From: Polytrichum commune | Taxonomy: Eukaryota; Streptophyta; Polytrichopsida; Polytrichales; Polytrichaceae | Length of the DNA: 64,000 nt | Assembly: GCA_950295325.1 (NCBI GenBank) | Contig: OX485803.1 | Location: 41,369,554 to 41,433,553 of the forward strand | Direction: 5' to 3' | Part shown: in pieces, positions 1 through 64,000 of the stretch | Numbering within the stretch: position 1 is the stretch's first letter | How the letters are laid out: each line of letters opens with the position of its first letter | The notes under the pieces: generated by a model | Seen by the model: only the letters and a program-made list of their open reading frames with translations | Told to the model about the DNA's origin: nothing | The model's database searches: none | Position numbers and translations under genes: made by a program

Positions 1-113
1 CCGTAAGATCTTGAACGCGGTGGTGTGTTCGGACGTCGAGTAGGACAATAAGCCACCGTATGGCCATATTGTCCGCAACCCATACACCAATAGCCGGTTT
101 GAACATGACCCGA
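1..113 (-). pseudogene. In-frame continuation of gag with CCHC zinc knuckle
   Basis: Directly after the TAA that ends the gag frame, the same frame stays open to the window edge. It encodes CMGCGQYGHTVAYC, a perfect C-x2-C-x4-H-x4-C zinc knuckle, the RNA-binding module normally found at the C-terminus of gag. An Arg/Pro/Ser-rich stretch follows. The knuckle shows that the stop at 114-116 interrupts a once longer gag. Confidence 0.8.
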
Positions 114-1184
114 TTATTGACTTAGAGGCCTATATTGTAACTTATTTTGCATCATGCACAACATTTGTTCACTCATAGTCACAAATTGTTGATGCATGAC
201 CTCTTTCATGGTATCTAATAACTCTTGCCTCATGTTAGAAAATTTAGATTCGACATCCCCATCTCCTATCTTAGATGTGGCCTCTAATGATCTAGACGGC
301 ATACTTGAAGGTAATAAAGGAGTGATTAAGGGTGTAGAGTACTCCGAATTTACTTGTGGAGGTCTCACCCCATAAGGAATCACCGGTGCGTGAGAGGAAA
401 TGAACACCTCCAAAGGTGGATTTACCTTCGTAGATACCGGAAGGTATTGAGGCATCGAAACTTCCTCATATCTTACCTTGTTGACTCTTTGATCGAGTCT
501 TTCGACCATCAACGCGGCATCCATAGCTTGTTGTACGGTTGTTGGATCTTGCATTAACACCTCCCGCAACACCCGCTCTTGCAAAGCCTCAAGAAAAAAA
601 CCGATAATCGTATTTTCTTCAAGCCGGGCCGCGTCGCACCTATCCTTCACCAACTTGAAACGCCGCACAAACTCCGTGATAGTTTCATCTTCCCTTTGTT
701 TCAATTGAGACAACACAATGAGCGCACCCCGTTGATCTACAACGGTCTCAAATTTCCGTAAGAATGCGTCTCGAAGAGAGGTCCATGTGGGGAAAGATGC
801 GGTAGGATTAGACCAAAACCATTCAAGTGCCTTACCCTTCAAGGTCGAAGAAAACCAAAGTAAAGCATAACGGTCATCATTGACCAAACTCATTACCACC
901 GCATTAGAAAAACTTTGAATATGAGCCCGTGGATCTTGGTTAGGATTTCCGTCAAAAGAAGGAAATGGAACCTTAGGAGTAGCGGGAGGGAGACCTACCG
1001 GTTGCACCACGGGTAAGGTGCTTGTGATAAGTGTTATAGGGGGCGGGTCCGGCGGTTGAGAAGCCATGATGGGTACCGACGGCCTACTCTCACCTTGTTC
1101 TTCCCTTTGAACCTCTCCCAAATGAAATTGGTTAGTTGTTTGTGATCTAGTCACTCTACGATTATTCGAAGACGAACCACGCAT
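114..1184 (-). CDS. gag: Retrotransposon gag polyprotein (capsid region), interrupted before its zinc knuckle
   Basis: The 356-residue reading frame starts at an ATG at 1184. Its central part (about residues 70-235) is a typical plant retrotransposon gag domain: a PFPSFDG opening, then ALLWFSSTLKGKALEWF and FPTWTSLRDAFLRKF, then a helical region ending near AMDAALMVERLD. This structural protein packages element RNA in cytoplasmic particles. The N-terminus is polar and low-complexity; the C-terminus is rich in Met and Gln. The frame stops at a TAA (114-116), but the same frame continues into a nucleic-acid-binding zinc knuckle, so this copy carries a premature stop or uses readthrough. It lies 57 bp downstream of the small leader ORF, in the same orientation. 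Confidence 0.85.
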   Translation of the reverse strand: MRGSSSNNRRVTRSQTTNQFHLGEVQREEQGESRPSVPIMASQPPDPPPITLITSTLPVVQPVGLPPATPKVPFPSFDGNPNQDPRAHIQSFSNAVVMSLVNDDRYALLWFSSTLKGKALEWFWSNPTASFPTWTSLRDAFLRKFETVVDQRGALIVLSQLKQREDETITEFVRRFKLVKDRCDAARLEENTIIGFFLEALQERVLREVLMQDPTTVQQAMDAALMVERLDQRVNKVRYEEVSMPQYLPVSTKVNPPLEVFISSHAPVIPYGVRPPQVNSEYSTPLITPLLPSSMPSRSLEATSKIGDGDVESKFSNMRQELLDTMKEVMHQQFVTMSEQMLCMMQNKLQYRPLSQ

Positions 1185-1241
1185 TTCATTTTACGTAATA
1201 TTTTTTTTTTGAATAAAAATAAATCAACAATCCAAATACAA

Positions 1242-1646
1242 TCAATCGTGATGATGCAAACAACAAGTGGGCGTTGTACAAACCTTACCTCCGTGGACGA
1301 CGATGTGCTGCATCAATGCCGCGTATGCTTCTCCGTCTTCTCTCGTCCAATACGTTGTATCATCCGAGTTTCCGTATGCTAAGAGTCGTTGTACGGCGGG
1401 ATGAGCTCGAAAAACGGCCGCTATCAAATACCGGTAACCCCAAACATCAAAGCGGTAATGTTTCGCTCGTCGGAGATCTTGCGGTTTAGCTCGCCACGCA
1501 TTCGGAATAGGACACACAAATGATCCGCCGTAAAATAATTCTACGTGTTTCAACCAATCGATTATTTCTTTCTTTATATAACTACAATACACCTCTACCT
1601 CTACAAATTCTTCTACAATAGATGTATCTTCGCCTTCTATAGACAT
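1242..1646 (-). CDS. Small unrecognised ORF between PBS and gag
   Basis: A 134-residue frame with an ATG start at 1646 lies in the retrotransposon leader in the same orientation as gag. The N-terminus is acidic. The middle contains YRFDVWGYRYLIAAVFRAHPAVQRLL, and the end is CTTPTCCLHHHD, with two Cys and several His close together. I do not recognise the family. Extra ORFs upstream of gag are known in Ogre-type Tat elements, and this may be a comparable accessory protein. Normal codon complexity and position argue for coding, but no homology supports it here. Confidence 0.4.
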   Translation of the reverse strand: MSIEGEDTSIVEEFVEVEVYCSYIKKEIIDWLKHVELFYGGSFVCPIPNAWRAKPQDLRRAKHYRFDVWGYRYLIAAVFRAHPAVQRLLAYGNSDDTTYWTREDGEAYAALMQHIVVHGGKVCTTPTCCLHHHD

Positions 1647-1689
1647 CTAAACACTAAAACTATCATACTAGAATCAACTTCACTCTTTA

Positions 1690-1709
1690 GACTCCCGGCA
1701 GACGCACCA
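1690..1709 (-). other. Primer-binding site, glycine-tRNA type
   Basis: On the minus strand the sequence TGGTGCGTCTGCCGGGAGTC begins three bases after the LTR end. A PBS starts TGG because it pairs with the tRNA CCA tail. Its complement reads GACTCCCGGCAGACGCACCA, which as I recall is the T-arm/acceptor end of plant tRNA-Gly(UCC). The match is from memory and was not searched. Confidence 0.75.
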
Positions 1710-1712
1710 AAA

Positions 1713-3151
1713 TGTGAGGTAAAGTAGGCAACCCCCTTGGTTTCCAAGCCAAAGGGTTGAGTCGTGCTTACTTTTTGTTCACAAATACATTTTATAAGAT
1801 TCGAAAGTCTTTTTGAGAGAAAAGATAATAGTTAGCCTCTTAAGTATCCGATTAGTCCAACTTAAGCTTAGTTACCTTGGAATAGGCAACCTAGACCCTT
1901 TTAATGTAGCTAAACTACTAAAAATCAATGCAAAGAATACCAAATGCTAATAAAACTTCTAACTAATCAAAAAGGAATATGAAGAAAGAAGAAATATATG
2001 AGCTGCCTCACGGAAACCCTCATAACTTTTGGACAGAGTTTTAGTTTTACGCAAGATTAGGATGCAAGGATAGATAACTTCAAGTCCTACCTAGAAATAT
2101 AAAACTTGTAGAAAATGGCCCAACCAGCTAACCGGGGTGAAGCTTCAAAGTCAGCAGTGCTACATCAGGAGCTGTCTCACGGAAACACTTATAACTTCTA
2201 GACAGAATTTTAGATGTGCATGAAACTAATTTTGTTGGAAAGACAATTTTATTATCTATCTATGCATATAAAATAAATTGAAATCAGATTTATTGGTAAG
2301 ACGTGGCAAGCCTCTAAAGTACGCTGTCCTATATGATTCAAGTTGCTAACTAATTTTCATTCTATATAAACTAAGGTTGCTTCACTAACAAGTAAAGAAG
2401 AGGTGAGGAATGTGAATGTCATACAAAGAGGAAAATACTAATAAAACTATAAGAGAATATTTTATTTGAAAGATAGAAACACTTACTCCTTCTCAAGGAG
2501 TACAACCACTCCCCCTACTAACTACTAACTACTAACTACTAATAGAAGTCGGGGACACCTAAGTTGGCGAGATAGATACTAAGCGTCGAGAAGGTTGAGG
2601 CTCTAAGGGCCCGAGACCGATGAAGTGGAATAGTGGTAATGCTTGATGGAGTTTCGACGCCTCTTAAATAGGTGGTCGAGGTAGACACTCCGTGGTATTC
2701 CGTCTTGCCACGTCTACCCTCGCATTGGATCCGTTTAGGCTTTGTTGATCTTTCGCATTGGATCCGCTTAGATCCATTTTGACTTAGTAGTGCCCAAAAA
2801 CACTTGTCAACTTGGATCTTCTCTCGTCGAAGCGAATCGGCTTGGTCAAACGTGCATCCATCTAGTCCACGTTGTTTTGCTCCACTCCTTTAACCCGTTG
2901 TCGCGTAGTCACTTTGGATTTAGCCCTTAGCTAAGTCAATCTTAGCCTTACCAACCACTTAAATCTTGCCCTAGCTAAGTCAATCCTCACATAGTCCTAT
3001 AATATTCCGTTAATGCTTGTCCTATTAGGATTTACTTACTAGGCTAGTTTCTAACTCCCAACTTACCTAACCGACCTCATATTTACTATCTAAAGTCTAT
3101 TACCACTTATATTAGGTTAATTCGATAAAGGAATCAAAATAAACCTTCACA
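1713..3151 (-). repeat. 5' long terminal repeat (about 1.44 kb)
   Basis: The boundaries are TGTGAGGT at 1713 and CCTTCACA ending at 3151 on the plus strand, giving TG...CA ends with inverted TGTGA/TCACA termini. The PBS lies three bases beyond the 1713 end, as expected for a 5' LTR read on the minus strand. A short CTAACTA tandem run is at about 2517-2545. No ORF of note is present. The partner LTR and matching target duplication (expected to copy the bases from 3152 on) are outside the window. Confidence 0.75.
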
Positions 3152-5084
3152 CTCTAATATTAAAGGCTTGCTTGAACACCTTCCAGTGATTCCACTTCAC
3201 GTCGCCGTCGACGTCGAAGATTTGGTATTGAGGTGCCAGTGCGCTCAATTCCCTCATTGTTGCTGTCTTCAGCTTTCGATGCTCGCACCACTCCTTGATG
3301 GAGTACGTCCCGGGCTTGTGCTTGGGTCTCTTCAAAAATATTTTTGGATAGGGAAGTTTTCTTCCCTCTGTTTTCATTAGAGCGTGCACGGCGCATCGCT
3401 TCAACTCCGATTCTGTCAGCCCTTGGAGGGGTCTGAAGAACTCCCTGAGCAGCGGGGGGCACTCGAAGTTCTCAACGGCATTGTACTTCTCCTCCGTGTC
3501 GGGGTTGGTTAAATCTCCCGACGTGTGGGAGTCAAAAAACTGGGTCCATAAATCCCAGGTGTCTGTTGTACAGCATATGAGCCTGAGCTCACCTTTCAAC
3601 TCCAGCACCGACTTGGTTGAAGTAGACTTCATGTCGATGGAGGAGAATTTGTCCACCATAGCGTCGCAGAACGCCTGCATATTAAAATGGATGTCAGTCA
3701 AGAGTAAAATACGAACGCACGTTCGTAAAATGCAAACAAGAAAGGCAATATTGAGCTGATGTTTACGAACGCACCTTCGTAAACTTACCTTCCACTGTGG
3801 AGAAGGTTTCTTGGCGTTCTCCCTCTCCTTAGGGGGGCTACCGTGTGCCACCCAGACGTCTCTTGCAGCAACAATATTCGCAGCCCATGACGCCTCAAAA
3901 GCTTTCGTCTTGTTTCCGCTATTCAAATACGTTGATATTTTGCGGAGCTTCTCCCAGTCGTCTGACCACACCAGAAACGACTTCCAATAGCGCAAGTCGC
4001 CCTTCAGCTCGTGCTGGAAGGCGTCGTCATTCAGAACGATCTTAGCAGCCTCCAAGCTGTGCTGTCCGTCGATGATCCAGAAATCTCCGTTGAGGATTCG
4101 TGGCCAATCCCTCTCCGTGGGACGGGTAGTGAAGCCCTTTGGCATCACACAAACTGTTTGCCTGTCCCACTTGACGTTGTTGTAGAGGTTATTCAACTGC
4201 CACTTCACACCCCCGGTCTCCCGTGACCTCACTACCCACTTGTTTGGAGATTTTTCACATTTGAAGCAGTCGACGTTGAATGTGAAAAATCGACCCATTG
4301 GCCAGCAGTCCTTCGAGTAACTGTTAAAATCTCGAAGGATGCGCGTGGCCTTCGCACCGTCCGGTACCTCTCCTTTCTGCAAAGGAGCCGGCATGACTGG
4401 CGGGGAACTGACCTCTGCGCCCTCAGTTACGCCAGACTTCTCCATGTCGTCCCTCGTTCTCTTCGAAGGAGTGGAATGTCTGCTCGTAACTTCGGTCAAT
4501 CTGCTCGCAGTGGGAACAGGCCGCGGAGCACTTCTGGATCCGCCTGCACCGGATTGCGTTGGTTTCTTGGGACTCCTCTTCTTCTTGTTGGCCTCCAACA
4601 CAACACTGTTGGTCTTGGAGATGTTCAAGCACAAAGCGGTCAATTTCCTTGCTGTCCAATGTTGACTTAGGCTATATCTTGTGAAGAGTTTTGGCAGGTC
4701 GAAACGCTTTCCCTCCTCTTTAACATGCATCTGCGCGTAGTTGTGGGAGAAGGTGTATGCCAAGTAGTCCAGCAACACATTGACGTGGTCATTGTTGTAC
4801 TTCATGTTGAGGATTACGTAATTTCCCTGTGCCTCCACGGAATCTATCTCCCATGTTGCCATCTGCACCCACTGCTCTGGTTCATCGTTGTTGGTATTGA
4901 GCTGGTAGACGAAGCGCAGGACGAATGTTCCATCCTCTAACATCTCTGGAAGCGCCGTCCACTCTTTCATGAAGTCCTCCTGTGCGACATAATTGTCATT
5001 CCCATTGTCGTCTGTCACTGACTCTGGGACACTCTCCAACTTCTGTCCGAACATCTCTATCGCGCTTCTGTTAGGGATGGCCAT
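3147..5084 (-). CDS. Gene A: protein with a ParB/sulfiredoxin-like DGQHS motif, 3' end truncated by the LTR
   Basis: Spliced as exon 1 (5084-3789) and exon 2 (3674-3147), it gives about 607 residues. I chose the ATG at 5084 because TTTTGCAG, a splice acceptor, directly precedes it; the frame stays open upstream only with a TTG start and through palindromic intron-like DNA. Visible parts are an N-terminal acidic/aromatic region (1-155) of unknown type, a basic NLS-like patch (KKKRSPKK, about 165) in a Ser/Pro-rich linker, a Cys pair (DCFKCEK, about 270), and FWIIDGQHSLEAAK (about 335-349). This last resembles the phosphate-binding motif of ParB/Srx-fold proteins (DGQHR in some families, GERR in ParB). 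A helical region follows with SWAANIVAARDVW. Function is inferred: DNA binding or nucleotide-dependent activity at the nearby palindromes. The stop codon lies in the LTR, so the native C-terminus is lost. Confidence 0.6.
   Translation of the reverse strand: MAIPNRSAIEMFGQKLESVPESVTDDNGNDNYVAQEDFMKEWTALPEMLEDGTFVLRFVYQLNTNNDEPEQWVQMATWEIDSVEAQGNYVILNMKYNNDHVNVLLDYLAYTFSHNYAQMHVKEEGKRFDLPKLFTRYSLSQHWTARKLTALCLNISKTNSVVLEANKKKRSPKKPTQSGAGGSRSAPRPVPTASRLTEVTSRHSTPSKRTRDDMEKSGVTEGAEVSSPPVMPAPLQKGEVPDGAKATRILRDFNSYSKDCWPMGRFFTFNVDCFKCEKSPNKWVVRSRETGGVKWQLNNLYNNVKWDRQTVCVMPKGFTTRPTERDWPRILNGDFWIIDGQHSLEAAKIVLNDDAFQHELKGDLRYWKSFLVWSDDWEKLRKISTYLNSGNKTKAFEASWAANIVAARDVWVAHGSPPKERENAKKPSPQWKVSLRRCVRKHQLNIAFLVCILRTCVRILLLTDIHFNMQAFCDAMVDKFSSIDMKSTSTKSVLELKGELRLICCTTDTWDLWTQFFDSHTSGDLTNPDTEEKYNAVENFECPPLLREFFRPLQGLTESELKRCAVHALMKTEGRKLPYPKIFLKRPKHKPGTYSIKEWCEHRKLKTATMRELSALAPQYQIFDVDGDVKWNHWKVFKQAFNIRV
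3675..3788 (-). other. Inferred 114-bp intron of gene A carrying two palindromes
   Basis: On the minus strand the donor reads AAG|GTAAGT and the acceptor ATATGCAG|GCG. The length is a multiple of three with no stop, so the frame reads through it. The encoded stretch (VSLRRCVRKHQ...) is unlike its surroundings, and it contains palindrome cores at 3711-3726 and 3765-3780. Palindromes are absent from all other coding parts, which supports its being an intron. Confidence 0.7.
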
Positions 5085-5900
5085 CTGCAAAACAACATAG
5101 GTAGTCAGGATCGTATTTACGAGCGAGCGTTCGTATTTAGCAGACAAAGTTCTACAATTTTCAAATATTTTGAACAATAGTTGTTGAGATATTTACGAAC
5201 GTACGTTCGTAAATATGTTCTGTTTGAGAGGCTGTTCTTTTGGCTTTAGATGTTTGCGTGTTTTAAATACCAATGTGTTTATATTATTTTGTTCTATTGT
5301 GACTTATACTGATTTATATCTTCAATTTGTTCAACATGTGTTTACGAACGCACGTTCGTAAATCTTTTGACGGGCACAAGGCAGTCATTTACGAACGCTC
5401 GTTCGTATAATGAGGTATGGGCAGGGATTATGTGCTTACGAACGTGCGTTCGTAAATACTCAGACTATTATGTATTCCTTGTTTACGAACGTGCGTTCGT
5501 AAAATTTTAGGGGTTTAGGGGTTTAGGGGTGGGTGTTTACGAACGCGCGTTCGTAAACACATGAAAAGAGGATGGGTTGCGTGTTTACGAACGTGCGTTC
5601 GTAAACATATGGACTGGGAGGGGTCACAACAGCTCTGGTTTGCAGGTTGTGTTCACATTTACGAACGCTCGTTCGTAAATGTGAACTTCTTGAGAGCGTT
5701 CTGTCCGTACATGTACTTATACATATATGGATATGTATACGTATACACTTCAGCTGTGAAGAATGCTTGCGTTCGTGCCTGCAACACTGGATCAGAACCA
5801 GGATACTAAAACCAAATCAGTGCAAAATTCATAAAGCATACACAACATGCCAGATCTCATGCTAAAGAAGTTGACAATACAAACAAAACCCATGGAATTC
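5085..5900 (-). promoter_or_regulatory. Upstream region of gene A with nine palindromic sites
   Basis: Cores of the form ACGAACG-NN-CGTTCGT, usually extended by TTT and AAA, start at 5119 (one mismatch), 5195, 5344, 5391, 5438, 5485, 5539, 5587 and 5661. Four consecutive sites are exactly 47 bp apart (5344 to 5485). The central two bases vary (TG, CG, CT, CA, TA), while the arms are conserved. This suggests a dimeric DNA-binding protein with operator-like or centromere-like sites. The part nearest the ATG looks like a 5' intron ending in TTTTGCAG. Confidence 0.75.
5506..5530 (+). repeat. Short telomere-like TTTAGGGG repeat
   Basis: Three copies of TTTAGGGG lie between two palindromes upstream of gene A. 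It is one G longer than the plant telomere unit TTTAGGG. Confidence 0.8.
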
Positions 5901-6500
5901 AACAATGCAGAAATTCAGAATGTTTGGGAAGCGAGTTTAGAAGGATTACTTCACTCACATTGCAATGTGCTTGACCTTGTTTCTTCTTGCTGAAAATTTT
6001 GGAACACTCCTTGTATGCAATTGAATGAGACCTAAACCCTAGCAACTACTCATGTGCACTGAAATTGCAATCTTGCAACCATCAAGCTTCCTTCTTCCAA
6101 GCTTGCAACTATCAAGCTCACAAAAACAACCACTAAAACACAGCTTGCAACTCTGAAGCCTACAAACTTCAAGCTGTCACCGAGCAAGCTGTCTTCTCCG
6201 AACTTGCAACTATGAAGCTCACAAAAACAACAAAAAAAAGAAAGCTTGCAACCTGCACAAGCTCACAAGCTCACAAGCTCTCTACTCCTGATGCGCACAA
6301 CTCTGAAGCTCTCTAATCAGATTCGTTCCAAACTAAAGAGAAATATGCGACTCCTAAGATGCGAAAAATTAAAACACATAAACTAAAGCATTCTAAATTT
6401 CGCCAGAGCTTCGCTCCTCCTCTCTCTGCTGGGAATGAGAATGAGGAGGAGGGGCGCGGGGAGGTAGCCGGCACCGCTAGGGTTTCCCTGCGGCTGCCAT
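5901..6500. repeat. Non-coding region with degenerate GCTTGCAAC repeats
   Basis: From about 6060 to 6300 the words CTTGCAACTATCAAGCTC, CACAAAAACAAC and variants recur every 30-50 bp. The rest has no visible gene. Read on the minus strand, GCTAGGGTTT near 6050 resembles plant 5' leader sequence, so this could hold the distant promoter or leader of gene A. That is speculative. Confidence 0.4.
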
Positions 6501-6534
6501 GTGGCATCCCTCCACTGGACCGCGCTTAACATGG

Positions 6535-6715
6535 ATGGGATGGGAAGGGATGAGCATGGGAGATGGGAAGGGATGAGGAGAGGGGGAGGGGTGGGGATGG
6601 GGAGGGGAGATGGGTGGGGATGGGAGGGTGTGAGGGGGATGGGGGGAGGGGACATGGGTGGGGATGGGATGGGATGGGTAGATATGGGTAGATGAAGGGG
6701 GGTAGGGGCAATGGT
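6535..6715 (+). repeat. Purine-rich GGGATGG low-complexity tract
   Basis: About 180 bp of GGGATGGG, GGGGAGGG and related words with almost no pyrimidines other than T. Many runs of three or more G could form G-quadruplexes. Proline-rich frames on the other strand are artefacts of this composition. Confidence 0.85.
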
Positions 6716-7129
6716 GGTTTTTCACAAGGTCCCTAACATGTCTAGGGACATGTTCATTAAAAAAAATCATTTCCAGTGGACGGGTTCTTAGAAAATGAAC
6801 CGGTTTTTGGACATTTCAAATTTATTTTGGACGGGTTCTAAAAATAATGTTTTTATAATTTTTGTCTCAAAAACATAAATGGTATAAATATCATTATGTC
6901 ATATATGACATGTGAATATAAGCATAATGCAATCAAAGCACTAATACCCAATCAAAATATCAAATTGAAGTGCATGATTCACCTGCATACATTAATTCAT
7001 CAACCACAAAATTTAGAACCTTTTTAACATAATGTCAAAGATTATAATTGAAGGTACACTTAGCAATTGAATAAGAATCATTATATATGAATATGATCAA
7101 AAAATTTAAAATAAATACCTACTTACCCT

Positions 7130-7333
7130 TCAAAGAAGTGGATGAATTCTCCTATCCTTCATGTTTCTCCAAACAAGCATCACTGCATTCCAATTTATGT
7201 TTTCAACTGGAATATTTGCACATGAAATGCGCATCAAAGCTTCTAAAGTTTCTAACTTCAAACTAGTACGTAGATGATTTTTGATTAGGTTTTGTTTAGG
7301 AAAACCCCTCTCACATATTGCAGTGCATGACAA
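7130..7333 (-). pseudogene. hAT transposase C-terminal (dimerisation) fragment
   Basis: The 67-residue frame reads CERGFPKQNLIKNHLRTSL, then LETLEALMRISC and MLVWRN. The pattern ERGFS-x-QN-x-IK-x3-R-x3-L-x-x-E-x-LD-x-LMRI is the conserved C-terminal region of hAT-family transposases and related ZMYM-like proteins. Only this last part is visible: no BED zinc finger and no catalytic domain in frame nearby, so it is a remnant or a final exon. Confidence 0.65.
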
Positions 7334-7700
7334 AAAAGGTAGGTTGAATCTCCTCGACCGCGAAGCCTACCAGTTCTTGTTCCAAAAAAAAAAATCAAAT
7401 CCTTCACCCAAAACCTCATAATCCCTCATGCCCAAAAGATATAGAAAGAATGTGTGTAAGAGATACCTAACTAACTCATATTTGTTAATGGGAAGAGCTT
7501 CAATACCTGCTCGATGGGAAGAGCTTCAAAACTCAAATGGAAAAAATTGGGGGGGGGGGGCAATGTCGTGGAGGGAATGCTGGTGGTGGCAGCTGAAATT
7601 AGCAAAAAGACATAGTATTGATGGCATTGAAGCAAGATCCTATTGTTTCCAAGTGCAACCAATCACATGCCAACATCTTTCGGTTTATCTTTATTAATTG

Positions 7701-7893
7701 GTTTTTCTCTTTAACCTTTTCATGGACGGGTTGGTTTAGAAATTCCCTGTTTTGGGACGGGTTGTTTTTTCTTTAACCTTTCCATGGACGGGTTGGTTTA
7801 GAAATTACCTGTTTTGGGACGGGTCGTTTTTTCTTTAACCTTTCCATGGACGGGTTGGTTTAGAAATAATTACCGGTTTTGGGACGGGTTGCA
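7701..7893 (+). repeat. Three tandem copies of a 64-bp repeat
   Basis: Each unit contains TTTCTTTAACCTTTCCATGG, ACGGGTTGGTTTAGAAAT and GTTTTGGGACGGGTTG. The third is slightly longer. Related GGACGGGTT words occur at 6776-6840, so this is the subterminal repeat block of the candidate hAT element. Confidence 0.85.
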
Positions 7894-7957
7894 ATTTTTT
7901 TTGCCTTTCAATTCAAGGTTCTTGGACGTGGACGGGCAAAACCTTTGTGAAAAATCA

Positions 7958-9232
7958 GCCTTCGGTGGGGGGGTTTAAAAAAGAACAACTATACAAAATG
8001 TACAAGTAACACTTGTACAACTAAAACCCTAAACCATGAACATTTATAGTATTAACACTAATTGTTTTTAAAAATAGGACCCTAAGGTTTAATACAAAAA
8101 AAGCATAAACGATAGTATATATAATTCAACTTAAGTATTAATTGAATGAAACATTCTACAATATGTAACACTTATAACGACTTGAATGTATAAGTAATGA
8201 GTTCACATTACATTCATGATTTGCAAACCCTATATGTAATGGATGCGTCTATCACATTAACTTCAATAACTTAGTAAACATGCTTGAATTTTGTTTATCG
8301 TCATTCATTTGAGGACATTTTAGATTGAACTTGTGCATTGCAGCCACGTGGTCGAATACACTAAACCCTAAACCCTAAACACTATCACCAACCCTAAACT
8401 CTACATCCCTGCATCTTTGTATCTTACATGGTAGTCTTGTATGTGGCCATGTTGTGATCTATTGACATGTCAAAATGATCTACCGATGTTCGATGGATTG
8501 GAAATTGCTTTATTCGATTCATATCAATCGTAATAATTGAGAATCATGCCGATTGTCATTTGGAGATTCTAAATTAATTGAATTGAGACAAAAATTTGGT
8601 TTATGTGATTAATAAAACTTGAAACTTAAGAGTTTTGATGAAATAATAACTTAATAGTTATTATACAATTTGTTCACACAATCCATACTTAATATTATTA
8701 TAACTTGCATGTCTTAGGCCCTTAATTCATGCGTCAATGATTTTCTGTTCATGGGTCCATGAGTCCCACTCCCACCTTATTGAGTGATATAAATTTAGTT
8801 TCTATATTTAGTTTCTTTTATATATCAAGGTTAAGAAGAGTTATGGATGGTATTTCCATTGAATTGATTCAAGTTCCATTAATTCTCGGTATGTTCCCTT
8901 CCTTTGGGGTCTATTTCTCATTTCATGTGCAAATATTTTCATGTAACTATGTTTCATAATTTCGTTCCCTTCAATGCCTTTATGTCTAATATAAGGTGTA
9001 TCCAATTTGGAAACTATACGTATGGAAGTTTTAGTTTGTAATTAGAAGTCCATATTTGAAATTTAAAGTGCGTTCTTAAATAGTCTCAAAATCAACTAAA
9101 TGACTCCAATTACCAAATATACCATTATTGTATTAGATACGAATTGTTAATTAACTTGGACTTCACACCTTGGTTGCAAATCATTTAATCTTCTATGTCA
9201 AAATTCATAATATTTAAATATCATGAAACATA

Positions 9233-9266
<34 letters not shown>

Positions 9267-9400
9267 CATTTGGTGGTTCAGACCTTGGTTACATCTAAGG
9301 TGTGCGACCGATTTACATTTTTTTCCAATATAATGTGCGTGCATGCAATACATGTTGCATACAAAATGTTATTTATATAATTTGTCATGGCGGGAATGGC
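7958..9400. other. Non-coding AT-rich stretch
   Basis: No gene recognised. It contains three CTAAACC(CT) telomere-like units at about 8361-8382 and a (TA)n microsatellite at about 9240-9266. Short open frames here show no family features. Confidence 0.6.
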
Positions 9401-9650
9401 ATATTGGTAGGTCTAGGTAGGGGGCGGGAATCCGCTTTTTAAAGAGCATCCAAGAGATTTTGAACCACCGGGGGGAGGTACTTAAAGCTTTTCCCCCCAC
9501 GGGAGAGCTCTTTTCTGCGGCTGACGGGAGGTGTGCGCTCTAGAGAGTCGTCGGAGCGCGCTCAAGCCACCCTCCTCTTCGCCAACCGTATTCCTCACAA
9601 GTACAGGACATAGCATATCCCGCATATACCGCCGCAAATACCGGATACTT
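9401..9650. other. GC-richer segment before the palindrome array
   Basis: This 250 bp is clearly more GC-rich than its flanks and includes a small hairpin (GGGGGGAGG ... TTTTCCCCCC near 9470-9500). It might be an element end or promoter upstream of gene B. No matching inverted copy was found elsewhere in the window. Confidence 0.3.
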
Positions 9651-10596
9651 ACGAACGCGCGTTCGTAAGTATGAGGTCCCATCACTAGCACAGTTGGATC
9701 GGACGGAATGATGTGGGTTTACGAACGTGCGTTCGTAACTACCAAAGTATACCTGAGTCGACGTTGTGACATATGTATATCAATCATTTGCAATGCGAAT
9801 GGTGGTTCATTTACGAACGTGCGTTCGTAAATGTGGCATCTACGCTTTTATGTATGTACAATTATAAATATAATGGTTGTTCATTTACGAACGTGCGTTC
9901 GTAAGTACGCCATCTATGATTTCCTACTGAATACATTCAGATGGGGGTTGTTGTGGTTTTACGAACGCGCGTTCGTAAGTATGAGGTCCCATCAGTAGCA
10001 CAGTTGGATCAAACGCAATGTTGTGGGTTTACGAACGTGCGTTCGTAACTACCAAAGTATACATGAGTCGACGTTGTGACACATGTATATCAATCATTTG
10101 CAATGCGAATGGTGGTTCATTTACGAACGTGCGTTTGTAAATGTGGCATCTACGTTTTTATGTATGTGCAATTATAAATATAATGGTTGTTCATTTACGA
10201 ACGTGCGTTCGTAAGTACGCCATCTATGATTTCCTAGTTTATACATTCAGATTGGGGTTGCTGTGGTTTTACGAACGCGCGTTCGTAAATATGAGGTCCC
10301 ATCAGTAGCACAGTTGGATCGGACGCAATGTTTTGGGTTTACGAACGTGCGTTCGTAACTACCAAAGTATACCAGAGTCGACGTTGTGACACATGTATAT
10401 CAATCATTTGCAATGCGAATGGTGGTTCATTTACGAACGTGCGTTTGTAAATGTGGCATCTACGCTTTTATGTATGTGCAATTATAAATATAATGGTTGT
10501 TCATTTACGAACGTGCGTTCGTAAGTACGCCATCTATGATTTCCTGGTGTACACCTGCAGATAGTGATTTCTGTGGTTTTACGAACGTGCGTTCGT
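9651..10596 (+). repeat. Three tandem 310-bp units, each with four palindromes
   Basis: Palindrome cores start at 9651, 9961, 10271 and 10581, exactly 310 bp apart. Within each unit, further cores follow at +70, +162 and +236. Intervening sequence is nearly identical between units (for example TATGAGGTCCCATCA and GGTGGTTCATTTACG). Some cores have one mismatch (CGTTTGT at 10123 and 10433). Confidence 0.93.
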
Positions 10597-11053
10597 AAAC
10601 ATACTATCTGTTTTGTCCCGATATACTCTTCGAAATTCGGGATAGTTGTGGTTTACAAATTTTAGTCGTTAATACAACATGCGAGTTCTGTACTGGTTTC
10701 CAGAAAGAACTCCTCGTTTATAAACCTTTATACCCAAACTCATTCATCCTATGCTATACGAACGTACGTTCGTATAAAAAACTTGTACGTTCTGCTCATG
10801 CAGGTCGATGGTCTGTAATTAACGAACGCACTTTCGTAAATTCCATCAGCAATCAATATGATAGCACTTTGAAAGGCTTTCTAAGTTATTGACTTCCACA
10901 CATAGGCACATTCACTATTGCAGTCGTATATGAACGGACGTTGGTATTTAGAGCTTGACTGATTTGACATGCTGCGTTGAATGTCGTCCATGTTGGCTGT
11001 CATTCTTTAGTTTACGTTTGGGTCTCCTGGTGCCTCTGGTTTTTGTAGGTGGG
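10597..11053 (+). promoter_or_regulatory. Upstream/leader region of gene B with further palindromes
   Basis: Cores lie at 10758-10773 (centre TA), 10822-10837 (one mismatch) and a decayed one at about 10930-10945. The sequence TTTTTGTAG just before the ATG at 11054 looks like a splice acceptor, so a 5'UTR intron is likely, mirroring gene A. Confidence 0.6.
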
Positions 11054-14000
11054 ATGGCGATGCATGTGGATGGTAGTTCTCTGGAATTGTCAACAGACAT
11101 GTCGTCCTCCGTTCGTGAATGTGAAATTTCATCCTCATCTGCGGGTAGTTCTGACGACACAAACGTGGAGGGTGTGTCATTGCGTACATCCTCTCATGAT
11201 TCTTTTCAAGTGCACGACAGTTCTCTACATTTCGGTGTGGACGACGATGACATTCCTTTGTGTGCAGGATATGGTAGGGAGAAATGGGTGGGCCTTGATG
11301 TGGTTCTACTTAATGATCTAGGTGTCCCGGTGGCAAATGGCATATGTAGAAACTCCGATCCCCGTGAATGTGTTGATGCCAATCCCCTTGGTTTCCATGA
11401 TGTTGGGGTGTGCATCTTGAATTCTTTGCTTCCGCTTGAGGTCCCTGTGACTTGGAGGTTTTCATTGCGCCGATGGCCCCTTCGTCGGGTTCTCCATGAA
11501 GAAGTAAGCTTGTGGGATCATGGGCGACGGCATGAGCAAATTCAATCAACCTTGGTTTCCAACACTCGTCCTCGCAAAGGCCTCCGTAGATATGATTCTA
11601 GCCGCGCGCCTCCTGATGATAAAGAGCGTCGACGGGATCGCATAATAGGAGATGATTCTATCCGTCTCGTGTCCGCCAAGGACTGTTGTGCAAAAAGATG
11701 TTGCCAATTTTTCCCCCGCGAAAAAATTAAGTCTTTGCGTCAGGAGATGTGGCTTGCGGATTTTCGTATGAGGTCAGCAAAGAAACTCGAGGTCCATAGA
11801 AATTTGCACCTTGATGCGCATGGCCATAAGGTGGTGACCCTCGAGAATGTGGAAGTGTGTTGTACCGCATGGTATACCATTCATGCCGTCTCCAAGGCTG
11901 ACTTTTATAGGTTTAGAAAGTATTTATCATTGGGTCGTCGCTCTCGATTTCATCGCAATGCGGGTACAAAGAAACCTAGGGAGTCTACACTCCAAGCCTC
12001 CGCCACACTCTCCACGATCATAGTGCCATTGGCCGATGCAATGCCCCACAAGACGAGGACATTGTCGACATGGGAGAAAGTTGTTCAAATGGTGTTGCCC
12101 ACGGGCACAAAATGGAAGAACATATTAACGGATATCAACGAAGTGGGTCACATAGCGGGTTGTGGACCCATTTCTTTGTCCAAGTTGAGTGTCATTAAAA
12201 ACCAACAATTTGCAGAATATATTTTGAAGAGACCTGGTGACAAGTTCGCGAGGTGCACGACGTGTGAAAAATACAAAGGTCTTCGAGATGCCCACCCCAT
12301 AGGTACTGAGTCTCATACCAGGCATCAGGCAAAATATATTGAACATGTCAACAACCAAGAGGCTCACCGTCAAGATTACTACAAGAACCGTGCTCTGTCC
12401 ATAATGAGGCCTACAGAGGTTCTAACAATTATCCATGATAAAATGGACCACTCGAAGACCGCATGCCCTTGTTATGCTCGCAAAATAAAGGCCACGGATG
12501 GTCTTTTCAAGTTACCTGTATCTGTAACAGGTTTGTATGGCATAACAAACTTATATTCACCCTAAATCCTATTTTATTGGGTGGTTTTTCCAAATGTTCT
12601 ACTTTAGTGGTCTCTTCATTTTTTTTGGAAATTAACCCATCGTTTGTTTTTTATAGGTATGATTGCCCACGGCCATGGGGACGTAAAATATGCCCATTAT
12701 GGTTTGGATTTTTACCCTGGCGATGCTAACCACACGGTGGGTTCATTTACAAAACTCTTGCGCGATCTAAAGAAACCGCCGATACAGTCTTCACGTGCAT
12801 TGTTTGATGGGTGTAGAACGACACCCCTTTATGAGGCAGTGCTTGCGGGTAAGGAGGTTTGTATGTCGTCATTGCCGGAAGCATCCGGAGAGCCTATTTG
12901 TGCAAAACCTTTGCCTCCAACTCTCCACGTTCAACTTGATAATTGCGCAAAGGACAACAAATGTCGATACGTATTTTGTTTTTGGTCTTTGCTTGTGGCA
13001 AAAGGTATCTTCAAGGAGGTGTTTGTGTCTTTCTTGATGGTGGGACACACACATGACGACATTGATGCGTCCTTCGGACGGTGGAGCATGAAGTTGCATG
13101 AGGAAGATTTTCCAACCATACCACTTCTTATGAAATCGTATATGGATTTGGACCATATGCCGGTGATTCTGCACATGATCGAGGAAGTACCAGATTTTAA
13201 GGCCTTCATCAAGCCATACATGTTGAAAGGAGGGGACCGTTTGGTGGGACACACCAAAGCACAACAATTCCGATTCTATATAAGGGATGATGGTCTCCCG
13301 GCCATGCAATTCAAGCTTTTGTGCACATCTCCTAATTGGGGCCCGGATGATGGTATACTAGTATGGCGTCAAGACAATGATGGGAAATGTTTGCTCCCGG
13401 ATGGGGATCCAAAGCCTTGTAAACCCGACCCCATGAGGAATGGACCGGAGATCATCAAAGGCATATCCGGATTCATTGAATATTGGAAGGAGTTGTGTGA
13501 GGAGGACATCACTAGACGTGTTAGAGATACTCATGAACCATTGATTTCATATTGGGATCGCATTCGCTCGGCACTAGTGACAGTTGATGGCGACACCCGT
13601 ACGACTTTGACACAAGGGTTTTGGCCACAAAGTCGTTTGACGGTTGTCGAGTCCGACACCATGTTTTTCAGCAATGGAGACATTCGTGAAGAGTTCGCAA
13701 TGGATGAACATTACGTTGGCCCTGCCCGCAATCGACCGGCACCGTCGTTTCGTGTTGGGGTTGATTGCCACGAAGGTTATATGGTGCTCGTACGAGCTGG
13801 GGATGAAGAGCATCCCAAACCAATTTGGTTGGTGAAAGCATTGTCTTCGCCCAATTTTGTTCGAACTAGCCCCAACTTTCGTCAAATTGAGGTGGAATAT
13901 TGCCGTCCAAGCACTAAAGACCAGAACGTGCTTCGCACTTATTTAGGTTGGGACACCAAAAAGAATTTCAAGTGGACAATGGACTCAGCGTACAAACCGG

Positions 14001-14176
14001 TTTGGATAAACACGGATACTATACTTTGTGCTTGGAAGCCGCGCAAAGGTTCCAAAACAGAATCAATGACCATCCCCCAAAAACATATAGATTTTGCCAA
14101 GGACAATTTGGCACGTATTGCAGCTGCGGAAAATGACTCGGACAATGGATATGAAGCGGAAGATGGAGATGGGTAA
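11054..14176 (+). CDS. Gene B: DUF7869-like protein, possible DDE/RNase H-fold transposase
   Basis: Joining 11054-12530 and 12657-14176 gives about 998 residues. The ATG at 11054 is the first in frame and follows a splice acceptor; the frame extends upstream only from a TTG. The N-terminus is Ser/Asp-rich. A Cys-rich part (CCAKRCCQFF) is followed by FARCTTCEKYK and a helical segment. The core has IIHDKMDHSK (D462, D465), VQLDNCAKDNKCRYVF (D587) and VGHTHDDIDASFGRW (H623, H625, D626-D629). These three blocks are the signature of the DUF7869 family, as I know it. The spaced Asp residues suggest a metal-dependent RNase H-like catalytic core, as in DDE transposases, but this is inference. The C-terminus (DNLARIAAAENDSDNGYEAEDGDG) is acidic. 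The frame has no internal stops, so the gene may be intact. Confidence 0.75.
12531..12656 (+). other. Inferred 126-bp intron of gene B
   Basis: The donor is AACAG|GTTTGT and the acceptor TTTTTTATAG|GTATG. Splicing joins VSVTG to MIAHGHG in frame and removes the stop at 12563-12565. The intron is T-rich near the acceptor, as usual in plants. Confidence 0.85.
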
Positions 14177-14914
14177 ACATAACATACTAGGTGGGAGTTA
14201 ATGGCGAGAGGCATGTGAGCTTAGCAAGCTTGGTTTTTAATAGACTTAGTAGACTTGTCACATTCCATTGTGGCATATGTTTGGGATGTGTCATCCAACT
14301 TTATAAGACCCTTACTTTTGGGATGGGCACCCTAAACTCTAAAATGACAAAAACAATTTGTTTTTAAAAGTCCATTGTTATTTTTTACATGGACTACACG
14401 TTTTCATTGTAATTGAGACTTTCTATTTTTAGTAATGATAATATTCTGCGCATGCGAATTTATAAATCATCATGTTCTTGATGTTCCCAATATTCTATAT
14501 GCCCACAATATTGGCATCCCAAACTATGGGCATATTTAATTTTGAGACTTTCAAAAGTCTCCGATTAACGAATATAGTGTTAACACCTAAGACTTTTACA
14601 AAGTCAAGGATGTTATCAAAGGTTTTGGATTGCTCCAAAAAAAACACACCAAGAGATCTAGAGAGTCTAAACTTCTAACCTATATATTTGCCAATAAGCA
14701 TATGGGCATTTCAACATTCACAACTCTTTTGGTCAGACTACAACCCTTCCACTCATTACTTCCTGATATCTCGAATCTTTGACCTATTCATACTTACTCA
14801 ATGAAACTTTTCCCATCCACTTGAGGTTTTATTTCCACTTGATTTCTAATTAGGCTAGGGGAAAAAAATAAAAATAAAAATAACACCACACTTGTACAAG
14901 AATAGGTGCCTATA
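14177..14914. other. Region downstream of gene B, no gene seen
   Basis: AT-rich sequence, probably including the 3'UTR of gene B. No terminal inverted repeat matching other parts of the window was found that would mark the right end of an element. Confidence 0.5.
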
Positions 14915-16070
14915 TTGAGTAAGAAAAATGAATCTCAAGTAGGTTTGTTCATGCTTTTTTCCCTCTTATTTTATGAAATTTTGAAATGAAAGTAGGTCCC
15001 AAGTTGTTATAGAATAAATTTACTTTACCTTGACAAAAAGAAAAGTGGTTTACCTATTCGGAGTCAAACGTGACACAAACGCAACCTCCATCTAGCTTCC
15101 TTCCCGTATTCTCTCCTTTAATGCCATACATTAGTAAAAGTATTGGCCATAGGGGTCTGAATGTGGGAGGGGTGTTTTAAGCATGGGGAAAGAGGAGAAA
15201 AAAATACAAAATCCTATTGATCATTGATTTGTATAATCATGTCAAACTGCGTTTAAAGAATTATTGAAAAAATAAAAAAATCACTTGCAAGTAAAGTCAA
15301 ATCAACATGTGGAAAGTTGCCCTTAGCAAGTAAGGAAGGTGACTCTCAAGCATGTTCCTTCATGTTTTGTTTCTCTTTCTCTATCATTGTTGAGGTGAAA
15401 AGCATGCAACAAGTTTGCTATGAACCAAATTAACTTTCTCTTAACAAAAAGAAAAGTGGACGATCGAGTCGAGCACAAATGCAATCTCCATCTCACTTTC
15501 GGCATGTTCATGTCTCCTTTAATGTCATACATTAGTGAAACCATAGGCCATAGGGGGTGTGAATGTGGGTTGGGTGTTTTTGGCAAGTGGGGGAAGAGGA
15601 GAGAAAAACAATTTCATATTGGTTGGTAGTTCACATAATCATGTGAACCACATAAAAGTAGCATCAATTGCAAGTGCACATGATTCAACGACATCATGTG
15701 AGAAGTTGACCGCAACAAGTAAGTAAAAATGATTCTCCAAAAGCTTCTTTGTTCCCGAGTCGTCAATCGAGTCAAACACAAGCACAACCTTTGTCTCACT
15801 TCCAATTGCCATCTTCCCTCCATTGAACGCCTTGCATTATTACAAAGCACTCATCTATAGGGTTACAATATGAGATAAATATTTCAAGGATGGAGGAAGA
15901 GGAAAAGGAAAAATAAATAAATCTAGCGGTTGTTGGTTTATGTAAGTAAGTGAACCACATATAAATAAATAATTCTATAAAAAAAACAGTAGTTTGCATG
16001 TCAATTTGAATCAACATGTGGAAAGTTAGTGAGTAAATATGAAGATGATCCCCGAGTAGGTTAATCACTA
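14915..16070 (+). repeat. Diverged tandem repeat, about four units of 320-410 bp
   Basis: Units begin near 14915, 15325, 15715 and 16035 (partial). Shared words include CAAGTAAG...TGA(A/C)TCTC, AACAAAAAGAAAAGTGG, ACAAA(C/T)GCAA(C/T)CTCCATCT, CTCCTTTAATG(C/T)CATACATTAGT and AATCAACATGTGGAAAGTT. Divergence is large, so the array is old. No coding function is visible. Confidence 0.75.
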
Positions 16071-16081
16071 AAACATTGAGG

Positions 16082-16141
16082 AATCCTCTTGAAGAAGGTG
16101 GTGTGCACATGCATAAATGAGCAACCTTCTTCAAGAGGATT
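16082..16141. repeat. Perfect 18-bp inverted repeat hairpin
   Basis: AATCCTCTTGAAGAAGGT (16082-16099) is repeated exactly in inverted form at 16124-16141, with a 24-nt loop. It could be a small fold-back element or a short hairpin RNA precursor. Confidence 0.85.
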
Positions 16142-16158
16142 TCTTCTTGGCACTAATT

Positions 16159-16320
16159 TATAACTCACCCACATTTATTGGTGCAGGCCATCAGTGAACA
16201 TTTCCTACCAGCACTAGTTACATCCAGTGGATGTCATTGGCTAACCTAACTCTAAAAATGGTCCCTACTGGTAGATGCCGTTCGTTGCCTACCCATGCCT
16301 ACCCATAGTAAGTGTGGGCA
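16159..16320. repeat. Dispersed repeat, copy 1
   Basis: Similar in sequence and order to 33013-33170: CAGTGAAC, AGTTACATCCAGTGG, GGCTAACC/CGCTAAACC, TGGTCCCT, GGTAGA and TTCGTTG/TTCATTGG follow each other with the same spacing. Confidence 0.75.
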
Positions 16321-16499
16321 TGCTATTTGTATCACGACGTGGAACCCTTTTTGTTTCCCATTTGCTAGATATTTCGACATAAGAGAGGCATACTACAATA
16401 CTTATGGTTTTTGTATCGGTTACTAATCATAATTACATCGTACATCTAAAATATCCCCACACACAAAAAAAAAATACAAGGAATTACAATTAGTGTTAG

Positions 16500-16937
16500 G
16501 TTTACATTCGTGTTGGTGACATTTACATAGCTAGTTTACAATTAGTATTGATGACACTAAATACAATAGTGTACTTTTGAACTCGCAAAGAACCTATGTG
16601 TTTGCACCCTTGGTTGAGATATTTTTAAGGTTTTTACGACAAGAAAGAAAGATAGATAGATAGATAGAAACTCTGATTTTGCAAGGCGGGCATGAATAAA
16701 GTGTATGTTCGTAATGTTAGTGACCCAGTGTTCACTAGACAATAGGCCATTGGAACAAACCTATTCTCTTATGTTGAGGATAGACACTTTAGTGAGAAGA
16801 AACCAAAAAAAGTAAACGTAAACTGGTGGTTTGGAAGGTTTTATCCGTTGGTCCCTACTTGCTTCTTCTTTCTTTCTTTCTTTCTTTTGGGGGGGGGGGT
16901 ATAATGTTATATATATATAATGCAAATCTATTCATCT
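16500..16937. other. Non-coding with short repeats
   Basis: Contains TTTACAATTAGTATTGATGACACTAAATA (in pieces), which recurs near 37080-37160, a (GATA)n run at about 16653-16670, a (CTTT)n run at about 16868-16888 followed by a G run, and a short (TA)n at about 16910. No gene. Confidence 0.6.
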
Positions 16938-17190
16938 TTAATGTAGTATAATTGATCCAACATAGTGTATGGCGTAAGTGTTTATTGTTTTGAATGTGTT
17001 TTTAATGATGGGTTTGGACAAATTAAATTTTGTTTCTAGTTGTTTCATTGAGGGAGTGTGCGTAGTCCCTCTAGCTCCAGTTGTGATGACTATGAGTGGG
17101 TCTACCTTCCATCCTTTGTGAATGAGCGACAAGAAGGATACATAGCCACCACGTCCTTGCTTTATTGGGCAGCCTTTAGCTTGAGCTTTA
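16938..17190 (-). pseudogene. 5'-truncated LINE ORF2 fragment, extreme C-terminus
   Basis: On the minus strand this encodes GWKVDPLIVITTGARGTTH, then TPSMKQLETKFNLSKPIIK and NTFKTINTYAIHYVGSIILH with a stop. The full LINE at 42-55 kb ends GWKVNPLIVITARARGTTHI, then PSIKLLETNF...IKHTFKEINTIAIQHAGSIILH. Identity is well over half across about 58 residues. Residues upstream of GWK do not match, consistent with 5' truncation typical of LINE insertions. The DNA-level 3'UTR similarity was not obvious. Confidence 0.85.
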
Positions 17191-20100
17191 GGACCACCAG
17201 CCATGTGTCTAGTGAGAATCAAAATACTTCAACATGTTTAAGAGGACAGTGCAAATGATGTGCACATTAAACAACTTTTTTTTAAAGAACGTCCTTTCTC
17301 CCGTTCATACCAACTTGGGAAGAAGCAATTGCCTTTGGTTTCTCCAATAATAATAATAACAATAAGAGTAATAAGAGTAATAAACGTTGGGCAATCCGAT
17401 GTGAATTTGAGTTTGTTGGTCCTACCCTGCTTAATTAAGGATCCCCTTGGTGCAGGGTGAGGTTTAGTGCCTACCTAGTGGTAGGTGGGCTCTTGGTTTT
17501 TCTGTCAAGTAGAGAGAAAATTTCACACCAAAAATCAAACCGCCAACCCCTCTGTTTGGATTTGGGTACCTCTCCACTATCATCCGATAGTTTAGAGTCA
17601 TCTCAAACCTTTCTCCAATCCATAAGGTGCACTCACAACTCGACTCTAAGTTACATGTCCTAGAAACCAAGTACTCAATTTTGGAGTAAAAATCCTTGGC
17701 AACGCAAAGAAACATAGTAAATCCTAATGGTTTGTAGTTAGAGTTGCTTTATATCTTTACAATCGGATAGAGACTTGGATTTTGTGTTGCAGGACCCAAT
17801 TGAAATGAATTAACAAAAAAATTGAATTGGACGGATTTTTTCCTCCAAGGTCGCACGATCATATAGTCGAGCTCATTGCCTTTTAGGCAATTTCGATATG
17901 GTTGAACATTACAACCACTACAAAAGCATATGAGTCTAAGGCAATTGTCCTACGTGATTAGAAATTTTGTGAATCTACCACACGTGTAGATTTGCATTGT
18001 TGGTTCACTGCAACTTGACGATTGCGTAGGACTCGTATGTTGGTAGTGACATCTAAACTACGTAGTTGACTTGCATAAATACTTTTATTTTCTTTACGCA
18101 TTCTTCTAGGCCTACATGAATTTTGGTATACTAGAAACATAACAAGTTGCCAGTCAAGACCGTTCTTTCAAGTTGCATGTCAAAAGACGGCAAACCAAAT
18201 TTGCATGTTTCGACAAACCAAAATATGTTGGAACCACTAATGAACAAGGTTACTTGATTTCATATCCATGGAGTGTACAGTAAAATCTTGTCCCTCACAA
18301 GTTTGTTGTTAATTTATCTCATTTGAGTACCAAATTGATATCTCCAACCGGGTGCAAGCACGGTAAAGTGACAACTCCTGATCCTTGCCTAGTGTTAAGT
18401 GAAAGTGATTCAATTTTATGTACTAACTTTGAATTTTGTGAAGAAATAAACCATAGACATTTTAAAAACATTTGGATCTACAAAGCCAAGCAATTTATGA
18501 TGACAAAAAGAATTCCAAGAAAAGTCTACCTATTTTAGAAGACGGTGAAAGTGGCGTGCAAGTAGGTGATATTGAATAAGTGACTGTCTAAAATTTGTTT
18601 AAAATTACATAAAATTACATAAAATTGATGTTTTTTTACAAAGTTTTGTGGTGATGCCCTCAAGTAGATAATGAATTCAAGGAATATAAAAAAATTCTAA
18701 CTTCAAAATAGTTAAGGTCATGAAATCTACATCCAAAACCAGACTAAACCATTTGTTTTTTAGCATCACTTTTGATGCTAAGTATTGAAGATCTCAACTT
18801 GATATTCTACATTTGAGTATTTAACACAACAACAGAGGTCATCATAAAAAAATTCCAATTTAAATAACTCTTTGCTACTACTTTTAGGCCTTTGACCAAA
18901 AAAATTATGGTTTTAGTATACCAGAGCACTTTTTTGGTCCACTTTACCATGCTTGCACCCAACCCCTACTCATGAGTCAACTTGAATTTAAATAGGAATC
19001 CTTGGGCTATACAATATTTCACTGCACTTTCACTCTCCATTTAAGTGGAGGCCACACATGTCCGAAGTTGGAGGTTTTCTTAAAAAGCCGTCTCAGACTG
19101 GAGAGGTGAAATCAAATGTTTTGAAACTTGCAGTCACATTGCATGTGCAAATGAGTTGCCGTCTTCATTAGTTTAGTGACATGTATAGGGTTGAAAAGCC
19201 ACAAGGTCTCACACACTTCAAAGTTGATTAGTTAGCAAATAGACCAAAATGTTGATTTTAAACATGTACAACCCGATGTTGTGTACTCATTGGCTCCCAA
19301 AATGATGGGTTGTGTTCCCCCCCCCCCCCCCCATTTTTTTTCAAGAGTTGGCAGTCTAGTGGCGAGGCAAAACCCCATTCCCAGCCGTCAATTCAATAGA
19401 TAATCAATTATTTTTAAACTTTCAGAGTGCTAGGACGGTGGCGTTAGTGGGGGGGGATCACTAATTTCAGAGCATGTGTGCCCCCCACTTCAGTAGGTGT
19501 CACAAAACTTTATCTAGTTCCAAGCTCCAAGATCCAAGCTTTGAAAGGTGAATCCAAATTATACATGATCTTGCAAAAGAAAAAGTTAAACTTGAAGAAA
19601 TAGCACTAGTTGCATGAGGGGTATGCTTTTTGCAGCAAATCGTAAAGTCCAGGCTTGCTATCTTGCCACCACGGAACACCTTGACCTTTCCCAATTGCCA
19701 TTGTTGATTTCAACACCAACGCATAGCTCATGGCACCCTACATGTTGGTCAAATTAATAGTATATTAACTCTTTTATGTCCAAAAATGCCATTTTCCATA
19801 ATTTGTTTCATTGGAACCTCTTAAAATATGATATTGGGATTATATTCATGTATAAACAAGCCAATCTTACTTAAATGTACAATATGTTGGGAATCACTAG
19901 TGCCAATAACTTCATCCTATTAAACTTAAATTCATCTGCACATCATGTGTTGAGTTTGATGTGCAGTTCCATCATTTAGTCCCTTGAAACCAAATGTGTC
20001 ATAAGGTGCTTCAAGGTTCAGCTTTTTGTTTGCCAAAATAAGTAAATTCTTCTCTGAAACCAAACAATGTTCAAGAGATTATTTCTAACAACAAACACAT

Positions 20101-23100
20101 TCAAATACAATTGCTTAATTCTAAAATTAAACACGAAGAAGTGACTAGATTAATTTGAGGTGGAAGGTTTAAATCATTGCAATTTTGACAATTAGTTGTT
20201 GAAATTAAGCAAGTTTTACCATTCAGCTTGTTCGGATTTTTAACAACCAAACTTTGCAACCATTTGCAGTAATTACCAAGGGACATCACCTTTGTACTAC
20301 AAATTGCACTAGAAAAATCAAATCTTGACGATTTCCAACTAACAAACAAGAGAGAGTCAAGATAGAATTGTTAGGGAGGTCACACTATAGTACAACATTG
20401 AACAATCCATTGGGAGGCTAGATATTTTATCCTATGTTGATGCAGTTCTCCACAAGAGGGATGGTAAGAGAGGCCACCATTGTACCATAGTGGGACCGTA
20501 GTCCACACTAGCACCCACACTCTTATGTTAATATGATAGATAGACCTACAACCTTTGTACTTCATGCCTCTACACAAGAATTGCATGCTAATAAGTTAGT
20601 GTAACCTATTCGAGTTTGATTTTGTGCAAAATAATCAACAAAGTCTCAAGAATCAAGAATGGGTGAGTGGGCGGGTGGTGTTTGTACACAGATAGTTAAA
20701 GGCTACCTGAGCGAGTGACGATGCCAATCGAGGGTTGGCGTGAATAAGGGATTCTTCACCCTTGATAGCTACAAACTCATATGTAGATCTAAGACATGTT
20801 TTATATGCAGCATGGCTATGGACAAGTCCAAAGGCTACCATGGTTTGTTCTTAACTCTTTGTTGCTTGGGAGTACGTGCCGTGGAACATTGCCCTTTCAA
20901 ATCACCCTTGATGTTCAAGTTCTTCCATACTTGTTACATTGATGTGTTTTCTCCTTATCACACACTTGTTTTGGTACCCAACTTCATGACACACGTTATA
21001 ATTCACATGTCTCTAGTTTAAATTGAAAAATTGAGAAGATGCGATTATTGCAAACTTATACATTTTCATTAGGGGTGACTTGTGACATTCTGATTTTTCA
21101 AGTTTTTTTTGTGAAATGGTGTTTTGTGGACCATCTAAATCCAAACACATAGTTTGCCTACATTGCATGAAGTTTGATTTTTCGCACCAGTCAAAGCTCA
21201 TTGACTATGGATTCCCAACTTCCACTCTCCAAAGTAGAAGAGTGGGCTGGTACTTGGAAAATGTCATAACTTGTCATGTTGTCTAACTACATCCTAGCCT
21301 TTGCTTGGGCAACTCTCAAGTAGGATTGGACAAACAACTTGTCCAAAAACAATATGTATGTGAGGGTGTAACACTACTCAACTATGTGGAGGCGTACTAT
21401 GGGCCCGAGAATTCCAAGGGAATAGTGCTTGTATCTAGTGCTCGATATCCCAAAATTCCCTTAATCTTATGATGAATCTTATGTGATATTTGAAGGTTGA
21501 CTATACATGGGCAATTTCCCTTGATCTTGGAATCATGTAAGTGTGACACCATTCAAGGTTGGTACAATTATCTTGTATAGTGATATAGGATGTCGAGCCA
21601 AAGGAAGATGAGAAACGTTGAGTCTTTGAATGGAGCTATGTTATGGTCCCAAGTGGACATGAGTTGGTCGGCGAACATCACACGTTAGTGTAAACATAGT
21701 GAAACTCCTCCTACTTTTTTCTTTGAGCAATTTTATGATAGAAGACCGTGTCAACACTAAGAACATGATGGGAAACCTATCCCCCTAGTGTTGCAAAATT
21801 AATTACCAAAGTTCCTACTTCATCAAGTTTCTCCCCGCCCCCTTTTACTACTACATTGTTTATGGTCTTTGGGCTTGCTTACAATATGATTTCACATAAT
21901 CTTGAAAAGCTATACTTTACACATTAGTTTTAATCATTGAAGTAATTTTGACATCATAGAAATCATAGTAATCATAGTAATCATTATATATAGAAATAAT
22001 AGATATCATAGTAATTTAAATAATTATAGGGAGGCTTTAATTCAGCCCTTGAAGGTAAATAGCCCCAAAACAAAAAAAAACCTAGCCGCACGTGGTGCAC
22101 AAAAATGCCTTAGAGTGATCTACCCGTGACATAACTCGGAATACTAAGTGATACTAACTAAAATAAATAATCTTATTAATGCAAGTTGACATATTCTCTA
22201 TGGCCCATAAAGTTTTTGCACCCGCATCAAATATCATCTAGTTTAAAATTAGTGTGGACCACATTGATTGTTTTTCAAAGAAACTGATGTGGGTAAGTAC
22301 TTCATTTTATGATATTTTATATATTTTAAGGTGAATGTTTTATATCGTGTAAGGTGTTGGTTGGAAGAGTGCAAAAAAATCGATGGGAAGAATCAAGGTC
22401 TTGGGCCCATGTTATTTCTACCTTGACCACACAATTCAAGTAGCCCACTTTCATTATTTCTAATGTACCCTGCTAGGTATGTGCGTGTTAATTATCTCAA
22501 TTTTCATACTCTTTGACTTCCACCAATTAGATCTACACTATGAAACTTGTGTTGTATTGTCAAATCTATGATGATGCATCATCAAAAAATTGGGTTAAAA
22601 TTGGAACTATTGTGATTTAGTTGTGGTTATTGGAAATGTGTATTCGTGAATTTCTAAATGTCCTTCCAATTGTGTTCATTATTGAGTGTGGAGCGGTTAA
22701 CCCCTTATTGGGCATGGTGACTTGAGGGGCCATCTCTTGCTGGGAGAGTGTTCTAAATCACCACCTCACATCATCATCCAAGTCTCCCACTTGGTTACAA
22801 GACTTGAGCGAGAAGACAAGTTTTCTTGCATGTGGGTGTCCCCTTGTAAGAATTGGCTATCTTTAGCACTTTGGGCAACAACCCAAAGCAAACATGCTCC
22901 AAAGATGGCATGCAAGTTCAATATGTGAGACACCCATCATCCGGTCAATGAACTTTGACTGCCTCCAAAAGAGGCATATGAATTTCAAATTCTTACATGT
23001 ACTTTTCTAGTTTTGTATATGGGTGTACATTTTGATTGAGGTTCTACATCCATCTTATCATCCAAATTTAGGGGATTTATAAAAAAGAAATAGTAAAAGA

Positions 23101-24102
23101 CTTTCACTAGCTTGCCCAACTTGATAACTACACCTTTGCGACCGTTGGATCTTCTCAAATTCTATCGGACTGATGATATTTTTCTTCCCACACCTTCATT
23201 GCGAAGTCGGCTTCTACATGCAAGTCACCAATCAAAACAAATATTGATGATAGGAAACTCAAAGGCCCTTCGACATCAAGTTTGATATGAAAACTCCAAG
23301 GTCATCGGACGACACCCTGGAGCAATAAAAAGGTTAATTAATGAGATTTGAAAATGTAGTCCAACCTCTTTTCAACACATGTCTTTATTATGTTTGTTCT
23401 TTGATCCTCACCTATTGATACACCAATCAAACGTAAGGGTCCGATTAAGAAAACAACCAAATAACGCCCCACACGTACCTTAAGCAATGTAACTCCAACT
23501 TGGTTTCAAGTCACGATGATGCCAAGAGGGAGGAGTGAAGTGTAGAGCAAGCCTAACAACCAATAAGTTAGTTGCACATGAGTTGGCAAAATCCCGGGTT
23601 TGCTTCCACTCCACCCACATTCCACCTCCCCTTATCCATTCTAAATGAGAACTTCGCCACAACTCCTCAATGACCTAAGGATGAAAAGATAAGGAAAGAG
23701 AACGGGAAGAGGAAAGGAAATGATAAATAAATAAATGTTTGTGTTGTAGCAACAACATGGAAGTGAGCCCATTTGTCTTATATCATACTAAGATACCCGA
23801 ATCGCTTCTTGATATTTGTTGGGTGTCACAAGATGAGAGAATCTTTGCATACCCCAGTCGTTATTTAGGTCAATATCATCCTACCACCATATTGATACCA
23901 AGATAATTATACTCAAGTATGAAGGGGATTTGGATGGTATATACTAGATCTGAGTGGTATCAATATGTAAAATATCCTCAAATGTCCACACCCTACTTGA
24001 ATAATTTTTTGTTGTTGTAAAATCCTCATTATAGATACTCAAAGAAAAGTGGTATTGGTCCAACATCGGTGGTGACATTGTTCCATTCCACATGGTGTTG
24101 AA
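17191..24102. other. Long gene-poor stretch
   Basis: No convincing gene in about 6.9 kb. Short frames (for example 20740-21021, 22722-22928) have no recognisable motif and no preferred strand. It includes TAA/AGTAAT simple sequence at about 17345-17385, C and T runs at about 19316-19340, and an ATCATAGTA-rich stretch near 21955-22015. Confidence 0.6.
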
Positions 24103-24340
24103 CTAAACACTGCACTGATTATCCCAATTAGTGCGGGTTGTTATTTGGAGTTACATAGTGCAATAACGTCTTACTCAAGAGCTCAATGTTTACAAACGAA
24201 AGTTCAATAGGTTGTTCGGACATTATAAAATACAAACGACTTTGTTAGACAAAATGTTACGTTCCCATTAAATAATTATAGCATTGAGTAACTCCAAATG
24301 TTAGCACAAACTAATTGGAACAATCAGTGTAGTCTAAACC
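24103..24340. mobile_element. MITE of the ATTTGGAGTTAC family, copy 1
   Basis: Inverted ends: CACTGATTATCCCAATTAG then TTATTTGGAGTTACATAG on the left; on the right, inverted, CACTGATTGTTCCAATTAG then CATTTGGAGTTACTCAATGC. Arms are about 60 bp. The interior holds GGACATTATA, shared with the copy at 30.8 kb. A solo end of the same family lies at about 24383-24425. Confidence 0.75.
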
Positions 24341-26189
24341 CTAAAGAAGGCATTAATCTTTTTATTAATCTTAGGAACATGTTATATCATAGTGTAACTC
24401 CAAATGGCAATCCACAATAATTGCACATTTTGGTGAATTTGAATTCACTCTCGTCTCAAACATTATTAAGTATCGAGGGTGCTTTCTGCATCAAACATTC
24501 GTCTTTCGAGCATGAAATCGAGGCGCACTGCCTGTGGCATATATTAGTGCGGATGTCATCTAATTTCTAGGTTAATTTGGAAGAGTTTGGAAGTACTAGG
24601 ACTAAGGTTATCCCTAAAAAGTTCAGAAAGAGGGTGAAACTATGTTCGGGGAAAACCAACGGCTAGTTCATTATCAACTGATGGATTTCCCCTCATGGCC
24701 CGTCCAAATTTCCAACCATCGGATGGCAATCCGACTGTAACTTCAATCCTCCGGCAATTAGCCGATGGACCAAAAAATGTCCCGGAAATGTAGCCGATTC
24801 TTCTTGTGAGTTACTGGATTTCAGCCGGAAGCATCCAGAGCGTTATTTGTATAGGGCATATGATGATGCACTTGAGGAAGTACCCTAAACCTTAAACTTT
24901 TTGAATTGTGCAACCTTTCCATGACCAAATCCAATTGCTTCTATGAAGAATTGGGGGACCCTTGGCCTTCAAGTGGTGAAGGCATTGCTAGGTTCAATTC
25001 CTACCAAGGATATTAACACTTCAAATTTAAAGTTTTGAACATGCCTTTCTTTTCACTTATTCAAGAGTTTGTACTAAGAAATGATTTCTAATAACTTTTC
25101 ATACATTTTTTAAACAATTAGTGCCGATATGAATTCCATTTAATCGGATATTGGCCAATGAAAATAAGAAAATATAGGCATTTGGCCAATTGATTTTACA
25201 AAAGACCGGCTCTTGCCGATGTAAATTGGAAAAAATCCGACCCTTCGTAGCAACTACCAGCAATTAGCCACTAACGCTTCAAAAACTTCCCGAACTTTGG
25301 GGTGAAATGCAAGTTCGAATTCTTGGAGTTTTGAAGTCGATTCTATTCTTGTGTAGCTTGCTTGTGACATGTTAGAACGTTAGAACCCATTGCAATTCAA
25401 AAACAAGGTCAAAGAATTTTCCTCTCGTTTCGTGTTCTCACTATTGTTTAATCCCGGGTTTGGTCATTTTCTCTTGGGAACATGTAAGTTGAGATTGGGA
25501 GTTTTTCGGGAATTGCAAGAGAACCATAAGGTTCTTCAGCTTGGCATATCTATATCCAAAGTATTTGCTAGAGCCTAGAATTAAAGAATGTCCTCTTCAC
25601 ACAATGAAGATAACGAGCACATGCAAGCAATGGATGGTTTGCTATAGTTCTTGTAAAGATAACTTCATATATGTAGCCAACATTTGAGGAGAACAAATTT
25701 GCAACTACCATAGAACTATTTCGAAACGTGTGCTTACAAAATGCTTCTTGCTAACAAATAATCATGGATATGGGTGCCCCACTTGAAACAAGTCCGATTG
25801 AGAAGTACAAAATATCTGCATTGTACGATAGTTTAATACACCGATTCAACACACCTCATTGATAAGGGAGGAATCCGTCTACATAAATATTGCCAATATG
25901 GTTATAGATATAAGGCCACAACGTAGAACTAAGCATGATAGGGATTTAGATTTCTATATAATGCACTCATCCTTAGGGTGCATCCCCATTGAGAAACGGA
26001 CACAAAACAAAGTGGTTGATGTCACCTTAGTACTTCCTTCCCCAACTTGGAAGTGTGTTTCTTGGTGAGGCATGGCCAAACCTTTAGTTTTTTTTCCACT
26101 CTATCAAACTTGAATCACAAGGTGAAAGGGATGGGTATTTTATGCAACATTGTCGTTCATAGAGAAGCATAACATAATTAAGCAACTTG
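24341..26189. other. No gene recognised
   Basis: AT-rich sequence with a few short frames. The part at about 24650-25300 repeatedly carries CCGAT/ATCGG words (AATTAGCCGATGG, GGCCAATTGATT), suggesting decayed repeats. Confidence 0.5.
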
Positions 26190-26321
26190 CGTTTGTTCAT
26201 GTGGGCCTTGAGAATATAATCATGGGATGCCCCAACCTACAAGGAGACTCAAATTGAGTTTATATTTGCACTAGGTCAGGACATCCCATGGTTATATTCT
26301 CATGGCCCACATGAATGAACG
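26190..26321. repeat. Fold-back element with 40-bp arms
   Basis: The arms at 26190-26229 and 26282-26321 are inverted copies with about four differences (core GTTCATGTGGGCC...GAGAATATAA...CATGGGATG). The loop is 52 bp. It resembles a small MITE or a hairpin-RNA precursor. Confidence 0.85.
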
Positions 26322-26629
26322 TACGAGGCTTTAAATGTTATGAAAGATAATTGTTGTATCTTCTTATGGCATCAACATTTTGCTTATGTGTTCTCGATGG
26401 AAATGTATTGTCTACTCAACAATGAAACATGATTAAGAGGATCTAGGTATTCTCTTAAGGAATCAACAAACATGTGCTTCCAACTCTCATAACTAAATAA
26501 GGGGAGGTCCGATTGTCAATTTGTTTTTTTGTTGACGATTCATCATATATATGCTAATGCTGCACATGTTTGAAGACCTAACTTTGATCAATAAACCAGT
26601 TACTTGTCTTAACCACAAACCTTTATTTG

Positions 26630-27020
26630 AGGGGTACGGGGTTTGGTGTGGCTCCAAGGACGAGTTCCAAAAGACATGTGTTTAGAAAAAAGCATTTGGA
26701 CTACGTCAGCCTCCCATGGAGGCAAGCATGAACTTGGTCCACGGGGTACTTCCACCTTTCAATGGTGGACTATGTGGAACGTACTCAAAATATGAGAAGC
26801 ATTCTAAGCTTAACAATCAATGTAAGGAAGGATTTATATGGCCTTTAATGAACACGAGAATCTTTCACTTTGATAATGAATAAGAAATTCACATGAGCTC
26901 CAAAAATCACGAGGGAAGTTACGATGGCCTTCATTTTGGGTTTGCTAAACCATCTTGTACAAAAACGGGCTTCAGATCCTTTGAGAAGTGCGCTAGCTTA
27001 GTCGGAGAACGTAGCATCTA
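26630..27020. repeat. Diverged dispersed repeat (relatives at 32.08 and 59.19 kb)
   Basis: Words such as TGTGGCTCCAAG, CACTTTGATAAT(G/C)AATAAGA, GGAA(A)GT and TTTG(G)GTTTGCTAA/GATGTGCTAA recur in the same order at 32075-32390. The earlier part (GAGGCAAGC, CTCCACCTTTCA, GGTGGACT) recurs at 59190-59265. No coding potential. Confidence 0.55.
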
Positions 27021-27192
27021 AGATCCATCCACTTAGAAGACGGAGAACAAGAAAAATGAAACAAACCAAACAAGCACCCACATACCTTAGCGTTGAAATC
27101 GCATTGGCCGGAGGCTCCACTAAGCTTAAGCCAAGATTTGACAAGGTGACTTGGCAATTCAACCAAGACGATGTGAATTAAGTTAAGCTTAA

Positions 27193-28223
27193 GGGTCGGT
27201 TTACAACATGGACCATGAAGTCAGAGCATGGAAGATGGCCTTTTTCCATGATTTGACTGCATGGTCCAACCTTCAAGGTCTAATTTCAGAAGAAAACAAA
27301 CAATTCACAAAGAGCTTTTGGGCCCCTCACTAGGTGTAAACCAAATGTGGACCAAGAGGAATGTCCATGCACCAGAAAGGGTAGTTTTGAATTATTTTTT
27401 AAAAAAAGGCCATTTATTTTATTTTATTTTTGTCTTCTTTTTTTCATTTTCACTTTCCAAAAAAATCACTATAATTCATTAAAATAGTATTTCTTTGCCA
27501 AGGGCCCTTGCCTTTTTTTTTTAAAAATGACTAGAGCACTTCTTTGCCTCTCCCATAGCAAAACCCGTTGGACCATTCCAGTGGATAATGTAGGCCTTAA
27601 AATATGTCTTTTGGGGACCTCGAACTCCATGCTGACATTTATTCCTTGGTGGAAACCGAAGTGGTCCTAGGACAAGTTCAACAACCAATCACATAATTTA
27701 TAAGGCCTCAAGACGACTTCATGGTTCATGATGAAAACAACTTCCCGTAAGTAATAAACTTCATGACTAGAGAGGGTTCCAACGCGAGTAGTCGCCCCGC
27801 TGTGCCATGGTGAAGAGGGTTGCATATGGTGCTCAATGTACAACACAAGGTACATGTCACATGTAAATTACATTGAACATGGACAATTTAAATCGTTTAT
27901 TTCTTCTTCTTTTTTGGTAGAAATTGTTTTGAGAAGATTCAACAAGAAGTGGAGACAAGTAAGCCCAAGAGAAAACAAGAGAATGAGCAAACTGGAATTT
28001 GTTTCCTTTCAAAAATGCCCTTTTTGGGCATATATTAAAAATAAATCAACAGTTTCACTTCTTGGTGCATGGTCATTCTTCTTGGTTCACATTCGGTTTA
28101 CACCTAGTGAGGGGCCCAAGGCTTCCAAAATTGGTATTTTAAGAAGTCGGACCATGAACTCGGACCATTTAAAAAGGCCCTCTTCATGGTCCAACTTTCA
28201 TGGTCCATAGTGTAAACTGGCCC
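27193..28223. mobile_element. 1.03-kb Tourist/PIF-Harbinger-type non-autonomous element
   Basis: Starts GGGTCGGTTTACAACATGG and ends in the inverted GGGCCAGTTTACACTATGG; similarity between the arms extends about 180 bp (ACCATGAA, GGGCCTTTTT, GGGCCCCTCACTAGGTGTAAACC). Each end is flanked by TAA (27190-27192 and 28224-28226), the 3-bp target duplication usual for PIF/Harbinger elements, whose ends often begin GGG/GGC. No transposase frame. The interior (about 27748-27815) holds a diverged copy of the adjacent tandem-repeat unit. Confidence 0.8.
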
Positions 28224-29798
28224 TAAGTAATAAACTTCGTGACTAGAGAGGGCTCCAGCACAAGTGGCCGCCCCACCATGTCACCCTTGCTCAAAGTGGT
28301 GGTGAAGGAGGAAGAGCCCACACGGGTGTCTCCTACACCCTTGGATGGGATGGTGGCATGACACCTCGGATCCCACCATATCCATTGTGCAAGTGGCAGG
28401 CCACGTGTGATCTTGTTTGGGCCCGTGACTCTTCCATGTTTTCCTAGTGAAGGGCCCAAGGCTTTCAAAACTAATTTTTTAAGAAGTCGGACCATGAACT
28501 CGGACCATTGAAAAGGCCCTCTTTCATGATCCGACTTCATGGTCCATAGTGTAAACCAACCCTAAGTGACAAACTTCGTGACTAGAGAAGGCTCCAACAC
28601 AAGTGGCCGCCCCGCTGTGTCACCCTTGCTCAAAGTGGTGGTGAAGGAGGAGGAGCCCACACGGGTGTCTCCTACACCCTTTGGATGGGACGGTGGCATG
28701 ACACCTCGGATCCCACCATATCCATTGTGCAAGTGGCATGCCACATGTGATCTTGTCCGGGCATGTAACTCTTCCATGTATTCCTAGTGAAGGGTCCAAG
28801 GCTTTCAAAACTGATTTTGTAAGAAGTCGGACCGTGAAAGTTGGACCATTGAAAAAGGCCCTCTTTCATGATCCGACTTCATGGTCCATAGTGTAAACCA
28901 GCCCTAAGTAACAAACTTCGTGACTAGAGAGGGCTCCAACACAAGTGGCTGCCCCACCATGTCACCCTTGCTCGAAGTGGTGAAGAAGAAGGAGCCCACA
29001 CGGGTGTCTCCTACACCCTTGGATGGGACGGTGGCATGACACCTCGGATCCCACCATATCCATTGTGCAAGTGGCATGCCACATGTGATCTTGTCCGGGC
29101 ATGTAACTCTTCCATGTTTTCCTAGTGAAGGGCCCAAGGCTTTCAAAACTAAGTTTTTAAGAAGTCGGACCGTGAAAGTTGGACCATTGAAAAAGCCCTC
29201 TTTCATGATCCGACTTCATGGTCCATAGTGTAAACCAACCCTAAGTGACAAACTTCGTGACTAGAGAGGGCTCCAACACAAGTGGCCGCCCCGCCGTGTC
29301 ACCCTTGCTCAAAGTGGTGGTGAAGGAGGAGGAGCCCACACGGGTGTCTCCTACACCCTTGGATGGGATGGTAGCTTGACACCTCGGATCCCACCATATC
29401 CATTGTGCAAGTGGTAGGCCACGTCCGGGCATGTAAGTTAACTCTTCCATGTTTTCCTAGTGAAGGGTCCAAAGCTTTCAAAACTGATTTTTTAAGAAGT
29501 CGGACCGTGAAAGTTGGACCATTGAAAAGGTCCTCTTTCATGGTCTGACTTCATGGTCCATAGTATAAACCGGCCCTAAGTGACAAACTTCGTGATTAGA
29601 GAGGACTCCAACACGAGTGGCCGCCCCACCATGTCACCCTTGCTCAAAGTGGTGAAGAAGAAGGAGCCCACACGGGTGTCTCCTACACCCTTGGATGGGA
29701 CGGTGGCATGACACCTCGGATCCCACCATATCCATTGTGCAAGTGGCGAAGCCGCGCGTGATCTTGTCCGGGCCCGTGACTCTTCCATGTTTTCCTAA
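28224..29798 (+). repeat. Tandem array of 335-342 bp units ending in the MITE terminus
   Basis: Units start at 28224, 28563, 28905, 29242 and 29577 (the last is partial), each opening TAAGT(A/G)A(T/C)AAACTTCGTGA. Each full unit closes with CTTCATGGTCCATAGT and TAAACC(A/G)(A/G)CCC, the right end of the element at 27193-28223. The frames open on the minus strand in every unit are products of the repeat, not genes. Confidence 0.92.
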
Positions 29799-29951
29799 GA
29801 ACTAGGCCCCGGTGGGGTTGGAAGAATAATAAGTTGAGGAGGGTGGGTGGCTCGACCAACCGGGGGTGAAGCTTGGGGTTGGCCTATTAGTTGAGCTCGG
29901 CCCCTACCACTCTTACCCATGGTGAAAACGTAGTCATGTGATATATATAGG

Positions 29952-29985
<34 letters not shown>

Positions 29986-30806
29986 ATTGTCGTATATGGG
30001 CACACCTCTCATTCATCCAATCTAAATACTCTGAAATAGTCGCATGCAGCCTGGAGGTTACTTTTTGCAAGTTGTTTTGATATTGGAATTGGTTTTGAAG
30101 AGTTCATGTTAGGTTTATTCAAGGTCATGTGAGACGATTCGGCATCAAACTTATAGGGGGTCAAGTTTTTTTGTTAGGTGAACGTGAGGCATGTTCGTCT
30201 ACGGCAATTCTCTCTCCTTACCAGAATGTAGCGTTTTTTTTGGGGGGGGGGGGGTTGTTTGTAGACGATTTGACCTTGGGAGTAGCATGAAAGGTGTGTA
30301 ATTAGTTTGCAAGGTTTTACATTAGATGAATTAACCACATACCTAAATGTGTGGGGTATGGGGGAGGGGGGGGGGAGTTTTTACTAGACCCCTTTAACTT
30401 TGTAGTGGTGGATGCCAAACTCAAACAAGTGGTTGTCTAGTTGTACTTTTGAAGCTTGTGTCCCATGGATGCCTTATTATTGCAAGTGGCCAACCCCCAC
30501 CAATCGGACTAGGACTAGACGCCCGCATCTTTGAATTGGGACCCACCACCATAATTACCAAGGTAAAGGGAGACCAATAAAAACATATACCCCATAGGTT
30601 CGTGGTTGATACATTTCAAGTAATATCTTGCAAACTAATCATAAAAAATTGGTGCAAATGTTGGGTAAAACCGTGGAGAAAAACAAAACGCACATGACAA
30701 ACTGTGTTTTCACCTTGAGTAATAGTGGTAGCACGTGGGGGCTAGCACCCATGTCGGGAAAGATTCTTAGACACAATCGGTTAAGGTCCTAGTGTTTCCA
30801 AGTCGA
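29799..30806. other. Non-coding with microsatellite and G runs
   Basis: A (GA)n microsatellite at about 29951-29981 and G runs near 30241-30254 and 30362-30376. The part at 30750-30806 (GGGAAAGATTCTTAGACACAATCGGTT...CCTAGTGTTTCCAAGTC, in pieces) is a third relative of the repeats at 32.89 and 35.76 kb. No gene. Confidence 0.6.
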
Positions 30807-31031
30807 ACACTAAATATGATATTTAGTGTGACTTACTATTTGAAAATATGCAATGCTATACCTATTTACTATAGTATACACATCATGCTTTACCAACAAA
30901 TGTTAAATTGGCAGTTTGGACATTATAGAACATTCACAACTTTACTTGGTAAACACATATTTCAATAGCAAAAGGATATAGCACCGTGTAAATCCAAATA
31001 GGAAGTCACACCAAATATCATATTTGATGTA
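30807..31031. mobile_element. MITE of the ATTTGGAGTTAC-related family, copy 2
   Basis: Arms of about 55 bp: ACACTAAATATGATATTTAG then TGTGACTTACTATTTG on the left, and inverted ACATCAAATATGATATTTGG then TGTGACTTCCTATTTG on the right. Each tip is itself a small palindrome around AAATATGATATTT. The interior has TTTGGACATTATAGAACATT. Confidence 0.85.
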
Positions 31032-32728
31032 GCGGTTGGTTCCCCCAATTCAATGGCTCGAACAAAGAAGGGCATCCAAGTGAAGGTCAAGACTTCGGGA
31101 AAATGATGGTTGTTATAAATCAAGGAATCTATGGACTTTACCTTAAATTTCATTAAGAAAAAAAAGTGAAAGATCACAACATGTAACCGGTTGGACTACG
31201 GGAACACTAGGGTTTGGACTTGAGTGTGGCCAAAAATCTACCCGGACATTGGGGGCATCTTATAACATTGCCATGACCCTCCAAGCGAGCGAATAAGCGA
31301 AGAGGTACCGTGTCCTGTGCACTTTTCACTTTAGGGCCATTTGTAGCCACCCATTGGCCCCATGTCCTCATTTCCCAAGGGACCGGAATCCACCATGGCC
31401 TTCCATCCATCCACTAAAATTCATCCATCCATCCACCCACCCATTTAGGCACCCACATATCGATGTTCATGTTCATGCACTCAGTTGATGTATTAATAAG
31501 TTAAGAGATGTGTGGCTTGTTGTGTCACGAAGGCATTGTGAATGGATCTTGTGTGGTCACGGGCAGGGTGGATCCGCACCGTCGATCCACACTAGTCCAT
31601 CCGATGGTCTCAGTTAATCTATCCGACTCGAGGAGCTGATCACACCAACCATTTTCTGGCATCATATGTTAGCAGCTAAGGTTGTAATAGTGTGGAAAAT
31701 GGTGGGACCAACACCGAATTCTGAACATAATCTCCAACAATTTTGCGGTTGAAATCAAATGGAAAGTTTGGTGTGATTGGTGCGTGAGGTAGGTGCGTCA
31801 ACAAGCTAGGTGGTGTGGGACCTACGTGCACAACCTTCAAGGGGAAGAGGGAGGTGACCTCCAAGCCTTACTCAGGCAAGCATGACACTTGCTTAACTTA
31901 GCCTAACGTCAGAGCGGACCATTGGTATGTTATTAGCGAATGTTATTATGACGTAACGGAACCTACCCATTCCGACTTCCTAAACAAACTTAGAGGTGGG
32001 GAAGTGCTTGGGATCAACAACCCTTATTCAAATACCTTTCTTGACCAGCCCTCCATATCACTGGTATATATGCTCACGTGTGGCTCCAAGAATGGATACG
32101 GGAAAAAAAACACATATTCAAAAGAAACCACACTACATGCTCCAAATATAGAAAATAGAGATGACGGTCAATAATCAACATGATCAAAGGGAGAGAAGAA
32201 AGGAACCTATACGACCATCTAATCAACACAAAAATTTCCACTTTGATAATCAATAAGACATGGAACCATATAGACGCTGCAAAGTATGAGGAAAGTGACT
32301 ACAACCTTGATTTGGATGTGCTAACTATCTCGTAAGTTTTGAGTGGCGTGTTTTCATGTCCTTGGAGAAGTTGGCTAGTCAGGAAAAAGTAACCGTTTTA
32401 AGATCCCTCACTCCACCATGCAAAAGATGGTAACCAGAAAGTTGGGTTTTATTTAGACTCGTACAGTATGAACTGTGCTTGTACCCGGTCCTTCACTCTG
32501 AATCTGAGGATTCAGCCGTGCCTCGATTTGATTTTTAGAAGGGTCAAAAACTTGTGGCTGCATGTGACTCAGAAATCGGGGTCCAACAAATACTGGATAA
32601 ACTCTATCCACTGGGAATTAAAGAACAAAAACATGTGTGCTTGTGGTCTACAATCACCGACAAGAATTTGGTCACAACTTCTCTGCCACAAATCCCAAAT
32701 CTACGATGCCCTGTACTACTACCAAATT

Positions 32729-32730
<2 letters not shown>
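31032..32730. other. No gene recognised
   Basis: Includes the dispersed repeat relative at about 32075-32390 and a CATC/CCAC-rich stretch at about 31410-31445. Short frames near 31207-31410 and 32468-32779 show no family motifs. Confidence 0.55.
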
Positions 32731-32766
<36 letters not shown>

Positions 32767-32816
32767 GTTTAGGGTTTAGGGTTTAGGGTTCCATATATAT
32801 ATATATATATATATAT
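32731..32816. repeat. Interstitial telomere-like repeat between two (AT)n tracts
   Basis: An (AT)n tract, three and a half copies of GGGTTTA (32765-32790), then a second (AT)n tract. TTTAGGG is the standard plant telomere unit. Confidence 0.95.
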
Positions 32817-32886
32817 GCTTACTTGAAAACTGTTGGAAACATGCGTAACGTCAACTTTAAAGTGGCTCGGGATCCGTTGTAACTAG

Positions 32887-33002
32887 TGTCTGGGGAGATT
32901 TTTGGGCATAATCGGTCGAGAGACTCGAGTGGTTTTGAAGACCAACCGGTTACATGTTGACATCTTTTGAGTTTTTCTTTGTTGAATTGAGGAATATTCA
33001 TG
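32887..33002. repeat. Dispersed repeat (relatives at 35.76 and 30.75 kb)
   Basis: Shares GTGTC(T/C)GG(G)GAGA, TTTTGGGCATAATCGGTCGA, CCAACCGGTTACA and TGACATCTTT in order with 35755-35873. The 115-bp element has no ORF. Confidence 0.8.
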
Positions 33003-33012
33003 ATTTTTTTCT

Positions 33013-33170
33013 AATAGCTCACCCTACACTTACTACTGGTGTGGGTCACCAGTGAACGGTTCCTAACAATACAAGTTACATCCAGTGGTTCTCATTCGCT
33101 AAACCAACTCGAAAAGTGGTCCCTGATGGTAGAAACTGTTCATTGGTGGCATGCATCTGTTTGTGTGGGT
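33013..33170. repeat. Dispersed repeat, copy 2 (see 16.16 kb)
   Basis: Same ordered words as the copy at 16159-16320, beginning after a run of T. It directly follows the repeat ending at 33002, so the two families are adjacent here. Confidence 0.75.
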
Positions 33171-35754
33171 GGGCTATGAGTAGATCGGTGATCAGCGGTC
33201 TTGAATTTGAGCTAGTTATTCTTCAAACTTGACTTTTGTAGTGGTATGTTCTCCAAGTTTATTGATGTAAACTAATCCATCGTGGGTAAATTAAAGGGGT
33301 TCGAGTAAAGAATAAGGCTGAGTTATTGCAGTTGGACTCCACCACATTAATTTGGGGTGTCTAATGTGATTTATGGAATCAGTTTGTGTTAAAATATTGA
33401 TATGTAGGCTATAATGTAACCCATGATTATGTTTCACCTACACAATGGATGAGTTTACGTAGACACCACGAAACCCTAGCCCTTTGAAGTGCGAAAATCC
33501 CGTCAGTTGGAATTTCTCTCCCTCAATGCACATGTGAGCCTCCTTCCCTATACATTGTAAACTTTGTAATATCACGCTTGTGGCAACCAAGGTGCACTTG
33601 ATATTAAGAAGTTATGTAGTGTTAACATGCATGCATGATAAAATAGAATAAAGTTTAGCATGTGATAGTATGGAATAATACAAAGTCAACTTTGCCATAA
33701 TGACAATAATTACAATGATGACACCGTGATGCATGCGATCGTGTGGTTTGAATTCTTTGATGGTTTATTTTAATGTCAAAACTTATGAAGCAGATAAACG
33801 TGACAATAAGGAGTGAGATTTAAACTGAGAACATCCGTTCCCTATGGTTTGAGGATATAAGAGAAGGAGCCACATTAAGGAGATTGATGTTACGGAGTTA
33901 AGAGTGCATCATTGTAACTTTCTGTATAGACAGTAACTTACTTACACAGTTTCATTTCCATGCATTTAAATTATGCAGTGAAAGTCGAGGCTCAAATTTC
34001 CAAATGCTTATATGACTCCACACATGACTCAAATATGCAACATTGACTTGTTGGTAACAAAAGCCCTTGACAACTTAATTAACGCCGTTTTTTATGCATG
34101 TGACCAAGGGCCGTAAGAAAAAACCTATTTGGGTCCACTAGTTTGGGCTTCAACTTTCACCAAGTCAAGTTCTATCGCTATGAAATCCAGGTGATCACCA
34201 AATATTGTCCATTTTTTGGACATGTAAGATTCCATGTCATTTTCTTGTTCATTCTTATCATTAATAGTCTCTTTTTGAGATGACCTTGTGTAGAACGAAG
34301 TGGGATCGCCACTCGCTTTTGAATCAAGGAGAGAATTGAGAAAGCGGTGGTCATGGTCATTGGTCACTGTCTATTTTAAACTAACCCATATGTGACATAC
34401 TTGTATTGCTAATGAAACACCATTGCATTTCTATATATAACTAAAGTTTAGGACACATGGAGATTTCAGCAAATGTATTGTACTTTAGGGCATTGGATGT
34501 ACGCTAAACATATGAGAGAACGAGGCATTTCAAGTTTGCATGCTATATTGAGTAAAGTCATATGACACCCGTCTCTAGTTGCCAATTGACCATTAATTGC
34601 AAGACTATACAGTCATGTGTAAAATTCTTGGCATCAAACTCCTAGTGACTTGGCTAAAATGTGTTTGGGAGTTTATGCATAAAATCACTCGGTTTTTCTC
34701 AACGCTTGAATCACCATGCTCAAAGAGTAGTGTCGGACTATTATAAATCAACATTCTAGCTTGCCATACTAGAATGGGTGGGCCAAGCTAGCCTTACAGA
34801 GTTGATCCAAGACAAGTCCCATGGGCAAACCCTACTTTGGATTTGAACAAGTGCTTGATTAAAATCTCTCAACGAAGGATCACACCTGTAGTTTCACGTC
34901 TCTTTGAGTGGATTTAGACATAACTCAAAGTAATGTGGGTCGATGATGAACAATGTAGACTACAATAAATCATTTGTTTAGTGTAGGTCCAATGCCTATA
35001 AGCGCAACATGAAAAACTAAACTTATAGGATCGGAATTTCTTAGGTTGAGGGCTAAACGCCCACCTCTATTACCCAAAGTGAAAACATAATGCCCATAGA
35101 TGTTTTTTAAGACATCACCCAAGGTGAAAGCACAGTCCATTGAAGTGTAGCCTATACATGTATTTTTTAATAGATGTTTTGACCATGGAATTAGCCTCAA
35201 GGACCATGAACAAATCAACCACAAACCCATAAAGGCTAGGTTCTCACTAGACCCCCCCCCCCCCCCACTTTCGCTAGTAACAATGGTCCGGAACAAACTC
35301 AAAGAGTGGGGTGTCTAGCCATGGCCCTTTATCACATGTTTCAATCAATAAATTATTTGTGAAACTTAGTTGGGATTTTCACTTTTTACATGAAGTTGCC
35401 ATTGTACTAACTTAGGTAATCGATTATCTCCTCAATTTACGGGTTTCTTCCAATCTTTTGGCTTGATGGTGCAATGTAGCCTAGTATACAATACACATCG
35501 AGGAGACATGGAAATACAATATATGAACGTACCTCTCATTCATCCAACATGAAAACCCTGAAATAATATGTAGCCTTTTCAAACTTGATTTCACACCATA
35601 ATCAAGCTTTGCAGACCCTAAACTAAGTTAGGGTACTCAAGATCATTCGAGATGAATTGGCAACAAACCTATAGTTGAGTTAAGTTTTTGTGCTGGATGA
35701 TCGAGAGGTATATGTATGAACAGTTCATGCTCATACGTATATGATAATTCCCAG
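33171..35754. other. No gene recognised
   Basis: AT-rich. A C run lies at about 35254-35269. The frame at 34970-35302 (minus) and the frames at 34125-34367 have no recognisable motif. Confidence 0.55.
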
Positions 35755-35873
35755 TGTCCGGAGAGAATTTTGGGCATAATCGGTCGAGATCCTAGTGATT
35801 CCAAGTCCAACCGGTTACACATCGACATCTTTCGAATTTTTCCTTTATCAAATTCAAGGCATATTCCGTAACT
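35755..35873. repeat. Dispersed repeat, second good copy
   Basis: Matches 32887-33002 over its length, with scattered substitutions. It lies immediately before a MITE whose ends carry the similar word GGTTGGCC. Confidence 0.8.
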
Positions 35874-35876
35874 GGT

Positions 35877-36064
35877 TGGCCGCTTTGTTTCGCCGAGGTG
35901 GCACTACACGATTGGCTTTGAGCACACAGGTTTGTAGACGATAACCTCGACATCCCAGCCCGTTATGATCAACGGCACCCAAATCTCAAATGCTGGAGGA
36001 AGACGACAGGTGACCCACTGTTTAGGTCACATTCGCGGCTCAACAAAGCGGCCAACCGGTTACG
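35877..36064. mobile_element. 188-bp MITE with 23-bp inverted ends
   Basis: CGTAACTGGTTGGCCGCTTT (35877) is mirrored by AAAGCGGCCAACCGGTTACG (ending 36064), with one mismatch. The centre is GC-richer than the flanks. No ORF. Target duplication not clear. Confidence 0.8.
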
Positions 36065-36067
36065 TCC

Positions 36068-36144
36068 GGTAATCGTTTTATTGGAACCAGTCATCAGTGC
36101 AGAACCAGTTCTGCACCGATAACCTTTCCAATAAAATGATTACC
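36068..36144. repeat. Nested hairpin
   Basis: Outer arms GGTAATCGTTTTATTGGAA (36068-36086) and its inverted copy (36126-36144) differ at one base. Inside sits a perfect palindrome GTGCAGAACCAGTTCTGCAC-type repeat (36097-36116, nine-base arms). It starts four bases after the preceding MITE. Confidence 0.85.
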
Positions 36145-36639
36145 TAATACATAGATTCCCCGAAGACGAGGGATAGTTTTTCCTGAAGCCTTGAATTCAA
36201 ACCGGTTATTCCTCAAAGGCTCAAACTCGACCACTTATACTGGTTGGAGAATCTCCCCGTCCATTGGAGAATATTCCTTCTCTCTCCACACATAGATCCC
36301 GGATTCGTGTGAATGTTTTGTTGTCTCATGTCGAGGTGAGAGTGGTCAGAGCCTCTTAAACTTTCAGTGTACTGCTCAGAATGATATTCTGCCTCACTAT
36401 ATTAAACCCACTCACAATTTGAGCCCCCGAGTCCATGGCACGAGCAAGAAACTCGTGAGACTTCAAATACGAAACGCAAGAAGCATCTAACTATAAAAGT
36501 CGTTAAAATTTCATATTAAAAGAACTAGCGCTTTCTAACACGCACTCCTCGTTTGCCACTGTGGGATTCCCTAATTGCAACGGTTGGTCCTTGTGTGTTT
36601 AGATACACAGTTCTTGCTCTATATGTTCCCAACTGGGAG

Positions 36640-36875
36640 CCATGTCACTGAGGGGTGTGTGGTCGTGGGCAGACCATATCCAAGCCATCCATTCACAGAA
36701 CCCCAGCCTACGGTCTGCAAAACTGCGCATGCAACCCGGAAAAAAATCTTCCGACAGATGAAATTTCGGTGGATGGAAAGTTTGTGTTTGCAAGATGAAG
36801 GGGTTGATTGTTCATCCCATCGCATGAGAGCATTTGTGTGGGACTTTGAAGGTTCCCATAGGGTTCCCTAAGTTC
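36640..36875. repeat. Direct repeat of about 240 bp, copy 1
   Basis: Shares long exact stretches with 38813-39075, for example TTTGCAAGATGAAGGGGTTG, ATTGTTCATCCCATCG and GAAGGTTCCCATAGGGTTCC. The copies differ mainly by small insertions. A weaker relative lies near 31520-31620. Confidence 0.9.
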
Positions 36876-37716
36876 CCAGTGGAGTTCCTCGGAGGGGAAC
36901 TGGTCCATTGGCCAAAACCCTACCTCCTCTTGTCAACAACTTGTGATGAAATATTGTCATGGATGATTCAAATTCGGATGGAAAATCACTTGGTAAGTGA
37001 CAAGTAGTTGCAACACTAAAAATGCGTAATCCCCTAGAAAATTTACAGGGAATGACAAAGAATGTTGGGTTCATATTTAGTGTTGGTGACACTATACTGC
37101 GGTTTACAATTAGTATTGAGCAAGACAATTGAAATTGGTGGCACTAAATATCATATTTAGTGTAGAATTCAATCTTTTCTTTGGTCTTGGACCCTAATGT
37201 AAACCCACCGTTATTAAGGTAGGCATGCCTAATTTGGTCTCATCTTGATTGGTCACCTATAGTTAAGTTGTGGGTGGATAGATGGAAACCTAAGAACAGT
37301 CACCATAAAAACCTTTGTTTCAAATAAACTGAATTACGTGTTCAAATTGATTTGTTGAACATTCCAAGTTCAATAGACACCATAATCAGGAGGGACTTAT
37401 GTGACCTTCTTATGACTCATTGCCAAAAGACACTCATTCAATACTTTCTTAAATCGATCTTGACTTCTACAAATTCCAACCTCTCAAAAACGTGTAATGT
37501 AAGGTAGCAAACATCAAATAGTAACCAAATTAGCTCCGTCCACCTCACTACATTGACATGTGCAATTAGGTTACATTCACAAATAAATTGCCTTCCTACC
37601 CATGCAAATTACCTTGGGTCAAAACCATATTACAAAAACTCATCACTTTGTTCGATCATCCATACAACACCCACAATATATTAAAAAATCATTTATTTTG
37701 TGAATGTGGCAATGAA
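36876..37716. other. No gene recognised
   Basis: Contains the ACACT...GGTTTACAATTAGTATTG and ACTAAATATCATATTTAGTG words (about 37075-37160) also seen near 16.5 kb and in the MITE ends at 30.8 kb, probably a solo or decayed MITE. Confidence 0.5.
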
Positions 37717-38228
37717 CACTCAAAATAGTGTGGAGTGTGGATACATTAGTGTGGGGAAACCTAATTACACTCAAAATAGTGTGGAGTGTGGATACATTAG
37801 TGTGGGGAAACCTAATTACACTCAAAATAGTGTGGAGTGTTGATACATTAGTGTGGGGAAACCTAATTACACTCAAAATAGTGTGGAGTGTTGATACATT
37901 AGTGTGGGGAAACCTAATTACACTCAAAATAGTGTGGAGTGTGGATACATTAGTGTGGGGAAACCTAATTACACTCAAAATAGTGTGGAGTGTTGATACA
38001 TTAGTGTGGGGAAACCTAATTACACTCAAAATAGTGTGGAGTGTGGATACATTAGTGTGGGGAAACCTAATTACACTCAAAATAGTGTGGAGTGTGGATA
38101 CATTAATGTGGGGAAACCTAATTACACTCAAAATAGTGTGGAGTGTTGATACATTAGTGTGGGGAAACCTAATTACACTCAAAATAGTGTGGAGTGTTGA
38201 TACATTAGTGTGGGGAAACCTAATTACA
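37717..38228 (+). repeat. 51-bp minisatellite, ten copies
   Basis: The unit contains CACTCAAAATAGTGTGGAGT, GT(G/T)GATACATTAGTG and TGGGGAAACCTAATTA. Copies are nearly identical, with one G/T variable site and one G/A change near 38106. Because 51 is a multiple of three and the unit lacks stops in one frame on each strand, long repetitive frames exist on both strands; these are not taken as genes. Confidence 0.97.
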
Positions 38229-38513
38229 CATATCGGTTTAGGTATAATTGCATCCTTATTGAATTCGGAGCCCACACTTGAGCATGAGGATGGGTATGTA
38301 CCATACGGCGGGTCTTTAAACATAGTCAAATCTAATCCAATAACTCAAAAGTTATTTTGACCTCAAATTCCTCGGAGAGAGGGGAGTTATCCTCTTCAAG
38401 CATATCATCCATCCAAAATAACAACTTCTTGAGCCCCAATACGTTTGTTGCCGGTTCCTCCCAATTGACCTCAAGTACACTACCTCGAGGTCTTCAAAGC
38501 TATACTATTTCAT

Positions 38514-38709
38514 CTAATTAGTGTGGGGTATCATTTGGAGTTACACGTTGCTATAACATTTTAATGAGAGAATCGATTTGTTACCAAAATAACATAAGTA
38601 GTTAGTATGCACACTGAAGAACATGACATAACTTAGTTGGTAGAAAACGATAACATCGGTAAAAAATTATAGCATCACGCAACTCAGAATGGTAACCCAC
38701 ACTAATTAG
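38514..38709. mobile_element. MITE of the ATTTGGAGTTAC family, copy 3
   Basis: Left CTAATTAGTGTGGGGTATCA then TTTGGAGTTACACG; right, inverted, CTAATTAGTGTGGGTTACCA then TTCTGAGTTGCGTGATGC. Arms are about 45 bp. Size and ends resemble the copy at 24.1 kb. Confidence 0.8.
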
Positions 38710-38812
38710 ACAAAATAGTATGATTTCGGTGTCAAGTTAACTGTATTAAAAAAAAACCCTCCAATTGCACGCTATTTGAGGGTTTTTATGGTGGATGAAT
38801 GAGAGGTACGGC

Positions 38813-39075
38813 TTGCCATGTGACTGAGGCACTTGTGAATGGAGGGTGTGTGGTCGTGGCATACCACATCCAAGCCATCTATTCATAGAGCCCCATCCTA
38901 CGGTCTACGAAATTGCTCAAGCAACCCGAAAAGGAAATTTTTTTTTCCAATAGATGGAATTTTGGCAGATGAAAATTCAGTGTTTGCAAGATGAAGGGGT
39001 TGATTGTTCATCCCATCGAATGAGAGCATTTGTGTGGGATTTTGAAGGTTCCCATAGGGTTCCCTAAGTTCCTTA
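38813..39075. repeat. Direct repeat of about 240 bp, copy 2
   Basis: See the copy at 36640-36875. This one has an extra GCACTTGTGAATGGA near its start. No coding function visible. Confidence 0.9.
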
Positions 39076-40365
39076 AGTTCATCCAAGATTCACAAGTGGA
39101 TGGAGGTGGAGATTTCATCCAACGTGAAGTTTTTCAGGCTCTACCCGAGGAGAAGAGAAGCTTGAAACTGGGGCAGCATAAGAGCCTTTAAATCTGTCAG
39201 ATTACAATGGACGGCCCAGATCTTCCTAGCCCCCGACCACATGGGAGCCGGCTTTCCCTAAGAAGTGATGCAGCCAATCAGGAGCAGAAGAATACTGGCA
39301 TGATCTTAGCAGATCACTGGTGAATCAACTTGTTAACCTAAAAGTAAATTCACCCAAAGTCACGGAGCCATCCCTCACAAAGCACCACAAGAGTCATATC
39401 GTGGTGTAACTTAACTTAAGGCACGTGGGTCTTAAACGGACACCTTTCTCTCTACACCCACTTCTTGTAGGATACAATGACACATGCAACTTAATTAGTG
39501 CACGATAATTAGCAAATCCAAATTGTGCCTAAGGGCCACTTTTCTCGTAAATTTTGGAGCTCATATGAACATCTCGTTCATTACTAAAGTGGACAAATGC
39601 GTCCGCTACATACAAAACAATGCAGTCGTGTGATAAATGCCTCCACTACATGCAAAAAATAGAAATCGTGAAATAAATGAGTTTTTATTCATATTACATC
39701 CATTTTTGCTTTTTAGTCAGTAGGTTATTGAACATTTTTCATCCATAAGATATAATAATTGGACCTCCAAACATATGTCATTTGGATGAAATAAGGTAAC
39801 TTGCGTGAAAGTGGTACAATTATTATAAAACGATTTTCTACACCTTAGGGTTCCTTCTTTTGTACATCTACCTTCAGTTCAAAAAGTTAATTGCCTTTTT
39901 TAAGTTTACACACTAGAGACAAACAATAACCCCCCCCCCTTATGTATAATATGTGCACCAATGCCTCGAATAATACCCCTTTTTGCACTCATGTTAGTTT
40001 GTATATGGCATAAAGAGTCCGCCCCCCAGCCAGAGGTTTTAAAGTGTTACGTCCGCTAATTATGATCATGATCCTATTCATAGACATACGTAACTTTTTG
40101 AAGTTAACTTTGTTAGTTTGTTAGTTAACTTTGAAGTTCACTTTGATAACTTTGTTAATGCATGTAACTATGCATTATGACATTCAGCGTACCACATTGG
40201 GATACTCGAGATGATAGTTTTGCATGTTAGTATGCAAGGGGAAGATTTCTTGAAGACTAAATTAGATTACAAGTGTACACTTTTAGTTGAATTGTAGATC
40301 ATTGTGTAAAATAGGCATACACCTCATAACACTACAATGTTTATGCTATTTAGTGTCACAAACTA
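39076..40365. other. No gene recognised
   Basis: AT-rich, with a C run near 39930 and TTAACTTTG repeats at about 40095-40160. Confidence 0.55.
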
Positions 40366-40852
40366 CAATCCACCCTCGATAAATGTTACACTTATTAACG
40401 TTAACTCATTATATTTGTTAACAAAATCGTACTCCCCTCATATTGCTAACTAGAATGTTAACTATGTTAAATGTTAACGATAATTTACTCCCCTCTTTGT
40501 TAAGTTGCCACTTATAAATGTTAACCTACGAAATACATCCAATACTGTGTGATGACATCCATTACATTGACTCACAACCTTTCAAAGTGGCAAAAACCAC
40601 CAAATTTGACTTTTGTGATCAAATTGTTCATCTAGACTATATTGATTCTTATTTTGTTTCATACATATAAAGATTGATTTGATACACATATTTTATATAT
40701 GATAATTTTGCAAAACTCTCCCTCCATAATTGTAATGAATTTATATTTGTTAAGCATTCAAAAAGCTCCCTTTATAATTGTTACAATGTTAACTCACTAT
40801 AAATGTTAGGAAAATTTTACTCCAGAGCCTAACATTTATAGAGGGTGGACTG
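40366..40852. mobile_element. 487-bp Emigrant/pogo-like MITE (Tc1/mariner superfamily)
   Basis: The left end CAATCCACCCTCGATAAATG and the inverted right end CAGTCCACCCTCTATAAATG differ at two of 20 bases and are flanked by TA dinucleotides (40364-40365 and 40853-40854). The plant Emigrant/pogo-type MITE consensus, as I recall, has similar CAGTNNAACCTCTATAAAT ends with TA target duplication. ATGTTAAC and ACTCCCCTC motifs repeat internally. No transposase. Confidence 0.8.
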
Positions 40853-40937
40853 TATTTGCAAACAATCTAAACTAGAAGCCTAGAGGTCTCAATTTGTTAT
40901 GTCCACTAATTGTCAACATGATACTATTTGTCAAAAT

Positions 40938-40939
<2 letters not shown>

Positions 40940-40977
<38 letters not shown>
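40940..40977. repeat. (CT)n microsatellite
   Basis: About 19 uninterrupted CT units. Confidence 0.97.
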
Positions 40978-40978
<1 letters not shown>

Positions 40979-41900
40979 TTCTAGTTCTTGATCAATGCCA
41001 TCCCACTAAAATATTTGATTGTAAACTCTTACATTAGTCTATCTAGCAATTGTCTTCTTTAAAAATAGACAACTATATGCCTAGGAGATCCTAAATATAT
41101 ATATATGGAAAGTGGTCATACTTACCATGATGGGAATGTAACAAGGATGTAGATGAATGGAGCAAAATAACCATAGTCACAACCGTGACCCACATCTCTA
41201 ACCCATGATAAAAATAGGATTTGGGAAAATTTACCATAGGTATGACTCCAATATAAATCCCTAACCCTGAATGGAGCTTCCTTTTTTACTATTCATGCAA
41301 GTGTGAGGTGGGGTTGGTTTCGTGTATACTCATTGGAGTAGTAGCTTTGTGTTAAAAGTGAGAGATATTAGTTCTTTGACAGGAGCAAAGTGGACAACTA
41401 CAATTGTAGTCTTTCATAAATGGGAGGAGAGACAGCACAACGGATGGACCGCTAAGGAGCTCTGCGTAGTGTGGCGAGAGGAAGGGAGATGGACCGTAGG
41501 AACAAGCCGCAGAGAGTTGAATCACAAAAATTGTCTACCATATGAATAAGGATCTTTGCAAATGATATGTAGCATGATGTAACTAGTGGTGTGCTGGGAC
41601 ACCGATCAAACAAGCAATGGTCAGGTAAGCATGTTGCAATGCTCTCCTGAATGAAGCAGTTGTAGATCCAGATCTAGATCTGCTGGGTTTTTCTTCCCCA
41701 CATTGCATTTAGGGTGGATAACACAAAAATGTTAGATGAGTGTTGGCATAAAGGGAAAAAAGAAGAAAAAGATGAAGAATAGGCTGGGCTATTCTTCCCC
41801 ACCATTGCTTGAATGTAAACTAGGCCACCATGCTACACACTCATCACAAAGCTACAAACTTCTAGGCTACTCCTTGACCACATCCAACTTCCTCTAGTCC
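40978..41900. other. Region before the LINE, boundary unclear
   Basis: No gene. TCTTCCCCAC(C)ATTGC(A/T)T occurs twice (about 41690 and 41793). The LINE 5' end may lie here, but no target duplication or defined start was found. Confidence 0.4.
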
Positions 41901-42133
41901 ACACAGCAAAGCACATCAAATGACGCCACCATCAATACACAGGCTTGAATACTCTCACACTACTCTTGCAAATGTTTTTATTTCCCAAAGTTGCACATAT
42001 CATATGCTCATACATTTATGCTATAACCCTACTCTTCTTACCAAAACCTCTATACTATCAATGTACTATATAAATCTAGTCTCTGGTACACCCAGAAAGC
42101 AAAGGTATGATGTGAAGCACTGCAGTCCGCACG

Positions 42134-42877
42134 ATGAAAAACACCAGAAGTCCCCCAACCTGCACCACCCACCAAGCAACAAGGGACCGCATCAGCAAAT
42201 ACACACCAAGCATGCTGCCCAACAGTACGCAACCCAACCCACAACCCAACGAATCTGGCAAAAACAAGCAGAAGAAGGGAATCGACCCAGCAACAAAGGC
42301 CGCCCCCGAAAGCAGCGTCCCCCTTACCGAGACCCAACAAACAGCTCCCAGAGGGCACACCAACACAGCTGCAGCCAAACCAACAGCCCGGATCGACGCA
42401 GCCGCATCAAGAACATATCTCCTACAAAACAACGTGACCCCTGCAACAGAGCCGACAGTCGAAGGACATCAGCAAAATGCACCAAGCACATCGCCACCAA
42501 GAGAGAAACCTGCTGCAACAACTCCCGCACCAATTCCAGCAACACCCCTAACGCCAGGAGCGCCAGCACCAAGAAAAACAACAAAATAAAAAATTGCAGG
42601 TACAACACCGAATCACAGAGAGATGGTTGTAACAACACCGACAGCGACACTGACACCTGCGCCAACGGCATCAGAAAGAAGAGAAGCAACACCTGCAACA
42701 CCCGCGACATCGACTGCACCAACATCTGCAACAGCCCCAACACCGAAAACAGAAAAATTGCCGAACTCACAGTCGATACCAAGAAAAATGGGAGCCCGAA
42801 CAACACCAACCCCCCTGCCTACAGACACGAAGCGGACAACACCAACGAAACCTCCAACAACAAATCAGAAGCAATAA
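42134..42877 (+). other. Thr/Pro/Ala-rich open region in the LINE 5' part
   Basis: One frame is open over about 248 codons with a single TAA at 42587-42589, rich in Thr, Pro and Ala (for example TPATPATSTAPTSATAPTP). It might be an extra ORF of the element or only a by-product of the lack of T on this strand. A different frame is also open from 41920 straight into ORF1, showing how weak openness is as evidence here. A duplicated CACAAGGAGGAGGA motif lies at about 43333-43369. Confidence 0.25.
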
Positions 42878-44286
42878 CCAACACACCCCCTGCCCCAAAA
42901 CGAAGACAAGGTAAAAATCAGATTAGGAGCATAGGATATCTAGGCAGAAATTTAAAGCAAATAGCAAAAGAGCCGACACCTAGAGAACCACAGAGAGGAA
43001 AAACTTGTCATCAAAACCCTAACAGAGGCAGCAACATGATGATGATGTCCACAAAACTCCATAACAGAAATCATCGACCAAAGGTAGTCTCAAACTACCA
43101 GTATAAAGGCAAGACGCAAATCCCTTCTCTCACACACACCTACTTACTACTACATCATTTCTCTCTCTTCTCACCCCTAGATGCACTTAGAACAAGCTTC
43201 CTGTCACCTTGCTCAACTCACTACTTCCCTCCCAGCCTAGCAGAACGGAGTTGGTTATACACACAGAATAGAAGCTACTTAGAATTCTACAGACAAAGGG
43301 CCCTGAAGCACATGTGGAAGGAGACCACACACACAAGGAGGAGGATTGCATACACAAGGAGGAGGACCGCCAGCCGAGGAAGGAGCGCACACAACATCGA
43401 CGGACAGACTGGGCACCGGACGCCGAGGAGCAGCGAGAGAGCCCTGGAGGCGCCGAGACAACTGTTGCGGAGCAGGAGCGGACAGGAGGCACCAAGACAG
43501 CCGAGTTGGGACGGGAGCGAGGTTACTCAACGGTTCTACACCAACGGACCTACACCCAACGGTTTCACACCATTACGCAACGACTCTGCAACTGCACCCA
43601 AAGGCCCCCCACAAGCAGAGACCAGAACCGAACTGGTCCAACAAAGACCGTTCAGACCATACCAGGTTCACTCCAAAATAAGTTCTCTAATCAGTACATA
43701 CGTTGATAACAGTCATAAGCTACATAGGCTTCCCAGAATTAGCATAAAGTCTCCATACCTTACTTTGTTACAAATCACGTGGTTGCTTATTTTGCAAGCA
43801 TACACCATAGTCTCACAAACTAAAATGAATAGGGATGAGGCCCAAAAATGCTTGCATTTTCGTAAAAGTAATAGAGTCAACATAAATAGCTTGTATGAAT
43901 GCTCCACACCAAAAACCCTCTTCTATCTCACTAGCAATCTAGGTAATACACACCTTAATTGCATACAACCACTTAGCACACATAAACAAAACACTTCTAC
44001 TAAAAAACATGCTTGGACACATTACCATAAAAAACCCACTTACTACATGCTCCCAATATATACCACCCACCACAACAAATGCCTCTATATGTATGGTCAT
44101 GTATATCAATCTCTTTATCATGTCATTAACACCTATAACAACACAACACACCTCTCCTTCTCAAAAGTCATACTTCACTCGGCCCCACAAATTAAATTGT
44201 GGGGAGAAGGAGACCTTGAGGCCAAAAGGAGAAACTCTATGTCAAAAAAAACTAGAAGCTTAACACAAATTTTTTACTTTTTCAGA

Positions 44287-45909
44287 ATGTCTCAACGCGC
44301 CACAAACCCAAGCTCATCTCAGAGATACAAAGAGAAACTCCTAGCCCTAGAAAATGACCATGATGTAGAAATGTTTGTTACACAAAAACGCTCTTCTACC
44401 TCTCAAGTTACCACAAACCAAAAAAAGGCTAAAGGCAAATCAAACTCCGGTTTGAAACGTCCTCCCTTTTGGCTTGGTTACCAAGCAATGAATTGGACAA
44501 ATAGAGGGAAAGGACTCCCCATGGATAGCCATGCCCCGGTAGCCACTCTAGTAAAAAACGGAATGAGAGAGAAAGAGGCTAGAGAATGTCAATCCACTTT
44601 GTCTTCCTTCCCCTTTGTCATTCAAGAGGAATGGCCAAATTCAAGAGAGGACGGTAAGGAAGGCCAACATTTTAACCTCACACAAATCCCATCGGACGTT
44701 GAGGTTGATAAGTTTGGTTTTTCATTAGATTACCAAATTGCAATCATTTTTGAAATGGGGGAAAATGAGTGGGAAAAAGATACGGTGATGACATTGGTAG
44801 AAACTAGGCTCAAAGAGATGAATATTGAGCTAGGAGATATAATAGGTGAACCCATAGCACTCATGTGTTACCACAAGTCCACAAAGTGGAGTGGGGTAAT
44901 AAAACTTCACTTGAAAACCCCCGAAATTGACGGGGTGGGGCTCCTTCAAGGACTCCGCCCATTCATTCTCAAACTAGATGAGGGTAAATTCCAAAGAGGG
45001 AAAACATGCAAAACTTACGACTCCCTAGCCTTGAATAACCTCTTGTCGGTCAAGATTACAAGTGAGGGGCTAGCATCCAAGGAGTGGTACGAAATGTTTG
45101 AAAAAATTGTGGAAGAGAGTTTTACAAGAGGAACGGAATACGAAATAACCAACATCCAAAAAAAGAAGGAAAACCTCTTCGCATGGGTAGTAGCCTCTTC
45201 ACCGGAACAAGCACAACGGATGAAGGAGCATCAAATCACCTACAACAACGAAATTTTGGACGGGAAATTAGCCGATCGGACACTCGCATCCAAGGACGAC
45301 ATTGCAAGGAAGAACGCCCTCATCCTCATCGCCAAAAATCTCAACAAGACCAAAAGCGTTGAAGAAATCGAGAAGAGCATTGAAGAGCATATGGGACCTA
45401 AAAACACGGTCAACTTCTTCTTCAAGCGCGATGACAAAAACGGTAAGCATCTAGGCTCTTGTAACATTCAATGCCTAAATGCTATGGTATACAAGAAATT
45501 CGGCAAAAAAACAGTAAAACTACTCAGTAAATATGTAGAGTTTACCCCCCACCCTAGGAGCCTTGACGGAGCTAATGCACCTAGTGCACTTGAACTCACC
45601 AGGCTAGGGTTTAGTGATGTGAACACTGCCCTGGCAAACACCATTGAAACACTCGAGAATATCCCCGCAAAAGCAAACCTACACAAAGACTTAATGAAAG
45701 AGATAGTCGGCATAAGAGAGGAAATTACCACAATGAAGGAAGAGCTACGAAGTGAGCAACAACAAGTTGCAGAAAAAGCCGTGGAAAAATCAACATCTAC
45801 CCTCTTCACACAAATGACACTCCTCAAGCGACAACTTGCTACCACCATGCAAGCACTAGAAATGGCTAGCTCCTCGGCCATCGAAGGCAACATGGACACG
45901 ACAAACTAG
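44287..45909 (+). CDS. LINE ORF1 protein (putative RNA-binding/chaperone)
   Basis: From the ATG at 44287 to the TAG at 45909 there are 540 residues. The frame is open far upstream, but composition changes to normal mixed-residue protein here (MSQRATNPSSSQRYKEKL), so I chose this start. The N-terminus is basic and polar (KKAKGKSNSGLKRP). The middle (about 110-440) has alternating hydrophobic blocks that could hold one or two RRM-like folds (IGEPIALMCY; NALILIAKNLNKTKSVEEIE), an inference only. The C-terminus (about 450-530) is Leu/Glu/Lys/Gln-rich and looks like a coiled coil (MKEELRSEQQQVAEKAVEK). No CCHC knuckle is visible. By position it corresponds to LINE ORF1 proteins, which bind element RNA. 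The frame is intact. Confidence 0.75.
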   Translation: MSQRATNPSSSQRYKEKLLALENDHDVEMFVTQKRSSTSQVTTNQKKAKGKSNSGLKRPPFWLGYQAMNWTNRGKGLPMDSHAPVATLVKNGMREKEARECQSTLSSFPFVIQEEWPNSREDGKEGQHFNLTQIPSDVEVDKFGFSLDYQIAIIFEMGENEWEKDTVMTLVETRLKEMNIELGDIIGEPIALMCYHKSTKWSGVIKLHLKTPEIDGVGLLQGLRPFILKLDEGKFQRGKTCKTYDSLALNNLLSVKITSEGLASKEWYEMFEKIVEESFTRGTEYEITNIQKKKENLFAWVVASSPEQAQRMKEHQITYNNEILDGKLADRTLASKDDIARKNALILIAKNLNKTKSVEEIEKSIEEHMGPKNTVNFFFKRDDKNGKHLGSCNIQCLNAMVYKKFGKKTVKLLSKYVEFTPHPRSLDGANAPSALELTRLGFSDVNTALANTIETLENIPAKANLHKDLMKEIVGIREEITTMKEELRSEQQQVAEKAVEKSTSTLFTQMTLLKRQLATTMQALEMASSSAIEGNMDTTN

Positions 45910-48417
45910 CTTGGTCAAAACATGCTACAGTAATAAATAATACATACTCACTAGTAACTATAGATACTCTAATATCTACTAAAAACCCCAAAAGTAAATA
46001 CCCACTAACTCAAATAAAAAGTGTCAAACAACACTATAAAATAAAAACACAACTCCTAAACCAAAACAACACCCAACAAAAATGGGCTCGGCCTACCGGC
46101 CTCGCCCAACAAAACAGAATAAAACAACAAAATAAACCACCCCTCCAAACCACTCAAACCCAACAAAAACAAAAAGATAAAAACATACCCACACAAAAAA
46201 CATAACACATAACCAACATCAAAACCAATGAAACCCACACTCTAGGCATCCCTCATAACAATAACAAAAACAAAATCACCAATAGACCAATATACCTACA
46301 AACCAAGTACAAATTCTTCCACTCATACAAAGATAAGACGATACAAAACCCAACCCAAATACATGCCAAACCAACTTGGCCGCACAACATAAGGTCAAAA
46401 GGAATCTCACACTTACTAATGACCACATACAATATAGTTCTATCCCAATCCAAAACAAAAATAAAAACACATATCAAGAAAAAAGAGGAGGAAATACACT
46501 ATAGAACTAATACCCAAAAACTAAACAAAGACACTACCGCAGTTAAACAAAATCGGCCTACCAACTCTACCAAAATAATAATAATAACAATAACAAAGAA
46601 AAAAGGAAATAAAACAAAAAAGATAAATAAAACAAAAACCTTCCAACTATTCAACACATTAAACAAACCCAACAACATACGAAATAAAAGAAACAACCCA
46701 AATACACAAACATACAAAATAGATAAACAACCCAAACACATAACAAAAATCAAAACAAACAAAACTCCTACTTCGGGCATCCCTCATAACAACCAAAATA
46801 CCCAAACCACCAAGAAAACCAACAGACCAATACACATAAGAACCAAAAAATCCTACCACTCACACAAACACAAATTAATAAAAAAGAACCCAACACGCAA
46901 CAAACTAACTCGGCCACACTTCACAATAATAATAAAAAAAGCACACTTACCAATAGCTACAAACACTATAATCTACTCTAGAAAACCCAAAATAAAAATA
47001 ACACCACAAAACAAAACATACGACGGCAAAACAAAATATAAAAATATAAAAAAAACAAAAAACCTAAAAAATTACACTACCAAAAATAAACAAGCTCGGC
47101 CCACCGGCCTCGCCAAAAAGAAAGAAGAAGATAAAGATAAAAGGAAAATAAAGAATAACAAAACCAAAACTTACCAACTATTTCAAACATTAAACAAAAC
47201 CTACAACACACCAATAAAAAGACATAAGAAAAACATAAAGACACAACAAAGATGCCGAAAAATCAATCCAAAACAACCTAAACACCTAATATACCACAAA
47301 ACCAACAAAATTATCACCAAGAATATCCCCTACAACAACAAAATCGAAACCAACAAACAAATCAACAAACCAACACACCTACAAAGCAAGTATAAATACC
47401 ACCACTCATACAAACACAAAGTGTTAATAAAAAACCCAACCCAACCACACCTCCCCCTCTTAAGTAAATACATTGAAACTAAACCAGGACCTATGCCAAA
47501 CAGACTAGAGACACACCCACGTACTCATAAAAAACACAGTAAAATTTACTTTACACCATACACAATCGAAATCAACCCTGAATACCAACATCTACCATCA
47601 CAACTCTCACCTATAAAACAAAATACACACCCAAAACACCAAGTAACACACGCTAAGAACCCAAACCTCTCTTTATATATATTTCAAAACATAATAAAAC
47701 CATTAACTAACATCCACAAAGTAACCCACAAATTTATTAAAAAATATGGAATACACAAAGGCATACCTCCTCATGCAAACAACAAAAACAAACACCCTAG
47801 GACAATACACAAAAACTCTCAAAAAATTAATAACAACTCTAACCAAACACAGAAAAATAACAAAATCACATCATATGGATCTTTAGACCACGTAAATAAA
47901 AGTCACACCAATAATAAAACCCAAATGGCCTCAGACTACCAACCTAGGTCAAAAAAGACATATAATCACTCCACCTCACATAAACAATAAACAAGCACAC
48001 TCTAGACCAACACACAAATACATCATACTCTCTAAAAACAACAGTAAACCCAATAACAACACACCATACGGGACCCAACAAGACACAAACAAATCTCACG
48101 CCAAAAGCAACACCAAAAAAAATCACTACTATTACCAACATCAAATAGCTACCATCAACACCAAGTCTAACATACCGGGGCCTACCGGCCTCGGCCCAAA
48201 AGAATACACAACTACATCACCCCACAAAAACAAAAATAATAAAAAGATTCACACAATACCTAAAATCCATATAAAAAACACACGTAAACACAAAAATACT
48301 CAACACCAAAACCACACCTCTCACAAACCCCCTAAACCCCTCAAAAAAAACAACAAACAAAAACACCCCACTAACAAAAACAACATAACCAACATATCAA
48401 ATAACCACACCTCGAAA
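45910..48417 (+). repeat. A/C-rich repetitive linker between ORF1 and ORF2
   Basis: The plus strand is mostly A and C. Imperfect units recur: GGCATCCCTCATAACAA at 46246 and 46784 (a weaker one at about 47326), each followed by ACCAATAGACCAATA-like text, ACTCATACAAA and CCCAACC; and CGGCC(T/C)ACCGGCCTCG at about 46089, 47096 and 48178. Long frames here (for example 46419-47990) are Lys/Asn/Thr-rich and open mainly because T is scarce. The part from about 47455 is a decayed copy of the ORF2 start. Confidence 0.7.
47455..47760 (+). pseudogene. Decayed duplicate of the ORF2 N-terminus with degenerate 2A
   Basis: The frame reads LLSKYIETKPGPMPN, then THPRTHKKHSKIYFTPYTIE and PEYQHLPSQL, matching the ORF2 start 967 bp downstream. 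Three 2A-critical positions differ (C-G-D to S-K-Y and N to K), so the skipping activity is presumably lost. The frame is offset from ORF2. Confidence 0.75.
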
Positions 48418-48420
48418 CTC

Positions 48421-48462
48421 CTACTACTCTGTGGAGACATCGAAACTAACCCGGGACCAATG
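48421..48462 (+). other. 2A-like ribosome-skipping sequence at the head of ORF2
   Basis: In frame with ORF2, the codons give LLLCGDIETNPGP followed by MPN. This matches the 2A consensus D-(V/I)-E-x-N-P-G-P with the usual hydrophobic/Cys-Gly lead. 2A makes ribosomes release the upstream chain between the last Gly and Pro, so ORF2 would begin at the Pro at 48457. The frame is open upstream for about 188 codons (from 47896) without an ATG, so how translation reaches it is unclear. Confidence 0.88.
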
Positions 48463-51400
48463 CCAAACATACTCAAGACGCACCCACCGTCACACAAAAG
48501 TAGGGATAAAACATACTTCATACCCTGCACAATAAAACTACACCCAGAGTACCAACACTTAGCAAAACAATTTGCTGCATGCTTAAAAACAACACACCCA
48601 AACCACCTTGCCACATCTATAGAACACCCACACCTCTCAAGATACATACAAGAAAACCAACACCACCCACCTCAACGCATATTATACGCACTCATTACCA
48701 CGATAAGTCCACTACTAGAAACATGTGACCACCAACTAATACACATACCAAACCCAAATTGGACAACAACACTACTTGAAAAAATGGCACTTCTCCAAAA
48801 CCCCCCAGAGAGACACATCCAAAAACCACACCCATACACAGAATTTATAAACACTAACCAAAACCTAATTAACCCCCCCGATACCATCCACAAACAACTA
48901 TATGATTTCATAAAACAAAATAATAATGCCCCAGACCTTCAACTACTAACAAACAAATTCCCATTCCTACCCGAAAACCTACTTATAGAATCTCTCAAAT
49001 GCAATGAACCCATAACGGAATACTCACACCCACCCCCACTACCCAATATACCACTGCCGCAAAACCAAGAAATACAAGCAACTAACCATAACACATACAT
49101 CACCACATGGAACGCCTCATCCTTAAACACAACCCTGCCAAACATATACAACTTAATCACAAACACCACAACAAGCCCAGCAATCATCACAATACAAGAA
49201 ACCAAACTAACTGCAACCAAATCAACACAATATATACAAAACCTATTCCCATAATACAAACTGATTTTTAATAACACACATGCTCTAACAAGATGTATAC
49301 AACAAAGAATACCGTATACCCCGACAAGAGGAGGACTCCTCACGCTAATAAATAACAAATATGCATACCCAGGTAATATTACCAAAATACCTACCCCAGC
49401 TGTGATTTCACCATATTTACAAATCATACAAATACAAAATACACCACTACAACCATGGCTAATCCTACACATGTATATGCCTTCCCACTTAGAAGCCATA
49501 CACTACATCACAACAATTCAACAACAAATAACGCAACAAATCATGGCACATCCAAACCACTCTTACATACTATGCGGTGACTTCAATAGAGACATAGCCC
49601 TTATAGGGAGACATAATGGATCCAACACAACACCCCCACAAACAAAAGATATAGAATGGCGTACATTCACAGACACCCTAAATTTAACTTACATCCCAAC
49701 AAATAGCACATTTACTAGACAAGGTGGTCAAAACTATACTCAAACAAGTTTAATTGATGGATATTATATCCAAGCTCCCAATAATACATCATATACTTCA
49801 AACACAAACCACGACTACAACCTAAACTCAGATCACTCACCAGTCACACTACAAATACCACCCAACACACTAATAGCCCGTCCCACCCAACCAAAAATAA
49901 ACAAACCTCCAAGGATTCTAAATCCCATTCCACAAGAGAACATTGAAAAACTCAAAACATTATTCTTCGAAAAAAACTCCTTCCAAATAAATGAACTCAC
50001 CACAATATTAATGAATGAACACTTAACAGACACCCAATGGCAAGCATCTTGCACCAAATTAGATCATCTAATACAACAAATATCAGAAAAAACCCAAGAA
50101 ACTTGTAGCGCCCCCCCTCTACCTTCACTAACACACCGCACAGCTCAACAAGGAGGATTCCTACCAAGAAAACTACAAAAACAATGGAAAAAACATCTGT
50201 CTACATACCACATAATAAGAAAAGCAATTTACATTACAAAAAACATACCACAATGGCAAAACCACCCAATAATAGAAGAACTAAAAAACCATAACTACAT
50301 TAGCATCCCTCCACCACCTCACCCAGATATAAACCCACAAGAATGGATTAAAATATTAGTAGAACTAGCCAAAACCGCAAACAAACAAGCAAGAAAAATT
50401 ACAACCAAATACACACAAGAATGTGTCAAAAAACCATCGTGAAATACAGACAACTATACGAAAAAAAGTCCAAAAATAAATAAATAAGAAAGTTTTCAAA
50501 AACCAAGATACACCACCGTTAGACTGCATTAGAGATAGAAACAACAACATACTAACCAGCCCAGAAGACATAGCAGACGAAATCCATATACAACAATCAA
50601 TTAGTAACAAACCTACAGTTCCAACATGCTATCACCAACCAGAACACACAAATAATTGTACATGTGGTGTTAAACAATACCCATGGCATGACCTTGATGG
50701 ATTTATAATAAACACAAGAGGAGACCCACAAATACCATTATGTAAGTACTTCGATCAAGAAACATACGACTTATGTTTAAAACACCTATCCAACAATAAA
50801 ACACCAGGCCCAGACAGAATTCCAAACTCAATTTTAAAAAATATGCCTAACGACTTCCACAAAATGCTACTCCTATTTTTCACACACTGCTACAAAAAAA
50901 AAATACCATCATCATGGAAAACAAGTCTAACCATATTTTTATACAAAAAATGGGACCCATCAATATTAACAAACCACAGACCCATAACACTTGCAAACAC
51001 AATCTACAAACTATTCACCAGCACACTAACACTAATACTATCAGCATATGGTGAAAAATATCAAATACTGCACGACAGTCAAGAAGGATTCAGAGCAGAA
51101 AGAAGCACATCTCGACAACTACAACTACTCATAGCAGCCTTGGAAGATGCCAGATTTACAAACCAAAACATATACCTCCTATACATAAATTTCAAAAATG
51201 CATTCGGCTCCCTAGACCACGCCAGACTTTTAGCTATAATGAAAGACCTGGGTTATCCACTAGATGCAGTAACAATAATTGAAAATATCTACGCACACTC
51301 TACTACTATATTTACTGGCGAACACTTCGGTAAAACAAAACCAATATCCATTCAAAGGGGTACCATCCAAGGCGACACCCTAAGTCCATACTTATTTCTT

Positions 51401-54400
51401 ATATTCCTTGAACCACTACTCAGATGGCTACAAAGAGGCCAAAACGGGTACACGTTCGGCACATCAAAATTAACCATTAGCTCTGCAGCATACGCAGATG
51501 ACCTCGCCGCAATAACAAACAATCTCTAATCAATACAAATACAACTAAACAAACTGGATAAATTCTGTAAATGGGCGGGAATGGACTTAGGTGTACAAAA
51601 ATGTGCCATTACGGGTTGTCCCAACAAATCCAAGCTAAAACCTGAAAAATTCAAAAACCAAATACAAAACCACAACATAGCCTACAGAAACCAACTAATT
51701 CCCGTTCTACACCAAAACGAACCATATGTATATCTAGGCATTCAACTAGTACCCTCACTAAAATGGAAACTCCAAACACACATCACCACAAACAAAATAA
51801 TTCATCAATGCAAGCAATTAACCAAGTGTCCTACCACAATTAAACAGAAAATCAGTATGGTCGACACAGTCATCAGAGCAGGTATAGCATACAGTTTCTA
51901 TGCAGTTCCATACTCGCTCCCGACTATCAAAAAACTAGATAAAAAAATCATAGGAATCCAAAAAATAATATGTGGACTACCAAAATGCACAGCAAACGTA
52001 ATAACACAATTACCCCACGAACTCTTTGGCCTAGAGGCCTTCTCATTAAAAAATGCATACTTAAGATGCATCGGCAAACAGCTAAGAAACGCACTTAATG
52101 ACCAAGGGAGACTAGGAACAATATATAAAGGACTCATACACCACATACTAGCTAAATACGGCGGCGCAGAAGAAATCCCGAGAATAACACAACACGATTG
52201 CATCAGATCACCGACTATACGCACATTATTTCTTTTGAAAACTGCCGGAGGAATTCACCTTAGAAGCACAAATGAAAACTTCCTACTACATATGACAGAA
52301 TTAGAACAAGAATGGCGTACACAAGCTACAAACGAACTCCCACATCTCAACCCTGACCTATCACTCAAACTCCTCCATAAACTATTAATCCACAACATCT
52401 ACAAAATACAACACATCACCCTCCCCAATGGAACAACCCTTATGTCACCAGACAACTTCAAAACCTACTACAAAGCACCATCAAAATTGGAAAAAAATGC
52501 ACTTCAAATAGCCGAACAATTGTTTTGTCACCCAAGTTGCACACCAAACTGCCCAAATCCCTGTACAAGGCATCTACCCACCCGTACGCTTAAACCAAAA
52601 TACATTTCAAACAACCAACACTTAATACCAAGAACACCAAACAACCCACACCAACCCCCAAACACACAGCAACAACTTCACCCAAACCCAACCCCCAACG
52701 TAAAAAACAACCCCATAAAATTCAACATACATAAAATATTAGACCATAAAACAAACAACATAAAAGACAAATATAAAATAACAAAGAAATTCACCACATA
52801 TTTATGTCAATGGACTCTCCAAAACAATATTATATACCACAAATGGATACCACAAAGAGAACTCTTCCCTTTCAACCACCCAACAGTCATAGCGCATAAC
52901 TTGATATTACTCACAGATTACTACACTAAACTACAACATATACATTATAAAACAATTCTGAATACACAATTTACCCCTGAACAAAATAGAGATACAAGAT
53001 TCATCCCCTCAGCCACGACTATAGCACTTACACAAATATTCATAAATGAGTGTAACCCAGAAAAAGACATCTTTACCAATAATGATACTATACAAATACA
53101 CAATGAACAAACCCACATATATGAGGACACTGGGGGACACCTTATCAGCATACCAACAACCAGATTAAACTAGCTATGGCAACAATACAATAAAGCAAGA
53201 TACAACTCACATGGACTAGTACCACAAACACAAACATTTGAAAAAGAAATAATATGGCTCTACCAGAGATACAAAAGTAAAATCCCCAAGAATGGCTCTA
53301 CAAAAACAACACTACATACCCTGCCAACAAATATAATAGACTCCCTCATAACCACTTTCAATATCTCACACTCCTACTTTTCCTCGCCAGTAACATGCTC
53401 AACACAAATTTCAAAATTCTACTCCCCTTTCGCAAGAGACAAAGTCTTTGGAGCACTAGGAACCGCCTTCCAATATAAATGGGAAGGGATAGGCTACGCT
53501 CACCCACATAATGAAGAAACAACCCAACAAGCAATACATTGGACGAGATTAGCAGCCAAAAATGACCCAAACACCATCACTATAGTAGTAAAACCACACA
53601 TAAACTGGTACCAAGACCCCTCACCGTATATCGGACCATTCCCAGATACACATGTCATCACCCACTTCGCTGCAGACACAATCACATACGAAGAACCAAC
53701 AATCCCCCAAGACAGACAAAAAATGAAAACAGAACCACTTGCAATACAAATCTTGTGTATACACCATCAAAATCAAAATATTGACACATCCCACCAAATG
53801 AATACACTCAAAACAATACTTGAAAACCTACAAATCCCACAATACTACCTCCATAACGCCCCACCCACCCCGCACAACACACCAGTCAACAAAAGTAAAA
53901 AATGGAATAAGCTCATATACCCGCCCGCAACCTACCACACCACACTCAACACACCACCACTTCCAAACTTTGTAACAAACACTACACTCAAATTTCAACC
54001 ACAACACTGTTACTATACCGATGGCTCCTTCATACCTCCCACCCAAAAAGCTAATAGACATTGGAAAAAAGAAAAAGCCGGATACGGAATATACAACTCA
54101 ACCAAGATAGATATGCAAATCTCGAAAAGACTTCCAGGACTACAAACATGCTTCCGAGCAGAACTAATGGCCATCCATAAAACACTCAAATTAATATCTA
54201 CTAAATATCCAAACGAACCTGCACACATATTTACAGATTGCCTCAATTGCCTATATAACTTAAACACACACATTAAACACCCTATTATGCATAACAATCA
54301 TGCAGACAAAACAATATTAACAAACATGGTAGAGATATTAAAAACCCGTACCCAACCCACCACATTCTACAAAGTCAAAGCACATATTAACATCGTAGGA

Positions 54401-55468
54401 AACGAACAAGCAGACAAACTTGCAAAACTAGGAGCCAGAAAAATATACTCCATCGCTTCAAAATCATACGAGCATGCACATACTACACCATTCTATTTTC
54501 AAAAAGACAAATGGCCAGGTCCTATGAAACAACCAGATAAAGGTCCGGTGAGATGCCTACAAACATATCTAACCAAACACGACCAAGAAAACAACATTGA
54601 AATCATGACAAACCAATTCCCTAATATCAGCAAATGGACCATGAACCCAGACATTGATAATGAACTATCCAATGTTTTTTGGCACAACCCTATAATCACA
54701 GATGCTCAAAAAACCAATATATTAAAATTCCGCACCGGCCAATACATGGGCAATGCAAGAAAACAACTATTTTTCGGAAGAGAAAGATTCCCCTCAATAA
54801 CATGCTCTATATGTAACTCTGAAGATGCGGACACATGGCTCCACGTATTACTGAAATGCAACCACCACCATATCCACGCCATAAGAGTGAAAAGACATAA
54901 CAAAGCAGTATGGGAATTGAGAAAGCTAATCCTATCAACAGAAAAATCAAGATGCTATATCCTCATGAATGCAGGAACATTTAATAATAACCCCCAAGAA
55001 AATACAGTACCCCCATGGCTATTAACATGCTCATGCGAACAACCAAGATGTCATTGTAATGCCAGATTTAAACCAGACATTCTCTGTGTAAAAGGTCACC
55101 CGTACAATACTAACCCACCATCAAACCCATCAGACAACCTCACAATACAATTCGTTGAATTTACCTATTGTAACGACAGATTCCCACAAGAAACAATTAT
55201 AAACAAAATCCAGAAATACCAACCCCTAATAAATAACATTGCAGAGTTAGGTTGGAAAGTCAACCCACTCATAGTTATAACAGCAAGAGCCAGAGGCACA
55301 ACCCACATTCCCTCAATAAAACTCCTTGAAACAAACTTCAAAATACCAGAAACCAACATTAAACACACATTCAAAGAAATCAACACCATTGCCATACAAC
55401 ATGCTGGTTCAATTATTCTACATAAAAGAAAAATAGAAAACAACCAACCCCTACCCCTTGACCAATAA
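48460..55468 (+). pseudogene. LINE ORF2: endonuclease, reverse transcriptase, RNase H (3 stops, 1 frameshift)
   Basis: Endonuclease (about 49100-49860) shows TWNASSLN, IQETKL, YILCGDFNRD and SDHSP, an exonuclease-endonuclease-phosphatase fold that nicks target DNA. Reverse transcriptase (about 50480-51640) shows NNKTPGPDRIP, NHRPITLANTIYKL, QEGFRAERST, RGTIQGDTLSPYLF and AYADD (catalytic Asp pair near 51497-51502). RNase H (54009-54440) has YTDGSF, FRAELMA, FTDCLN and NEQADKLA, giving D-E-D-D. A zinc finger C-x2-C-x9-H-x4-C follows at about 54803. The C-terminus is the region repeated at 16.9 kb. Lesions: in-frame TAA at 49252, a frame change after about 50440, TAA at 51527 and TAG at 53171; frames otherwise rejoin cleanly. 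The product would copy element RNA at a nicked chromosomal site. Confidence 0.88.
53174..53722 (+). other. Uncharacterised ORF2 domain between RT and RNase H
   Basis: In frame with the rest of ORF2 after the TAG at 53171. Contains SYFSSPVTCSTQISKFYSPF, KVFGALGTAFQYKW and AAKNDPNTITIVVKP, with regular aromatic and Pro/Gly positions. Spacing of FSSPV...FARDKVFG...TITIVV faintly recalls adenine-methyltransferase-like folds, but the catalytic N/D-PP-Y motif is not visible. Probably a folded domain of unknown role. Confidence 0.35.
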
Positions 55469-55940
55469 ATAACACAAAACTAACAAGAAAAGAAGAAAAG
55501 AAACTTTATTTATAATATAGATCTAGCTCAAAGTGAACACTTGTCTCAGGAAGAAGGGATAGGACCGGTTGGCTCTCAACAAACTTTCCTGCCTATGATA
55601 AGAATCACTAGCAGCACCAAGTCATGTTACCATAATAACGCTAGAACAGACACGCAGGAAATCGAACCCGGACCGTTTAATGGTAGTACAAACGTTCCAA
55701 CCAACCTTGGAACCATGACTTGGTGTCCTAAAACAAAAGCCAACACCCAGATATACCCATACGACTAATCAACACCACTAAGGTTACTTATACCTATCCC
55801 CAATTACTAAAGTGTCTATTCCCGAAAGGGGAGAGTAGTCTCGTTACAATGGCCCTTTGTCCTGTGGGCTCTGGCTCATTGTCGAGACGAACAGACACTC
55901 TATTCACGCCGGCCCCCCTAAAAAGGAGGCAGGTGTTCAT
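55469..55940 (+). other. LINE 3' flank with inverted repeat and tRNA-like box
   Basis: After the stop is an A-rich stretch with TTTATTTATAA, possibly the LINE 3' end. At 55614-55626 CACCAAGTCATG is inverted at about 55715-55727 (CATGACTTGGTG, perfect 12 bp). Between them, the minus strand has GGGTTCGATTTCC, close to the Pol III B-box consensus GGTTCGANTCC. This could be a tRNA-derived SINE fragment or part of the LINE 3'UTR. Confidence 0.4.
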
Positions 55941-56686
55941 ATCTATCTGAGAGATATTAGGGCTAATCACCAAGAGGAGTATTCTACTTGGAGTGACCCA
56001 ATTGTGGCCAAGGAACATGTTTGAACACCCATATGTCATTTTGCAATGAGTGTTGTAATTTGAAATACCACAATGCATTTGAAGTGGTTTAAATGTGTGC
56101 GATGTGGATAACAAATGGGTCATGATGTTATTTACCTCGTGTATGTAACTAATCCTCAAATGTTTGTTGGTTGATTGCATGGGCACATGTGAGGCAGGCT
56201 CTTCATACCTTCAATACAATAATGTATTGTGATTATGACATTTTATGCATATCTATTGGTTGAAGTTACTAGGAACATTTCCCTTGTAAGTACTCCATAC
56301 ATGTGGTGGATTAGCTATATATGCTTTGAGGTGAAACATGAAGATAGGTGATTAAATCTCCAAGGTATGGGACAGTCAAAATCAATTTTTTGTTGTTGCA
56401 TACCATTTGATAGCAAAAACCCTAAGCAAGGTACATATTCTTGCAAGGCAAATTAAGTTATGGCACAACCTGTCTATATTGTATAACACATCCAACTAGG
56501 CATAATTGCAAACAACTATATTATGCTAATTGTTAGTGTGTCACCAAATAAGAAGATACACAAGAAATAGAAAGAGTCAAGTGGAGATTCCCACCCACCC
56601 ACCCATGTATTGTAATGAGGAAGAAATTGCAAGATTTGGCCTATGAAAAAGAGGAAGTTCAAACTTTGCAATTTTTTTGAAAAGTC

Positions 56687-56689
<3 letters not shown>
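55941..56689. other. No gene recognised
   Basis: AT-rich, no motif of note. Confidence 0.55.

Positions 56690-56726
<37 letters not shown>
56690..56726. repeat. (CT)n microsatellite
   Basis: About 18 CT units followed by a short TATATA. Confidence 0.97.
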
Positions 56727-56733
<7 letters not shown>

Positions 56734-57370
56734 AAATGCATTTAGCACAACACATTGGGATACTTGAGATGATAGTCATGCATATTAGTATGCAAGAAGA
56801 TAATATTATTAAGCTTATAACAAATATTTAACTATATTCATACATTTAAGGAGTCTACATTTAAATATTAATCAAATGATAGCAATCAACACTAATTAAT
56901 GTGAAAACTTATGAAGAGAGGCCATGAACAATTTTAGTGGATGCACTTGAATACCAAGTGTCATGAAGTGACGCTAATGGTGAAGTTGTTGATCATGAAT
57001 GTAACCTAGCATATGCTTTCAAAGTAGGCTTAGTGACACTATTACGAATATGTCACTAAATACCAATATCTTTTCCACATATGTCTTATAGTTTTCCATT
57101 CTTGGATCCACATCAAATTGCATATCACTCAAATCTATGCGTTTGCCTAAGATAAGTAACCAAATTAAGGCATGTCTATCTCTTTGTTGATAGATGATCC
57201 AACACCACCGTTGGCATGTGGTGTCCAAGTTAAGGACATTCTCATAACCAACATGTAGTTATTGTGCAAAATTTTAGGATGTTGGTTCTGGGCGGTCAAC
57301 GGTGTGTTGGTTTTTAGCATCCTCTACCTTAAAACCACATGAATTACATGCTTCTTCAATGGATGAGGAA

Positions 57371-57474
57371 CATAACATTATTCAGATCCATAACAATATT
57401 ATGTGAGACTGACATTATTCCATGGAATATTGTCAATCCCACATAACATTGTTATGGATCTGAATAATGTTACG
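57371..57474. mobile_element. 104-bp near-perfect fold-back (MITE)
   Basis: Arms of 44 bp (57371-57414 and 57431-57474) are inverted copies with about five differences; the 16-bp loop is itself nearly palindromic (ATTCCATGGAAT). The core is CATTATTCAGATCCATAACA. A partial copy of the same sequence lies at 61247-61312, showing that it is dispersed. Confidence 0.88.
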
Positions 57475-57802
57475 AAGACTCAAGGCGGTACTAGGTCATA
57501 ATATGGAGCCTCAAATGTGCACATCAAAAAACGGTGTTATAAAATAGACCTCCAGTAATAGCGGAAAATTAATTTTCTTGCAAAGAGAAATAAATTCTAA
57601 GCAGAATGAAATCATTTTATTAATAAAATGCATGAATTTGGAAATTGTCACAAATTTCAAAACGTAGATTTAGGGTTACACATAGTCGATCTACATGTTA
57701 ACCCATAACCACTCATCTAAATGCTACTCGTTGGCTATAATAATTATCAAAACCCATATGGAGATAATCAATTACAAGCCCACAAACTTTCACTTTGTTT
57801 GC

Positions 57803-57878
57803 ATATGTATGTATGTATGTATACATACATACATACATACATACATACATACATACATACACATACACATATATATAT
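57803..57878. repeat. (GTAT)n/(ACAT)n microsatellite
   Basis: About four GTAT units switch to about ten ACAT units, then ACACAT and (TA)n. The switch forms a small inverted repeat. Confidence 0.95.
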
Positions 57879-59898
57879 TTATATCATTTATGTCAACATT
57901 ACATGACCATGGTGGACATAGTCGATTATGGATGCCTTGACCTTAGTACTTTATAATAGGGCAAGATATCTCACCCACTGGAGCTCTAGTCTATAGAGCA
58001 TAGCCAAGTGCCAGCCTTGGAAACTCCGCCTTGGATTGCAATTACATAAGTATCAAACGCCGGGTCTTTTAGAGTTGTGCAATCTTACAAAAGGGTTCGA
58101 GCTCACGTGATGTTTTTTAATCACTACAAGAAATCAAGGGTATAAATGACACGGCTTTGAATAATCAAGGTGACATTGTGTCATTTAGACTTGTTTGGAA
58201 AAGACACATTCACTACCAACATATGAGTTCTGAACAATCATCTTGCGTCGGTGGAAGGAAGCTTGCAAGTCTATCACATTGGTAGATTTCTATGTATTTT
58301 CAGTGGCACATGACAATCGCCGAAGACTTCTTTGGTTGGACTAATTTTATGTGAAAGTGATCATATCGTGTTTCTTGCGAACCATACTAAATGGCTCGAT
58401 GTCAATTTGGTTATTTTGGACTTTGCTATTTATATTCATACTTTCTTTATAACCTCATTCAGTTGCGTGGTTGTGTGTCCATTCTACATTTACTATGTGG
58501 CATGGACCTCCACCATCTTACCTTCATGTGAAGGAATTGAAGTTGGTATGAATAATGAATAATGTTGGTACAAGTATTGTGAATAGTGTCAGTATGTTCC
58601 ATGATAGTGTTGCTATGAATCATATTTTTAGTGAATATTACTAGGATGAACAATGTTTATGGGAATAATGTCGGGATGACCAATGATTCATGTGAATAAC
58701 GGGAGTATAATTCCACCCAAATTTCCAAGTGTTAGCATGAATGTATGAATAATATAGTCCTACTTTGTTCAAAGGGGTCACAATATATAATTGACATATT
58801 CTAGGGTCATGGAACCAATCCACATGGTTGAATAATATTATGTTTGTAATGAATCATGCCTTCAATGCATTATTAGACTTACATCGAGAGCCAAATTGTC
58901 CTATCTTGTACATCCTCCTTAGACGGAGTGAAGGACAAACTTGGTTTTCTTGGTAGATCATTGGACCATCATTGTTTCCCAAGAAAAAGCATGCAATTCA
59001 ACCATACATTAAAGCATGGACCCCTCGTACATACACATGAAGTCTTTAGTAATAATATGGTTCAAGGTATGTGGGGCTTATGCGATCACTCTTCTTTACC
59101 GGACACATATATTGAGTATATGTACATGGCAAGGCTTGTAAGTTGTAAATAAACAAACACCCAAAAGATAGATAGATACAATGGCCTCAATTAGAGGCAA
59201 GCGTGAATGGATAATCATTTTGTCCGAAGGCTCCACCTTTCACGGTGGACTCTATGTAATGGACTAGGTCAAACGTAGTCGATAATTTCCCTGGCTAAGA
59301 GAACACCCAAAAGAATGTGTCACAATGAGATTGGACTATGTTCTCATAATACGTACACTAGTCCCGAGGGGGGGGGGGGCTGCACACTCTATTGGGCATA
59401 CCTAGCTGCATCGGTGCACAAAAAGGGTGTTATTTAGGAGTAGGGAATACAAAACACACATAAGTACAAGGTGGTATTTTCTTGAATTTATAGATATATT
59501 ATGCTATCACCAATACACTAAAAGTTGTAAACTTACATTTGGAACTATACCAATTATTTAAGAGTAGTCCAATTGATTTCATCCAAGGCACCCCAAACAA
59601 CCTTCCTTTCACGCTAGGGCCAATGCCATTCTCACTAAGCTATCCAAGCTTTCTATTACATTTTATTCTATTTTAAATTTACGCTTGCTTTGAGTTTAGA
59701 CAAGTTTTTGGAACATTTTTTAAAACATTGGAGAAGGTTGGTCCACTTTCAGAGCTCATGACGTTGTATGCACATTGCTTATCTTAGTGTTTTATATAGG
59801 ATTGGGAAGTATCTTGTTGTGGTAGGCATAAATTTTTGTAAGCTCAATCCAATGCTCAATAATTCAATCAATGAAATTTGACATTCCATAACATTACT
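57879..59898. other. No gene recognised
   Basis: Includes a GAATAATG-rich low-complexity part at about 58545-58760, a relative of the 26.7-kb dispersed repeat at about 59190-59265, and a G run at about 59369-59380. Short frames have no recognisable motifs. Confidence 0.55.
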
Positions 59899-60024
59899 CA
59901 ACACCCATTGTTTGTTTGGTGGGTCCTCAGAGTACAATAGTTGGATGCTCGGAGAGCATGAGGCTCAGCTTTTCGAGCATTTGACTGTTATATTATGAGG
60001 GCCCACTAAACAAACAATGGTGTG
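59899..60024. mobile_element. 125-bp fold-back element
   Basis: CACCCATTGTTTGTTTGGTG (left) is inverted as CACTAAACAAACAATGGTGT (right), followed inwards by GGGTCCTCA/TGAGGGCCC and a weaker match through CTCGGAG/TTCGAGC. Almost the whole element folds on itself. Confidence 0.8.
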
Positions 60025-60492
60025 TCCGATCATTGAATGTATTATAACCTTATTTTCCACACCACAACTTTGGGATATATGCATTTAGTCTTTTCTCAAT
60101 TTGTGTAAATACATGAGGTTATTTCTTACGTAAATATTTGTCTAGATGTAATTTTTGGAGGCCTGAAATTGCGTATATAGGGAAATTGATGCAGTGGTGG
60201 CATATGCATGTCATTTTAGTTGCATGTGCACTCCTTGTGATACCATTATGAGTTCAATAGTCAACACAATTGGAAGGCTCGTATGATCATTTGAAGAGTA
60301 ACATAATCTTCACCCTAACCTCATATAACTTTTGCATCTTCGCTCCAATTTAGAAACTTGAAATAACAATCTTTGTGATTCACAGTGACTAGCCGGATGA
60401 AACAACCCTCGAGCCTATGCAGTGGTCAAAAATGCCCGTGAGTTGGAAGTGCCCACAATACGGCTCATTCAATACATTCTCTACAAACGATA

Positions 60493-60712
60493 GTACACTA
60501 AATAAGATATTTAATGCCACGTACTATTTGGAGTTGCACAATGCTATATCTTTTTACTATCGATGTATTATGTACAAAGTAAAAGTTGTTAATGTTCTAC
60601 AATGTCCAAACAACTAGTTTGATATTTGTTGGTAGAATATGGAATATACAATAAATGGATATAACATTGCATAAATTATGAATAGTAAATGTCACTAAAT
60701 TTAATGTTTAAT
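60493..60712. mobile_element. MITE of the ATTTGGAGTTAC-related family, copy 4
   Basis: Left ACACTAAATAAGATATTTAA, then TACTATTTGGAGTTGCACAA and TGCTATATC; right, inverted, has TTTAGTGACATTTACTATTC and TGCAATGTTATATC. Interior GTTCTACAATGTCCAAAC is the inverse of the word in the 30.8-kb copy. Confidence 0.8.
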
Positions 60713-62496
60713 GTTCTATATGTGGACCAATAGCAAGGATTTTTAATGTGCATTTCACCAACCTCCATTCCTATAGAGATAAGGACCAACTTTAGAATCG
60801 AGAGGTTGGACGGTGAGTCCGTCGAATGTCTCGAAAGCCATCACAAGTTCCAATAACGATGTCCACCCACTTGGCAATCCACGGTATAGCACTTGGACTA
60901 AGCTATCGGCTTTTCCTTTTGCATTGTTGTTTGAAGGTGGCCTTCAAGGTGGAAGATTATACAACTCAATTGCCCTTCAAAAATCGTACACAAGCCGTTT
61001 GAAAACCTTCACCAAGTTCAAAGTACTTGTACCACTTGTACATATGCATGTCGAATTTGTTGACGCTTCGATGAAATGAAATGAGATTTAATGTGTAAGA
61101 AGCCAAAAAGGTTTATGGGACTAGAAGTACATCAAGACGGTGGCAAACATGCTATTTTCCTGAAGTAATGGAGTGCAGCGGCCTTGGGAAACTATATCCT
61201 ACTATCAACTGGATGGTCCAATTTAAAGAAAGATTTGTGACCACTTCATAACATCATTCAGATCCATAACAATGTTTTGTGGGGCTAACAATGTTATGTG
61301 GAATATTCCCCACATTCATACCGATTACAGTAGGGAGCACCAAATTGCGCCACATGTTAGATGTATTGTCCCAACCTTCACAATTATGATTTGGCAAAAC
61401 CGTGGGTTGGGATAGTGGGATTAAGAAAGATCATGTTGTCTCCATCTGCTCAAACATAAAAGCATTTGCAAAATGTTTACAAATGTGTGAATGTACAAGG
61501 GCACCATGTGGATGTCGTGTGAGCTTGTGGAGTTGATGTTTTTTGGGCAAATTCAAGTTCAATATGAAAAACAATGTAAAAAAAACTTAATTAGAGTTGG
61601 ACATTAAATTGACATGTGCTAATGGAGTCCATAGTCTAGGAGATTAGAAAAAGGGAAGGATTCAAAGGGACTATGTTATGATTGGAGAAGGTGTAGCCTT
61701 AGGACTTCGCACGTGTCCTCTTGTGAGTATGTAAACCACATTTTGTAAAGAAGGACAAACAAGCTTTATTTTTCCTCCTCAAACCTTTACTTGATTTAAT
61801 TGTCAATAGACTTTGAGGTCTATTGATGTAGGATCAAAGTTCGATCCTTGTAAAATCGGATTCATCCAAACTTGTGACTATTGGTGGCATTTTTTTTTAA
61901 TGGTTGAAAAGTGGTTCCTCTTACCATTGTCTAAGTATCATAGTATGCTTATTGGTGAGGATGAACTTTGATTGAATTTGGTTATATCTCTAAATAAAGT
62001 TCTATACTTAAAGTCAATAGCCTTGGAGTATCTTTGTAAACACATTTACCTTTAATTTCAAGAAGATTGGAGAAGAGGTTGAAAACTTATATTGTGGAGC
62101 TCCAAGGGGCTTTGTGTTGGTTGCAATTATAATCGTGAATTCATTTGGGGTGAAATTGTTCATGTTTTATGTGTGTGTATTCAAATTTGCATGGGAAACT
62201 CGTTGATTGTTGAATATAAGAGTTTGAGAACTAAATTTTACTATGGGTTGGGATGCACGACCACCTTGTTATAGTCTATTGTTTGTGAGTGATCTTGTGA
62301 GAGACAAGAAAGGATAATTCATGAAGAGAGTTATCCAAGGCATCGGTGATTAGTATATTGATTGAGTCCTCAATAGCCATAGTGATTGTGTTGGCATGAC
62401 AAGTTTCTCATGAACATGGTGAGTGAGCTAGAGGATCAATTAGGGATTGTGTTTAAGATGCCCTTGCGGTTGGATGGTATTCATGAATGAGATGGA
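60713..62496. other. No gene recognised; partial fold-back copy at 61247-61312
   Basis: The partial copy matches the 57.37-kb fold-back left arm (CATTCAGATCCATAACAATG) and part of its loop. The frame at 60813-61079 has no recognisable family features. Confidence 0.6.
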
Positions 62497-62751
62497 ATGA
62501 CATTCAACTGGACATATAAATTAGGTAGAAAGAATGGAGTAGGATTATGGAATGATCAAAGTGAAAATTTAATCTTCATTCGTCCTTGTGAACTAATGAG
62601 CATCAATAGTTTGTGTAAATCATTAGTGGTATTTTGTAAGGGTTGTGGTCTCCAAATAAATAAGAAGAAGTTGGTTCTAGAGATATTGATAGAAAGAATA
62701 GAAGGTTGTTGCTATAAAACACATAGATTTCGATTTAGTATATGTGCATAG
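62497..62751 (+). pseudogene. Possible L1-type reverse-transcriptase remnant
   Basis: An 84-codon frame contains SLVVFCKGCGLQINKKKLVL, which resembles the segment after the YADD box in plant L1 elements (F-x3-S/T-G-L-x-I-N-x-x-K-S). No YADD or other RT box is visible around it. A chance match is quite possible. Confidence 0.25.
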
Positions 62752-64000
62752 AGCTTTAGGAGCAGAAACCTTAAGTTGGACATACCATAGTCTCAGCCGA
62801 AGGGTAAGCCCTGTTGGGATTTTGCAATCTTTGGTATGACTGGAAGATGAAAGGTGAAACTTGGAAAAACCACTAGCTACCAAAGAGAAGTTGTAACTGA
62901 AAAATAATAGAAACCCAAAGAGAAAGACCAACATTGGCAATTGGAATGGCTAATTACCTAAGGGCTAAGGTTTGAATCTCTACTTAATAGAAATAAAAGT
63001 TTCCATATTAATTCCTTTTTGTTAATCAATTTTACTTAACTTGAGTGGAAAGCTAAGCAATAAAATCTAGATCGTGAGACATGAATGGTACATTTACAAA
63101 GTTGTGTTATTGAATTTAGAAGAAGACATTGTAGTCTATGTTTGTGAATTAATAAGAGAAAAACCAAAGTAGAAATACATGATTGTCTAACCTTGGTGGA
63201 GTGTTGGATTATAGTGATGGTGGGGGCTATTGTGGATGCTATGCAACAGAAGACTATATACTGACTATAAACTCTTGCTAAAGGATTAATTAAATAACAA
63301 TACTAAACCCGAGTGGAAACTGTGTTGACATTTCAAATCACTTTAAAGAGAATTACTCAATATGAGATAATTGACTACACGAAAGTGCCCTTGGCTTTAC
63401 TAAAGAGACTAAAATGCGAAACTTTATGCAAGACTATTGTTGATGATTATGCCTATGCTTGCTCACCGTACAAGGCCAAATTATAATGAACATACTAGTA
63501 GACTATTGATTGGGTAAATATTGTGAGGTGTATAATTACCACAAATGCATGTATTGTCAAGAGACTCCAAATCCCGGATCTATGAAAAATCGTGTGAATT
63601 GATGTTTAAATTCAAAATAACCTTAAAATTTTTTATGTATGTCTTAATGAAACTTATTTGGGACACCTAGATGATGTTAAAATCATCTTTTAAGTCTTCC
63701 TTGAGTGTTTTTTTTTGTTTTCTTTTTTGTCTTATCCAACATCTAAACTACAAAGCTCCACTTGACTCCCATTTTTTTTCTCGTGAGAAGGACATTACTT
63801 CTATGGGAACCAATTTTAGTTCAGTGCAATTAGGCTTTACATTGCCCCATTAATCTTGGTTCATGTATATATTGAATGCAGTAAATTGGAAATATTTTTC
63901 AATGTACAAATTCTAATATATGTAATGTGAATTTTGAAATGCAATTAATTTTTTTTTCCAATAAGAAACATTGTGTTGTTTATTGCAAATTTTTGTGTGC
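62752..64000. other. No gene recognised
   Basis: AT-rich end of the window with T runs near 63710-63780 and 63950. Confidence 0.5.

What the first reader, a model, noticed from the sequence alone, without database searches (positions are those of the whole stretch)
3147..14176. Two divergent genes sharing about 27 palindromic sites: candidate new transposon or selfish system
Seen: gene A (DGQHS motif) and gene B (DUF7869-like) both follow a splice acceptor just before their ATG, both have a palindrome array upstream, and the same 16-bp core occurs nowhere else in the window. Known: ParB-fold proteins act with palindromic sites, and CACTA-type transposons pair a small DNA-binding protein with a transposase acting on subterminal repeats. 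Inferred: gene A binds the palindromes and gene B may be the DNA-processing enzyme. Limits: no terminal inverted repeats, and a decayed hAT element sits between the genes.
Basis: partly seen in the sequence, partly recalled or inferred. Interest (0 to 1): 0.88.

Follow-up and report, generated by a model that had tools for sequence, protein, structure and literature searches.

The report
Plant transposon with self-marking palindrome arrays
The two genes and their repeated palindromes belong to a large, recently multiplied plant jumping gene that appears to tag its own DNA with a private, protein-read palindrome, probably to escape the host's silencing; a sister family uses the same layout with a different palindrome.

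Summary
In detail: 27 palindromes (chance 0.67) lie upstream of both genes and in gene A's intron, none in exons. The window copy is a truncated transposon. A complete relative is 16.7 kb, with imperfect TIRs (AACACTATATTC...); target duplications are 4 bp (9 of 10 elements perfect). It carries divergent gene A (orphan, DGQHS motif) and gene B (DUF7869, probable transposase). No TIR pair is visible in the window because the A-side 5 kb is gone.

New finding: a sister family (A 34-38% identical, B about 65%) has the same introns and array positions but an unrelated palindrome, TTGGGTCGNNCGACCCAA. The genome holds 4,680 sites of type 1 and 10,011 of type 2, with 1,166 close type1-type1 pairs and no type1-type2 pair. 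In the listed hits A1 pairs only with B1 (22 divergent pairs) and A2 only with B2 (20). Three gene-less 9.4-kb derivatives read in full keep 23-33 sites, and their end has many near-identical copies.

Most likely, A reads its family's palindrome and counteracts silencing in cis, like the unrelated VANC/VANDAL system of Arabidopsis. Binding and anti-silencing are inferred, not shown. The ParB fold and the hAT relic were not confirmed.

The parts
3152..14581 (.). Truncated copy of the transposon (family 1a); the breakpoint at 3152 removes the A-side 5.2 kb including one terminal repeat
   Evidence: homology to nine near-identical copies stops at 3152; B-side end at 14581 shared by three copies
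3789..5084 (-). gene A exon 1 (432 codons), orphan protein with DGQHS motif
   Evidence: open frame; GT-AG intron follows (read; sister copy); 65 scored loci genome-wide
3675..3788 (-). gene A intron 1, contains two palindromes
   Evidence: GTAAGT...TGCAG borders read in the window and a sister copy; same intron position with the other palindrome in family 2
3152..3674 (-). gene A exon 2, truncated at its 3' side
3711..3780 (+). 2 palindromic sites inside intron 1
5119..5676 (+). array of 9 palindromic sites upstream of gene A
9651..10945 (+). array of 16 palindromic sites upstream of gene B, partly on three 310-bp repeat units at 94-95% identity
11054..12530 (+). gene B exon 1
   Evidence: open frame; splice borders read from sequence
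12657..14176 (+). gene B exon 2 with DUF7869 domain (probable transposase)
   Evidence: Pfam PF25273 5.5e-41; 83 scored copies
14554..14581 (-). B-side terminal inverted repeat, reads AACACTATATTCGTTAATCGGAGACTTT inward

Best explanation
A DNA transposon family whose gene B (DUF7869) is the transposase acting on the terminal inverted repeats and making 4-bp target duplications. Its gene A is a sequence-specific DNA-binding protein that reads a family-private palindrome placed in arrays upstream of A and B and in A's introns. Binding at these non-coding arrays most likely keeps the element's own DNA, and that of gene-less copies carrying the arrays, open against host silencing, so that A and B are transcribed and the ends stay accessible. 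Shown here: the transposon anatomy, the A-B pairing, the switch of A and palindrome together between two families, and retention of arrays in gene-less copies. Inferred: A binds the palindrome (about 0.85 likely); the effect is anti-silencing rather than another role in cis (about 0.5).
For: TIRs and 4-bp TSDs (9 of 10 elements perfect). 22 of 65 listed A loci have a listed B within 20 kb, against a random mean of 0.46 and maximum of 4; of the 24 such pairs 22 are divergent. 30 of 30 family-1 A loci (the window copy included) carry 5-13 exact type-1 sites and no type-2 site. The one family-2 A gene read has 18 type-2 sites and no type-1 site, in the upstream array and in both introns at the same positions. 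Genome-wide: 4,680 type-1 18-mers and 10,011 type-2 18-mers, reversed-pattern controls 0; type1-type1 pairs 15-45 bp apart 1,166, type1-type2 pairs 0. Divergent A1-B1 pairs 22, A2-B2 20, cross pairs 0. A diverges more than B between families: A 34-38%, B about 64-65% over exon 2. Gene-less 9.4-kb elements keep 33, 32 and 23 exact sites (3 of 3 read); their 846-bp end segment has 38 near-full-length matches at 96% or more, the query included (40 scored of 935 candidates). Nearest exact sites are 1.6-5.3 kb from the ends in 7 of 7 elements. CpGs in palindromes show fewer TG/CA changes than other non-coding CpGs: 14 of 443 against 22 of 284. The anatomy resembles VANC targets in Arabidopsis: tandem motif repeats in introns of VANC and VANB and upstream of the transposase gene, differing between related elements (PMC5735166 sections 8-9).
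Against: No binding, methylation or expression data. Gene A has no recognised domain in Pfam, NCBIfam or PDB, and its AlphaFold model failed (pLDDT 33.9). The CpG signal is mixed. Palindrome CpGs decay no slower than coding CpGs (39 of 990, P=0.55), and alignment cells are not independent. Spacer CpG observed/expected is 0.36-0.38 in two A-side arrays against 0.78-1.17 in six others; in the four gene-less arrays the control dinucleotide GpC is raised as well (1.17-1.56), so base make-up alone may explain those. One TIR-bounded 3.6-kb copy (L055) has no exact site of either type, although its deletion junction was not shared by the 39 other scored matches (best 40 of 1,390 candidates). The co-switching rests on two families and one family-2 A gene read.
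Confidence: 0.55

Rival explanations
1. Gene A is an accessory transposition protein (like TnpA of CACTA elements): it binds the palindromes to fold the element and help gene B bring the ends together.
For: Gene-less elements keep the arrays and their end has many near-identical copies, as expected if the sites are needed in cis; the one palindrome-free copy looks like a singleton deletion among the matches scored.
Against: Nearest exact sites lie 1.6-5.3 kb from either end in 7 of 7 elements and sit upstream of genes and in introns rather than subterminally.
Confidence: 0.25
2. Gene A is an ordinary transcriptional autoregulator (activator or repressor) of A and B, with no chromatin role; arrays in gene-less elements are inherited passengers.
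For: Arrays sit directly upstream of both genes and in A's introns.
Against: Passenger arrays should decay, but the three gene-less elements read hold 23-33 exact sites in two arrays with tandem repeats.
Confidence: 0.14
3. The palindromes act as RNA hairpins or as sites for a host factor, and gene A is unrelated to them.
For: Sites occur in introns.
Against: Palindrome type switches with gene A in the upstream array and both introns, and no type1-type2 neighbours occur; the two central bases vary while the halves are nearly fixed, which suits a dimeric DNA reader.
Confidence: 0.04
4. Gene A and its sites are a ParB-parS-like partition or spreading system.
For: DGQHS motif resembles ParB/DGQHR motifs (recalled); palindromic arrays.
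Against: No ParB match in Pfam or NCBIfam at E<=10, none in PDB by profile; no ParA-like gene was recognised; the element is chromosomal with TSDs.
Confidence: 0.02

Closest known systems
VANC / VANDAL21-VANDAL6 anti-silencing system, Arabidopsis (PMC5735166, PMC10398659)
   Same: transposon with a gene paired with a motif that forms dense tandem arrays in non-coding parts of the element, including introns of the protein's own gene and upstream of the transposase gene; the motif differs between related elements; the transposase is more conserved than the reader protein
   Different: here the motif is a palindrome of about 22 bp (there a 9-base motif arrayed in one orientation); gene A has no DUF1985/DUF287 match; the probable transposase is DUF7869 with 4-bp TSDs; binding and anti-silencing not tested
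CACTA (En/Spm) transposons with TnpA
   Same: DNA transposon with a second, DNA-binding protein and repeated target motifs (TnpA from recall, including its recalled effect on Spm methylation); the TIR here contains the letters CACTA
   Different: element starts AACACTA and the TSD is 4 bp, where EnSpm has CAC..GTG ends and 3 bp (PMC12730594 passage); motif arrays are not subterminal
Sola superfamily DNA transposons (Sola1 listed for Physcomitrella in PMC9033089 Table 1)
   Same: 4-bp TSD (reported for Sola2 in PMC3627910), TIRs, listed for a moss
   Different: transposase homology could not be compared here; no palindrome-reader gene is mentioned in the passages read

Membership tests
DNA transposon with TIR (class II) | terminal inverted repeats at both ends | tested here: met
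   AACACTATATTC... at both ends of copies read; 26 of the first 29 bases match in the C1 copy; TIR 13-mer 776+807 hits against 3+10 for the reversed control
DNA transposon with TIR (class II) | target-site duplication of fixed length | tested here: met
   4 bp in 9 of 10 elements read, the tenth 3 of 4 bases
DNA transposon with TIR (class II) | transposase with RNase H-like DDE/D fold | tested here: inconclusive
   DUF7869 hit; no significant PDB match (best E 0.31); single-sequence model failed, pLDDT 37.6
VANDAL (MULE) elements with VANC | VANC protein with DUF1985/DUF287 | tested here: not met
   gene A of both families gave only weak unrelated Pfam hits or none at E<=10
VANDAL (MULE) elements with VANC | dense motif arrays in non-coding regions, type specific to the family | tested here: met
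VANDAL (MULE) elements with VANC | protein causes loss of DNA methylation on its targets | not testable with these tools
   no methylation data; only an indirect, mixed CpG test
CACTA / TnpA | 3-bp TSD and ends beginning CAC(TA) | tested here: not met
   4-bp TSD, ends AACACTA; EnSpm features from PMC12730594 passage
CACTA / TnpA | subterminal motif arrays (recalled) | tested here: not met
   nearest exact site 1,561 bp or more from either end in 7 of 7 elements; one site with a mismatch at 1,040 bp in the C1 copy
Sola superfamily | 4-bp TSD | tested here: met
Sola superfamily | Sola-type transposase homology | not tested
   I had no Sola transposase sequence to compare
ParB / DGQHR proteins | ParB/Srx domain detectable by profile or fold | tested here: inconclusive
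   no ParB match in Pfam, NCBIfam or PDB, but the model failed, so the fold remains untested

The most novel reading that the evidence does not exclude
A further, independently evolved class of transposon-encoded, sequence-specific anti-silencing systems, built on an orphan palindrome reader and unrelated to VANC. Here reader and palindrome have been exchanged together at the promoter and intron arrays between sister families, which lets such families multiply side by side in one plant genome and carry gene-less copies along.
Probability: 0.45. Interest if true: 0.86.

Novelty: new variant of a known kind. Interest (0 to 1): 0.74.

Why it matters
The sequence-specific anti-silencing system of transposons that my searches returned is VANC/VANDAL in Arabidopsis (maize Spm TnpA is a recalled second case). 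A convergent system from unrelated parts, in a very expanded and recently multiplied family, would suggest that a private DNA address plus a matching reader is a general route for transposons to escape silencing with little host damage. It gives a clean test case: two readers, two palindromes, no mixed neighbours. If A acts as inferred, A and its palindrome would also be a compact pair for targeted epigenome studies in plants.

Tried and rejected
Rejected or unresolved. (1) A ParB fold for A: no ParB match by profile or in PDB; the AlphaFold2 single-sequence model had pLDDT 33.9 and was not searched further. PHROGs and PADLOC were not searched. (3) Relatives in viral contigs: none for B exon 2 or A exon 2; the A exon-1 alignment was too variable to search. 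The prokaryote contig, phage and plasmid collections were not searched. (4) 'B plus TIR suffices' from the 3.6-kb L055 element: dropped, because its B is shortened and split and its deletion junction was not seen in the other matches scored. (5) hAT relic: no Pfam support. (6) Subterminal TnpA model: exact sites are not subterminal. (7) CpG observed/expected as proof of hypomethylation: mixed, with a raised GpC control in the gene-less arrays. (8) Organism identity: not determined; a land plant is inferred from genome form (408 Mb, seven chromosome-size contigs) and plant-type telomere-like repeats, possibly a moss (recall only). (9) A possible methyltransferase-like C-terminus of A was only an impression from a glycine-rich end and has no tool support.
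Full report
What is in the window. The palindrome ACGAACGNNCGTTCGT occurs 27 times (up to 3 mismatches; 21 exact), all between 3711 and 10945; shuffles give 0.67 on average and at most 3. The sites form three clusters: two in an intron of gene A, nine upstream of A, sixteen upstream of B. Although 42% of the stretch is coding, 0 of 27 sites lie in an exon. The sixteen-site array rides partly on three 310-bp repeats at 94-95% identity. Gene B has Pfam DUF7869 at 5.5e-41; gene A reaches no Pfam cut-off.

It is a transposon, and this copy is truncated. The window's own assembly (408 Mb, 64 contigs) is searchable. Gene A has 65 scored loci of 1,689 first-look candidates and gene B 83 of 1,868. Nine near-identical relatives stop aligning to the window at one point, 3152, where gene A is cut. 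Two relatives share sharp ends; the copy on C1 (49675985-49692660), read in full, is 16,676 bp. Both ends start AACACTATATTC (26 of the first 29 bases match between ends), and the flanking 4-bp duplications are TCAT and CCCT. Two copies of a second subfamily have the same ends with AATG and AGGA. Six further elements give CATA, CTTA, CTTA/CTTG, TTGT, TCTT and ATGT. That is 9 of 10 perfect 4-bp duplications. The TIR 13-mer occurs 776+807 times against 3+10 for its reversed control, and a longer TIR pattern 354+371 against 0. In the first 100 listed ends, 24 inward-facing neighbours lie within 20 kb against 3 outward-facing; 17 of those 24 are 14.4-19.1 kb long.

A and B travel together. Of 65 A loci, 22 have a listed B within 20 kb (500 random placements: mean 0.46, maximum 4). 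Of the 24 such pairs 22 are divergent, and all but one of the 22 are 8.0-10.1 kb apart start to start. The lists hold only the best-scoring copies, so the remaining A loci are not evidence of B loss.

A sister family with another palindrome. The 18.1-kb element C1:610757-628840 has no listed type-1 site but carries arrays of TTGGGTCGNNCGACCCAA. Its gene A is 34% identical over exon 1 and 38% over exon 2 (DGQHS kept), with both introns at the same places. Type-2 sites sit in the upstream array (11), intron 1 (4) and intron 2 (3). In the first family GT-AG introns 1 and 2 hold type-1 sites at the same places. Type 2 occurs 10,011 times and type 1 4,680 times as 18-mers, reversed controls 0. Pairs of exact sites 15-45 bp apart: type1-type1 1,166, type1-type2 none on either strand; type2-type2 was not counted. 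All 30 family-1 A loci (L009-L038, the window copy included) have 5-13 exact type-1 and no type-2 sites. A second B, about 64-65% identical to the window's over exon 2 (L047, L055), belongs to family 2: in L047 it has six type-2 sites 0.4-0.8 kb upstream of its matched exon. In the position lists, A1 lies within 15 kb of B1 23 times (22 divergent), A2 of B2 24 times (20 divergent), A1 of B2 0 and A2 of B1 0. So reader and palindrome changed together at the array positions compared, while the presumed transposase changed less. This rests on two families and one family-2 A gene read.

Gene-less copies keep the arrays. Three elements of 9.4-9.5 kb read in full (C1:639070, C1:50554854, C1:31473167) have TIRs and TSDs but no detectable A or B; they hold 33, 32 and 23 exact type-1 sites in two arrays. 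The 846-bp end segment of one has 38 near-full-length matches at 96% identity or more, the query included, eleven shown as 100% after rounding (40 scored of 935 candidates), which points to recent multiplication; apart from these three, those copies were not read. A fourth (C1:16407022-16414079, 7.1 kb) matches the same end and has listed type-1 pairs inside it. Two elements that lost A but keep B have 6 and 4 exact sites. One 3.6-kb element has no exact site; the other 39 scored matches all stop at its deletion junction (best 40 of 1,390 candidates), so its deletion looks private. I found no palindrome-free form that multiplied, in this small sample.

Where the sites lie. In six complete elements no exact site is closer than 1,561 bp to either end, and in the family-2 element the listed sites start 5.3 and 2.7 kb from the ends. 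One site with a mismatch lies at 1,040 in the C1 copy. This argues against a subterminal, TnpA-like role.

Mechanism. Shown: transposon anatomy, A-B pairing, switch of A and palindrome together, arrays kept in gene-less copies. Inferred: A binds the palindrome; the variable central two bases and near-fixed symmetric halves suit a dimer. Inferred with less certainty: the binding counteracts silencing. The closest model is VANC of Arabidopsis VANDAL elements, which binds arrays of a short motif in non-coding parts of the element. Those tandem repeats occur in introns of VANC21 and VANB21 and upstream of VANA21, and motif and protein differ between related elements (PMC5735166, abstract and sections 8-9 read; PMC10398659, abstract and introduction read). 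An indirect test is mixed. Palindrome CpGs show fewer TG/CA changes than other non-coding CpGs (14 of 443 against 22 of 284, P=0.0075 with non-independent cells) but not fewer than coding CpGs (39 of 990, P=0.55). Spacer CpG observed/expected is 0.78-1.17 in six arrays, 0.36-0.38 in two, and 0.47-0.55 in other non-coding DNA. The GpC control is ordinary (about 0.8) in the window-type arrays but raised (1.17-1.56) in the four gene-less arrays, so those four may reflect base make-up.

What it is not shown to be. A ParB fold was not supported by the searches made, and AlphaFold without relatives failed for both proteins. Where B belongs among known transposases is open. Sola is a candidate because of its 4-bp duplications (Sola2, PMC3627910, passages) and its listing for Physcomitrella (PMC9033089, Table 1 passage). 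No paper with 'DUF7869' is in the held library. Searches on new moss transposon superfamilies, ParB-like proteins in plant transposons and transposon anti-silencing were seen as listings, with passages of PMC12730594 and PMC4455052; none of the titles, abstract openings or passages seen describes this system. Subscription papers are not covered.

Activity. Fifteen listed family-2 A segments, the query included, are shown as 100% identical over 266 residues, and by my hand count about three quarters of the 144 scored have no stop inside the match (the best candidates are scored first). Family 2 has therefore multiplied recently. The window copy itself cannot be autonomous because part of gene A and one end are missing.

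Noticed in passing
L039:6665-7435 (C1:49677397-49678167), minus strand, inside the complete element: An ORF with an NLI-interacting-factor/SCP-type phosphatase domain (Pfam NIF 2.3e-16) lies between gene A and the A-side end; it may be a third gene or a captured host exon. It is missing from the truncated window copy.
   Followed up: partly
window 41878-55468: Chain of long + strand ORFs with strong base skew; of three ORFs scanned one (49258-50439) matches an endonuclease of reverse-transcriptase elements (Pfam Exo_endo_phos_2, 2.7e-07), so probably a LINE-like retrotransposon.
   Followed up: partly
window 8852-9121: A decayed inverted copy (75%) of the element's own A-side end lies inside the A-B intergenic region of family 1a, as if an old related element had inserted or two elements had fused.
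   Followed up: partly
C1:639070-648560 (L001, L008, L048, L049): In gene-less elements the arrays show tandem repeats (about 160-bp and 34-bp site spacings), giving up to 33 exact sites against 26 in the full element.
   Followed up: partly
window 3152: The breakpoint that truncates the element is not a TIR; what joined here was not identified.
   Followed up: no
C1:438281-478026 and C1:2154257-2159629: Further clusters of the second palindrome without a listed TIR pair around them; possibly other, more diverged element families.
   Followed up: no
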